DNA of 64,000 nt. It comes from Bryoerythrophyllum caledonicum (Eukaryota > Streptophyta > Bryopsida > Pottiales > Pottiaceae). The notes below the pieces were generated by a model, which made no database searches, was not told the DNA's origin, and saw only the letters and a list, made by a program, of their open reading frames with translations. Shown one piece after another: positions 1 to 64,000 of this stretch (positions are counted from its first letter, which is position 1; each line of letters starts with the position of its first letter). A program made the translations under genes and the position numbers. Location of the stretch: contig OZ020516.1 of assembly GCA_963971425.1 (NCBI GenBank), forward strand, positions 37,188,199 through 37,252,198. The letters run 5' to 3'.

Positions 1-1027
1 TACAGGTAGACTTGTAAATACCCAAAATTTCAACTTGTTTATATTGAGAGTGAGCTATTAGTGACATAAGTAACAATAAACGCCAAGTGACACCTAATAC
101 CATAGTTAGTGTAGTGACAACTTTGTGACTACTCATGAGGATAGCCACATTTTATTAACTTTTATAAAGTAACTCATTACCGGCCATATCCTATTACAGA
201 AAGTCTAGACATTGCCACATTTCCACCCCATTCACGCTTACAAAACTCCAAATTAAGGTTTGCTACTGGTCATGACCAAAATTCATAACAAATTTACAGT
301 TGATTGGAAAAATATAGAATCACTTAGGCTGAACCTATATTACCAAATAGTATTACAAAAGAAAAAAATCTTGATATGTATCCCCTCCAAATATGTACAC
401 CACTAAACTTGTTGGTTTATAGGCCCAATTATCTTATAACTATTTGCAAAAACATCACATGGCATAAGAAAATGTCACAAAGATTGCTTAAAGAAATATG
501 TTTAAAACTAACATCCGCCGAGCTACCTTGGTCTTACTTGGATATTCAACTCACCTATTAATTGAGGAGTGCTATTGTAGCAAAAACTAAACAAAAGGGT
601 GGTTTGGATCCTGGGAATAAAGGAAAAATATGCTATATTTACCTACGTTCATGTTGGGGAACCTTGTTATTTTTTATTTTATTTTTGTAAAACGAAGTTG
701 AAGGTATCATATCCACGAGGGTCTGAGAGCATAAAGATGTAATCATATTCACTATGTAGGAAAAGAAAACTTGTAACCGTACACATCTCAAGATCCACAT
801 TTTAGACAAAATTTGAGATGGCCTTAAAAATAATGACACACACAATTATGACATTACTCTATCGTTGGTGATTTTCACATTGTCAATTGTGCTATCCGTT
901 CTAACCAAATTTATTTCCCCTGTATTTACACAGTAAAACCTATTTAGAATACACAAATGGAATAACAAAATCAAGAATATTGTTAGAATTTACGTCTAGA
1001 AAAATTTACTCAAAAGTGCCACTGGTA
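1..1027. other. AT-rich intergenic stretch, no gene seen
   Basis: Open frames here are short, AT-biased and show no recognisable motif. No RNA gene or mobile element with clear ends was found before the MITE that starts at 1028. Confidence 0.5.
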
Positions 1028-1243
1028 CACTAAAATTGAGAATTAGTGTTAAGCACAGTTAATGATCTAAAATGTTAATAAGTTTTTACTTGCGATGAAT
1101 GTTTTTACCAATGATGTTTACAATGATTCCCCTCGTTGAATAGTATCAATAGTTATGCTCATAGTAAAAACCTTCATCTGAAGTAAAAACTTGTAGCATT
1201 TACAAATTAATTAGTGTGGTTACACTAATTCTCAATTTTAGTG
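1028..1243. mobile_element. 216-bp MITE with CACTAAA ends (copy 1)
   Basis: The element starts with CACTAAAATTGAG and ends with its reverse complement; TA flanks it on both sides (1026-1027 and 1244-1245). Each terminus is also a small hairpin by itself (CACTAA...TTAGTG). The interior, with its run on AATGTTTTTACCAA, matches the element at 31666-31881, which has exactly the same length of 216 bp. It has no coding capacity. The TA duplication suggests a Tc1/mariner-type driver, although the CACTA-like tip could mislead towards En/Spm. No three-base duplication supports the latter. Confidence 0.75.
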
Positions 1244-1489
1244 TAGTGACAAGTGCCAATAAAACAAGCATGTCTTCATCACTTGGAAATTCTACAAACA
1301 ATGAACAGAGTAACTTTGGAAAATTGAGCCACATTATTGTCATCACGCAACAGCAATAGTTTGTGCATCATCACAGCCCATAATCTAAGAATTGCATAGT
1401 CAAAATCATGTACTTCTGAATTATTATTTGCTTCTGACGGTGCTTGGGATGTGGCCTTTAGGTGTCCCTCCCTTCCAATGCACATGGTC

Positions 1490-1870
1490 GGTTGTCCTTA
1501 ACCCTTCTACGTTAATTTATATTCCGTTCCAATGGATATGGTCAGTTGTCGTAAACCCTTCTACATAATTTATATTCCCTTCCAATGGAGATGGTCCGTT
1601 GTCTTTAACCCTTAAATGTTAGAAGGTGCCATTGGCGGCCACAATATTCTACGTATATAGTGTCATATATGAACATGATAAGGTTTGGATATTATGATGA
1701 CCTCAAAATGAAAAATGTTAGTTGAAGAATATCAATCCAGAGATGTAAGTCTTGCTAACCTTTCATTTTAAAAATTTGTATTCTACAGAGTAAAAGACAT
1801 GCCTGTATACATGACTCCCAATTGACGTTTAACTCTTCTATGTAATTTAAATACCTAGGGGGCAGCCCAA
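1490..1870. repeat. Dispersed repeat relic related to 14640-14870
   Basis: The start contains three imperfect copies of a segment built on CCTTCCAATGGAGATGGTC followed by TTAACCCTT. The part from about 1665 to 1830 is recognisably the same sequence as 14680-14855: an AACATGATAAGGT start, GACCTC, AAATGAAA, GAAGAATAT, then a spelling of ACATG..TATA. It has no coding potential and is probably a decayed TTAA-type non-autonomous element. Confidence 0.45.
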
Positions 1871-2240
1871 GGTAGTGCATAAAGAGTACGGATTACGTGT
1901 ACAAGCCGCAGGTGCTAACTTATTGGATTTGGGATCAGTGCCTATTGGCCCCATTTTTATTTACACCGTAATCAAACTTTGAATAGCCATCACTTATTGT
2001 GCAAAAACCTCACTTGTTTTCTCTTATTTTCATCCACATATAGCCTTTTTATATTGAAAGTTGGTGATAAAACAATACTTTTTGGAAAAAATAGAGCCAA
2101 ATGGGACTTTCAAAAGTTCAATTTTTTTGGGTCAAATAATAATAATTTAAATACAATTTGGGTTGTATATGGGTGCATTACCAATCACAACTGTAGAGAA
2201 AACAAGTACACATAGAATTGTTGGATAAGTTTTCCCATAG

Positions 2241-3056
2241 GTGCAAAAGAAGAAGAATTCTAGTCCCAGATGGGAGCCGACGTGAATAAGTATCTCTTTG
2301 TTCCACCACTAAATCCGTGTCCACCGGACAAAGGTTTAGTAGTATGAAACTACTCCCCCCTCTCAAGGGTAGATCCTATGTAACAAGTAACAAATAACTA
2401 GAAACCATGGACCAACCACAACCACAAAGGCCAATTCCATTAGATGGTCAACAAGAGGATTTTTTTTAATGTGTATTTTGAAAGGTTTTAAGGCGTATTA
2501 TGTAATTCCGGGAGGTTGGTTGTCTTCAAGTTTTCGTTTGTGTAAAAGTATGAACATTGCATGTTGGATAGCAATGATATTGATTTTTGTGACTGTCTTC
2601 TAAATTAGATTTATTGGGATATTGAATGCTTGTTCAAGGCTTTTCATTGATGGTATAAAGGCAATAGCTCTAGATGACAATAAGAGGATCAACTTTCCAT
2701 CCAAGAGCTACAGTGTCATTAATAAGTGGTTGGAATTAATTAATTTTTGTTTTTGATTGCTTCCAAGGAAAATCTATTATTACAATATTTGAATTCAATA
2801 ATTGGATAGTAAGGTCTGGATTTGTATGGTCGGTGGGGGATCATTATATGGTAGTCCTTTGACGCATAGTATGTATGGTTTAAATCTGGATTACAATGAC
2901 ATCTTTGGGTTCCACATGTCCATGGAAGTAGCCATGGGGGACCAAGTATTCTTGTGGATTGTTGTTAAAGATTTTGGCGTTCACAAATATAAAGCACCTC
3001 GATTTGTTTGAGTAGACATGTAGTTTTCAAATTTCCCTAAATTGCTGTATTGTCAA
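2241..3056 (-). pseudogene. LINE retrotransposon, C-terminal coding part and 3' end (relic A)
   Basis: Read on the minus strand from 3056 downward, a decayed frame gives LVPHGYFHGHV, then PDLTIQLL, then QPLIND and LGWKVDPLIVI. The same segment recurs in the second LINE copy at 17500-17990 (QPLINDITALG, KVDPLIVIAA, IPSMKNLE, AIQHAMSILLLKRKIENN). Several stops and frameshifts interrupt it. The 3' tail at 2241-2400 matches 17335-17440 and more weakly 29826-29880. Upstream on the same strand, beyond the GAA tract, lies an RNase H segment (4770-5115), so the tract sits inside one element. The PD...IE.KYC pattern in the better copy hints at a nuclease-like fold, but that is inference. Confidence 0.65.
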
Positions 3057-4769
3057 ATCTTCATCTTCTTCTTCTTCTTCATCTTCATCTTCTGCTTCTT
3101 CTTCTTCTGCTTCTTCTTCTTCAGCTTCTTCTTCTTCTGCTTCTTCTTCTTCTGCTTCTTCTTCTTCATCTTCTTCTTCTTCATCTTCTTCTTCTTCATC
3201 TTCTTCTTCTTCATCTTCTTCTTCTTCATCTTCTTCTTCTTCATCTTCTTCTTCTTCATCTTCTTCTTCTTCATCTTCTTCTTCTTCATCTTCTTCTTCT
3301 TCATCTTCTTCTTCTTCATCTTCTTCTTCTTCATCTTCTTCTTCTTCATCTTCTTCTTCTTCATCTTCTTCTTCTTCATCATCTTCTTCTTCATCATCTT
3401 CTTCTTCATCATCTTCTTCTTCATCTTCTTCTTCTTCATCATCTTCTTCTTCATCATCTTCTTCTTCATCATCTTCTTCTTCATCTTCTTCTTCTTCATC
3501 TTCTTCTTCTTCATCTTCTTCTTCTTCATCTTCATCTTCTTCTTCTTCATCTTCATCTTCTTCTTCTTCATCTTCATCTTCATCTTCTTCTTCATCTTCT
3601 TCTTCATCTTCTTCTTCTTCTTCTTCTTCATCTTCTTCTTCTTCTTCTTCATCTTCTTCTTCTTCTTCTTCATCTTCTTCTTCTTCTTCTTCTTCATCTT
3701 CTTCTTCTTCTTCTTCTTCATCTTCTTCTTCTTCTTCTTCTTCTTCTTCTTCTTCTTCTTCTTCTTCTTCTTCTTCTTCTTCTTCTTCTTCTTCTTCTTC
3801 TTCTTCTTCTTCTTCTTCTTCTTCTTCTTCTTCTTCTTCTTCTTCTTCTTCTTCTTCTTCTTCTTCTTCTTCTTCTTCTTCTTCTTCTTCTTCTTCTTCT
3901 TCTTCTTCTTCTTCTTCTTCTTCTTCTTCTTCTTCTTCTTCTTCTTCTTCTTCTTCTTCTTCTTCTTCTTCTTCTTCTTCTTCTTCTTCTTCTTCTTCTT
4001 CTTCTTCTTCTTCTTTCTTCTTCTTCTTCTTCTCTTCTTCTTCTTTTCTTCTTCTTCTTCTTCTTCTTCTTCTTCTTCTTCTTCTTCTTCTTCTTCTTCT
4101 TCTTCTTCTTCTTCTTCTTCTTCTTCTTCTTCTTCTTCTTCTTCTTCTTCTTCTTCTTCTTCTTCTTCTTCTTCTTCTTCTTCTTCTTCTTCTTCTTCTT
4201 CTTCTTCTTCTTCTTCTTCTTCTTCTTCTTCTTCTTCTCTTCTTCTTCTTCTTCTTCTTCTTCTTCTTCTTCTTCTTCTTCTTCTTCTTCTTCTTCTTCT
4301 TCTTCTTCTTCTTCTTCTTCTTCTTCTTCTTCTTCTTCTTCTTCTTCTTCTTCTTCTTCTTCTTCTTCTTCTTCTTCTTCTTCTTCTTCTTCTTCTTCCT
4401 TCTTCTTCTTCTTCTTCTTCTTCTTCTTCTTCTTCTTCTTCTTCTTCTTCTTCTTCTTCTTCTTCTTCTTCTTCTTCTTCTTCTTCTTCTTCTTCTTCTT
4501 CTTCTTCTTCTTCTTCTTCTTCTTCTTCTTCTTCTTCTTCTTCTTCTTCTTCTTCTTCTTCTTCTTCTTCTTCTTCTTCTTCTTCTTCTTCTTCTTCTTC
4601 TTCTTCTTCTTCTTCTTCTTCTTCTTCTTCTTCTTCTTCTTCCTTCTTCTTCTTCTTCTTCTTCTTCTTCTTCTCTTCTTCTCTTCTTCTTCTTCTTCTT
4701 CTTCTTCTTCTTTCTTCTCTTCTTCTTCTTCTTCTTCTTCTTCTTCTTCTTCTTCTTCTTCTTCTTCTT
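3057..4769. repeat. Giant GAA/TTC trinucleotide tract (about 1.7 kb)
   Basis: Almost every base from 3060 to 4768 is part of a TTC repeat (GAA on the minus strand). The left 600 bp is a 15-bp variant built from TCATCTTCTTCTTCT, with doubled TCATCATCT units. ATC interruptions thin out rightward until a pure run of roughly 100 units starts near 3721. Beyond about 4013 the tract is pure blocks separated by single-base slips (near 4014, 4030, 4046, 4238, 4399, 4642, 4674, 4712). Long open frames of poly-Glu, poly-Lys, poly-Arg or poly-Leu across it are artefacts of the repeat. Long GAA/TTC tracts are known to form intramolecular triplexes. Confidence 0.97.
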
Positions 4770-5115
4770 GGTATATATCCAAAAATTTGATGGGGCCTTT
4801 CTCCGCGGTGTCTTCCATAGAAGACCAACTTTCTCTTTGGAAGTAGTACTGGGTAGTGTGTTCATGCAAGTGTTTGACATTTCTATGAGATTTACCTAGT
4901 CCTTCCTTAGCTAGTTTATCCACTTGTTCGTTTCCTTCTATAGAGATATGTGCTTTAACTTTATGGAGAAATGTAATTTGTGTGCAATTTTGTAGCATTT
5001 AAACCATAGATGTTATTATGGCTTGGTTGGGGTGGCTATTGTGGAGGGTAGGGTTGTGATATTTGTGTGTTTAATAGATTCAATCCGTAAAGATGTGTGC
5101 AAGTTCATTAGTGTA
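4770..5115 (-). pseudogene. LINE RNase H domain fragment (relic A)
   Basis: On the minus strand the segment reads through an IFTDSIY-like piece near 5080, then a stop, then LHKVKAHISIEGNEQVDKLAKEG (written here as overlapping LHKVKAHISIEGNEQ and GNEQVDKLAKEG). That is the classic end of a retroelement RNase H domain: a His in the KAH.GI.GNE motif followed by the D.LAK helix. After it come HTTQYYFQ and GPIKFLDIYQ, the short linker seen after RNase H in green-lineage LINEs. The frame then runs straight into the GAA tract. The piece is broken and carries no complete domain. Confidence 0.75.
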
Positions 5116-8100
5116 CCCATAGGTGCATCAAAACTACCACTAGAAAAATCCATTCTCTTATAGAAATCCCTTCTTACACTTTGATATGTTATTTTCTATC
5201 ATACAACACATTTTAGATTCAAAGTATGTCCTTGCAATTGTAAAATAAACCCCTAAGAGCCCATTCATCCTTGGGAGGACGTTTTTTCCATTCTGGGCAA
5301 GTTCCTAAAGTTTGAAAAATAAATTTCCTCTTGAAATTTTAAAATTAGATTTTCCCTAATAAGATCTTTGTGACATTGTTTTTTATTTCTTATTTTTGGC
5401 TTCATAATATGAAAGTTATTAGCCTTCAAAGTCAAATTGGAGACTGTAGGCAACTCCAAAAGTTTTGCTCAAAGTTTCTATTGACATTGAGATTTTTCAT
5501 ACACATAGAGAATATTACCTTCTTTGAAGATGTCAATAAAAAAATTCTTCTCTTTAGTGTAAAACATTTTCACACATTGTCGGGCAAGGTACCAAAAAAA
5601 CTTCTTCTTTTCTACATAAAACCTAGAGATCTGCATGTTTTTTTCTCTTTTTGTTATTTTGCCAACAACATGTGGTGAAAACCTTCTTATTGACCGTTTG
5701 GATTATCATTCTTAAACCCATTCATTTCACAACAAAATAAAACGTGAATTGGCAATTTTTGAACCTCCACTTCTTGCACACTTGTTTTGAATATGCTACA
5801 CCCCTTCTCTACCTCTAAAAATTGGTGTATAAAAAGCTTACATTATGCTAACACAATGGTGAAGGATTTAGACCTTGTGTAGTGCAAAAATATGACACCA
5901 AGTGAAGTCAAAGTTTGTTGATTCACTCAACGCAAGGGAGAAAATGAACCATTGTCTTGACTTCAAACGTTGTAATCTTCATATTTGCGCAGTGGATTGT
6001 AGCCAAAAAATTATGGTAAGTTTATATAGAAGTATGTTTGAAGATTTTATGGTTAAAAGTCCAAAATATTACTTCAAAATTAGATTTTCTTGCCACTTGT
6101 TGATAGTGGGAGTTTTGGAGTGCTTCTTGAGAAAAAATGCCTTGGGCTCTGATGGGTAAAGGTGGATTACAAATATTTTGATTAAGTTTAAAATTGGTTC
6201 TTTATAATAACATCTTCTCAATAGAGACATGTGATAGTGAAATCCTTCATTTTTGAGCTAGTAATTATAAGGGATTTCACTGGGAAAAATACTATTAATC
6301 ATTTCTTTGCTGTCTCAGTTTAGATCCTCCAATTGATGGTTTTGGATTTTAAATTGGAAACTCCAAGGTTTAGACATAGAAACCTATTGCAGGCTATAAA
6401 CATGAATTTGAAGTTACTATGTACTTTGGAAGTTTGTATAAAACTTATAAACTTAAATTACGTGTTCAAAAAATTTACAATTTGCACAAAGAACTACTTC
6501 AAACAAGGCCATTTCCTCGAACTAGTAGAAATAGGCTAAAGTGCTTAAAAGTTGGTGGTTCGATGATGCCAACTTTCAACTTGTAATGGAGTGGGCTTGA
6601 GGTCCGAACCCGTATTAATCTCTAGTTAAATTGAGGTAGGACTACCCAAATCAATTACAAACTCAATACCATCACCATTAGCTTCTATACTCTTCTTAGA
6701 TTTTAGGAAGAAATGTTGGTTTTCCTTTGAGGACTTAGACATTGATAAATGAATTCATAAATAATTAAAAACAACATACATTACTACCCCAAAAAAAAAA
6801 AAAAAAGGTATAGAAGTTAGAGATATTGACTAAGTGGCCAATTTTGCTTTTATGCTCATCTCATGAATACCAAACTCAACATTAGAACTAGAAGGTCAAA
6901 GTGTCCATTAACCCATAAAGGCCCATTTAACGTTGGGGACGTGTTTCATTTTCGGCAGGTTCCTCAAATTCAAATTTTTATATTATTTTTTGGAAATTTT
7001 GATATTAGATTGTCCTTGATAAGAACTTTGTGGAATTTTTATTTTTTAATGTTTTTTGGATTCAAAATATGAAAGTTATTAGCCTTCAAAGTCTTAATAC
7101 CTTCTTTAGAAATATTACCACCTTCATTGAAGATGTAAGAGAATAGTTCTTCAATTTAGTATAAAAAATATTTTAACCCAAGTTGAACATTTTGGCACAT
7201 TGTCCGGCAAGGAGGGAAGAAAGTTTTTTTGCACTTTAAACGCTATAATCCTCATATTTGTGCAGTGGATTGGAGCCAATAAAAACACATTAAAGTTCAA
7301 AAAGAAGTCTAGTTTAAGGTTTTTTAATTGAAAGTTCACAATTTTACTTTGAAATTAAATTTTCTTGCCACTTTTTGATAGTAGGAGTTTTGGAGTGTTT
7401 CTTGAGAGAAACATGCCTTTGGGTCTTTAGAGGTTAAGATGGTTCATTAGACCTCAAACAAGTTTAGGATTTTTTAAGAAAGAGCACATATATATATATA
7501 TATATATATATGCTCCATAATATCATTAGGAAAGTCATCGAGCCAAAGGTCAATTTTGATGCAATATCAATGCAAGGTTTATGTGATTTGATACAATTAA
7601 TATACTCAAATTGTTGTATGAAATCAAAGTGTATGCATATAAATTTTACACAAAATTAAGTTCTAAGATATGAAAATTTTACACAAAATTAAGTTTTCAT
7701 TATATCCTTTTCATCACATCAAAACAATATTAGCCGCATAATACATACTCAATATTTAAATTGTAGTCTTTAATTTCTTCAAAATTGAATCAGTATTGAC
7801 CTTCAATCCAAAGGATTTTCTTTATGGTGCATTCATGTGGACATACAGAAGAAGCTTTTAACTACATTGACACTATTGTGTATGAAGCTACATTTGGCAC
7901 TACATATAGCTTCACACTTAGAAATTCACATGTATGCAGTAAAAATTGGTAGATTATTCTCAAAGAATGCTCACACTTCAAAGTCAAGTATTCAAGTAGA
8001 ATGGGATCGGTCACTAGACAAAAGTAAGGTGGCGCAACTCATACTTGTTCTTTTAAACCAAATGGGTCTAAAATCACATTGTGTGTTATAGAAACTATAC

Positions 8101-8270
8101 AAAAAGATGAGGAAATAGGAATGAAGCTCAACCAGCAAATTTTCAAATTCAATTTCAAAGGTGCCAAATTGATATAGAATTCAAAAGCCAAAATTCTATA
8201 GATTTTTTAGTTGGAATGCAAAGTATGTGGTACTTGCAAAGGTCGGGTCAAAATTTTATATCCCATGTGC
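5116..8270. other. AT-rich intergenic DNA with dispersed repeat relics
   Basis: No gene was recognised. A long repeat runs from about 5250 to 6150 and has relatives at 6900-7440 (same strand), 50700-51560 (same strand) and 26220-26880 (opposite strand). Shared landmarks are ACCCCTAA near the left end, AAAACCTAGAGATCT..., and ATTGTCGGGCAA. A (TA)n microsatellite lies at 7488-7511, and a poly-A run of 16 at about 6789-6805. The short open frames do not look coding. Confidence 0.5.
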
Positions 8271-8279
8271 CAAAATGAC

Positions 8280-8446
8280 CCTAAACTATCCACATGATAA
8301 CGTGAGATATCCAAAGACATGAGGTTGTGAGTTCAATCCCTAGCTGTAAAATCTTCTCTCACTTGGCAGGACCATGGCAAGTTGCCAATATAGCAACTCG
8401 TGTGTGCCAAATAAATAAATAAAAATTAAAAATTAAAAATTATACC
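8280..8446 (+). mobile_element. Probable truncated tRNA-derived SINE
   Basis: GGTTGTGAGTTCAATCCC at about 8324 fits an RNA polymerase III box B. A unique body and an A-rich tail of AAATAAATAAATAAAAATT type (8408-8446) follow. Box A is not clear, and no target duplication was found, so the 5' part may be lost. Compare the intact SINE at 63501-63849, whose box B region is nearly the same. Confidence 0.4.
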
Positions 8447-8689
8447 CCCTTTGTCCAATGCTAGGATTTGACATTGAATAAAGAAAGAAGGCATGTCATG
8501 CATGATCCAAAACTGCACGGATCTATTAAGACTTTTGAACAAGGCTACCAATGATGAGCTCAAGTGAGGTCGAGCAAACTAAAATTGCACACCTTCATGA
8601 CTAAGTGTTGCTACCATATGTAGTGGTCACTTTTGGCACCTCCCTACCAAAAGATTTATTTTCTTGGACGTAGTGGTTAGAACACAATG

Positions 8690-8850
8690 ATTATCTCCTA
8701 GGTATACATGGACATCGCCTAAATACACATGGACATCACCTATGTATTGCATGGCTGTTACCTAGACATCACATGGATAGCACGTTGATATTACACAAAT
8801 ATACCTAGGTATTACATAGATATCACCTCAACATTAGATAGGTATCACCT
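8690..8850. repeat. Degenerate tandem repeat of ATGGACATCACC type
   Basis: About six imperfect units of 20-25 bp contain ACATGGACATCACCTA or variants. Similar degenerate units are seen at 13780-13870 and 48920-48990, so this is a dispersed family. No coding function is visible. Confidence 0.5.
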
Positions 8851-9757
8851 AAACAAATCTCTCAAATTTTCCAGAATTTTTAGACACTTCATTTTGAATA
8901 ATAATGTCCAAAAGTTAAATAGCATGTAGGGTACTAAATATTTCTAGTTGCAACTATCCAACATTTATGTAAAATGATCAGTGTTAAACTTCACCATTTC
9001 ATGCATATTCTACAAAACCATTTCGGGTGCATATTCCACCAAAAAAACCATTTTGAGTGCATATTCTACAAAACCATTTTGGGTGAGGGTGTGGTAATGG
9101 GCTGTTATACCTTATGTGAAATATATGTCAAAATATGTTGCTATGTTGAACATTTGTTAAATTCCTTGTCAAAATCCCGACCTTTTTCACTTTCTTGAAC
9201 CTGAGTTATGGCATGAGGCATGTGCAGCCAAATTGAAACCCCACATCAATTACATCACTGGATTACCCTGTCCTTTCACGAAAGCATACATCATCATAAT
9301 ACTTGTCAACCAACATGTGGGGGACTTTACAACATACAAGGTTCTACACAATATAATTGACATATGATTTGACATTTGAGTTTTTGTTTTCATTTTTCAA
9401 CACTGAGGTAAATTAGTGTTGAAAAGCACCCCATATTTTGGTAGTGGGTGAAAGTGCAAGCAATGGGTCAGAATAATTTAACCTAAGGTAATGACGAAAA
9501 GATATTTGTCACTCTTATAATGGAAGCTGCTACATTACCCTCACAAAGAAGGTGGTTTCCCAGTTGTGAGCAAATGTAAGGGTTGACTGCAAGTGATACA
9601 TTCAATTTTTGGAACGTACTCATTTTCAGCATTTTCAGCCGAATACTTCAGATGCATGTAACAACATTATTCTGATCAAAATGTACAATTATCTATCATG
9701 AGAAAACAGAGGCTCTAGAAATCCGTATATTTACCATTGGCTGATAGAAAGCGCGTC

Positions 9758-12134
9758 TCACCCAGTCACAGATCCAAAATCGTTGGAAAACATGATGTTT
9801 CCAGACATAAATGACTCCGAGTCTGCACACAAACATTCAGCCTCAACTCTTTAAAAATTGGAAAACATGAACACCATGAAAGTGTCAAAAAACAACAGCC
9901 CTACCTTCATATGAAATGATACCTACATATCTCTCCTTACCTTGACACATCGTCACACACTCATTGTCATTTGCTAACATGAATAAACTATTTAGTTCTC
10001 AAATAATATTTCCAGAAACTAACTACACAGATCATTCAACATCTAATAATATATTTGAAAAGCAGAGACTCACCAGTTAAAGCCAGACAAGTTACTTCTT
10101 TCCGGACATGTCTTGCAAGAGCCTGCACATTATAAATCCTATTATCAAACCATATCCTGAAGCATTATCAATCATATGTGCAGTTCCAACACAGAGAAAC
10201 TCATCCAAGCTTGAGATTCACAGAAGAACAAACTAAAGTCTAAATGATTCACACAGGCATTGATCAGTGGAGACAGTAGTACTTACGTGTACAGGCGTAG
10301 AATTTGAACCGGTGGGCATGAGGGAATCATCTTCTGCAAAAACATTCCTGCAATGAACCACAAAACTAGCATCAACCGTCTGCAAGCCTACATGTCCGAA
10401 AGTTGAAAATCATGCCCCAAGAGCTAAACTCAAAAGCTCCACCACAAGTAGCATCCCCATCAAATTCAAGTGAAGAAACTACACCGTTTTCTCCTCTTAA
10501 TGGTTACTCACACTAATCATTTGCTGAGGTCTAACATGATTTTTTTAACCAGGTTTGAAAATTTTGATGCTTTCCATGTAGTGGATGAAAATGTTCATAA
10601 AAGGTTAAAAAAATCTAACACTGGTTACAGAGAATGGTGTACTTGCTGAATGAACAGAGATGTGAGAATTTTCAATGCACCTCCAAATGGCCCGGGCAAG
10701 CTCATCCTTGTCAGCTTCAGGCCGCATGGCCTTGTCATAAGAAGCTACTGCACCATAGAAATTCTTCTCTAACTCCTTCATCCACTTTGATAGCAGTACT
10801 TTCAGCTGCGAACCGACAAGCATCCCTTTCAGTCGGATGTCTGTTATATAACAAAGTAAGTTTAACTCACATGCTACAAACCAAAACTTCTTGCTAAAAA
10901 CTATAACAAGCCCACGGTGTGAATTGCTACCATTCAGGGTCATTTCAAGCACATACCCCTGTTGCAATTATGCGTCGTTCCAAATCATGATTAAATGCGT
11001 CGTACAAGGACTGCCCCATTGCTCCTCCATCCCTGCCCTCTGACCTCAAGCGGCCCAAAGACATCCACATGTGTAGCACCAGCATGGCATGTGTTGTTCT
11101 GAAACTCTGCTCAAGTGCAAAGTCTTTCCAGACACACCGAACCGTTGGTTAAGAACCTGAGGACAGCAATTTACTACCAAAGAAGAATAGAGGTACAAGA
11201 TATGACACGCCAGCAACGTTGAACCAAGATCAAAGCAATAGTAAAATAAAATACATAAATCGATATTTTCCTTTTGAATCTAAAAGATTTTTTACTATTT
11301 GAAAAGTCTTCCAAAGTTTCGATAAGATGCCCCTTTTGGGATAATAATACTACTCTTTCCTTACTCTTGATAGCTATTAGATCAATGGAAGAGCTTAGTG
11401 GTCTCTGAACTCAAGTTAGAAGTAAGTTTAGCTGCTGATAAGAATAAAGAAGGAGGTCATGTTGAAGTACCATGAAACTTAGGCGCCGTTTGCTATTTGA
11501 GCTGATTGTAGAGACTGAGAGCTATTTAGAGCGGATTTTAATAATTAAAAAAGAGAAAACTTGGTCAAAAGTCATGGAATCTTTGCATGGAAGATGACTC
11601 ACTTGCATAAAGCTCCGGCTGATTCACTTGTGAGGAGATTCTAGAGTACAAGGTGTTGGCGCCACGGATGAGGCGGCTCTGCTTGCCATAATACCCGAGC
11701 ACCTTCAACACGGTGTGTGTGAAGCCGGAGGGCGCAGGATCCACCACACGGAACCTTGAACTGGGACCAAGACTTAAGGAACGAGCATTGATTGTTCTCT
11801 GCTTTTCTGTTTCGAAATCCTGCAGAGACGGTCATGAATCGTTAGCTTCAGCAGTTAGGGTTGATATATACTCAGTTCATCAATTAATATAGGCCATGAG
11901 AAACCCCTAAACACATGATACATGACATGACGCCTCTTTCCTCCACACCTTAAACCCTAGCTAGGGTTTAGCGCAGAGACCTCTTCAAAAGAAAGAATAG
12001 CGTACCTTTTCAGCAGGCGACGTGTCCACAGCTCGCTCAGCAACCTGCGCAAATGGGCGCGACAGCAGCTGCGTGGTGGACGCCCTGGCCAAGTGCCGCC
12101 GCACCCCAGCTCTCGCCACTTGGGCGAGCATCAT
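9758..12134 (-). CDS. CBP3: CBP3/UQCC1-type ubiquinol-cytochrome c reductase assembly chaperone, 7 exons
   Basis: This mitochondrial protein family helps newly made cytochrome b fold and enter respiratory complex III. Exons, read on the minus strand with matching phases: 12134-12006, 11819-11603, 11123-10957, 10805-10681, 10347-10287, 10122-10074 and 9822-9758, giving 270 residues. All introns are GT-AG. Family hallmarks are VLKVLGYYGKQSRLIRGAN in exon 2, TTHAMLVLHMWMSLGRLRSEG split as TTHAMLVLHMWM and GRLRSEG in exon 3, and KWMKELEKNFYGAV with ELARAIWRN in exons 4-5. The N-terminus (MMLAQVARAGVRRHLARAS) is rich in Arg and Ala with no acids, typical of a mitochondrial presequence. The first of two adjacent ATGs was chosen. 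An upstream AG in intron 2 would bring in an in-frame TAA; the one used here (ending at 11124) keeps the frame and the family alignment. Terminal exon ends FSNDFGSVTG. Confident in the family, fairly confident in each exon edge. Confidence 0.9.
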
Positions 12135-13169
12135 GCTCCCCAACCCAATTCAACCTATCCACCCAAACCCTAAAACCAACCTGAACAAAAAAGCCAAAAA
12201 AAGCCCAAAAAAAAAAACTCTAATTCTCCCAAAACCTTACTAACAAACAACCCTAATTCCAAAACTTCCTCCAACCCAGAAAGAAAGACTTCACCAAAAC
12301 AACTCCGCCACAATGAAAGACGTGAAAAGGTCGTTCTTCACTAAAACCAGCACTCTCATCAGAAGATCAGTCCCAGGGGGGATGAAGACATGAGGCTGTA
12401 AACCATCTGACGGAACATTCGAGTGTGGTACCTGAATGTGTTGAAGGCAGAGGCTGAGTCTTCAGGGGCAATGGGGCGATCTGGCTCGCAGAGTGTGTGA
12501 CGGAGTGGAGTTGGAGGCGTTTCGCGGAGGTGCGCCCGTGAGATTGACGTCAGGGCGAGGGCGGTAGTGGCGCGGTGGCGTGGCGATACCAGGACGGATA
12601 TGGTGGGACTGGTGCTGCAATGGGGCGTCGCGTCGCGTCGCGTCGTCGACGGCGTTGCTGGAAGTCGCACTGGCGTCCACGCCTTGAATTTCTGGAGAAA
12701 AAGGCAACTTCACCAGCCCATTCAAGGCACGTCTGCAGTGGTGGTCGCCACCAGCGGTCCCGGAATCCATTTCTGAAAATTAGAAAAAAAAACTACAACC
12801 TACACTTTGAAGTAGTTAAGGTAAGCCCCCTAAAACCGACAAGTTAAGGAATGTGCATATATGGAGAGAGGAGATAATTATACTATTGTTTTTCAGTGAT
12901 AGCCAATAGAATTACAATTCCAACCCAAGTGATTTCATATTTTTTCGATGAAAACTGCATTAGTTATGAATTTTCAAACTATGCAGCCATGTTTAGTGGG
13001 TGGCCAGCAGTAGGTACCCCCATAACCAAGGACCAAAAGTAAGGGTCTTGACTAACACCAAACCTCCATTTGAAGCTGAGTTGGTGGTAATGGGATGGAA
13101 GAGGGTTGGATATGCCCCAATTTTATAAGTGTTGGCTATGGGTTTTTGTTGGTTCTGGGGGGGTTTACC
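12135..13169. other. Upstream region of the chaperone gene
   Basis: About 12140-12780 is richer in GC and includes a CpG-rich part (12450-12700) with overlapping open frames on both strands, none with a recognisable motif. It probably holds the promoter and leader of the chaperone gene. A clear TATA box was not identified. A separate small gene cannot be excluded. Confidence 0.35.
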
Positions 13170-13173
13170 TTAA

Positions 13174-13755
13174 CCCTTTGACGACCAAGGAACTAGAATG
13201 TGGTTGATGAGACCAATTTTTGGGGAGCCATAGGTGATTAAACTATTGGATTGATTTGCACTAGGCGGAGCGGTTGTGTCCTATGCTTTCCTCCATCTAA
13301 CCCATCTTTTTGATCTCCAATCCGTTGAGGCAAAAACAAACTACAATGATATGTGTGAGAAAAGTGAGCAGTGTAATGTACTCAATGTGTAGATGGTGTT
13401 GTGCAGAGTCTATTAAATTGTAAAAAAATTTAGGCCCCCCTACATGGCCACGTTGTTAAAGGATTAGAGTTGATGACCTTTCCTAGCCAATGAGAATATA
13501 TGAGTGTTCTAGATCATGCAGAATGACATCTACCCATAGGATACATTTTAGCACAAAAATCTAAGAACTCATTTTACGGAAATCACTGTAGCTCGCCGAT
13601 GCTTGCACCAATAGTTGTGGCAATGGTCTCAATAGATGCCATCTTCCTCCACCTCTTAGTCAAGGTCTATTTTTTCCTTTGAGGCAGCCTATAGCGCTTG
13701 CTACAAAGGTTCTTGTGCCAAAATGATCCATATATGGTCGTTCCGCCTTAAAAGG
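13174..13755. mobile_element. Possible degraded TTAA-flanked element
   Basis: TTAACCCTTTGACGACC at 13170 faces an inverted, poorer version ending AAAAGGTTAA at 13759. The ends resemble the TTAACCCTTTAG ends at 28147 and 29790. The interior is non-coding and contains the ATGATATCC-type degenerate repeat at 13780's left side. Low confidence. Confidence 0.25.
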
Positions 13756-14053
13756 TTAAGTAAGCTATTCAAGCACATAATATGTGGAGATACCTAGGCT
13801 ATACCCTACAATATATGTGATATACCTTGATGATATCCATAATATACCTATGTGATACTTGTGGATACCATCTCAGAGGGTGGCTAAATACTTATTATGC
13901 TTGTCAGCATTCTAGCTAAATTTTTATTAAAAAATCAAATTTTAATAGTGTATAATTAGCAGTCCAATCTTTTTTTGTAGTTTTTTCAGCTAATTTTTGC
14001 TACTTTAGGAATCATTGGTTGCTACATTTGCAAGCGAAAGATGAAGTCTTGTG

Positions 14054-14470
14054 TGTAGTCCACCCTCTTTAAGATTTCATTGTCGGGAGCAGAAAAAATC
14101 GTAACACATATGGAAAATATCACATGTTGAGTTTTCAACTATTTTTCATCCGGTTTTCATCCACTATTTACTTCCAATGGAACAATTTCCATCAAAAATA
14201 GTCTTTCTAAACCCTAAATTGTGTTTTACCCGTCCGATTTTACTGCCCGACATTACGTTTTACTGCCCTTGCTCCTATATACTGCCCTACAGTTTCTCCA
14301 ATTTTACCAACTTTAGAACTAACAGAAGTGAAATTATCAAAGGAGGGAGTGAAGCATTTTATAACATTTAATATAACACTTGGTAGTATAAATTGTTAGG
14401 AAGCAAAATTTGCATAACATATATGAAATTATAACATATAATGAGGTAACAGTCAACCGTTAATGGTATG
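14054..14470. mobile_element. Decayed pogo-type MITE, relative of 34768-35184
   Basis: The start TAGTCCACCCTCTTTAAG followed by GGGAGCAGAAAAAATCGTAACAC parallels the left end of the better element at 34768 (CAGTCCAAACTCTTTA, GGAGCAAAAAAAATCATAACAC). The interiors also align (TACTGCCC, TTTCTCCAA, CTTTA..GCTTA-like, GGGAGTGA). The right end is too decayed to place exactly. Confidence 0.5.
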
Positions 14471-14639
14471 AGAAGCCACATATGGGTTGCAGCATGATGT
14501 TCTTTGTGTATTTGACATACAAGGTCTAAGAATTGATGTGTACAATAGTTACAAGAGTTTGTATTTGTATTGAATCCAATCTAGTGACACATGACAATTC
14601 TAATTTAGATCATTATTGCAGCTACTACATGCTTGAGAC

Positions 14640-14870
14640 GTTGCAAAATGGTCATGTATTCTACATGTATGGTGTTGTATTTGAGCATGATAAGGTCCAA
14701 ATATTGAAATGACCTCCAAATGAAAGATGTCACTTGAAGAATATTCAATCCAAAGGAGCACGTTTTGCTAAATTTTATTACATTATTGGTATATTAAGAA
14801 TAAAATACATGAGCGTATATATGGTCTCCCACTGACCTTTAAGGGTTAAAGACGGTGGATTGTACATGTT
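14640..14870. repeat. Dispersed repeat, relative of 1490-1870
   Basis: This is a second copy of the repeat noted near 1665-1830, ending near a TTTAAGGGTTAAAG motif. It is non-coding. Confidence 0.4.
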
Positions 14871-17330
14871 CCTAATCTCAACTTTACAATTGAAATCAGT
14901 TTAGAATAGATATCAATCTTTTGGTGAATAATTTAATATTTATTTACTTTACATAGCTATTAAATGAGGAACAACTTGGTCGTGTACAAATCCTTATTTA
15001 ATATGAAAGAGCTTGGTTATCTTCCAATGGAAGTTAAAATTAGTTTTAGCCACCTTTGAGAAGGAAGAAAATGAGATTAATATGTTGTACCATACATTTT
15101 AGGCAACATTTTTTGTCATTATGTTCGTTATAAAATTTAGAGCTATTTGAAGTTGAATTTAACTAGGAAAACATATCAAAATGCATGATACCCTTACATC
15201 ATTGTACAAATAATTTTTTTCATTCCAATGATGATCTACACTTAACTTTTTAGAACAAGTAGGCTAGTATTTGAGGATCTTTGAGGATGATGATTTTTAT
15301 ATGGATTTAGAAGCATTACAACCAGATTGGAAGAGGCTAATGAAATTGTATTATGTGGGCATCAAAAAGAAGAATAGATGTGTATCAATGAAGGAATAGC
15401 CATGATCCCAAAAAAAAAACAAATAGTTGTTGATTTTCAGCCATGAATCAAAGGTTTCAAGAAGCTATCCTAGCCTTGGCTATAAAATGTTATGGAAGCA
15501 AGAGTGAATCATAAAAAATAACATATTTCATCTACATTTCAAAATTTTCCATCAAAATGATAAGTTATATTTATCCACGCTTCAAGTTTTCATTCAATTA
15601 TTTGCAATTAGTTTGAAGTAACAAGGCTTTTGACAACACAAATCTAAGAAAGCGTGGAATTTGTAGCCAAATATTTCTAAATCAATAAATTTAAAGCTAC
15701 TCTGGCAACAAATTGTCATAACAAAATCCAAGTTTCTTCTACCGCCTTTACAAGGGTCGTCTATCATTTTCATTGCAAATTTACCAATTCAATTTTCCAT
15801 CTTCAAATCTATAAAAAAATCAAAAAAATATTTTACAATTTGGCAAAAAAACCATAAGAATAAAGTATATACACACAAGCTTGTAAAATCTAGCTTTGAA
15901 TATGTAAAACTAATGAGATCCCTTTTAATTTAGTGATGGTAGTTTGTATGGATGGAGATGCTCTAAATGCATTTGTTTGTTACAAAAACTAGGCGTGGAG
16001 TTCGATTTTCAAGGGAAATTCGATCAAATTCAATTCCCATGTATTCAAAATATTTACAGTTGGTGTAAATAATTAAATGTATTATGTGTTATGTGAAGAA
16101 AAGACACATATACAATTAGATCCGAATGAAAAGTTTTAAGTCAAAAAAGATAAATAATTTCAAAACAAAGTATACAAGACTAATGTATGTGGTTCAAACA
16201 AATCTTAAGGATTTGCAACGGAATTTTGTAAAAACTTCTTGAGTTTCAACCATGTTGAGAACTTAGGGCCTTATATTTTGAGATTTAAATAGGAATTTTA
16301 ATTGTGCAAAAAATAGTCTTGCTCCCAATTCGTTCAATGTTTTGAAACGTATAGAATATTCTTTAAAATAGTATATGCACAACTCTTTATATTCTTTTGT
16401 AATTTTATCCATTATATTTTGATTGAAATGTTTCTACTTTCATAATTAAAAAAATCCTTTTGTATTCACTCAATACATGCAGTGCATATTGTCCTCTAAT
16501 ACCTTTAATTATAAAAATTAAAAATATTAACTTCAAAAACTTTTATGGCATGGTTTCCCTACTTGGATTTATTTAATTAGATATATTTTTCATATAACTA
16601 GTTAACAAGTTCCTCTTAACCCTTTTTTTTAATATATTTTTGTATGTATACATATAAATATGTAGCTTGATATTTTATTTCTTAGACAATCTCTACCATG
16701 AGATGTACAATATATTTTTAAAAAGCTTTAATATCTATACTTAACAATCTTATAAATCAAAAGTGTTTCAAATGTGATGTCATTCATTTAAAATATATGA
16801 TTATAGTACTAATTTCAATTTTTTGACAATGTAAGTGTCAAAACACAGTTGAAAACTTAAATATGTTTGAACTTTATTGAGCTAATTTAGATACCTCTAT
16901 ATATACAATCTTTTTGCTTTAGTAAAAGCCATGGTATTCACAATAAAAAAATTACGACAAGAATTGGTTGGGCATTTATATTAGCATTACAATGTTTTTC
17001 TATGGATAAATTTCAATTGATAACAAAGAAAAATAAGTTTATTTTATTTTAAGAAAATCATTAATCACACCTTTTAAATCATATGCTTTGAAAAGTTCAT
17101 TTAATGACTAGAAGATTTCACCTACTAAGCTTTAGTGTGTAGATTTGATATAAAAATAAGTTGTTGTATTTGGTTGCATATGTATAAATAAAATGTGTTT
17201 TATTTGAGTTTAAATTTTATATTTTCAAATAAACCTCCCATTTCTCACATCTATGTTTATATTTGTGTTTACTTTATCTAAAATTCCTATATTTTTTTAA
17301 CTAACTTTAAACTTTAATATGTATTGTAGC
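14871..17330. other. Very AT-rich intergenic stretch, nothing recognised
   Basis: The base composition is strongly AT-rich, with no long open frame, no clear inverted repeats and no RNA gene motif. I see nothing supportable in it. Confidence 0.5.
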
Positions 17331-17334
17331 TTGT

Positions 17335-17990
17335 GAATAAAGTATCTGTTTGTTCCACCACTAAACCAATGTCCACCAGACATAGGTTTAATAGTATGGA
17401 ACTACTCCCTTTTCTCAAGAATAGACACTATGTAACATGTAACCAATACCAATGACTAGTAATCAAGGATCAATGACCAATCAAGGCCACACGGTTCAAT
17501 CCATAGAGGTGGTATGTAGAGGTTTAAAAGTGTGCTTTTTTTAGAGGTTTTAGGGGATATCATTTAATTTTGGAAGAGGTTGGTTATTTTCAATTTTCCG
17601 TTTGAGTAGGAGTATGGACATCGCATGTTGGATAGCAATAGTGTTAATTTTTGTGAATGTCTTTTTAATAAAATTAATGGGGATATTGAATATTATTTCA
17701 AGATTTTTCATAGAAGGGATGAACGTAGTAGCTTTACCTCTAGCGGCAATGACAATAAGAGGGTCAACTTTCTATCCAAGAGCTGTAATGTCATTGATAA
17801 GTGGTTGGTATTTATTTATTTTGTTTTCAATTGCTTCTCGGAAGAATCTATCATTACAATATTTTAATTCAATAAACTGGATAGTAAGGTTATATGTTTG
17901 TAGTAAGACTATAAAAAATGAAGAAGGCGGTGTTGAGGAATGAGGCGTTCCATGTAATAATACTCGCATTTCTATTGTTTGTGTTTAGAT
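17335..17990 (-). pseudogene. LINE C-terminal region and 3' end (relic B)
   Basis: On the minus strand a nearly continuous frame reads NLTIQFIELKYCND, then NKINKYQPLINDITALG, a stop, KVDPLIVIAARGKATTFIPS, SMKNLEIIF, then KKTFTKINTIAIQHAMS and ILLLKRKIENN. The same block is present in relic A at 2500-2800. The 3' tail (17335-17440, GTTCCACCACTAAA) is shared too. It lies immediately downstream of the 2A-containing frame at 17993-18616, so the reverse transcriptase core has been deleted between them. The function of this terminal block is not known to me; the IE.KYC motif is reminiscent of PD-(D/E)xK nucleases, but that is inference only. Confidence 0.65.
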
Positions 17991-17992
17991 TT

Positions 17993-18616
17993 TTATTTTG
18001 TGGAGGGTGGTAAGGAGGTGGGGGGAGGGTGTGTATATTCTAGTATAATTTCGAAGCATTTTAGTGATTTGTCAATTAGTTTATTTGGAAGGTAAGGGAA
18101 GTTTTGTTTATTTGTGACCTTATTAGGAGGCGGGTTTTTACTATGTATGAAGTTGTATATTTTTTGTGAATAAGATCTAATATTCTGATTTTCCTTTAAA
18201 AATGTTGTATAGGGATGTGGGATGTTGATGTGTCTTTCAAGCGGGTTGTGAAGGTTGGCTGAGGTGTTTAAAAGGGTATTAATCCATTGGGTAATATTTG
18301 GGTTGTGTGGGGCTAAGAGGTAGTTAGAGTCTTTTTTGGATGGGTGGATGTAGTTACTATGACGTGTAGGATGTATGATGGTAGGTGTGTGTGTTTTTGG
18401 TGGATGTATCGAGCAATGTGTGGGTTTTATTTTTAGTAGGGGTGAAAAAGAGTTGGCAATGTGTTGGTATTCCAGGTGTAGTTTGATGGTGTTGGAGATA
18501 AAATATGTTTTAGCCTTTTTCTTATGTATTGTGGGGTGATTTTTTAAAACGCTTGGAATGGGTCCGGGGTTTGTTTCAATGTCCCCTCCAAGTAAGAGTA
18601 GGAGTGTGTGATGCAT
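17993..18616 (-). pseudogene. LINE ORF2 N-terminus with 2A-like ribosome-skipping motif
   Basis: A 207-residue frame begins MHHTLLLLLGGDIETNPGP. Residues 12-19 (DIETNPGP, 18560-18583) match the 2A consensus D-x-E-x-N-P-G-P exactly, preceded by the usual Leu-rich stretch. In 2A peptides the ribosome skips the Gly-Pro bond, here Gly18-Pro19. Such motifs are known at the N-terminus of ORFs in several non-LTR retrotransposon clades. The frame is also open upstream of the Met (LRRINKT), so the true start may be earlier. The remaining sequence is rich in Asn, His, Pro and Thr, with no endonuclease motif that I can see. The frame stops at 17993 and meets the C-terminal block, so the element is internally deleted. 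Confidence 0.7.
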
Positions 18617-18649
18617 GGTTTTATTGATACGTCGTAATTTTATTGGTAT

Positions 18650-19490
18650 GTATATATGTGGATAGTATTTTTTTTGGTTTTTTTGGTGATTGTATGTGTA
18701 CGGTTTTAAAGGGTATAATTGTGTCTATCAATACCAATATTAATATTGTTGATATATATAATTTTTAGTGGTGAAAGTTATAATTTTTGTTTTGGGCATG
18801 TTTACAATTGTGTTGGTATTTGTGTTGGTGTTTGGAGTTGTTCTAGTATTTGTTGTCAAAAATATAGTTGTGGTTTTTTGTATGTGTGTTTGTGTTTTTA
18901 ATTGGGTTTTTGTTAGTGTGTGTATGAGCGAGGGTGTTTATGTTTGTTCAAGTGTGTGTGTATGTGAGTGTGTTTTTGTGCGTGATTGTTTTATGTATGT
19001 ATGTATGTGTTTAGGTGTATGTGTTTGGGTAATTGTTTATTTGTGCAAGTGTGTGTATGTGTATTAGTGATTTTTTGTATGAACGTGTTTGTGGGGTGTG
19101 TATGTATTTGTGTGTGTGTACGTGTATTTATTTGAATGTATATGTATGTTTACCTTTGTGTAGGTGTGTGTATATATGAATGTAGTTTTGTAAGTGAGTG
19201 GATGTAATTTAGAGAATGTTTGTGAGTTTAAAGAATAATTGTTTTTTATGTGGTATGTTTAGGAGATTTTATTGTGTTTGATTATGTGTATTGTGTGTCT
19301 TAGAATGTGTTTGATATGTAGGTGTATTTGTGTATATGGGTCTATGGTTATGCGTATTTGTGTGGGGATTTGTATAATTTGTGAGTTGTGTTTTTAGATA
19401 TGTGTATTTCTTGTGTATAGTTGTGTATGTATTTATTTGAGTATTTCTTGTATAGTCCCAAGTATGGTATTTGATTTGGATGTAATACGT
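18650..19490. repeat. Low-complexity GT-rich tract (TGTGTATG type)
   Basis: About 840 bases are dominated by TGTGTATGTG, TGTGTTTG and similar words on the plus strand (CA-rich on the minus). It lies between the ORF1-like and 2A-led frames of the LINE, in its inter-ORF region. Open frames in it (Thr/His/Asn- or Val/Cys-rich) are low-complexity artefacts. Confidence 0.8.
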
Positions 19491-19645
19491 CATCTTTGTA
19501 TTAAGTTTTTATTTAATATAATATCTAATACACTTTTGATTTTTGTATGTTTATGCTAGTATTCTACTATGTATTATATACTTGTATTCTCTTATATGTA
19601 GAACAAGCTATACTATACCTATACCAGGCTATACTATATCTATAC

Positions 19646-21400
19646 TTATGTTATGTTATATGGTAATTGATAATTACCGTATAGTCTTGAAGCCTCACAT
19701 ATTTGATGGATCTTTGTTTTCAAGTGACAAGTTCTTCTTCCCGGTGATGTCGACATGCATTTGAGTACTCCAAGCAAAGCATCTTGGAGGTTTTCCATTT
19801 CTCCTTTGAGTTCCTTGTGCATCTTGTTGGTGTATTCACGTGTCTCCTTTCTAATCTTGTTGTTGTCCTCCAATAGTTCCACCATGTCTTTCTTGGTGAG
19901 GGCCTCATTCTTGTCTTGTAGTTTGAAGGTTGAGATGGTGTTGGCAATTGTGGTGTTGATGTCCTCAAAGCCAAAGCTCTTCACTTCTTCTTCAGTGAGG
20001 CGATTGGTGCCTTACAAACTTCTTTGGAGTGGTGCAAAGTCTATGTAGTTGCCATTCATGACAAATATTTTGTGTACAAAGGTCCTATACACAATGGGGT
20101 TAGCACATAGAACGTTGGCATTCCATTGTGGCAATTGCCATCTTCTTTGTGGAACCAAATGTTTCTTACATTGGCTCTACCTATAATCTTGTAAATCTCA
20201 TTAGAAGTATTCATAACATTAAGATGAATGGAAAGAGGGGAGAGAGTTAGTGTTAGAGCTTCTTCCCTTGCTTTGGTTTCTACCACACTGTTAACTCCCT
20301 CAGTGTCAAATACTTGCTTTGCTTGCAACACCTCACCTCTCACGATGACATGGTGAGTAAGCATTTTCTTTGTTTGCGAAGCGGTTGTGGCAATAATAAA
20401 TGCATGTGCAACTCCATGGCCTTTTTGTACATTGGAGACCTCAAACGTGTGCCCACGGTAGAAGCTACTCTCTAGAACCTCGTTAAAGAGGGCTTAGGCT
20501 GAAAATTCCATCAAGTTTTTGCTTTTAACCTTCACGGAAAGGTTAGCACCTTTTGCAATTCCAAGATAAGATTTGCATACTTTCCCAAAAACAAGTTCAT
20601 CATCAATGTTTAGAAGTCCATGAAGGGCCTAATGCCCTTTAGAAGTAATATACCATCAAATTTGGATTTGAGTAAGTGCATTTTAAGACTACCCCCCATA
20701 CTCCTTTCACCCCTTTCTTGATGCTTAAGCAATGAATTATGAGTGGATCCACTATGTTCTTTCCAAGTGCAATATACATTTTTTAAAGTCTATCATCAAC
20801 CATCTCCTTAATATTTTTATGCATGAGGAGGGTCTTAGCTGCTAAAAATGAATGGAAACATGGTAGTTAAGAGACAAATCAAAGCTCTCATTGATCTTAA
20901 TGTCAAACGGGATTTTGGTTAAGTTAAAGTGTTGTCCCTCAACTCCCTTTCCTGACATAGGATAGAGAGTTTGTCGGATTCTAGGAAAACCTACTCTTGC
21001 ATTACATACCTCTTCCGCCTCCTCCTTTTGCATGCCTCTAGTCAACATATCCATCACCGTTTTTCCACTATAAAGCTCCTCATCACCTTCCTCCACCGCC
21101 AATGCCTCCATAGCTTGAAAATCCATCCAAAATTTAAATTTGGTTAGTTTTGGCACTTGAATTGATTTACCTTTTTCCACAGCAGATGCTATGCTCTTCT
21201 TACTGGTGTTGATTGCTTCTTCTTCCTTCCTTGATGTTTTTGGGCCTTGAGTCGGCTCCTCTCTACAGATTCGACCTCCATTGCCGTATCTTGGTTCTTC
21301 ATGGTATTTTTTGTCATAGTGGAAGTGGGACTTACTTGACTATTGAGGGAACATGGGGTAGGACATGGATTGATTGGAGCGGAGTTTGGACTAGGCACTC
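19646..21400 (-). pseudogene. Probable LINE ORF1-like coding relic
   Basis: Minus-strand frames follow one another with a few stops and shifts. The 5' part is Ser/Pro/Lys-rich (ERSRLKAQKHQGRKKKQ). The middle part includes KLTKFKFWMDFQAMEAL and YPMSGKGVEGQHFNLTKIPF, then NVQKGHGVAHAFIIATTAS and TSNEIYKIIGRANVRNIWF. The end is acidic and basic, coiled-coil-like (KKDMVELLEDNNKIRKETRE). I do not recognise a named domain. Position and strand, just upstream of the 2A-led frame, suggest the first ORF of the same LINE, though a captured host gene is possible. Confidence 0.45.
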
Positions 21401-21439
21401 TCTCACGACCAATGGGATTTTGAACTGAGAGCCGAGGAT

Positions 21440-24400
21440 GTCCAAGGTTGGGCTCAGTAGTTTGGCTGTTGCGGGTAGGGCTGCCAATGCTACTTGGTCT
21501 CCTTTGCTTCTCTCCGAGATTGTGTTGTTTGCTTCTTGCTTCTGCTTTTGTGTGTATCCCTGGCTTCTTGCCTTCAGTCTCTCCGAGTTTGGGTCGGTTT
21601 CATCTTGCTCTTGCCTCTATATGTATGTCTGGCTTCTTTCAGTCTCCTCGAGTTCGTGTTGATTTCCTCTTGCTTCTACGTCTATGTGTACGCCCTTTTC
21701 CTTGTCTTCGGGCTCTCGTACTTTTCTGTGCACGCATCCTCCGACATTTGTGGGTGCGGACTTCTTGTAGTGGATGTGTTCACTTAGGCCTCTACAACTA
21801 AGGGCTCCACGTTAGGTTTCAGGAGCTAAGGTTGGGATGTTGTGTGTTGGTTGTTGGAATTTGGGGTTGGTGTCGAGTGCCGTAAGTTGAGATAGGGGTA
21901 GGGAGAGCGCAAGTGCTCCTTCTTGTCTGCGGACAACTCTTGTGTGGGGAAGGGGAGACACATGAGGCTACTTGTTTATGATGGTTCAAGGGTTTCTCGT
22001 AGTTGGTGTCTTTAAGCACGGTTGGATGTTGGGTTCTAACATTGGGGTCTGTTGTAGAGCTCTACAAGGGTTCTATGCTATGGAGGGGCTTTGGCTGCTA
22101 AGCGCCAAAGAATAAGTCCGTTGTGCAGCAGGCGCAAGGGTGGGGTTTTGCATTTCTCCGAGGCTTGGGTTTATGTAACGATGGGATTGTCAGGGTTGAG
22201 ATTGAAGTAGAATTGGGGTTGCCGGGGAGGGGGTCGGGCGCTTCGCCACAATTTGGAGTCTCTGGCCAAAGTTCCTTAATCCACAGTGTGTGAGACTGGC
22301 CTGCAATTGGTGCAAAGGTAACTTTGTTTTCACAACTTTGATCTGCTCCTACTCTTGGTGTCGGTTGTGGTCTTTATCTTTGTGGCGGTTTTGGTTCTGC
22401 TTGCTTGGTGGAAGTGGCAGCCCACTCTTGATGCCGTATTGAGATGTGTATGCAGGGTTGGTGATTAGGTGATTTTCCGGTAATCCTGATTTTGGGTCTG
22501 GCAAATAGGATACAACGCTTCCACAAGATAAGAATTATCCTAGATCTAGTTCAGTTAGTGTCAACAATCTAATATGTTGTTGCTATGACTCTTATTGATA
22601 GTTTCTATTATCTACGTGTTTTTTTCAAAGCTAGTATTAAGTAGGTACTCTTCTCTACCCTGCAAGCACACAAAAAGGTAATGACTATAAATGCAACAAC
22701 AAGATGTAAGTAAAAAGAGCAGGGAGAGATGTGGCCCGGTTTTGTTGTTTTTGTTGATGCCGGATGACTCTAGTTGGTGGTGTGCGCTGCTCGTCAAAGC
22801 TACAATGTTGGAGATTTGCAATGTGTGCGCTTGGACACGGCTGCACTTGGAGAGTTACGGTGATTTTGGGCGGTTGCCGTATGCTACGGCTGTGGCAGTA
22901 GTCGTGTTGCTTGATGCTCTGGTCATAGCGACTATCGGGGTATTGTTGTCTACTGTGGGTGTGGCTTTAGTCTTTGGATCTGCTAGTACTTTCTTAGCGG
23001 GTGCTTTTGAAAAAAAATTATTTATGTTTTATAGCCCTAGCGTAGTGTTCTTCGAGTCTAATGTAATGTACTTTTGATTTAAAGGTAGTATTTCTAGCTT
23101 ATCACAATATCGTTTTTGCCTATACCATTTAGGACAGCCCTTCCACAAGGTGGTGATAATATCTCTAATTCTAGGGTTGAGCTTCAAAAAATTTGTGGGA
23201 CTAAGTTTAGTGAGTGTGTGTGTGCATTCTAGATCTAGCTTAATACATGTAACAAGAGTAAGAACTAGAAAACTGTGGATAGAGGGTGTTTGACAAACTC
23301 TAGATCTGCAATAAGGTAAAGAAGAAAGGTATGAGGTTATTTGCACTAGGTTTGGTGTATTGCAGACGGTGGGGCAAATGTGTTGAGTTCTGATCTCAAA
23401 GGTTGGTGTTGGTCTCGTCCAATTCTTTGAGAGTCACTGAGTGCATCTCTAGATATGCCTACGGCTAGGTCTCTTGGTGTGGCACAGACTGTATGCTGCC
23501 TTGCAGTAGGGTGACAACAATTTGACTCGTAATTGTTGTGTGTTTGGATCATGGATTTAGAAGAACAAGGACTCTATGGTAGGTTTGCATATCTAAACTT
23601 TCCCTTCTAGTCTTTTAGATCTAGGTAGATTGAGTGTGTTTGCGCTATGTGCACGGATCTACACCCCAACACTAGCTTTCCCTTGCTTCAGATCACACTT
23701 GTTTCAATCCAGCACATAATAGCTTGCTCTACAACAATTTGGGCTCAGATCTCACATTAGTCTCTCTCAATACGCACCAACTACTTCCCAGACCTTCCAA
23801 AAACCTATCTCAAACAAGAGTATGGAGGCTCACAACAAGGCCAACAACCTCTTGTTGTTCATACTCCTTTTGTCTCAAGCTAAGTCCCTGCATCTACGAT
23901 TTATAGAGCTCAGAAACGGTCCATTAAAAAGGACTCTTTCATAATACACTCTCCTCAAGTGAGCAATGTATAGATTGCAAGTCCATGGTTGCATTGATGG
24001 TGCTTCACACTATGTGCTCACAAGGGTGTTGCTATTGATAGCCTGACAAAGATGTTCTTAATAATAATATGAAGTAACTATCTCAGCCATTTAGATGCTT
24101 TTTAGATACTATCTTTAAGCCAATTTTAAAAAATGCAAAATGAAAGTGTTTTCTCCTTCTTACGTTTGCAGTCACAAAATTTAATTGCTTAAACTAAAAT
24201 AAAAATTGATTGTTATGATTTATTTGTTGGTTTGATGATGATCAAAATACTTCATAAAGAAATACTTTAAAATATAAGTTAGTTTAAAAAGTTTTCAGAT
24301 ATATTTAAAACATTTCGAACTAAGTTGGCAAGTTCAAATATTTATTAATACATTAAACCAAATTGGAAAATTCTCACAAAATTCTTATATAGTTGCGTCA

Positions 24401-24600
24401 ATAGAAGCCTCAAACCGCCTTGTGCTGACAAAAATTTTATGGGTGCAATGCCGAGGTGTTGGCTTTACAAAAAGTTTTACGAAGTGTTTAGGGTTTAGGG
24501 TCCTAGGTTTTAGAGTCCTCTCTAGATTCTAGACTAAGTACAATAGTTCATCTCAAAATTCATCCACAATCTGGGACGATGCATAGCTCATCTCCGACTT
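21440..24600. other. Unassigned repetitive or relic sequence
   Basis: The plus strand is rich in G and T to about 23000, with overlapping frames on both strands that show no domain. AATACACTCTCCTCAAGTGAG near 23942 resembles words found at the ends of plant Copia LTRs, but no matching second LTR, primer site or polymerase was found. Treated as old transposon debris. Confidence 0.4.
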
Positions 24601-24654
24601 CCACAATATTGTTGCGAATCATTTCGTTGAATTTTCCTAAATCTCAAAACAGGA

Positions 24655-24895
24655 GAAGAAATGGAAGAGACAAATGTGATGAAAGAGATGGGCGCAATTG
24701 AAGAGAGGGGCGCGTAAGAAGCAACGGGTGCTACAGAAGCAACATGCGCGACAAAAGAGATGAACACGACGAAAGTGATGGGCGCGACAAAAGAAATGAA
24801 CACAACATATGAGACGAGCCCGATAGAAGAGACAAGCGTGTGAATGAAGAGACAGGCGTGAGGGAAGAGATGGACGCAATGGAAGAGTAAGGAAC
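24655..24895. repeat. Degenerate minisatellite, about 18-24 bp unit
   Basis: Around ten imperfect units contain GAAGAGATGGGCGCGAC or GAAATGAACACAAC variants. On the minus strand this produces a spurious Phe/Ser/Val/His-rich open frame. No flanking duplication was seen. Confidence 0.6.
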
Positions 24896-24959
24896 TTTCA
24901 TTGTTAGATTGCGAGTAGTGGTGAGGGAATTTGAGAGCTTTTAACATATTCTTCAAAAA

Positions 24960-26215
24960 TGTAAAGTATGTTCAATGATTTCAACTTGAATAAAGTGGTT
25001 GTGGATAATGTTTATTTTATGCATGTAGGATCAATGTCTACAATATTGTGTAATGGACCACTATGATATAAATGATGTTTGAGCCTTTGAATATCAAATA
25101 ATTATAATAATGAGAAAATGATTCATCAAAATGAGGTCATTGAAAAAGGTTTTTATACACATTGAGGTGAGAATGCCCTTCACATGTATGTTCAAATTAA
25201 TAGTTTTGGGTATTTGTTCCAAATAGCAATTTTATTATATTAGTATAATTTTTTAATCTTTGACTTTCAAAGATCTCCTACAAAAAGGAATTTTAAATAT
25301 ATAATGAGAGCTTCTTTTATTACATTTAAAAAAGACTGAGTAATTATTTTCATTCTTTTAATAGGTGATATGTTTATTTATGTATGCAAGCTCAATGTTC
25401 TTTCTTATTCAAAGGCCACATTTTTTGAATAAATGAAGTAAATTTTCAACAAAAAAAAATCTATTCTAAATGTATGTAATAATGATTATTCAATCAAACA
25501 CAATTGAAGATTCAAATGTTTTATAGAAATAAGATATTGAATTCAATATCTAAGAAGATGATAAAATGATTGATTAGTATTTTAAGTAAAACGATGAATA
25601 ATTTAAACAAATATAGCTTTGATAATTACATTGACAAATTCACCAATATTTTTGCTTTTCAAAGTAAATATTGCATTATGCAATGAGTTTTTTTGAGTTG
25701 TAGTTTCCATTATTTTCATAATTAAAATCTTGATAATTTTTTGCACTATCTTATTTAATTAAGAAATTGAAGTATTTTTTATGTTTATATTGAAATTAGA
25801 AATATGTATTTACAAATGATAAAGGATTTAATGTAAGGACCATATTGATGAATTTGATAATATATTTATTATAATAAGTTTGATTTGATTAATTTATTAT
25901 ATTCATCTATACAATAATAAAAATGAAAATGTGCCTAATTTGTCACATGTGCTTTTTATTTTTATTTATCCAATTAAAAAATTAGTCAAGCACTAATTGA
26001 ATTCTAAATGAAATTGCATTTACAGATGTCTTTCCAATTCATACAAATATACAATTGAAGTATAGGTGTACTTTTTATCCTACTCAATGAAGATTGCATT
26101 ACTTGCAACCATTTACATAATTTAAAAAACTTCTTGGTAAACGTGTTATTTCAAATTATCCATGAATTTCCTTGAGTATTTCATACTAAAAGAACTTCGA
26201 AACAATCCATTCTAG
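24960..26215. other. AT-rich intergenic stretch
   Basis: No gene was found. TCTATACAATAATAAAAATG near 25910 resembles a Helitron 5' end, but no matching 3' end was seen nearby. Confidence 0.4.
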
Positions 26216-26219
26216 TGTA

Positions 26220-26880
26220 AAGTGTGGAAATGGAGATTTTTTTGAATCTTTATTTCAAACCATAAGATCTCAATCTAAGTTAATGAAATAAAAATCTCAC
26301 TTAATTTCATATCCTGTCTAATGGAAGATTGTATGTTTGAAGTAAGAAAAGGTATATTTTCTTCCCTGCTTTGAGAGGTCAATAGACATTGGATTCACTT
26401 GGTGCCAAATTTTTGCATTACACAAGGTCTTAATATCATAGCATCATGTTTTGCATGATGTCACTTCCATATACACCAATTCTTAGAAGTAGAAGACAAG
26501 TATACATTATTTAATCAAGTTGTGCAAAGAACAATGTTTCAAAAATTGCCGTTAAACATTTTGAGTTTTTGTGAATCAAATTTGTTATATAATGGCTCTC
26601 TAAACAATGAAAAATATAGTTCATACCACCAAATATAATAGTAAAAATAAAACTTCAAAACATGAAAATCTCTAGTTTTGATGTAGAAAGGAAGAAGTTT
26701 TTGCCGTCCACTGTGTAATAATTTGTGAAATTGTCTGACTTGCATCATTATAGAATTCTTACACTAAGGCAATTTAATTTTGACAAACTCAACCAAAACA
26801 ATATAATGTATTTGAATATAAAATCTCAATGTCAATAGAAGGTTGTAGTTATGTTAGTAACCGGGACCACATACACATGG
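26220..26880. repeat. Inverted copy of the dispersed repeat at 5250-6150
   Basis: Read on the minus strand this matches the 5600-5960 part of the first copy: a CTACAT.AAAC.AGAGAT segment, CACCAA and TTTTTGCATTACACAAGGTC against its complement. It is non-coding. Confidence 0.5.
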
Positions 26881-26899
26881 TGTCTTGGCTTGGGAAAGG

Positions 26900-28146
26900 T
26901 TTGGGGGAACTATTGGTCAACCCTTTGAGAACTTAGGGTACTATGGGGGAGCTTTAGCTTGCATGGGGTAGGGCCCAAGAACATTGATTGCAAAGCATTT
27001 AATTCGTGCAGAAAAAGGCTATATGAAATTTTTTATTTATTTTTTGAGACAAGCAAAGAAACCTTTACTGCGAAGGGAAAAAGAGAGGAGAAACAGAAGC
27101 CCCGGCAACCCCCACTAGGTCCGGTGAGGATGGGTAAAAGCCAGGGACGGAGTTAGATATTAGTGGGGAGGTTAGAACTAGAACTAGATAATAACCTATA
27201 CGAGCCTGTATGAAATTTCCTCATGCTCTCTTTCTTTCTGATTATACATCTCATGCTGTCTGGCACCATATTCCTCGTGACTTGCCCCTTCAGGAAGCAC
27301 TTTCAGGAAAACTCTATTACATGGGTACAATCTTGGCATTACATTAAGTATCACCTTAGACAAATCCCTTATATTTTCCAAATTTTTTGGACAGTCTCAA
27401 TTTTGAATTTATTATGTACAAACCTGACTAATGTGCAGGGAACCTGACCAACATGTAGGGTACTGTACCTGGAAGATGTTTCCCCAGTCCACCTAAGACC
27501 CATTTCCTCATGAATGGCTGCAGAGAAAAGCAGGTGGCATCTCAGCGGTGGCCCATGCCCCTTCCAAATGGAGGATAAAGTCTCATGATTGGAAATATTT
27601 TAAGCTTTTATCCCACGGATGATGCTCCACAAGGTCAAGCCCACATTGACCCAATTCCCCAAACAATTCCCAAACACATGCATTTTGTGTGTGGAAAAAG
27701 CTATTTTCTCTTATTTTAAAAGGGCCATCACGCAATGACAGCTGGGTATGAAGACTGAGAGCTGGATGTTGACATCATAGATGGGCATGGCTTATGAATC
27801 AAGTCATGTTGTAGTGGTTTGCGAACGAATATGCTCCCGAACGTTGCATAATTGGCTGCAGCATTTGATGATATGGTGGCTGATATTCTAAGGAGTTTCT
27901 CTAAAATAGTGATAAGGGATCGTGCACTTATGCTGTGGTCATGCTTTACATGGAATCACTCATGATTGGTTCAATGTTTTCTTTTGGCAGTGTACCAGTT
28001 GGGTAGTGTAAACTTGATAGAATCTACGGTGGGACAAGGCCAAAATTACTTTGGGTGGAATTTTTGAGGGCTGTAGATTGTTCTGACCATCGTCAAAGCA
28101 CCGGGTACATTCCGTCCATGGTTGCTCTGGCCTTGTCCTGGAAGGG
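26900..28146. other. Intergenic, unassigned
   Basis: No recognisable coding region, RNA gene or bounded element was found. Isolated open frames on both strands lack motifs and splice partners. Confidence 0.4.
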
Positions 28147-28150
28147 TTAA

Positions 28151-29786
28151 CCCTTTAGTGCCAACAAGACCCAAAATGAGACTCTGCATGTGTTAAAACA
28201 CAATTGTCTTGAAATCCACGAGGAATTAGGTTGTGAAATGTGAAGCTAAAATTTTGGGTCATGCAGAGTGTTCATGTAATGTGGTAATGCTTTACGGGAA
28301 GACACTGCAAAAATGAGATCATGACTTGGGGTAATAGAATTCCTAGAAAAGCTAGGAATACAACACAAAATACATCAAATGTACTGAAATACAATGAATT
28401 CCATGCCGCATACTATGTTGCATTTCATACACATGCAAAATGATTTTGGTCTTCATTTTTTTATTGAAATTTGTCTTCAAGAGATTCTTCATTGTTTTGT
28501 GATTGTTGATCTCTCTCATTGCATACAAAACTTCCATTTTAAGTTGAATAATTTTGGAACATTTTCATATACCATCAAGTAGACAATAGTAAAAAAAAAG
28601 CATCAACACTCATGTAAATTTTTTTTCTTCACATATGCTATGCCAATGCAAAGCTATCGACCCGATGCACATGTGAACCTCTTTTATTCAAAGTACAAAA
28701 ATTCTTGCAAGAATCCATTGATGGTTAAAGTAATATACCCTTCAAAGTCCACAATTTTCATTACCCTTACGTTGCATCTTTAACCCCTAAAGGACCAAGG
28801 CAAATTTTCCTCAAAAACACTCCAAAATTGCCATTTTCAGCACATTCAACACAAAATGATACAAAATCATTTTTTTGAAAATTTAACCGTAGGATCTTGT
28901 ACTAGACTTGTATGAGAGTGTGTGGTGAAAATTTTGGTAAGTTTGACCGCACAAATTGAAAGATATCAGCCTTTGAAGTGAGACATAACCTCTTTTTGAG
29001 GTCATACTAAACACCTTCAACAAACTTTGACCACCTTCTATGGCAACTTTTTGCACTACGGGTTGTGAATTTATTATGTTAACTTGAAAAGGATCATGTT
29101 AGGCACATGTGCTCCAAATTTTAGAAGTAGAAGAGGTGTAGAAGATGTCCTAAAAAATCCTGCAATGCAACTATGTGTTGAGAATCAACAATACACTTTA
29201 TATTTTGCATATATCATATCCTCCTCAAATTTTTGAAATTCACAAATCCGTACGGTAGATGCAAAGATCTCAATTTCCTTTCCAAAAAGACATTTTCTTT
29301 CTTTTAAATGGACAAAAACTCGAATTTCTATTGAATTTAGAAGTTATTAAAGTTTAGTGACAGTATTTGTGATATGTCACACTAAACTACTGCACTATTT
29401 GTATATGTAAGTGAAAATAAATTGTAACTTTTGAACCGTAAGTCGGAGTTCTACGAAATTTGTATCTACACAAAGCTAATCAAAAGTTGTCCATTCATTA
29501 CAAAATCTCAAAGAATAATGCCTAGAATTGAGAACGTGGTACCTTACCCAAACTCAAAATGTCCCCTGAGGGGACATTGGTCCTTTAGGGGTTAAGCACT
29601 ATAATCTATTTCATCAACCGTTGGATGTTGTGCAAATTTTCCCCAAAGTTCATGAGTCATGGGTTGAGTTGAGTTTTGTATGGTTGGATACTAAAACTAG
29701 GCATTACATTTCCATCAAAGTTAGTTCAAAGAAAAAAATCAGAACATATCTTGGTTTTGGAGAAACATGACCTGGGTGCTAAAGGG
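28151..29786. mobile_element. TTAA-flanked non-autonomous element, piggyBac-like ends (outer)
   Basis: TTAA at 28147-28150 is followed by CCCTTTAGTGCC. The other end is GGTGCTAAAGGG followed by TTAA at 29787-29790, so the 12-bp inverted ends differ at two positions. A TTAA target and tips starting CCC are hallmarks of the piggyBac superfamily. No transposase is present. A second TTAA-flanked element is nested inside (28784-29591). Confidence 0.5.
28784..29591. mobile_element. TTAA-flanked element with CCCCTAAAGGACC ends (nested)
   Basis: The 19-bp sequence at 28780-28798 (TTAACCCCTAAAGGACCAA) recurs perfectly inverted at 29577-29595, including the TTAA on each side. The interior has no coding frame. 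The same tip occurs at 50700 (TTAACCCCTAAAGGACG) and, with AAACG, at 46516 and inverted at 52932, so this is a family. piggyBac-like mobilisation is inferred from the TTAA plus CCC tip only. Confidence 0.65.
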
Positions 29787-29825
29787 TTAAGAAGAAAAAT
29801 AGTAACTCCGATGTATGAAGGGTCT

Positions 29826-30275
29826 GGCGTGAATAGAGGGTCTGTGTGTTCCACCACGAAATCTAAGCCCATGATGCACTTGACGTGATACTAGGTAGAC
29901 GCACATGACGACAATATGGGGCTTCATCTCCTAGATATGGTCCCTGAAAGTCCGGGTTGGGCTCCTCATGCCCACACCAGTTTCATGGTAAGGTCTGATA
30001 TGGTTCCTAACCAAACCATCTGGTTACCCTCTTCTGATTTACCTTTTAAACCATATAAATACCACAACGTTCCTATTGCGTTCCCAATAAGTTCCCATCT
30101 TGTTCTCCAAAGTTCCCCACCATATTCCCAACTGTGTACCCCAACAATCCCGACACGTTCCAACGTCTCCAAAGAGTTCCCAACACGTTTACACTGGGAA
30201 CCAATTTATACTTACCTTGTGTTTAGTGGGGCCCACGACCAATCGTTGGGGTTCCTTTGTGCGTGAGCTTACTTT
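29826..30275. repeat. LINE 3'-tail fragment and GTTCCCAA-rich sequence
   Basis: Bases 29826-29875 (GTGTGTTCCACCACGAAATC) echo the 3' tails of the LINE relics at 2250 and 17345. The following 300 bp is rich in GTTCCCAA, GTTCCC and CCCAAC words but has no fixed period and no recognised gene. Confidence 0.35.
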
Positions 30276-30682
30276 GTGGTAAAAAGTTGGAGTGATTGTT
30301 GGTGTGGAGGTTCCTTGTGGAAGAGGGCAACCTTTGTGGGTTCAGTTGTGACCTCCCATTTGCCAGGGTGCGCCAGCAAGGCCGCCATGTGCACCTTTCG
30401 GCATCCACACTGCAGCCACACTAATAAGGCATTATTCTTCTCCCCGAACACCGCGACGGAACTCCCATGTGCTTCTGCCTCCTTAAATCTCCTGCAACAA
30501 CAAGCCTTCCACTTCCAACAAGGTAGGTCATTCACAACTGTACCACCTCAGAGTCTGCATATGATTCTTGTTGGCTTGTCGGTGCATACATTTGGGAGTT
30601 TTCTTTTTGCAGAGCATTCGGAATTTCGTTTCTAGAGCGCATCAAGGTGAGCCAGTTTTGCTAGCTGCTACTAGGAAGACAA

Positions 30683-30691
30683 TATATATAT
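30683..30691 (+). promoter_or_regulatory. Possible TATA box of the LEA-like gene
   Basis: TATATATAT lies about 610 bp upstream of the ATG at 31301, in otherwise mixed sequence. It would require a long leader or an intron in the 5' UTR. Weak evidence. Confidence 0.2.
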
Positions 30692-31300
30692 GGGGTGTGA
30701 GATATGTTAAGTTTGTTTCTCTGAAGCTAAACTCATGTTCGGAGTGTGCTTTGTGTGGCTATATTGGACGATGTGATCAGTGTGCTGAATTAACAAGTTG
30801 AAAAGACTTCGACGTGGTTTCTTTTGTTTTGAACAGTCTCTCTAACCGGCCTTGAATTATCTAGCAAAAGATTTCCTCTTTTTTTAATTGTGTTTCTTCG
30901 AAGAAACCAGTTGATCGTTTAGATTAGGACACAAGCAGCCAGTTTTTTCGACGAGACGAGCATTGGCTTCTTGTGCAAAGAATTAATCAGGGGGTACAGG
31001 TTTGTCATTTCACTGCTCACTGTTCTTCACCTGAACCAGTTGAAGAGCTTTCGAAGTTTTTTTCCGCTTCAGAAGTGAGACGAAATGTGAGCTCAGGTGA
31101 AGTTTTTCCAAAGTGAGATGAAGAAGAGAGCTTGTGAAGTTTGTCCAAAGTGAGATGAACGTCTAGCTTCATGTGAGATCGACGAGAAGTTTGTCCAAAA
31201 GTTAGAGCTCGTGAAGGTTTTCCAATGCGAGGTGCCCACACTGACTAGATTTTGTGCCTGGGTCTAGTTTTCTGCCACTGAAAATATTTCAGTGATCGAA

Positions 31301-32582
31301 ATGGCGAGCGAGGGAGAGCACCAAGCGGTGGCGGAGGACCTGCAGAGCGCCGCCAAGGGCGTGGCGGAGAAGCCCGGCACGGCGTCCGAGTTCATCCAGA
31401 ACGTGGCGCACATCGTGCTGGACAAGAGCAACCAGGCCGCGGTCTCGTCCCAGGCGTACATCGAGACCGTGGTGCACAAGGTGCAGGACTACGCGCAGAA
31501 CGCCGTGGCCACTGGACCCTCGGGCACACCCAACATCCAGGAGACCGTATTGCGAGCCGTGCACGTCGGTGGAGCCACCCCTGGCAACAACGATGACGGC
31601 ACCGCCACTCCCTCGGTAAAGCCCTCCCAAACCTCCTCTGCACAGCCGAAGTTTCCACACCACTACACTAAAGATGATATTTAGTGTTAACCACACTAAT
31701 TTGTTTAAAAGTGCTATAAGTTTTTACTCTTGATGAATATTTTTACCAACTATGTTAACAAGGATCACTCTCTTTAGATAGTATTGATAGTTGTGTCCTC
31801 GGTAAAAATATTCTTCGAAAGTAAAAAGTTATTGCTTTACCAAAAACATTAGTGTGGTTACACTAAATATCATCTTTAGTGTAGTACAAATGAAGCTGTT
31901 CTCCACATTCTAAATTCGACATTTTTTTTTTAAAGTATTGAAAACAGTGCAAGAAAAAAAAACTTGAGTATGTAGCAGTGTAAAAGTGTCAAATTTAGAG
32001 TGTCACTAATAGCCTCATTTGTACTCATATAAAGTACCCCCTTTTTCATTTATGATCTAGTAAGAGTAGGTATGTCATTGAAACTTTGGGTGACTTTTCA
32101 AATAACTCTTTGGTCTTTTAATTCATATTATTACCAAACATTAAAGTTAGAAGTTATTTCAACAACCTTAAAAAATGGAGAGATTGTGTTAATACCATGC
32201 ATCTTAGCCACCATTTTCCGCTTTAGATAACTTCTTAGGCTGACTTTAGTTATTCAAAATGAAAAAACTAGAAGGGTCAAACTCACGGTGTATCTGTTTC
32301 CAATAAGTTGGTTTGAGTTTTCAGGTCTGAGATGTGTGCGTTGTGCAGGGCGGTGGTCTTCTGACGTCGGTGGCGACATGGTGCTCGTCAATTTGTGGCT
32401 CCAAGAGCAACGCCGCAGGCGAGGCCGCGCCTCGCAACATCGACTTCCGAGCTGCAGCAGAGAATGTGGCCCAGGTTTTGCACTCCAGCGTCGCCACCAC
32501 CACCACCACTACCACCAACCCTGTTGCCTCTGGTGATGAGCCGGTGGCGCCGGTGGCTGAGCAGCCCAAGCCCACGGAGTAA
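31301..32582 (+). CDS. Ala-rich LEA-like protein, two exons, MITE in the intron
   Basis: Exon 1 is 31301-31615 and exon 2 is 32349-32582. Both junctions are phase 0 (TCG|gtaaag and gtgcag|GGC), giving 182 residues. The N-terminal half is predicted helical, rich in Ala, Gln and Glu with heptad-like spacing (QNVAHIVLDKSNQAAV, VVHKVQDYAQNA). The C-terminal half is low-complexity (TTTTTTTNP, then acidic-Pro). There is no signal peptide or membrane segment. The ATG at 31301 was chosen over one nine bases earlier because it begins MASEGEHQ. Both exons are GC-rich at third positions, unlike their surroundings. Amphipathic Ala-rich repeats recall group-3 LEA or similar desiccation proteins, but no signature 11-mer is clear, so the function is only suggested. 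Reading on past exon 1 stops inside the intron MITE at 31682. Confidence 0.6.
31666..31881. mobile_element. 216-bp MITE with CACTAAA ends (copy 2, intronic)
   Basis: It starts CACTAAAGATGATATTTAGTG and ends with the inverted match, flanked by TA at 31664-31665 and 31882-31883. The inverted ends run for nearly 40 bp with one difference. Length and interior match copy 1 (1028-1243). It lies inside the intron of the LEA-like gene. Confidence 0.8.
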
Positions 32583-33780
32583 AGCTACCATGGCTTCTTA
32601 GCACGCTCACTGAAGGTCCGTATCTGATGAATGAGCCTGGGCAGCCTGATGGTGTCACCTGATTTAATGTTTGTTTTGACAGGGTTCAACTTTTCTCGTT
32701 CAGATACAAGTGATAAAAACTCAATGAGAAACAAGGTCAAAACTCACAATATCTTTGCCTCACCATACAAATAACTCTATTGATTCATTGCGAACAGTTT
32801 GGGCCCCAAAATGTTTTACATGGGCTGCAGCCTGCAATCAAGAGGTTTCATGCCTTGGTTTTTAAAACCGTTGACAGAGGTTGACTTGTGTGGCTGCAGG
32901 TTGATCAGCGAATAATTATGAATCTGATCAATGCGGATTTACCCTGATAGAGCATGTGTCAACCACATGAGCTGTCAATTAGCTCCAGGAGACTCTAATC
33001 TCGACGTCAAATCCTACTGAGATTTAGTTCCACATTGCTTAAGTTACAGAATAAAATAACAGTGCTAGTCTCTACTTTTTTTTCGCCTAGTTTCTCCTAG
33101 ATTCGGTCAACCATGCGTTCCTTTCGGTTAAGTTACAGGTCAAGGTCGAAATTCTGCATAGTGATATTTCCAGGTAGTCAATGTAATTATAAAAGACCTG
33201 CACGGTTTGCGGTCGATTCCAGGAGCACAATATCATTTCCACATGCCCCTATGCCTAAGTTGCGTAAGAATCTGAAAAGAAAAGGGCGTTTGACTGTTCT
33301 GATTGCAGAAGTTACATTCTTGATCCATGGAAAAGGAAGGTGCAGAAAAGAATCAATCTGGTTCAAAATGCATGTTCGAGTAATTGCTCTAACAATGACT
33401 CTTCTTTACATGATATGGCGTATTGCAAACGACAGCTCTTGACACAGCACAAATGCACCTTCTGTGGTCTGATCAAAGACTTTGAAGACTGTTCCATTCG
33501 TTTGGAGGATCAAATTTGAAGCTGCACAGACTGAAGGAAACATACTTGTCTTTGTCTGTAAACAACTAATTCTCTCAGCTACACAGTTGCACCATTGGAA
33601 GCCAGGCTTTGCCTGTCCGAGGACCATTGTAAACTAGTATTTCCAGAATGGAATCATTCCATCGTTCCCTCCACACTTTACTGTACGGTTAAATAGAAAG
33701 AAACAACAGTGTCTGTACCATACTTCTAAATGTCTGTACCACGCACTCGAATCTTCAACGTGTACCACCGACTGACTAAC
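32583..33780. other. Intergenic, nothing assigned
   Basis: The first few hundred bases are probably 3' UTR of the LEA-like gene. Other open frames lack motifs. No RNA gene was recognised. Confidence 0.4.
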
Positions 33781-33792
33781 TAGTCGCCGTCC

Positions 33793-34120
33793 ATGCAACT
33801 CATGCACCCCCTTGGACTGCAACGCGAAGCACAAGGTGCACATCGGGAGCGACACGACGTCCGCACCTTCAAGGTGCTGCGCATGGGCGACACTGCGAAC
33901 AACGAGCACTACGTGAACCTCGAGAGCGCTCGACTAATTCCTCTTGGACCACCGCATGGTTTGCATCCACGTCACGGAGTACGGCGTCTTGCGGAGGCAG
34001 AAGGTGGCGGCGAGGAAGGAGATCGTGAACAGCACGGGCGAGTCGGTCGTCGTCCGGGAGACTGGTTCAAAAAAAGCTGAAATGCTACCTGATTCTTTTC
34101 GCAATCATGCCAAGCTTTGA
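33793..34120 (+). pseudogene. GC-rich gene relic of unknown function
   Basis: An isolated GC-rich patch reads RTFKVLRMGDTANNEHYVNL in one frame and then, after a shift near 33950, RMVCIHVTEYGVLRRQ, KVAARKEIVNSTGE and SVVVRETGSKKAEML before a TGA near 34078. The combined frame has coding-like composition, but it lacks a convincing start and is frameshifted. No family was recognised. Confidence 0.4.
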
Positions 34121-34767
34121 AAGCAACACAACAAGGTGAAACACAGAGATTACGGCGGCGCATTTCACTGGCGACGCGCGTGAAGATCTTCGCTATCGAT
34201 GGACGGGGTCAATCCCAGCTGATCTTCCAATCCAAATGTTCATGAGTGATGAGTCCGTGGAATATGTAGAGTCCCTTAAATTCCCTATGTAGTGATTGAT
34301 TGTTAAGCTTGTTATGCGTTGAAGAGTGTTCAACACAAGTCCATTACTTTATTCCTCACGGTGAGTCATGGAAGTGTGACAACTGGAATAAAGACCCTTT
34401 TCTGATTATGGAAGAATAGTTTCCATCAGGACATCGTGAATTGTAACGGGCTTCACGGTGAACAATTCGGGAGTTGAATTTGACTTCTTGTGCTTCGAAG
34501 GGCGAGGTTAAGAAGAGAGAGAGTCTAAAAGTGTGCTATCCACTTTCAAACTATTTGATCACGTTTCTCCGGAAATTTTCATGTGACTCCCGAATTCATT
34601 CACACTAGACGTAGACAAGGTCAAAGACAACACCACAAGTGGTGACGTTTTCACCAAGACAAAGGGTACGATAAGCAATGAACTGTTTTCAAGCCCAATG
34701 TGCTCCCTTTTTAACAAGATACCAGTATTCCACTGCTCTTGCTCCAAGAGAAAGAGAAACACAGCTA

Positions 34768-35184
34768 CAGTCCAAACTCTTTATATGTTACATGTCTGGA
34801 GCAAAAAAAATCATAACACATATAGTGTTATAACATATAACTTGATCTCAATAATTGATAACATTTATATTTTCATTCGTTAAGCCATTTTCATCCATTT
34901 TATTCATCCATTATGCTAGTTTTCATCTAAAGCAATCACCCTAAACACTAATATGCATTTTACCTAGCTATTTTTATTGTCCCTACTCCTATTTACTGCC
35001 CCAAACTTTCTCCAAATTTTCCAACTTTAAGGCTTATAGAAGTAAAGTTAATGAAGTAGGGAGCGAGACATCCCATAACACTTAACATATATCACTTGAT
35101 AGAGTAAATATTTTGGGAGCGTAATTTCCATAACATATATGAGATTCTAACACTTAAAGAGGTACATGTAAAGAGTTTGGACTG
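34768..35184. mobile_element. 417-bp pogo/Tigger-type MITE
   Basis: The tips are CAGTCCAAACTCTTTA and its inverse, with TA on both sides (34766-34767, 35185-35186); CAG tips and a TA duplication fit the pogo/Tigger branch. The 20-bp sequences at 34764-34783 and 35169-35188 are perfect inverted repeats. Its end sequence (GGAGCAAAAAAAATCATAAC) is recognisably that of the larger element starting at 62446, which carries transposase remains. It is therefore likely a deletion derivative of that family. Non-coding. Confidence 0.75.
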
Positions 35185-35413
35185 TAGCAACCTTGTCGCT
35201 CCTCACTTACTATTTCAAGCATTTTAGAAGTGGGTGAGTCAATCCAATCATGAAAGAGAAGATAAAGCACCCTTTCCCACATTTTACGCAAGTTAAGGGC
35301 GACACTTCTTCAGTGAGAAGTGTGAGGGTTGCTCATAGTGAAGTAGCCCAAATACTAGAGTTATTTGTAATGTCAGACAACTCAAAGAGAGAAAAGACAG
35401 TTAACATTCATGG

Positions 35414-36920
35414 TATAGTATCCTCACACAAGTATACGTACTTTTTGCTTTTGTATGTTTCCACACTACATTGCTGCCAACTTTGGCACCGTCTTGAGGG
35501 CTAAAAATTTGTCAATTTACCATGAAATTTTTGGCACAAGATCACTTCTATGTTGAAAACATGTGTGCCAAATTTCAAGGCCAGAAGATTTATACAAAAA
35601 AAGATATCCAAGATTTACCAACATGGGGTAGCTGTAAGAAAAGTTTCAGAGCTGCCAACTTTGACACCCTTCCAAGGATTGAAAGAATTTTTTTTGCCCA
35701 TGTAATTTTTATCATGAGACATCCTCTATGTTGATTATATGTGTGAAAAATTTCAAGTCCAAAAGATCCACACAATTAAAACTACATCAAAAGCTAGCAA
35801 CATGTGTAGTTGTGAGAAACATTTCACTCCTAGCCGACTTTGACACACTCCCAAGGATTGGATTTTTTGGTATTTTCCCATGAAATTTTTGACATTAGAC
35901 TATCTCAATGTTGATCACATGCGTGCCAAATTTTAAGGCCAAAATATCTACATATCAAAAGATTTTTGAAATCTACCAACATGTATAGTTGTGAGAAACA
36001 TTTCACTGCTGCCGACTTTGACACCCTCCTAAGGATTCAATTTTTAATTTTTTCCCATGATATTCTGGACATAAGACCATATCTATGTTGGTTATACATG
36101 TGCTTAATTCAAGTCCAAAAGACCCACAAAAGAAAAGAAACAAATCTAAATCTACCAACATGTGTAGTTGTGAGAAACAATCAGCGAAACCATTTCATTA
36201 TTGTCAACTTTGGCACCCTCCCTAGGTCGGAAAAATGGATTATTGACTATGAAATTTTTGGCACAAGATCACATTCATGTTGATAACATGTGTGCCAAAA
36301 TTCAAGGCCATAAGATGAATACAAAAAACCATCTTCAAAATCTACCAAAATATGTAGCTACGAGAAACAATTTTGAATATCCTTTTTTCTATTCATCATG
36401 TGGCCTTGGAATTTGGCACACTTATTATAAACATAGAGGTGGTCTCATGCTAAAAATTACATGGGCAAAAGAAATTCTTTCAATCCTGGGGAGGGTGTCA
36501 AAGTTGGTTAGCTGTGAATGGCTAACAACTACACATCTTGGTAGATTTTGAATATCTTTTTTTGTATTCATCATGTGGCCTTGGAATTTGGCACACTTAT
36601 TATAAACATAGAGGTGGTCTCATGCTAAAAATTCCATGGGCAAAAAAATTCTTTCAATCTTGGGGAGGGTGTCAAAGTTGGTTAGCTGTGAATGGCTCAC
36701 AACTACACATCTTGGTAGATTTTGAATATCTTTTTTTGTATTCATCTTCTGGCCTTGAAATCTGGCACACATGTTGTCAACATAAAGGTGATCTTGTGCC
36801 AAAAATTTCATGGTAAATTGACAAATTTTCAGCCCTCAGGAGGGTGCCAAAGTTGGCAGCAGTGTAGTTTGGAAACGTACAAAATCAAAAAAATACGTAT
36901 ACTTGTGTGAGGGTACTGTA
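35414..36920. mobile_element. Foldback element with internal tandem repeats
   Basis: The outer ~180 bp at each end are inverted copies: TATAGTATCCTCACACAAG at the left, and on the right the inverse of TACAGTACCCTCACACAAG. Inside, units of roughly 170-180 bp repeat: about five in one orientation (35500-36370) and about three in the other (36370-36860). Shared words include GCTGCCAACTTTGGCACC, TTTTTGGCACAAGATCAC and GTGTGCCAAATTTCAAGG. The 36368-36720 units are almost identical to each other. No protein is encoded; open frames are repeat artefacts. Confidence 0.8.
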
Positions 36921-36929
36921 CAACTTGAC

Positions 36930-37870
36930 CTCTAGAAATTTGACCTTATGAAATGGAGCTAAAATGACTAGCTAGAAATTTGAGCTGAATAGCTGATAGG
37001 AATGAGAAAGGATTAGTATTAAAAATAAAAAGAGGGGCTATCTTAGTGAAACCTTTAGTGACTTTAGAAAGAACTCTACTATTGCGTATGAAACTTTTGG
37101 AAACAGGTGGGATGAGATAAAGAGTCATGATGTGAGTTTCAAGGACACCTGATTTTGCTCGCTCTGACACATGAGCATTAAATAAAAATCCATGGCAATA
37201 CAGTAAGCTGTTCCACCCACACCGGCAACCAGCTGCAATGAGTAGACTTCTCTGGACCTTACACTATGATCATATACATATGCATTCAATGTGGTAGTTA
37301 CTACAACCAGGAACGTTCACGTGGTACTAGGACACCAATATCCATGTGAACAAACCCACTCACAACTCTAGTCCCAATACACGCAACAAGAATCGAAACA
37401 ATATCTCTAATACTAGACAAAGAGCCAGCTCAAGATTTAAAGAAAATTGGAACCATTCTGATACTGGAAACAGCGTCTGAGACTCACAGAGAATTGGAAT
37501 CTCACGAATACTAGACAATTAAGAGCCTAAAAATATCTCTAATTCTAGACAGAGAGCGTGAGAATTGTCCACACAGTCGGTAAAATACACGGCGCAATCT
37601 GTTCTTATTCAGGGTGGAATACAATACAGACAGACAGGCAGAAAGAGAAAGAAAGGGAGTTCTTCTAGAATCAGCACTAAATTGCACTTTCTTCTTCGTC
37701 ATGCAAGCTGCTAATCGAATGAAAATGAACAACAGCAATCGGATATACTGCTATTGCAGCAGCGAGAATGAAGAAGCAGAGGCAACTGCACATGACATGG
37801 ATTACGTTATTAGCGCGGCGAGACTGGCTCGCTCCATGGATCGCCCCTGTACAGCACGTACTTGGTGAAA
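36930..37870. other. Intergenic and 3' flank of the KCS gene
   Basis: This is mixed-composition sequence downstream of the minus-strand KCS stop codon. 36960-37120 is weakly similar to 40800-40900 (GAAAGAACT words), perhaps an old repeat. No other gene was recognised. Confidence 0.4.
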
Positions 37871-37874
37871 ATCC

Positions 37875-39464
37875 TCAGATGCATGCAGCGGAGATTGGCA
37901 CTTGCTCGGAGGAGTAGTGGATTTTCTCGACGTCTTTGAGGATGACGGGGTATGCGTCGATGCAGTGCGCCCACGGCGAGCGCGGCGAGGGCGAGACGGT
38001 GCGCAGCGCCTGCCACACCGCGCTGTTGCACTTGAAGCCGCTCCCGAACGCGATCTGCCACACGCGGTGGCCCTTGCGCATGCGCCCCTTGGCCTCCACG
38101 TACGCGAGCTCGTACCAGATCGACGAGGAGGACGTGTTGCCGAACCGGTGCAGCGTCATGCGCGACGGCTCGCAGTGCTCCACCGTGAGCTGCAGGTTCT
38201 TCTCCAGCTCGTCGATCACGCCGCGCCCGCCCGCGTGGATGCAGAAGTGGTGGAACGCCAGCTTGAAGTCCGGGATGTAGGGCTTCACCTTCCACCCGAG
38301 CACCTTGCGCGCCGCGAGGCGGGAGAAGAAGATGAGCTGCTCGGAGAGCGGGAGGACTAGCGGCCCGAGCGTGGTGATGTTTGTCTTCAGCGCGTCACCA
38401 GCGATCGCCATGAGGTCCTTCGAAAGCGCCACGCCTGTTTTGCCCATATCGTCCTCCTCTTGGTACACGCAGCGGAAGCACTTGTCGTCGGCGCCTTTGT
38501 GGGTGCGCACGACGTGGTTCAGTTTGTACTTGGAACGGGATCCGTCACTGCGCTTGTTGGATAAGAGGATCGCCGCGCCGCCGACGCGGAAAAGGCAGTT
38601 GGGGATGAGCATGGACTTGCGTTGGCCGAAGTACCAGTTCTGGGTGATGTTTTCGGTGCTGACGACGACCGCGTAGGAGCTGCGGTGGACTTGGAGCATG
38701 TCCTTCGCAAGGTCGATGGCGATTACGCTTGCGCTGCAGCCCATTCCGCCGAGGTTGTACGTGCAGGTGTTGCCGCGCATCTTGTACTTGTTGACAATTA
38801 TGGCGGCGAGGGAGGGGGTGGGGTTGAAGAGGGAGGAGTTCACGACGAGGATACCGACGTCCTTCGGGCTGATCTTAGTGGCGGCGAAGAGCTCATCGAG
38901 GCAAGAGAACACGACGGTTTCGGTTTCCGCGCGCGCCATCGCCATGTTAGGATTGGGCGGAATATTGAACATGGCGGGCGGGAAGTATGTCTCCTCGCCG
39001 AGCCCCGAGCGCTCCAGAATCTTTTCCTGGAACTCCAGCACCGGCTCCGAGAAGTACCCCGTCATACGCGTTCTCTTCATGAAGAGGCCCTTGGGGACCT
39101 TGAGGTGCGCGGCGGGGAGGTAGCACGCGAAGTCCACGAGGAAGACGGGACGCGGGCGCGACATCACGTATAAGGTCGCGCCGAAGACCAGAAGCGCGCT
39201 GCAGATGATCGCGCTCACCAGGTTAAACTGCAGATTCTTCCAGAGCTGGTGCAGATCCTCCGGCCCTATGCGCGTCACCTCCAGTAGCACGCCCACCAGC
39301 AACGGCGCCAGAAGCAGCGGCGCGAGGTAGGTCGTCAGGTAGTGGTACCCCAGCTTCACGTACTTGAGCTTCACCGATTGCAGCATGTCGGGCAGCCGCC
39401 GCGCCGGGGCAATGTGCACCGACATCCGCTGCGTCATCTTCTCCGCCGCCATGGCGAGCGACAC
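37875..39464 (-). CDS. KCS: 3-ketoacyl-CoA synthase (fatty acid elongase condensing enzyme)
   Basis: This intronless 529-residue frame is the condensing enzyme of the endoplasmic reticulum elongase. It joins malonyl-CoA to an acyl-CoA in making very-long-chain fatty acids for waxes, cutin-related lipids and sphingolipids. Two hydrophobic segments near residues 43-62 and 80-100 anchor it in the membrane. The FAE1/KCS domain follows. The catalytic triad is intact: Cys243 in GGMGCSAS, His410 in FCIHAGGRG and Asn443 in [10 protein letters not shown]. Length is typical for the family (about 500-530). The first ATG (39464) was chosen; the one at 39452 (MAAEKMTQ) is equally possible and changes only four residues. 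GC content is far above its surroundings, as for the other host genes. Substrate chain length cannot be read from the sequence. Confidence 0.97.
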
Positions 39465-39907
39465 GCAACTATCCTACAAACACGACTTCAAAACCTCAAC
39501 TCCCAAATAATCCCGAACAGTCCACTTTTAACCTCGAACACCACAGAAATGCTCCAACCAATTCATGACCTCACCGCTTGCAACATTATCAATCCCAAGC
39601 TCATCACTACACTCATCAGAAAACTCATCCTCACCCTGCAGGAGCCGATCGAGAATCTCAAAATGGAAATCGCAATCCACGAACTCAACAGAGACGTCAC
39701 ACACCAAGTCATACGCGAAAAGGAAAACCCGGATTCCCAAACTCGAAAAAGCAATCCATGTCGAATCGAATTGACATCACCAAACATCACAAGAACAGAC
39801 GTTGCACGCGGTGACTCACAGAGATAGCAGCTTCCAATGCACCCCCACAGTCCTCCCGCAATCACCCAGCCAGCTTCAGCAGTCCGAGGAAAGCACCTGG
39901 AGTGTGA

Positions 39908-39913
39908 TATATA
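39908..39913 (-). promoter_or_regulatory. Possible TATA box of the KCS gene
   Basis: On the minus strand TATATA (within CTATATATCAC) lies about 445 bp upstream of the KCS ATG. A start site about 30 bp further on would give a leader of roughly 410 bases. No other TATA-like word is closer. Suggestive only. Confidence 0.35.
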
Positions 39914-39919
39914 GTCTGG

Positions 39920-40960
39920 ATCAGACGGTGGCAAGCAGTTTCACCAGCAACATGCAGCAGCGGAATTAACATCCATGACGTTGTTAACGTTGTGGCAACG
40001 GACCCACCCGTGAACAGGACGACGTCATGCGGTCGCAACATCATGGCGCTAGCTGGAGGCGGAATAATTCCATACGCTCTTGATGCGAGCTGCGAGAGGT
40101 CGCGACTCTCAGCTGCGTCGCAGCGCGCGGCACGCCACGCGACGAGACTAGTGTGCTTGCGATTATGCGCCATAGAATATGGGGAGGGTTGGAGCTGGTT
40201 CATGGGGGCATTAATTGGAGGCGGTACCTACTTTGGCAGAGGACACTGTTCTCCTTTGTCCAAGTTGTTGTTGGTAGCGTGCTACACTCCATTCTACAAG
40301 GATATACTTTTATGATGTTATGATTTTAATGGAGTACTTTGTCCTTTACACTCCATTCTACAAGGATTTACTTTCATGGTATTATTGTTGTGGAGTACTT
40401 TGTTCTTGGACTTATATAATTGAGTGAGGAAATTTTGACTCATCTTGGAGTGAAAGTTGCACGGTGCGGTAGTTTTTTTTTTCCCCCTAGAAATTTATTG
40501 CAATCTCAAATGATTTCATTTGATTTATTTGTATTAGAAATCTCATGTTTAATACAGGGTTGTAGCAAAACTTTTTGAAGGTGCTTGATGTGCTCGCCAA
40601 TTTTTTTTTTAAATAGCATATTTTTTTTCCTGTAGGTTCCATTGAAATAAAATTTATGTGAATCCCATGTAGCTTTTATCGTCTTGCATCTTCATACAAA
40701 ATATGAAGGTCTAGAAATACAAATTGTAATCATGGAAACATGCCGGAGATTTGCAAAAGCCCACCTTGGGACTTTTGATCTGTGGGGGTTAGGAGTGAAC
40801 AGATAGTAACATCAAAATAGTAAGAAAAGGGTGTTCTAGTAAAACTTTGGATGACTTGGCAAAGAACTTTAATACGGTTCTTGTTACAACACCATACGAA
40901 TGGAGGAGGTTTATCCATCTACAAAATGTAGATGAATAAATATGGAGAAGATTTGAGGAG
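39920..40960. other. Intergenic, upstream of KCS
   Basis: A GC-rich part (39980-40215) gives way to AT-rich sequence. Two 30-bp near repeats (ACACTCCATTCTACAAGGAT) lie at 40284 and 40348. No gene was recognised. Confidence 0.4.
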
Positions 40961-40968
40961 GTTAATGC

Positions 40969-41000
40969 AATTAACACCATATTCATTATATTGGGAGATT
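40969..41000. repeat. 32-bp sequence repeated inverted at 59291-59322
   Basis: This is a perfect 32-bp match in inverted orientation, 18.3 kb apart, enclosing the transposase block. The neighbouring bases also carry GAGGAGGTTTA-type words on both sides, so both may belong to an ordinary dispersed repeat and not be element ends. Confidence 0.8.
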
Positions 41001-41174
41001 AGGAGCCTCCCAAAATAATATGAAAAGCATGAGCAAACCTAAATATGCAAATGTTTAGTGATTTGCATAGTAACCTTTGAATACTATCTTTCGAGTTTGG
41101 TGTCCACTAAAATGGGAGGTGCGGAATTATTTTCAATGTAAAATTAGGCTTGAAAGAAATTAAAGTACATTTTT

Positions 41175-41553
41175 AGCTTCAGTCAAGCTGAAAGGAAGCA
41201 ACACTTACAACTCCAAATATCATTCAAAAACAAAAGATCAAATGTCAAGGTACGAAAATGCATTTCTCAAATCGAAACACACTATCAGCTCGAGTCGAGC
41301 TGAATGTGACCCAACAATTCCTATGCGATAAAACATTCAGAATAGTAAATATCGAAGGGCAAATCATCAAGCCCAGAATTCACTTCTCTCCAAGAAGAAA
41401 GCCATACACATTCAGCTCGACTCGAGCTGAATGTGCCCAAGCAATTCCTATGCGATAAACCATTCAGCATAGCAAATAATAAAATATCAAAACTCTGAAA
41501 TGTATTAATCTCCACAAGAAATGGGTGTACACTTTAGCTCGATTCGAGCTAAA
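41175..41553. repeat. Four dispersed palindromes of the TTCAGCTCGA family
   Basis: Hairpins occur at 41175-41194 (weak), 41285-41303, 41409-41433 and 41533-41553. The core is TCAGCTCGA facing TCGAGCTGA, the last one being TTTAGCTCGATTCGAGCTAAA-like over its stated positions. They lie 3' of the left transposase gene. Confidence 0.8.
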
Positions 41554-41596
41554 ATCACGCCAACAAATTTCGATCTTATGCACACATTCTTGGATA

Positions 41597-44493
41597 CTAG
41601 TATAAGAGTAACATCTTTGTACTAAAAAAACATTGCGAAGAAGACGGCTTGATATCCCTGATCAAACTATCTTGGATGATTTGAACTTGATTTCTAGGTA
41701 TCTTCACAACAGGAAATTCACTCCTACTTCTAGACTTCCATGCAGTCAACAGAGATCCCGTGTCCTCCCATTGCTGAAGTTGCTCATCATCAATTGTCCA
41801 TTGTAGACCGTTGGAAGAGGCCCATCCATTATAGCATCTTTGGACATTTGCATCGCGCGAAGTGGGCCGGAAGTACTGTATTTTGATAGAATTAGGCCTT
41901 TCCAGATCCGAATTAGGGCCCGAGAGAGCTTGTGCAATCCAAACAGGACGTTCATCTCCATCACACGGTCTTAATGCAACAAAATAGCCTCAGTAAACGT
42001 CTCCATTAATCCGAAAAGAAGGGGCTGGCCTATCTCGACTCTGCCCAACAAAGTGGTCATCTTCATCATGATCCTCACGAACAGCGCCCACACTAGTGAA
42101 TTGGTCCTCGATTGTCTGACCAATACGACTAGAAGGCCAAAAACCATCCTGTAGAGAGGTGGGCAAGTCCATTGGTTGACTAAGTGACTCTCTAACTGCC
42201 CGCCAATAGTAGCTCAAAGGCTCATATCGCCTTCGATATTCACCTGTACGATCCTCACGTGCTTGATGCTCCCAATATGAAATGAATCCAGAAAGACCTT
42301 TAATCACTTCAGAAAGATTGCGCATTGCCTGTGGCTGCAATGAAGGTGGTTCTCCACGTGGCCATAAAGACCTCCCATTTGAATCCTCCTTCCACAATTT
42401 GATCCCACCCCCTTCTCTTGGAAGCCAATCATCTTGATGACAAAGAATCTTGTATTTCATCATGGGACATCCGTTGGAATCAACAAAGAATTTGAATTGG
42501 TGAGCCTTTGCGTGGCCCTGTAATGCTTCGTCTCCACCTGCAATACCTTCACTAATAAAGGACTTGAAGTCCGGGACTTCTTCAATCAAGTGGGGGATTG
42601 TTGGCACACTTTCGTTCTCCATAAATGATCTCATGAGCAAAGGGATCGTGGGGAAACTCTCCTTCTTCAAAGCCATACTCCATCGACCGAATAATGCATC
42701 AATGTCATCATATGTGTGGCCAACAAGCATGAAATAAACATAAACCTCTCGGAAGATACCCTTTGCAACAAGAAGAGACCAAAAACAAAACACATATCTA
42801 TTTTTGTTGTCACTCACCACATTGTCCATTTGCACATGCAAAATAGGCGGCAAAGGTTTTGCAGTAGCTAGAGACTCAGGTGCGGCACGGAGGAATGGGA
42901 CACAAGTATCTGAAGCTCCTTACAAAACTGCTCGAAACAATGCAGTTCTCCCCGAACCCTGAAATAATTGTCGGGACGATGTCTTCAAAGGTTGTTCTAA
43001 ATCTCGCAACAATCTAGCAAAAGATCCCACTGTATAGTTGACATCATATGGGTAAATGTCCAAGCCATAATGAGCATATCGAACATCACCATGACCATGT
43101 GCAAGCATTCCAGTAACACTGTAACAGAGATGGGCAACTTCATCAGACCATCCAAATGTTTTGTCTTGTGAGAGAGGACAGGAGATGCAGTCTTTGAGTG
43201 ATCCATCTTGTCGTGCATAATCGTAACACATTCATCCGGCAACTCTTGAGAGCGGTAACGGTTGGAATAATACAACTCTCGATGAGCCCATGCTGAATCC
43301 AAACGGAGATTCAACCTCTGCTGCCACAATAGCCCAGCTTCTGTTCCAGGCTGCTGCAATCTCCGATGGGAATGGTACTTATCACACGTTGAACAACGAG
43401 CAAAGTTATCCCCAGGTCGTTTTGCATCGTAATCGGAAAAATTGACCCGCCTAATCTTACTCAGCCCTGAAGTGGAAATTTGGGAAAGCCCGCAATTAAC
43501 TAAGTGGACATCAATTGCAGGAATTTGATCTTTCCACTTGAAATTTGCGGGAAGAACTTTGGCCACAGATGTCTCACCCAAAGGCAAGATACGGGACTTG
43601 TGGGGCATGTGGTCAGCATTCCTATTAAGAATGACACGTAATGTTGCGGTAGCAACTACTATGTGATTTCTAGGTTTCCGTTTCCCTGAATTACCATGGG
43701 GTTGCGCGACTACACCAGCCGCTGCATCCTTGGCATATTCATAGAATGAGGTTTCACTGACGCCCATGATGTGCTGCCAGGCAGCTGCGCACACATCAAC
43801 GCCCTCAATGGTCACCACATTTCTACCGTTATTGTCCACATGAAACTGTCCGTCAACATCTAGCTTCATATGCCTTCTAAATTGAACGGAGGTTCCAAAA
43901 TACATCCTCATCCGCAATACCTTAATCTTCAATCGTGAGAAGCGTTGAACACAACTCCTAGAGCAACAGCGGTTTCCAGCAACAGAGTTGATAGATTCGT
44001 CAGAGAGGAGAATTGATGATTTTGTTGAAACCATGGTTGAAGGGATCCTAGATGAGCTTTCATAAGACCGAGTCCTCTCTCCAAGAGACCGGGTTCTCAT
44101 TGCCATTACAGAATTGTAAGTATCACGCTGCAGGTGATGCAAGAGACTGACACTATTATAGAAAACTTGACCAATGGGCCAAATCTTAACACAATAACGC
44201 CATTCGTCCGGTGCTTCATCTTCAACTAATGTCCTGGAGACCTGAATGGCAACGTGCGTATCACCTAATGGAGCATCAGTCCCAGAAATAGCCGTGGCGA
44301 GAAAGTTACGAAGTATTCCAGTGGCAATTGTAACACCGGACAGGTTTTTCATTTCGACTATCTTACCAACCCAAGAATGCCTTGGGAGAACTTCGAATTC
44401 CATCACATCAGCATCTACTGGATTGTGGAAAGACGAGTTGTCACTTGACAAATCAAAATCATCGTCGATTGAGGCACCGGTTGAAGTGTCCAT
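41597..44493 (-). pseudogene. DUF7869-type transposase-like gene, left copy, broken
   Basis: The reading starts at MDTSTGAS (44493; an AG acceptor lies eight bases upstream) and can be followed to a TAG at 41597-41599. In order there is a Cys cluster NRCCSRSC (residues ~175), an internal VCAAAWQHIMGVSETSFYEY, CSTCDKYHSHR (~367), MHDKMDHSK (~426), GMLAHGHGD, LHVQMDNVVSDNKNRY, MLVGHTYDDIDALFGRWS and a C-terminal GYFVALRP...PVWIAQAL part. This series is typical of the plant and protist DUF7869 proteins linked to transposons. Asp in DKMD, QMDN and DDID could form an RNase H-like DDE/D site (inference). Lesions: an 8-bp insertion near 43113-43120 shifts frame; in-frame TAA at 42920 and TGA at 41990. 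Other than these it is open, so decay is recent. Bases up to 43121 lie in the palindrome arm; the rest is outside. Confidence 0.75.
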
Positions 44494-44630
44494 CTCGGCA
44501 CTGCAAAGTTAAGGCGAAAGTGTAAATAATTGTCGTAGTATGATAGAACTCCAAGGTTCATCCCACATCAATCAAAGTAAACAAAAAAAAAACATAATTG
44601 TTCATCTCCACGATTAGGTGAAGACAAAGC

Positions 44631-44800
44631 ACATTCAGCTGAAGTCCAACTGAATATGCAGTGCACATTCAGCTCGACTCCAGCTGAATATGCACTACAC
44701 ATTTAGCTCGGGTCGAGCTGAATCTGCACTACACATTCAGCTCGGGTCGAGCTGAATATGCACTGCACATTCAGCTCGGGTCGAGCTGAATGTGCACTGC
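44631..44800. repeat. Array of five TTCAGCTCGA palindromes (left arm)
   Basis: Five units of about 34 bp, each made of GTGCACATTCAGCTCG with the inverse half GAGCTGAATATGCAC, lie in tandem just upstream of the transposase first coding exon. The spacer base between half-sites varies (GGG, ACT, AAGT). The mirror copy is at 54648-54817. Confidence 0.9.
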
Positions 44801-44805
44801 TTCAA

Positions 44806-45639
44806 GCTAGAGTACTGAATCAAAACCTGAAGCACTCATACGAAGAAAAACTACGCCTTTTGATAGTTGCATGAACATATATGTCATACTGACGTACAAA
44901 TAATAAAATGAATCCCTAAATCAGTACTAAGAAGGCGATTATGTTGACGCCGAAGTATCACCTCCTTCCTACAACTTTTTCATTACATTGAAAATGATAG
45001 TATCAAATGTGCAAATCAAATGCCAAGTAAATCACCATAAAGTTTAGACAGAAGTCACTTACAAATGGTCCGATTGCGTGCACCAAAACGTCTTGAATGA
45101 GGAAGGAAGAGAAAACCCTACTCTTTGTCATGGCCGCAGCAACCATTCACGACCACACACCTCCGCATCTCTAGAAATTCCAAACACAACTAAGTTGACC
45201 TAGAATAATGTATCCACTTCTTGCTAGAGTACTGAATCAAAACCTGAAGCACTCATACCAACAAAAACTACGCATTTTGACAGTTGCAAGAACATATATG
45301 TCATACTGACGTACAAATAATAAAATGAATCCCTAAACCAGTACTAAGGAGGCGATTGTGTTGACACCAAAGTATCACCTCCTTCCTACAACTATTTCAT
45401 TATATTGAAAATGATAGTATCAAATGTGCAAATCAAATGCCAAGTAAATCACCATAAAGTTTAGACAGAAGTCACTTACAAATGGTCCGATTGCGTGCAC
45501 CAAAACGTCTTGAATGAAGAAGGAAGAGAAAACCCTACTCTTTGTCACGGCCGCAGCAACCATTCACGACCACACACCTCCGCATCTCTAGAAATTCCAA
45601 ACACAACTAAGTTGACCTAGAATAATGTATCCACTTCTT
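44806..45639. repeat. 417-bp tandem duplication in the transposase leader (left arm)
   Basis: Units 44806-45222 and 45223-45639 are nearly identical. On the coding (minus) strand each ends with CCATTTGTAAGTGAC, a good splice donor, so the duplication may create two alternative leader exons. The mirror copies are 53809-54225 and 54226-54642. Confidence 0.9.
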
Positions 45640-45740
45640 GCACAGAAATTTGACTTCGAATGCAATAGGTCTTTCAAATGTCAAGGCATAGTTCGAGACA
45701 GTATAGATTCACGAAGGCTTACCATATTAGAAAGGTGCAA

Positions 45741-45742
<2 letters not shown>

Positions 45743-45772
<30 letters not shown>
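45743..45772. repeat. (GA)n microsatellite (left arm)
   Basis: About 15 GA units; the mirror tract is at 53676-53705. On the transposase coding strand this is a CT tract upstream of the leader, where plant core promoters often carry such tracts. Confidence 0.9.
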
Positions 45773-45777
<5 letters not shown>

Positions 45778-46136
45778 AGGTTGGGGTGTATTGACCACGT
45801 CGAACAAGTTGCCGTTAAGAAAAGAGCGGGAATGACATCACGTTTAGTGGGGAGGAGCTGTTCTAAATAAAGCATCTTTCAAACTTGACCAAAAAATTAA
45901 CAAGCACATAAGTTTTCCTCATATCTCGATGTATTGGAAGTTTCTATTTACATGATCAATTTAAGGTTATCGATTGGGGTTATGGGTATCAATTTAAATT
46001 TGCAAGAATCAATTTAAATTTAAGGTATAGAATTATGTATCAATTTAAGGTTATCAATTTGGGTTATGGGTAATTGATTACGGTCATTTATTTCCATATT
46101 AAGGATATTGATTATGACTAGATTATAAAAGTAAAG

Positions 46137-46400
46137 ATTTAGGTTTAGGGTTCAAATTACATTTTGACATTTAGGGTTTAGGGTTTAAGGTTTAGGATTG
46201 CAAGTCCATGGTATGAAGTGTAAATTATAGGGTTTAGGGTTTAAGGTTTAGGATTGCAAGTCCATGGAATGAAGTATAAGTTATAGGGTTTAGGGTTTTG
46301 GACTAGACAATTCTAGAATTAGATTTATGGATTTGGATTTAGGGTTTAGGATTTTAGAATTTAGTGTTTGGGGTTTAGGATTAGGGTTTAGATTAGCATT
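46137..46400. repeat. Interstitial telomere-like TTTAGGG repeats (left arm)
   Basis: Degenerate TTTAGGG units are mixed with TTTAAGG and TTTAGGA. They include two copies of a ~60-bp unit containing GGATTGCAAGTCCATGG. Mirror copy at 53048-53311. The array is too degenerate to be a functional telomere. Confidence 0.75.
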
Positions 46401-46515
46401 GAGATTACCACTGAATCAAAATGTCCTTTCTATAAGACTGTTTATCGTATCAAAATTGAATTGTGCCTTGGTATTGATTTAAGAAAATTCATTACATATC
46501 ACCTAAAGATAAGAT

Positions 46516-46545
46516 TTAACCCCTAAACGTCCCTGATGTTGAAAA
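46516..46545. repeat. TTAA-CCCCTAAACG element tip (left arm)
   Basis: TTAACCCCTAAACGTCC resembles the tips of the TTAA-flanked elements at 28780 and 50700. The mirrored tip ends at 52932. No partner tip was found inside the same arm. Confidence 0.5.
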
Positions 46546-47344
46546 ACGACATTCCGGATGAGCTCGGGGAAGTTCAAATGGCTGCCATTTTTTCATCTGA
46601 AGTCCGTTTCATTCCTTTGTTTTTGGAAGTTATTGTAGACCGGGTGTAGTTTACTATGGAGTTATTTCCTTTACCCCAAGCAATACTGTGATTTTTGTAG
46701 GGAGGTTTTAGATGGAGGAGGTGTTTGTTTTGAAGCAAGTTTTGCAATTTTTGGTGAAAATTTTGGCTGCCATTTTGAGTTGGGGCAGTAGGGATTAGTG
46801 CAAAGATGAAGAAAGAAATTATGCTGCCCTTGGTGGTTCACTTCAAGAAAAGTATGTTTTTAGAAAGATAAGTAATTAGAGCTACTAATTACTATTACAG
46901 GGTGGTTGGACAACCTCCAAAACGGGCTCCCTCATCAAATAGGGCAGATCTCAAGACAAGGAGGGGGAAGGACAAAGTGGCATTAAAAATTCAAATGTGC
47001 ACACAAACTTAGACCTTCTTGTGCATTCAAAAAACCAAGTCATACAATACATTTCAACATTATTGAGCCACCATTTCAACATCTCAGCAATCAAATTGCA
47101 AGATTCAAATCACAACCAACACCATCCCACCACCATCACATAATAAATGCACATGGATTTCAAAATTCAAAATTCAAAATTCATGTACATGCTACATCAA
47201 ATTCTAGAGGATTCCATTTACAACTTGGACTCAAATCAATTTGCCTACCAACATTTTACAAATGAAAAACATCCAACAATTGAAATTTGAATCAGTTCTT
47301 CTAAACCGGGTTGCATATTGAATTCCATACTATGCCCCATCCGC

Positions 47345-47562
47345 ACTAATTGGGACCCCAACAACAATAATTAGGGTCCCCAACAACAGCTAAAGGGGCT
47401 CCAACAACAGTGGTTGGGGCCCCTAGCAATAGCTCCTAGGGCCCCCAGCAACAGTCGTTGGGGTCCCCAGCAATAGCTACTGGGGTCCCAACAACAGTCG
47501 TTGGGGCCCCCAGCAATAGCTGCTGGGGTCTCAACAACAGCTGCTAGGGCTCCTACAACAAT
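47345..47562. repeat. Array of ~21-bp self-complementary units (left arm)
   Basis: About ten units alternate CAACAACAGTCGTTGGGG and CAGCAATAGCTGCTGGGG, each able to form a small hairpin. The array sits at the inner edge of the arm, and the mirror array is at 51886-52103. Homology between the arms stops within about 15 bp of the array. Confidence 0.85.
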
Positions 47563-49264
47563 GTCGTCGTCTTTTTGTCTTTGTCTTTTTGTCTTTGAGT
47601 TTTTGTCTTTTACTTTCAACTCAAAATTGAACATACTTTTATATTTTAATACTTTTAGAAAATAAAGTATATTTTTATAAATTCAAACTGATACTTACAT
47701 TGTAAATTTATTTTTACAGCAGAAATAAGTGAAAGCTTGTAGAAGTTAGCTATAAATACTATTTACAATAGAAAATATTATTATTGTATAGAGTAAACAC
47801 ATATGATTATCAAAATATATCGAGATATTTATTGCCTTATATTCTGAAGATGGCTGAGCTTGTACAACCGAGTGCAAAAAAACCTAGAGTAGGACAAGTT
47901 ATTGCCCTAAATTTTATAGAAGATCAGCAAATCCTGGAGTTGGTATACGATTCAAAGAGTAGAGGTTGTAAAACCGTTGGGCACACCAACAAAGCATTTG
48001 ACCGGTTACATGCCATACCTTGTTGAAAAACCCTAACGTGGCTGTATTTCAAAAATATATTTACCAATCCTTCATCTAGGGTAGACATGACCATAACAAA
48101 ACAATAGGTTTACGTCCATTATTGCCACAAACTATGCCATGATTGTGCGCAAAAATCTTTACGTTGCTCTATATGTGAACCGACACTAGATCCTGATTCC
48201 TGATTTTGCAATGCATACAAGATTTATTTTTTATTCTTCAATAATTATCGACATGTTCTTTGTATCAATATTGTTCTCCATTGTAATATCTTGTCTTAGC
48301 AAGGGACCCTATGTGGGTATCATTTAGGTTTTGGCTTCATTAAGTATATAGTGAAAATTGTTATATATAGAGATAAATTATGATATGATATAAATTTATA
48401 AATATTGGTAGAGTCAATTGATAGAAATTAAATACTTGGAGGTCTATCAGGCTAATATCATTCATTCAAAGATATTCAGTGTTAAGTTTATTTTCAAAAT
48501 CTTAAGCGAATAACTATCAATTCTATGTGTAACATTTAATCCATAGAATTCATACTTAATGATCAAGCTTCTATTATATTTTTGAAATATTTTAATGTAT
48601 TTTCAAATTTATATTTTAAGATATTCAATGATTAATCTTTTAAAAATATTCAACTAACAAAATGGTAATTATTAATGACTCTTTGGATTTAAAAGATGAC
48701 CTTTAAAAAGAAGTGTACAACAAGTTTAATTTTATTTATATTTTCATTTATCAATACTACAATCAAATGTGTTGAAATAAAATAAAAATCATGATATAGA
48801 TTATTCAAATAATGGAAATGATTTGTTGAATTTGACCAAAACAATGTAATGTGGTTGCTTTTGTACATAATTCATATAAAATGGATGAAAGTATAAACTT
48901 TTTGTCCAGGTGATTATCCATGTAATGTTAAGGTGCTACCCCTATAATGCATAGGTGATACCCATGTAATACTTAGGTGAAATCCACTATGTCCAAATCA
49001 TTGGGACAAAGGAAAATAATTCTTTTGACTTAGAGGTGTTGAAGCGACCACTAGGTACGGTAATGATAAATTTCAATGATTATAAATTCTTGATCAATTG
49101 CACATTTTTTCCTTTTAGAAATCTATAGTTAAATTTCAAAGAAATTTGGAGTCCTATTGTCCAACCGTAGGAATTTGATATATCCTAGGAATAAACAATG
49201 ATCATTTGAGGTAGCTTTGATATGATTGAAGAACCTTCAATTTCAAAATCAATGACTTATTGCA

Positions 49265-50068
49265 TCATACTACTAAAATCATAATCCTCGCAGTGAACCA
49301 CGCAGCGATCAATCGCGCAGTCAGCCGTGCAGTGAACTATAGGAGCGATATAGTCAACCGCGCAATTAATTGCGCAACCAACCGCGTAGTGAATCATGTT
49401 ACTTTTTTAAAAATATAGTTTGTAATATATAAAAATACATTAAAATAATTGGACTCATGCGTTGCAAAGCATTAGCTTGAGATTTTGGGTGTGACGAATT
49501 TGCATTTGTGTGTTGCAATTTGTGCTCTTGATTACAAATTTGACGTTCAAAATATTTTTTTAGTTAAGCACTAAAAGATTGAATTGTAAATGATGAGTTG
49601 TAAAGTCGGAGTAAAAAAGTTGTGAAGTTGGAGTTGTGATCTTGGAGGTTGGCATACAAAGTTGGAGTTCCAAAATTGCATATTCAAGTTGTGGACATTG
49701 AAATTACAAATTGAGTTTGTGGATGTGTGAATTTGAGATTGTAATTAAAAGTTGAGTTTGTGGGTGTGTGAAATTTGCATTTGTGTGTTGCAATTTGTGC
49801 TTATCCAAAATAAATTTGAAACTCTTGATTACAAATTTGACGTTCATAACATTTTTGAAATTCCATGTTAAAATGCAAAAAATCTAAAACCTAATTTATT
49901 TTTTTCTATTCTATTCTATTACATTATTAAAATTCATGCATAGGTTTCAAAGACATATTTATATTTTATGTAGATTGTTGTTACCTTTTTTTTTAATATA
50001 TTTTGTGATATAAAAACTACATTAAAATGGTTGAACTAATGCGTTGCAAAGCAAGCGCCAACTGCTAG
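49265..50068. mobile_element. Helitron-like non-autonomous element
   Basis: The start is A|TCATACTACTAAAATC. The end has a GC-rich hairpin (GCGTTGC-AAA-GCAAGCGC), then CAACTGCTAG followed by T. A TC start, a hairpin 10-12 bp before a CTAG end and insertion between A and T are Helitron hallmarks. No Rep/helicase is encoded. The internal GCGTTGCAAAGC at 49459 may be an older end. Confidence 0.5.
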
Positions 50069-50699
50069 TATGTATTTAAAAATACAATCTCATTATTGAA
50101 GTTTCGTTTCACAATAGATTAGGATTCTCAATCCATGAAAGATATTTGATACTTTTCAAAATTAGATTTTTAATTTGAAGCCCCCTCATCCATTCACTTG
50201 ATTCCAATCTACTTAGATATTTATTTAAACTCAATATTTTATCCATGATATTGCTATTAGGCCAAAATCTATGCATGTCTTTTAAATAATATTAATTGTT
50301 TTGAACATATAAAAACTTTGAAATTATATTTTTGGTTTTTATATATGTGCTATCACAAAAAGAAGAAGATTAAATATTGTAACTCAATTGTTTAATCATA
50401 AATCTTCCAAAAACAATAAATTAAAAAATATATATTGTATAATCCCAGTGTCTTTGATTTGCGTTCACTACAGGAAGTTTTTGAGTATGATATTTACAAG
50501 CCTATAGAGTAGGTGCAAAATGTATATAACACAAATTGTATATAATAATGGCAATTTCTTTTCATATTGTAAGATTGTCATTCATCATGTAAAGTTGCAA
50601 TGGGCCCATTCAATAACAACATGTCCAAAATAGTCTTCACCATCACTTCAAAGCCATAATCTTCCAAATTCTACTATGAAGGAATTAATAACATTTGTA

Positions 50700-51560
50700 T
50701 TAACCCCTAAAGGACGAGAGTCTCCTTCGGGGGATTTCTGATTTTGGGCAGGTTCCTAAAATTCGAAAAAAAAAAAATTTCTCTAATTTTTTTATTCTAG
50801 ATTGCCTCTGATAAGAGCTTCGTAGACATATTTTTATTTTATTTTTTGGATTTGTGGTTTGAAAGTTAGTATCAGTTAAAGCCAAAAGTAGAGACACCGG
50901 GCACCTCAAAGTTTTTTGACAAAAGTTTCTATTGACATTGAGATTTTTCACACATATAAAGAATATTTCCTTTTTGGAAATTTTCAATAAAAAATCTTGT
51001 CTTTAATGTAAAGAGGCATTTTATTCTAAGTCAAACATTTTCACACATTGTCGGGCAACGGGGGAAAAATTCTTCATCTTTTCTACATAAGACCTAGAGA
51101 TCTTCAAATTTTTCACTTTTTATTTTTTCAACAACAATATGTGGTGAAAACCTTCTTATTGACCGTTTGGATTATCATTTGAATACATACGTAGTACACA
51201 AAATAAAACGTGAAATGGCAATCATTGAACCTCCACTCCTTGCACACTTGTTTTGAATATGCTACACCCCTTTTCTACCTCTAAAAATTGGTGGGTTGGG
51301 AAATAACATCATGCTTAAGACAATGGTAAAAGATTTAGACCTTGTAAAATGCAAAAATTTGATACAAAGTGAAGTCAAAGTCTGCTGATGTACTCAACGC
51401 AGGGAAGAAAATCAACCATTGTTTTGACTTTAAACACTAAAATCTATCAATCTGTACGGTGAATTGCAACCAAAAGTTTAAGGCATGTTTATATGGAAGT
51501 CTATTTTAAGATCTTACGGTTGAAAATCCAAAATTCACTTTAAAGAACCAAATCAAATGG
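50700..51560. repeat. Copy of the dispersed repeat with a TTAACCCCTAAAGGAC tip
   Basis: This is the best-preserved left end of the repeat family seen at 5250-6150. Shared words include GGGCAGGTTCCTAAAATTCG, TATTGACATTGAGATTTTTCAC and ATTGTCGGGCAA. The right end is not clear. Confidence 0.55.
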
Positions 51561-51872
51561 ACAAATTATGAATTGAAATGAGAAATTTTAGGCTGATATC
51601 CAAATTTTAGCTGCTTTGGTCTTCCTAAGATGAGATTTGTGTAAAACCCATATATTACAGTTTTAACTCAGTTGCATTTTGGAAGCTAATGGATAAGGTA
51701 ACCCCTTGTATCCAATGAGAACTCATAATCAACACCAATAAAATTAGGGTATATCCAACTGACTTCCATCCCATTACCACCTATTTAGCTCCAAGTGAAG
51801 GTTAGCGATTCAAAAGAATCCCATACATTTCGCCGCCACTGTTGGGGGTACCAATTAGCAGTCGCCGACTAA

Positions 51873-53670
51873 AAAAGACGAAGACATTGTTGTAGGAGCC
51901 CTAGCAGCTGTTGTTGAGACCCCAGCAGCTATTGCTGAGGTCCCAAACGACTGTTGTTGGGACCCCAGTAGCTATTGCTGGGGACCCCAACGACTGTTGC
52001 TGGGGGCCCTAGGAGCTATTGCTAGGGGCCCCAACCACTGTTGTTGGAGCCCCTTTAGCTGTTGTTGGGGACCCTAATTATTGTTGTTGGGGTCCCAATT
52101 AGTGCGGATGGGGCATAGTATGGAATTCAATATGCAACCCGGTTTAGAAGAACTGATTCAAATTTCAATTGTTGGATGTTTTTCATTTGTAAAATGTTGG
52201 TAGGCAAATTGATTTGAGTCCAAGTTGTAAATGGAATCCTCTAGAATTTGATGTAGCATGTACATGAATTTTGAATTTTGAATTTTGAAATCCATGTGCA
52301 TTTATTATGTGATGGTGGTGGGATGGTGTTGGTTGTGATTTGAATCTTGCAATTTGATTGCTGAGATGTTGAAATGGTGGCTCAATAATGTTGAAATGTA
52401 TTGTATGACTTGGTTTTTTGAATGCACAAGAAGGTCTAAGTTTGTGTGCACATTTGAATTTTTAATGCCACTTTGTCCTTCCCCCTCCTTGTCTTGAGAT
52501 CTGCCCTATTTGATGAGGGAGCCCGTTTTGGAGGTTGTCCAACCACCCTGTAATAGTAATTAGTAGCTCTAATTACTTATCTTTCTAAAAACATACTTTT
52601 CTTGAAGTGAACCACCAAGGGCAGCATAATTTCTTTCTTCATCTTTGCACTAATCCCTACTGCCCCAACTCAAAATGGCAGCCAAAATTTTCACCAAAAA
52701 TTGCAAAACTTGCTTCAAAACAAACACCTCCTCCATCTAAAACCTCCCTACAAAAATCACAGTATTGCTTGGGGTAAAGGAAATAACTCCATAGTAAACT
52801 ACACCCGGTCTACAATAACTTCCAAAAACAAAGGAATGAAACGGACTTCAGATGAAAAAATGGCAGCCATTTGAACTTCCCCGAGCTCATCCGGAATGTC
52901 GTTTTTCAACATCAGGGACGTTTAGGGGTTAAATCTTATCTTTAGGTGATATGTAATGAATTTTCTTAAATCAATACCAAGGCACAATTCAATTTTGATA
53001 CGATAAACAGTCTTATAGAAAGGACATTTTGATTCAGTGGTAATCTCAATGCTAATCTAAACCCTAATCCTAAACCCCAAACACTAAATTCTAAAATCCT
53101 AAACCCTAAATCCAAATCCATAAATCTAATTCTAGAATTGTCTAGTCCAAAACCCTAAACCCTATAACTTATACTTCATTCCATGGACTTGCAATCCTAA
53201 ACCTTAAACCCTAAACCCTATAATTTACACTTCATACCATGGACTTGCAATCCTAAACCTTAAACCCTAAACCCTAAATGTCAAAATGTAATTTGAACCC
53301 TAAACCTAAATCTTTACTTTTATAATCTAGTCATAATCAATATCCTTAATATGGAAATAAATGACCGTAATCAATTACCCATAACCCAAATTGATAACCT
53401 TAAATTGATACATAATTCTATACCTTAAATTTAAATTGATTCTTGCAAATTTAAATTGATACCCATAACCCCAATCGATAACCTTAAATTGATCATGTAA
53501 ATAGAAACTTCCAATACATCGAGATATGAGGAAAACTTATGTGCTTGTTAATTTTTTGGTCAAGTTTGAAAGATGCTTTATTTAGAACAGCTCCTCCCCA
53601 CTAAACGTGATGTCATTCCCGCTCTTTTCTTAACGGCAACTTGTTCGACGTGGTCAATACACCCCAACCT

Positions 53671-53707
<37 letters not shown>

Positions 53708-56327
53708 TTGCACCTTTCTAATATGGTAAGCCTTCGTGAATCTATACTGTCTCGAACTATGCCTTGACATTTGAAAGACCTATTGCATTCGAAGTCAAAT
53801 TTCTGTGCAAGAAGTGGATACATTATTCTAGGTCAACTTAGTTGTGTTTGGAATTTCTAGAGATGCGGAGGTGTGTGGTCGTGAATGGTTGCTGCGGCCG
53901 TGACAAAGAGTAGGGTTTTCTCTTCCTTCTTCATTCAAGACGTTTTGGTGCACGCAATCGGACCATTTGTAAGTGACTTCTGTCTAAACTTTATGGTGAT
54001 TTACTTGGCATTTGATTTGCACATTTGATACTATCATTTTCAATATAATGAAATAGTTGTAGGAAGGAGGTGATACTTTGGTGTCAACACAATCGCCTCC
54101 TTAGTACTGGTTTAGGGATTCATTTTATTATTTGTACGTCAGTATGACATATATGTTCTTGCAACTGTCAAAATGCGTAGTTTTTGTTGGTATGAGTGCT
54201 TCAGGTTTTGATTCAGTACTCTAGCAAGAAGTGGATACATTATTCTAGGTCAACTTAGTTGTGTTTGGAATTTCTAGAGATGCGGAGGTGTGTGGTCGTG
54301 AATGGTTGCTGCGGCCATGACAAAGAGTAGGGTTTTCTCTTCCTTCCTCATTCAAGACGTTTTGGTGCACGCAATCGGACCATTTGTAAGTGACTTCTGT
54401 CTAAACTTTATGGTGATTTACTTGGCATTTGATTTGCACATTTGATACTATCATTTTCAATGTAATGAAAAAGTTGTAGGAAGGAGGTGATACTTCGGCG
54501 TCAACATAATCGCCTTCTTAGTACTGATTTAGGGATTCATTTTATTATTTGTACGTCAGTATGACATATATGTTCATGCAACTATCAAAAGGCGTAGTTT
54601 TTCTTCGTATGAGTGCTTCAGGTTTTGATTCAGTACTCTAGCTTGAAGCAGTGCACATTCAGCTCGACCCGAGCTGAATGTGCAGTGCATATTCAGCTCG
54701 ACCCGAGCTGAATGTGTAGTGCAGATTCAGCTCGACCCGAGCTAAATGTGTAGTGCATATTCAGCTGGAGTCGAGCTGAATGTGCACTGCATATTCAGTT
54801 GGACTCCAGCTGAATGTGCTTTGTCTTCACCTAATCGTGGAGATGAACAATTATGTTTTTTTTTTGTTTACTTTGATTGATGTGGGATGAACCTTGGAGT
54901 TCTATCATACTACGACAATTATTTACACTTTCGCCTTAACTTTGCAGTGCCGAGATGGACACTTCAACCGGTGCCTCAATCGACGATGATTTTGATTTGT
55001 CAAGTGACAACTCGTCTTTCCACAATCCAGTAGATGCTGATGTGATGGAATTCGAAGTTCTCCCAAGGCATTCTTGGGTTGGTAAGATAGTCGAAATGAA
55101 AAACCTGTCCGGTGTTACAATTGCCACTGGAATACTTCGTAACTTTCTCGCCACGGCTATTTCTGGGACTGATGCTCCATTAGGTGATACGCACGTTGCC
55201 ATTCAGGTCTCCAGGACATTAGTTGAAGATGAAGCACCGGACGAATGGCGTTATTGTGTTAAGATTTGGCCCATTGGTCAAGTTTTCTATAATAGTGTCA
55301 GTCTCTTGCATCACCTGCAGCGTGATACTTACAATTCTGTAATGGCAATGAGAACCCGGTCTCTTGGAGAGAGGACTCGGTCTTATGAAAGCTCATCTAG
55401 GATCCCTTCAACCATGGTTTCAACAAAATCATCAATTCTCCTCTCTGACGAATCTATCAACTCTGTTGCTGGAAACCGCTGTTGCTCTAGGAGTTGTGTT
55501 CAACGCTTCTCACGATTGAAGATTAAGGTATTGCGGATGAGGATGTATTTTGGAACCTCCGTTCAATTTAGAAGGCATATGAAGCTAGATGTTGACGGAC
55601 AGTTTCATGTGGACAATAACGGTAGAAATGTGGTGACCATTGAGGGCGTTGATGTGTGCGCAGCTGCCTGGCAGCACATCATGGGCGTTAGTGAAACCTC
55701 ATTCTATGAATATGCCAAGGATGCAGCGGCTGGTGTAGTCGCGCAACCCCATGGTAATTCAGGGAAACGGAAACCTAGAAATCACATAGTAGTTGCTACC
55801 GCAACATTACGTGTCATTCTTAATAGGAATGCTGACCACATGCCCCACAAGTCCCGCATCTTGCCTTCGGGTGAGACATCTGTGGCCAAAGTTCTTCCCG
55901 CAAATTTCAAGTGGAAAGATCAAATTCCTGCAATTGATGTCCATTTAGTTAATTGCGGGCTTTCCCAAATTTCCACTTCAGGGCTGAGTAAGATTAGGCG
56001 GGTCAATTTTTCCGATTACGATGCAAAACGACCTGGGGATAACTTTGCTCGTTGTTCAACGTGTGATAAGTACCATTCCCATCGGAGATTGCAGCAGCCT
56101 GGAACAGAAGCTGGGCTATTGTGGCAGCAGAGGTTGAATCTCCGTTTGGATTCAGCATGGGCTCATCGAGAGTTGTATTATTCCAACCGTTACCGCTCTC
56201 AAGAGTTGCCGGATGAATGTGTTACGATTATGCACGACAAGATGGATCACTCAAAGACTGCATCTCCTGTCCTCTCTCACAAGACAAAACATTTGGATGG
56301 TCTGATGAAGTTGCCCATCTCTGTTAC
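51873..56327. repeat. Right arm of the 4.45-kb inverted repeat
   Basis: This is the inverted partner of 43121-47575. It contains, in mirror order, the 21-bp array (51886-52103), the TTAA tip (52932), telomere-like repeats (53048-53311), the CT tract (53676-53705), the 417-bp duplication (53809-54642), the palindrome array (54648-54817) and the 5' part of the transposase gene. The near-absence of differences points to a recent duplication or ongoing gene conversion. Confidence 0.95.
54648..54817. repeat. Array of five TTCAGCTCGA palindromes (right arm)
   Basis: Mirror image of 44631-44800, upstream of the right transposase start. Each unit is two half-sites of TTCAGCTCG type about a central two or three bases. 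Confidence 0.9.
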
Positions 56328-56334
56328 TGGATAG
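54955..56334 (+). pseudogene. DUF7869-type transposase-like gene, right copy, truncated
   Basis: A 459-residue open frame, identical to the left copy except for isolated changes such as Ser for Leu in the RILP.GE motif. A splice acceptor (TTTGCAG, ending 54947) precedes the ATG. It keeps the Cys cluster (~175), CSTCDKYHSHR (~367) and DKMD (~428-431) but ends at SVTG followed by a TAG, where the arm homology stops. The DN and DDID parts of the presumed catalytic core are missing, so it cannot be a full transposase. It also lacks the 8-bp insertion seen in the left copy, so it keeps the ancestral sequence at that spot. If translated it could act only as a truncated DNA-binding-type product (inference). 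Confidence 0.75.
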
Positions 56335-56397
56335 ATTGTACAATCTATCTTTCTCAAGATTTACAATCTATCTCCTAAAGTCATTGTTACTTCTATT

Positions 56398-56428
56398 GCA
56401 TATTCAGCTCGACTCGAGCTGAATATGC
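56398..56428. repeat. Perfect 31-bp palindrome of the TTCAGCTCGA family
   Basis: Two 15-bp half-sites (GCATATTCAGCTCGA and its inverse) around one central C. This is the most perfect member of the family and lies just outside the right arm. Confidence 0.95.
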
Positions 56429-56641
56429 ATTACTTTCTGTATATATTGTTGTTCACCCTCTGTGTGGATCATGTTAAAATTCAAGTAGTCCTCTCCCTTG
56501 TGTGCATCCAATTGTTGAGTACTCATAAACTTGCACAATCAGTTTGAGTCGAGGTGTATGTTGATCTTGTTTAGTATCAACTGTCGTTGCATTTTTTGGG
56601 CATGCTTGTTCATAACCTTTAATCAAATTTGCTGAATTTCA

Positions 56642-57702
56642 GATGCCCTAAGCCTTGAAGTCGATTTCATAAAAGATGATGCTGCCTCTTCTGAGCATCC
56701 TTCTATGGTTGGTGCAAAGCCCATTGATGCTACTTTGGCCATCAACTCACAAGTATAACTTTAATCTCACCAGTTCATGGCCAAAATGATTGTGCTGTCT
56801 TTTGTAGTGCTTCCTTCTTCGTAAAATATTTTGTGCTCTATTGGTATATATTGTTTAATGTTTAGTAACATGTACCTCCACTCTTTCCCATTTGAATTCC
56901 AAGTGGTCGAGCCACTAGAGAGCGTTCATAGCGCCGTAGTCCGTGTTTCTCGTTCAACCCCTAGAGTGGTCAAACCGTGGTTAAACATTGTGTTTGACTT
57001 GAACGGTATACTGTGTGTGTGCGAGGAATTCCGCTTGAGGTCTGCTACGCAAGCCTTCAATGCTTGTTCTCTGCCACACTCAGTAAAGGTTCCAGCCAAG
57101 GTCGGCCCAAGGCTAGTGTATGTTCGTCCTGGCTGCAAGGCATTTTGGACGTTGTTTCCAAGTTTGCATCGATATCGGTCTGGAGTTCGATGAAATTGAA
57201 CACCACTAGTAGCATCATCAATTACCTCTTCCCGAAAGCAGTCTCACCAAAAGTTATATTTGGACAAGAGCATTGTAGGAGAGTCGTAACTGCTGTGATA
57301 CATAATGTACCTCAATATCTGAAGGTTAAGAACTCGGATAAGGAGGTATTTCTGAAGACGTTGTCGAAAGACCTTTTTACAAAAAAGGGTGGATACTTTA
57401 CGAAGGAGAATACCATCATCATAGATGACAGCCCGTACAAGCACGTCCTGAATAATCCGGAGAATGTGCTTCTTGCGGAGACTTGGTCCTACAAAGGGGA
57501 TGGATGGAACGATAAGTTCCTTCTCAATGTCTTGCTTCCGTGGCTCCAAAAGCTCCATAGTATTATAGAGTTAGGGCTGCAATCTTTTCGGCAAGAGAAT
57601 CCCTTTGGTCGTCCGACAGTTTGCTCGGATCCATATAGCTTAGAATACATAGAATTAACGCACGCGATTATGATATCTGTTGGGCTCGCAAATTCAAAGT
57701 AG
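56642..57702 (+). pseudogene. FCP1/NIF-type HAD phosphatase-like gene, frameshifted
   Basis: The core reads WLNIVFDLNGILCVCEEF, YVRPGCKAF, then in the next frame LDVVSKFASISVWSSMK, FGQEHC, then KDLFTKKGG, NTIIIDDSPYKHVLNNPEN and WNDKFLLNVLLPWLQKLH. This is the FCP1-like (HAD) fold: motif I, the VRPG and WSS segments, and the IDDSP motif. Motif I has Asn in place of the second Asp (DLNG), as in a plant subgroup of FCP1-like proteins, so phosphatase activity is doubtful. A one-base loss near 57145 breaks the frame between the two halves. A likely upstream exon (56642-56752) reads LSLEVDFIKDDAASSEHPSM; the junction to the next exon is uncertain. It lies right behind the truncated transposase, inside the palindrome-marked block, so it may be transposon cargo. 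Confidence 0.65.
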
Positions 57703-57899
57703 TTCACTGGTATCAAACATAATTGTCGTGATGTGTTATACTATACATATTCTGTAATTCAAGTGGCAGTTGCCAGTTCTTTGATATTTGATTGTAATTG
57801 TTTGTTTGTTATTGTTGAGTTTGTAAGTTTTTGTTCTCTCATTGCTTACATGTTTGAAAAAGAGCCGTTCACCATTTTCTCAAGTAAACTATTGTATTG

Positions 57900-58948
57900 C
57901 CACCATGGATTCATGTTTTGAAGTCTGAAGATTGTGGATATCGAATTCCAAGAAATCAAAATGATTTGTACTCCCACGGAGCAGCTGATTATTTGATGGA
58001 CTCTTCGATGGCTCTAATTGAAGAAGATGAAGTAAACAGCCCCCCACCAAAATTTTGCATTCGAAAGGTTGCCTCCCGTTCTATTCTTCAACCTCGTCAA
58101 ATTCTGGGGTCCCCCAGTATTGATAGGATTTGTGGGAAAGGTGACCAAGTGCTTGTTCGCGAACGTGAGGAATCATTGTCTCTTCCCCCGAGAAGCATGG
58201 TATTCCCCCCTCCCCTTCTCTGTATTTGTCGTAGGTCTTTTTTTGGCAATGTGCACATTCAGCTTGAATAGAGCTAAATATGCACAAGTTGCATTTTAAC
58301 TCCCTTTGACCCTACGTCATAGGATCACGCGCTTCAAACACTTGCTGGTGTAATTCAACCACCTACGACGGTGCCATCAGAGAAAATGCCCACAATTCCT
58401 ACTACGTGTCGGCGTGTTGCAACGGTCGGAAATGATGAGAACAAGCTTCAATCTCTAAGTGGGAAAACGCATTCTACTATTGAGGTTGGTCATATTTTTT
58501 GTTATTGTTTAATGTGTTGTATCTTCTCCTCTTAATCAACATTGTTTTGATTTTGCATGTTTCACGAACACCTAAATTGGACATAATTATTTGAATGGAT
58601 TCCACGTCATGGTGTTTGTATTTTTTTGACATGTGTGGCTACATATTCAGCTTGGTTTTAGCTGATTTTTGTGGTCTCTTTTGCTAGGTGCTTCGACCGA
58701 CTATGCAGCGTCAAAGTGCTTCCCCAAAGCATGGTTTAAACCAAAACTCGAAGCGTCACTCTCGCCGTTGCCACTCGCTTCCTGTGCCTGTTGTTACTTG
58801 GAATCAACGAATGCAACGCCAACGACTGCAAGAACATATACGTGCTGGTCAAATGCCATATATCGGTTACAGCCGCAAAGATGAACTTCAGAGGGGTAGG
58901 GATGAGCTGAGTAAATCTAATTCTAGTGACGTGGAGAAGATCAAGTAG
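57900..58948 (+). CDS. Unrecognised multi-exon gene within the transposon block (partial)
   Basis: Three exons fit together in phase 0: about 57910-58199 (CGYRIPRNQNDLYSHGAADY ... LVREREESLSLPPRSM), 58325-58484 (DHALQTLAGVIQPPTTVPSE ... SGKTHSTIE) and 58688-58948 (VLRPTMQRQSASPKHG ... SNSSDVEKIK, stop TAG). Introns have GT-AG ends (ATG|gtattc, catag|GAT, GAG|gttggt, gctag|GTG). The product is basic, Ser/Gln-rich and without a recognised domain; the GQMPYIGYSRKDELQRGRDE stretch near the end is the most structured. The first exon may continue from the FCP1-like gene upstream, since 57702 to 57900 is short. Members of the TTCAGCT palindrome family sit in both introns and in the 3' flank. Function unknown. 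Confidence 0.5.
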
Positions 58949-59007
58949 ATTTATGATCTCAGTGGTACAAGTGCACATTCAGCTTGGCTATACCTGAATG
59001 TGCATTG
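58250..59007. repeat. Three palindromes of the TTCAGCT family in introns and 3' flank
   Basis: Degenerate members occur at 58250-58285 (GTGCACATTCAGCTTG with GAGCTAAATATGCAC), 58642-58666 (TATTCAGCTTGG, AGCTGA) and 58970-59007 (GTGCACATTCAGCTTGG with CTGAATGTGCAT). A weaker trace is at 56536-56560. Confidence 0.75.
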
Positions 59008-59290
59008 ACTAGTAATTAATGTGTATGTTTTTGGTCGTAGTAAAAGCCTTTTTTCTGCATGGAAAGGATGATGCATGTTTTGTATATGGATTACTTCTAT
59101 CATTTTATAAATAAAGTCTGCAATTAAAGATATTAGTTCATTTGATTCTCCCATTTGGGTACTGTTTGCCTAACATCTTCATATTATCTTACAAATATGG
59201 TGTTGTACTTCTATTCTAATCATGTTTTGCTTCATCACTACGGTAAAATATTTGGATTCCTCAAGAGCATGTACCTCCTAAATCCTTGGA

Positions 59291-59322
59291 AATCTCCCAA
59301 TATAATGAATATGGTGTTAATT
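59291..59322. repeat. 32-bp inverted partner of 40969-41000
   Basis: This is a perfect inverted match. The sequence beyond (59345-59400, ATGAATAAATAGGGG and GGAGGAGGTTTTT) resembles words outside the left copy as well. Confidence 0.8.
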
Positions 59323-59462
59323 ATAGAATAGTACACTTTTTATGAATAAATAGGGGTAAAGAATGGAGGAGGTTTTTCTAGCTGTAGAAAGTTGTGAGGG
59401 TTTTCAGGAGTAAGAATGGGTTAAAATTAAAATAGAGGGTGTAGTGCATATTTTCTGTGTAG

Positions 59463-59651
59463 GTGTTTCAGGATTTCAATAAGGCACAATTATGGGCCGT
59501 ACAAGATCCTCCCGAGTCCCCCTTCTCTCATCATGACTTGATTTGGAGAGATTTTTTGCGGAAAGGAAAAGGCATTGTGAAGACTTGCAAGCAAGCACGG
59601 ATTCCTACATCACGGATTGAAGAGTTCCTCATTGGAGAGCGCTTACTTTAA
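59463..59651 (+). pseudogene. Possible terminal exon of an unrecognised gene
   Basis: After an AG acceptor (CTGTGTAG) a frame reads VFQDFNKAQLWAVQDP, HHDLIWRDFLRKGKGIVKTC, KQARIPTSRIEEFL and stops (TAA). It has coding-like composition but no partner exon could be joined. It may be the last exon of the gene at 57900-58948 or of an interrupted neighbour. Confidence 0.3.
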
Positions 59652-59659
59652 GATGGGAT

Positions 59660-60740
59660 TGAGTGGGACTAGTGGAAGAATGAACGTGGCATTGTTGATG
59701 GCCATCCAAAGCCAAGGCAAAAAAACAAATGCACAAGTCCGGTCAATCGGCGGATAGGGTATCGTTAAAGAAAAATGAAGCCAAAAAAAAGTTGTGATGC
59801 CACAAATGCGGCATCACAGCATAGGAGTCGGAATGGAACTTCGTACCAATCAAAGTTGAAGCAGAAATGTCGTCGATGATCTACACCTGTCAATACCCTA
59901 TCCCACAAAACCATATCTGAAACCCCAGAAATACAATCCGAAACAACAAAGTTAAATGCACATCTCCCACGCCCCGCAACAGCCCCCGCGCCCCGACTGT
60001 AGAAAAGAGAGTGGCGTAATGGCAATTACATGCCACGTACAATCAACGACAATGATTACTTAGCCTCGGCCAGGACTGTAGAGCTCTACAGCAATACCCT
60101 AAACAACGATCACCCCTTCTCGACCCAGAAACCCAACTTTCGAAAGGAAGGGTAAGGACTGCTCAACCAATACAACCAATGTCATCACACCCTATACCAG
60201 CACATCACACCAGCACATCTCATCACACCCTACACCAGCACATGAGGAGATCCCATATGTGATCGACCTGTGAATCTTCCTACACCAAAACTACTCTCCG
60301 GATGGACCTAATGTGGAGCAGTGATATAAAAACCGCCTCCCAAGGTATAGTATTGTACACCATTTCACAAAACCCATCCCACAAATCCATCTAACACGGA
60401 CACACGTAGACCCAACAACCCTAAACCGCCAAATCCGACATTGAACACCAACGTGAAGGATTCAATCTTCTGCGTCACCTTAATCCAACAGCAACATCGA
60501 GCAGCAACACTGAGACCCTAAACCGAGCAGCAACACCGAGACCCTAAACCGAGCAGCAACACCGAGCAGCAGCAGCCAGAGGGCGAACACGAGTGAATGA
60601 GCAAGTGAACGAAGAGAGGATTTGGGTGGTCCCCCTGTCAATACCCTATCCACAGGTTCGGGATCCACTTGGTTCGGGATCTACGGGGCGACAGTGAGAG
60701 GGATCCATCCTCATCCACTTCATCCCCAAGGTAGGTGATG
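59660..60740. other. Intergenic with short tandem repeats
   Basis: CTGTCAATACCCTATCC occurs at 59887 and 60638. A CATCACACCCTACACCAGCA tandem lies at 60180-60245, and a ~27-bp tandem (AGCAGCAACACCGAGACCC) at 60495-60575. No gene was recognised. Confidence 0.5.
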
Positions 60741-60769
60741 CGAACGCTTACGCCTCTCAATGACAAAAT

Positions 60770-61065
60770 ATGGGTGAATTTGGAGGAGATTACTCCAACT
60801 ATGGAATGCCACGAGGCTCTTGATGAATAAGTATAGGTAAGAATGGAAAAGGTTTATTATGCTATGCTTGTGATGGGCAAATATGAGAAGCATGGAAGAG
60901 GTTTATCAATGCTATAATGCTCTCGACAAATATGTATGAAGGAGGTTTATTGTGCCACAGAATGTTACATAGCTCATGATGCATAAAGATGGATAGATTG
61001 GAGGAGGTTTATCCACCAAGCATAAGACATTATGCTCTTAATGGGTAAGATGGAGGAGGTTCTTA
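60770..61065. repeat. Degenerate ~70-bp tandem repeat (GGAGGAGGTTTAT type)
   Basis: Four or five imperfect units contain GATGAATAAGTATAGG, GAATGGA and GGAGGTTTATT words followed by an A-rich or GCTATGC piece. Similar words occur outside both 32-bp inverted repeats (40905-40960, 59345-59390), so this is a family spread through the area. Confidence 0.55.
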
Positions 61066-61069
61066 ATAC

Positions 61070-62440
61070 TTCAGGATATGTATGTTTGTGATGAATACGT
61101 TTAGGTTAGGTTGGGAGATGATAATTAGTTTGAGGCTCTAATTCTTTGAGGCCACTATGTACTAGCAAGTAGCTATGGCATTGAAGTAGGTAACCAAGTG
61201 GATGGAAAGAGGCAGAGGGTGGCAAGAGTGACAAGGAGGAGCATGAGGCAGATTGCGAGGCAGTGGGCCACAAATAAATCGGAGCACATGACACATAACA
61301 TATTCCATAACTTTGATTATGAGTTGCACTTAGGTTCAAGATGCAATAGTGGGGGGGAGGAGCAAACTAGAAAAGGGAGAAGAAAGACAAGGAGCCCATT
61401 GGAAAATAATGATCTATGAACTTCATCAAATCACTTGTTCTTGTCCTCAACTTTAGCCAAAGATAATCCACAATAGAATAATAGATCATGTGAATAACCC
61501 AATTATGCTCCAAATTTTTCACCACTATGGTAGGATGTCCTTAAACCACCAATTTAAGCTCTCTGAACTATTTACAACAGAGGAGTATGGGGAGTTTTTT
61601 TCTTTTACTGCAACTAAAATAGAACATCATGACTCCTCTGAAGTTAAACTAAAATAGTTACAAATTTTCAAAGTGTAAAGTAAGCTGACACCCATTCTTT
61701 GTCATAGAATCCACCCTAAGTCCACCACAAATTATGCCAGGATTGACCTTGCCGACCTCTGAAACCAATATCAAAACCTTCACAAACCAAGCATTGGAGA
61801 TGCCAAAAACCTACCTACCGGCCTTTGAACCTAATTGGTGGCTGCCCCACTACAATAGATGTCATAAAACCACCGATGCACTCTTTGAAAGACGGAGAAT
61901 CATATACAGAGCATCAATTATGGGATGTGATTCACTCACTCTATGAGGGTGGCCGGACATCCTACCAAACAAAAGAGAACCTTGTTTATCCAGCTCGTGA
62001 TTTTGGATGAGATTGCAATAGGTTTCAACTGAGGGCCAAACCACACGAAAGGAAAGGCAGTGAGTTGGATGACTCACATTGGTTCAAATTAGCAAGTGGT
62101 TGCCACATGAGAGGAAGTCGGGGGAGTGGCAAGAATGACATGGAGCAACTTTGTAGCTTTGGAATTTGCATTGGATGTTGCTTTGGAATCTACATGGCAA
62201 TGACTTGGCACAATAATTGTTGTTGAAAACTACCAGGCACTAGTGCCTGGAAGTCCACAATGTAAGGAGGAAAAGAATATTTTTTGTGCCACTAGTGCCA
62301 TGTTGGAGGAAGTTGTGAAACTTCCTCCCCCTCCCGTGTGGTAAGGCCCTGATTATGACTGGGTTGGATGCTGTCTGTCTATTTGTCAGGACCCTGTTGA
62401 CTGTTACTTGCTCTGCACTTTTCATTTACAAGAAAATACC
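61070..62440. other. Intergenic, nothing assigned
   Basis: Open frames are short, on both strands, and without motifs. CTACCAGGCACTAGTGCCTGG at about 62230-62250 is a short perfect hairpin of unknown meaning. Confidence 0.4.
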
Positions 62441-62792
62441 TACTACAGGTCGGCTCTCTATAAATGTTATTCCTCGGGAGCGGGATTTTTGGTAACACTT
62501 ATGAAGTTATAACATATAACGTTTATAGAACTAGATACCGACGATTATAACACTTACAAAAATAACACTTATGAAATACAATACCGACGGTTAGTAACAT
62601 TTAAAGAAATAACACTTATGAAACTTGATAGTGATGATTAATAACATTTTATGAAATAACACTTGTAAGACTTCAAAGAAAAATCCATAACATATAGAGA
62701 ATATGAAAGCTGAAAATACAAAAAATATAAACCATAATGCAACTAAATTCAATTCATCTAAACTCAACTAAACTCAATTAAATTCAACTAAA

Positions 62793-63170
62793 CTAAGTTT
62801 TATCAAAGAAAGAATCCATAGTGGATTGATGGGTATCTTCCATACGGGCAATTGCCACATCTTGCACAAGAGTTTGAACCAAGTTGATGTGTGATGAAAC
62901 ATCACGTGGTCTTTGCTGAAGGAATTTCTTCACAATATGAAATGCACCTTCAACAGTGTCAAATCCAACCACCTCATGTACCGCATCATTTATAACCTCA
63001 TCTGCAACAATCTCCAAGTCTTCGGAAGGAAGCATGTCTACGACATCCTCCTTAGTAGGTTCATAGGGATTATTTAAATCAAAGTCTACCTAATAGTTTA
63101 TGAACTCATGAGCATCCATAACAACGCTATCTTTTAGGTCTGAAGATAAAAGTGAAAGCCGATGAGGCAT
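62793..63170 (-). pseudogene. C-terminal fragment of a pogo/Tigger-like transposase
   Basis: Minus strand: DAHEFINY, a stop, VDFDLNNPYEPTKEDVVDML, then VADEVINDAVHEVV, AFHIVKKFLQQRP and finally HQSTMDSFFDKT before the stop. An acidic stretch, a Phe-Leu-Gln-Gln helix and a QST.D.FF end are typical of the C-termini of Tigger and CENP-B-like (DDE) transposases. The catalytic core is absent. Confidence 0.55.
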
Positions 63171-63500
63171 GCACCCATCTGGAAGTTTTTTTTAAAAATA
63201 AAAATAAAAATAAAATAGTCACAACCAACAATCAAACCTCAGCCTGACAGGCCATGCATCCATGATGGAGTCGACGGCATGCCTCTTGCATGTTGCAAAC
63301 AACCACACCAAAAAAATTTAAAACAAATAAATAAATAAAAATAAAAACCCACTATATGGCCTGAGATACCCTTCTCGAATATGGCATGCAATGCCCTTCC
63401 CGATACTGTTAGAAGAATCTTGACAGATTCTTTTTCGAAAGGAAAAATCTTCTCAAGTTTCACAAAAGATATGGTATATATTCATGTGAAGTAATTAAAA

Positions 63501-63849
63501 GGCACCACGGCCTTGGTGTAGTGGTTTGAGTCATGCCACACCGGTGAGGTGGTTGTGAGTTCAAATCCCCATGCCGGCGTGGTGCCTACTACCATAATCC
63601 ACCCAACTATGGTGGGGAGTCTTGAGACCTCATTGTATGGGTATCCAAAAAAAGCCCTTGAGGGGATGACATGTCGGTTGTCTTTAAGGCACTTAGTCAC
63701 TAGTGTAGAAAAGTGTTTACCTTCGAAAGGGGGAAGTAGCTCTAGATTCACTATCCTTTGTCCGGTGGCCATGGGATTAGTGAATAGAATTAACAAACAC
63801 TATATTCATGCCAGTCCCTTTGAGCCCAGAGTTTTCTTTTTCTTTTTTT
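63501..63849 (+). mobile_element. tRNA-derived SINE with 14-bp target duplication
   Basis: TGAAGTAATTAAAA flanks it at 63487-63500 and 63850-63863. The head carries box A (TGGTGTAGTGG, 63515) and box B (GGTTGTGAGTTCAAATCC), spaced as in a tRNA gene. The rest is a non-coding body with a pyrimidine-rich T tail (63831-63849). It is inserted inside the pogo/Tigger element. Confidence 0.85.
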
Positions 63850-64000
63850 TGAAGTAATTAAAAAATTTAAAACAAGTTCTATAATGATGTTTTTGCCAAA
63901 TGTAACACTTATAGAATCATTTTAACAAAGGGGGGAGCGGAGCGAGAATTTTAGTAACACTTATACGATTCTAACACTTATAGAGGTAACATTTATAGAG

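Follow-up and report, generated by a model that had tools for sequence, protein, structure and literature searches.

Within a 64,000-nucleotide stretch of contig OZ020516.1 from the moss Bryoerythrophyllum caledonicum (the window), two long inverted arms, the spacer between them and the sequences flanking them are all parts of a single 18.35-kb DNA transposon with terminal inverted repeats (TIRs) and a DUF7869 transposase gene. The initial annotation recognized the palindrome, which stands, and overlooked the surrounding TIR element with its broken transposase. Because one TIR element frames the whole structure and a relative (L001) carries the same motif core, the palindrome is read here as an inverted duplication internal to a single copy of the element. 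We consider it only slightly more likely than not (roughly 0.55) that this duplication arose from aberrant repair of a break left by transposon excision. Coordinates are collected in Table 1.

Table 1. Features of the 18.35-kb element, in window coordinates
Feature	Position	Strand	Remarks
Left terminal inverted repeat	40969..41000	+	32 bp, perfect inverted match to 59291-59322
Left subterminal motif cluster	41171..41554		4 copies in loose scan
Transposase gene (DUF7869), broken	41597..44508	-	PF25273 2.5e-35; ORF list; tblastn of intact relative P0001
16-bp scar, left-arm outer edge	43112..43127		two 8-mers, both central bases complemented
Left arm	43121..47576	-	x / 99448-x pairing
34-bp palindromic motif array, left arm	44628..44800		5 copies
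417-bp tandem duplication, left arm	44806..45641		upstream of transposase; 14/417 differences
Telomere-like TTTAGGG tracts with 56-bp repeat, left arm	46172..46391
22/43-bp GGGGCCCCAACAACAGTCGTT-like array	47350..47540		by left-arm inner edge
Spacer	47577..51871		4295 bp
Dispersed repeat in spacer	50699..51544	+	~77% like 5245-6078 of window
Right arm	51872..56327	+	x / 99448-x pairing
417-bp tandem duplication, right arm	53807..54642
34-bp palindromic motif array, right arm	54648..54819		5 copies
Transposase 5' half, right arm	54940..56334	+	open frame, 464 codons
20-bp perfect palindrome, right-arm outer edge	56330..56349		one base from scar-site 8-mer
Right subterminal motif copies	56402..58999		5 in loose scan, 2 within 3 mismatches
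Second gene, NLI/CTD-phosphatase-like (PF03031)	56825..57702	+	Pfam 6e-10 for 56998-57702
Right terminal inverted repeat	59291..59322	-	32 bp, perfect

When each position x is paired base by base with 99448-x, the arms correspond over 4456 bp with 0 gaps and 9 mismatches (99.8% identity), and the flanking 100-base blocks outside them pair at only 20-33%. An inverted duplication from 43121 to 47575, with no length change and few differences, had been described from the sequence at the outset; it is borne out, with the left arm ending one base further, at 47576. At the left outer edge there are 8 extra bases, and the match extends about 4 bases more once these are allowed for. The recorded contents of the arms also hold, each arm containing a transposase 5' half, the 34-bp motif array, the 417-bp tandem duplication, telomere-like repeats and the 22/43-bp array, as does the observation that the rest of the transposase gene is continuous with the left copy only (ORF list; tblastn with P0001). 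The 417-bp tandem duplication predates the inverted duplication. The left inner edge (47576) adjoins a small GTCTTTTT array. At an E cut-off of 0.01 nothing in the spacer resembles the arm, the motif scans place no copies of the palindromic motif there, and Rfam gives 0 matches at gathering score across 40000-60000. A KCS gene and the TTTAGGG-like repeats point to a plant host. The duplication had also been called recent, which is secure only in part: the nine differences lie towards the arm ends (three of them within the 22/43-bp array) and leave a gap of 2861 bp (P between 0.0009 and 0.0145, according to the way clustered differences are counted), a pattern equally in keeping with gene conversion between the arms or with assembly polishing.

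The perfect TIR match of 32 bp compares with a maximum of 14 in 100 mononucleotide shuffles of two 3.5-kb stretches, and the TIRs enclose a transposase gene recognized through PF25273, as expected of a TIR DNA transposon. Foldback (FB) elements have long inverted repeats that form the element ends. The present structure is likewise a large fold-back, but its arms are internal, starting 2.1 kb and 3.0 kb inward of the TIRs, and it is not an FB element. Nor is the palindrome itself an inserted element, since its outer edges lack an in-register target site duplication: the roughly 300 bp compared to either side share no word of 9 bases or more, and the 8-mers present are out of register. No clean target site duplication was found at the element flanks beyond the TIRs, whose outermost bases (AATTAA...TTAATT) leave room for a palindromic 4-bp AATT or TTAA duplication indistinguishable from the TIR itself. 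In the Kolobok superfamily a TTAA duplication is described as followed by 5'-RR termini (PMC9587614); with TTAA as the duplication the element would begin with CA, so that on a comparison of termini it does not belong there. In profile searches of the transposase pieces and of the L001 relative, DUF7869 was the only Pfam domain above cut-off, and no piggyBac profile reached it.

The palindromic motif is largely confined to the element. At up to 3 mismatches to a 23-mer, all 13 window matches fall within it, against 0 in 100 shuffles, and a looser scan places 19 of 21 there (left end 4, left arm 5, right arm 5, right end 5, spacer 0). Of the copies in the left subterminal cluster, two match the 23-mer with no more than 3 mismatches, another has a perfect core, and the one at 41171 is weak. 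Judging by titles, the papers found on subterminal palindromes in bryophytes include no plant case. In the L001 relative (CADCWO010000071.1, filed as a cyanobacterial MAG) the transposase gene is flanked on both sides by a palindromic motif that shares this core: 9 core matches at up to 3 mismatches were counted where 0.17 would be expected, 4 of them ahead of the gene and 5 behind it. It differs in the outer bases of the motif, in the absence of any inverted duplication from its 4.3 kb (12-mer inverted repeat scan) and in the second gene, which finds no tblastx match among the 40 best rows.

L001 encodes an intact, related transposase of 947 aa, 56-65% identical to that of the element, with a PF25273 match of 1.6e-42; codon position 3 is the most divergent between the two. 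DUF7869 is presumably a DDE catalytic domain. No papers on DUF7869 were found. Searches of PDB by sequence gave 3 matches for one transposase piece, the best at E 0.38, and none for the L001 relative (E 1) or for a piece of the second gene (0.01). Among viral contigs, 6 pattern matches to a transposase-piece query and 65 to an alignment query included 0 relatives, and a structure model of the L001 relative was useless (mean pLDDT 29.5). In the moss element, the 8 extra bases disrupt the transposase gene where the arm ends, and in-frame stops interrupt it at 41990-41992 and 42920-42922. This copy, on its sequence, is dead; it would be non-autonomous and mobile only if helped in trans. Both transposase halves have their 5' ends towards the spacer and read outwards. 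The right-arm frame meets a stop just beyond the junction, ahead of the DUF7869 domain, and at that point the 8 bp also put the left copy out of frame. The second gene appears to be broken near 57.13-57.19 kb, though it may instead have an intron there: its 56825-57193 part matches PF03031 at 0.084, below cut-off, and in a different frame from the rest.

How the duplication formed is suggested by its outer edges. The left scar is an 8-bp duplication with complemented central bases, in the form of a hAT excision footprint, and its 8 extra bp are missing both from the right arm and from L001, the unduplicated state; the change was therefore an insertion on the left. Ac/Ds footprints are described as centered on complements of the element-adjacent bases, with palindromic insertions (PMC5873905), and here a palindrome lies at the right junction, one of only 3 loci in the 64 kb with perfect palindromes of at least 20 bp outside AT runs. 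Ac sister chromatid transposition is likewise described as able to yield flanking inverted duplications (PMC3744419). In the preferred reading, a hAT-type element would once have occupied the edge site in the transposase gene, and its excision would have left a break that was sealed with a footprint. The arm side of this break would have been copied, and the copy attached to the element's right part via a hairpin-processed end. As a result, a 4.46-kb segment comprising the upstream region and the N-terminal transposase half would have been placed in reverse between the spacer and the element's right end, an original order of spacer and right end being assumed for this single copy. The structure does not look like a product of hAT alternative transposition of the kind reported for Ac, which retains Ac ends and 8-bp duplications at its endpoints (PMC9910405, PMC4270019). 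Unlike those products, the junctions here have neither Ac-like ends, which were sought by eye, nor flanking 8-bp duplications; arm and flank abut at the outer edges with no hAT remains, and no hAT element was seen. Footprint-type scars are absent from the inner edges (47576, 51872), and the spacer end and the right part have no common 8-mer.

The same internal duplication could possibly have arisen with no hAT element, through replication template switching or ordinary end joining, leaving the 8 bp and the 20-bp palindrome as by-products of repair. The left scar can also be read, as GTAACA-CT-GTAACA, as a 6-bp slip with 2 filler bases, and a small tandem array lies at the left inner edge. Sixteen-mers of footprint form are moreover expected about once per window by chance (mean 1.3 in 20 shuffles), and the pattern was tested only after it had been noticed at the arm edge; only its position at the edge therefore speaks for a footprint. 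Against this alternative, the window's sole such 16-mer coincides with the arm edge, and a rare palindrome marks the opposite outer edge.

Two separate, opposite insertions of the same element, one of them truncated, would resemble a double-Ds structure in having arms of opposite orientation with a spacer between. This is very unlikely: what the left end (40969-43112) has in common with the right end (56329-59322) is limited to the 32-bp TIR and to stretches of 24-41 bp on motif copies, and the window holds no other TIR copy at fewer than 10 ungapped mismatches. An assembly artefact is equally hard to credit, error-prone as long near-identical inverted copies are, since a 4.3-kb non-palindromic spacer does not match a simple missed-adapter fold-back, the arms are distinguished by 9 base differences and an 8-bp difference, and the right flank is part of the same element, with the matching TIR at its end.

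The initial annotation compared the palindrome to Mu killer of maize as a possible source of silencing RNA. As a structure the comparison is apt in kind: Mu killer, a derivative of MuDR, is described as a partial inverted duplication of a transposase gene in a rearranged DNA transposon (PMC3440606), and the transposase 5' region is duplicated in inverted orientation here as well. The silencing part of the claim is opposed by gene orientation, and also by the position of the structure inside one TIR element with a broken transposase. In the published account, about 1.3 kb of mudrA is duplicated, both TIRs derive from one end, and TIRA ends lie outside with mudrA running inwards to the inversion point (PMC3440606). 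In the moss element, by contrast, the genes diverge, the arms are 4.46 kb long around a 4.3-kb spacer, the two ends diverge past the first 32 bp, and the element has a DUF7869 transposase. Since both halves read outwards, both would give sense RNA and no hairpin; a hairpin would need read-through across both arms, and the palindrome is not obviously a gene-silencing hairpin. A locus at which such read-through yields long hairpin RNA and siRNAs that silence live copies is thus unlikely, despite the inverted transposase 5' half and the 99.8% arm identity. Even for Mu killer itself, the 2012 report puts forward a new model based on short antisense transcripts, to which the hairpin may contribute (PMC3440606).

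The element's own transcripts, running outwards, would yield at most two N-terminal half proteins. Truncated P-element repressors such as KP are N-terminal transposase fragments remaining after rearrangement, and a truncated P-element protein is described as binding P DNA and repressing (PMC7776569). By analogy, both arms could express a putative motif-binding N-terminal half that blocks live transposase, and the open right-arm frame and the frame loss of the left copy, both ahead of DUF7869, are in keeping with this. The transposases are nevertheless unrelated, and a putative repressor role is here read from the open frame. The 3.1 kb upstream within the arm has no TATAWA box, so that the arm may be without a promoter, and the structure model gives no help on putative DNA binding by the N-terminal half. 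Such a repressor, too, is improbable. Slightly more doubtful still is the combined scenario, in which a member of a DUF7869 family with conserved palindromic sites became a divergent fold-back through the excision of another transposon. It would now repress its own family through the two N-terminal half transposases that its arms express, and hairpin RNA from read-through would act as a second brake.

One route by which a plant may come to silence a transposon is duplication of its transposase gene in inverted orientation, with Mu killer the published case found in a literature judged from titles and the starts of abstracts. The present locus is legible base by base, and the scars at both of its outer edges bear on how it formed. 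Through it, DUF7869 is connected with a TIR element whose palindromic motif is conserved. The outward orientation of its genes would allow simple experiments to tell apart hairpin silencing, a repressor protein and an inert scar.

The palindrome is best read as an internal duplication within a larger DNA transposon (probability about 0.9). We take the entire 18.35 kb enclosing arms and spacer to be one element, bounded by a perfect 32-bp terminal inverted repeat (TIR) recovered by sensitive self-comparison. The longest inverted match in 100 shuffles of the two surrounding 3.5-kb stretches was 14 bp, and no other ungapped match within the window comes closer to the TIR than 10 mismatches. Beyond the TIR, the two element ends have in common only stretches of 24-41 bp, all on copies of a palindromic motif of 23 bp, ATTCAGCTCGANTCGAGCTGAAT. 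When up to 3 mismatches are allowed, this motif has 13 matches, 13/13 within the element, and none in 100 shuffles; a looser scan of the window gave 21, two outside the element and 19 inside (left end 4, left arm 5, right arm 5, right end 5). The spacer holds no motif copy in the looser scan and has no similarity to the arms at E 0.01, and it carries a dispersed repeat.

Features of the element and its surroundings in the window
Feature	Position	Strand	Remarks
TCT/GAA array	3058-4769		1.7 kb, ~571 units
Dispersed repeat, ~0.8 kb	50699-51544		in spacer
Dispersed repeat, second copy	5245-6078		~77% identity to spacer copy
Dispersed repeat, third copy	26326-26840		68% identity in comparison with this copy
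Two adjacent satellite arrays	35516-36856		179-bp and 174-bp units
3-ketoacyl-CoA synthase-like open frame	37875-39473	-	532 codons; FAE1_CUT1_RppA 1.9e-134
Element	40969-59322
TIR, left	40969-41000
TIR, right	59291-59322
DUF7869 transposase frames	44508 -> 41597	-	2.5e-35
Left arm	43121-47576
Spacer	47577-51871
Right arm	51872-56327
Second gene, phosphatase-like (NLI/CTD)	56825-57702	+	inside element

The inverted duplication proposed in the initial annotation was confirmed: the arms pair ungapped over 4456 bp (x with 99448-x) with 9 mismatches, and pairing stops abruptly at all four edges. The differences fall at 43504, 43580, 43591, 43759, and 44642, all five of them transitions, and at 47503, 47507, 47510, and 47566, leaving a difference-free stretch of 2861 bp. 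In 20,000 random placements a gap of this length arose in 0.09% when all nine were counted separately, in 0.6% when three clustered differences were treated as one event, and in 1.45% when the inner four were. Given this uneven spacing, the arms may be young, with differences that happened to fall unevenly, or their central part may have been homogenized, through gene conversion or assembly polishing; the description of the duplication as recent is secure only in part. Each arm contains a 417-bp tandem duplication whose units differ at 14/417 sites and which shows no differences between arms, so that, by sequence divergence, it is older than the inverted duplication.

A single scan of genome contigs gave 10 pattern matches and one relative, CADCWO010000071.1 (L001, 1-4327), a 4.3-kb contig filed under a cyanobacterial (Synechococcales) MAG and probably a eukaryotic contaminant of it. 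Its transposase is intact (947 aa) and shares 56-57% identity with the window protein in the first half and 65% in the second. Divergence at codon position 3 is 0.64 and 0.59, versus 0.20-0.36 at positions 1 and 2, an excess as would be expected for genes formerly under selection. The L001 version of the motif has an identical core and flanks the gene on both sides (9 matches, 0.17 expected); conservation of the core despite the distance between the proteins suggests a putative transposase binding site.

The outer edges of the arms carry features that may bear on origin. The left edge reads CC AGTAACAC TGTAACAG AGATGG, the matching site in the right arm reads CC AGTAACAG AGATGG, and L001 is in frame there without extra bases. 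Because both comparators lack them, the 8 extra bp are an insertion on the left. The scar consists of two copies of the 8-mer in which the bases meeting at the junction, the first copy's last and the second copy's first, are complemented. In published descriptions, Ac/Ds footprints have at their centre the complement of the base adjoining the transposon ends, and include palindromic insertions (PMC5873905). Of all possible 16-mers of this form the 64 kb contains one, the left-edge scar. Since 20 window shuffles yielded 0-3 (mean 1.3), the form by itself is not rare, and its weight lies in the sole example falling exactly at an arm edge. The right edge carries GATAGATTGTACAATCTATC, a perfect 20-bp palindrome one base from the same 8-mer; in the window only two further loci have palindromes reaching 20 bp outside AT runs. 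With these two features, both outer edges look like processed excision breaks.

A hAT-type element may formerly have been inserted in the transposase gene. Its excision would have left one break sealed with a footprint, while the arm side of the break would have been copied, with the sister chromatid as source or through repair synthesis running off the broken end, and joined inverted between the spacer and the right part. Flanking inverted duplications are given as a possible outcome of Ac sister chromatid transposition (PMC3744419), and composite insertions as arising from re-replication and end joining (PMC4270019). However, the endpoints of the Ac alternative-transposition and re-replication products described still bear transposon ends or 8-bp duplications (PMC4270019, PMC9910405), and neither was seen at the endpoints of the palindrome, where hAT ends were looked for by eye. 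A hAT origin is put slightly short of an even chance, because the footprint pattern was picked post hoc, after the scar had been seen, and because nothing at the inner edges resembles the outer scars.

As regards transposase, this copy is predicted to be dead on its own, since the left gene is disrupted by the 8 extra bases and the right half (464 open codons) stops shortly beyond the junction. The left gene also has in-frame stops at 42920-42922 and 41990-41992. It lies on the same strand as the 3-ketoacyl-CoA synthase-like frame and is directed toward it; the 5' end of that frame and the left TIR are 1.5 kb apart. The second gene, either a captured host gene or a native partner, shows an apparent frame change, for which an intron is also possible, and its first part matches the profile weakly (0.084).

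The initial annotation likened the palindrome to Mu killer, the rearranged maize MuDR derivative. The parallel holds for inverted partial transposase copies and fails for orientation: Mu killer is described with TIRA ends outermost and two partial mudrA copies terminating in the inversion (PMC3440606), whereas the window halves have their 5' ends toward the spacer and both read outward. By eye, an intron-like acceptor directly precedes the start codon in the window element and in L001, and would shift the transcription start further upstream. L001 has TATAAA at 517. In the window element, the 3.1 kb of arm lying upstream of the gene yielded no TATAWA, so the promoter may be TATA-less within the arm or may lie in the spacer. 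Wherever it sits, the coding direction is outward, and hairpin RNA would form only if transcription read through 13 kb. Repression by the N-terminal transposase half, for which truncated P-element proteins are a precedent (PMC7776569), would fit the anatomy about as well as hairpin silencing, both being candidate roles for the palindrome.
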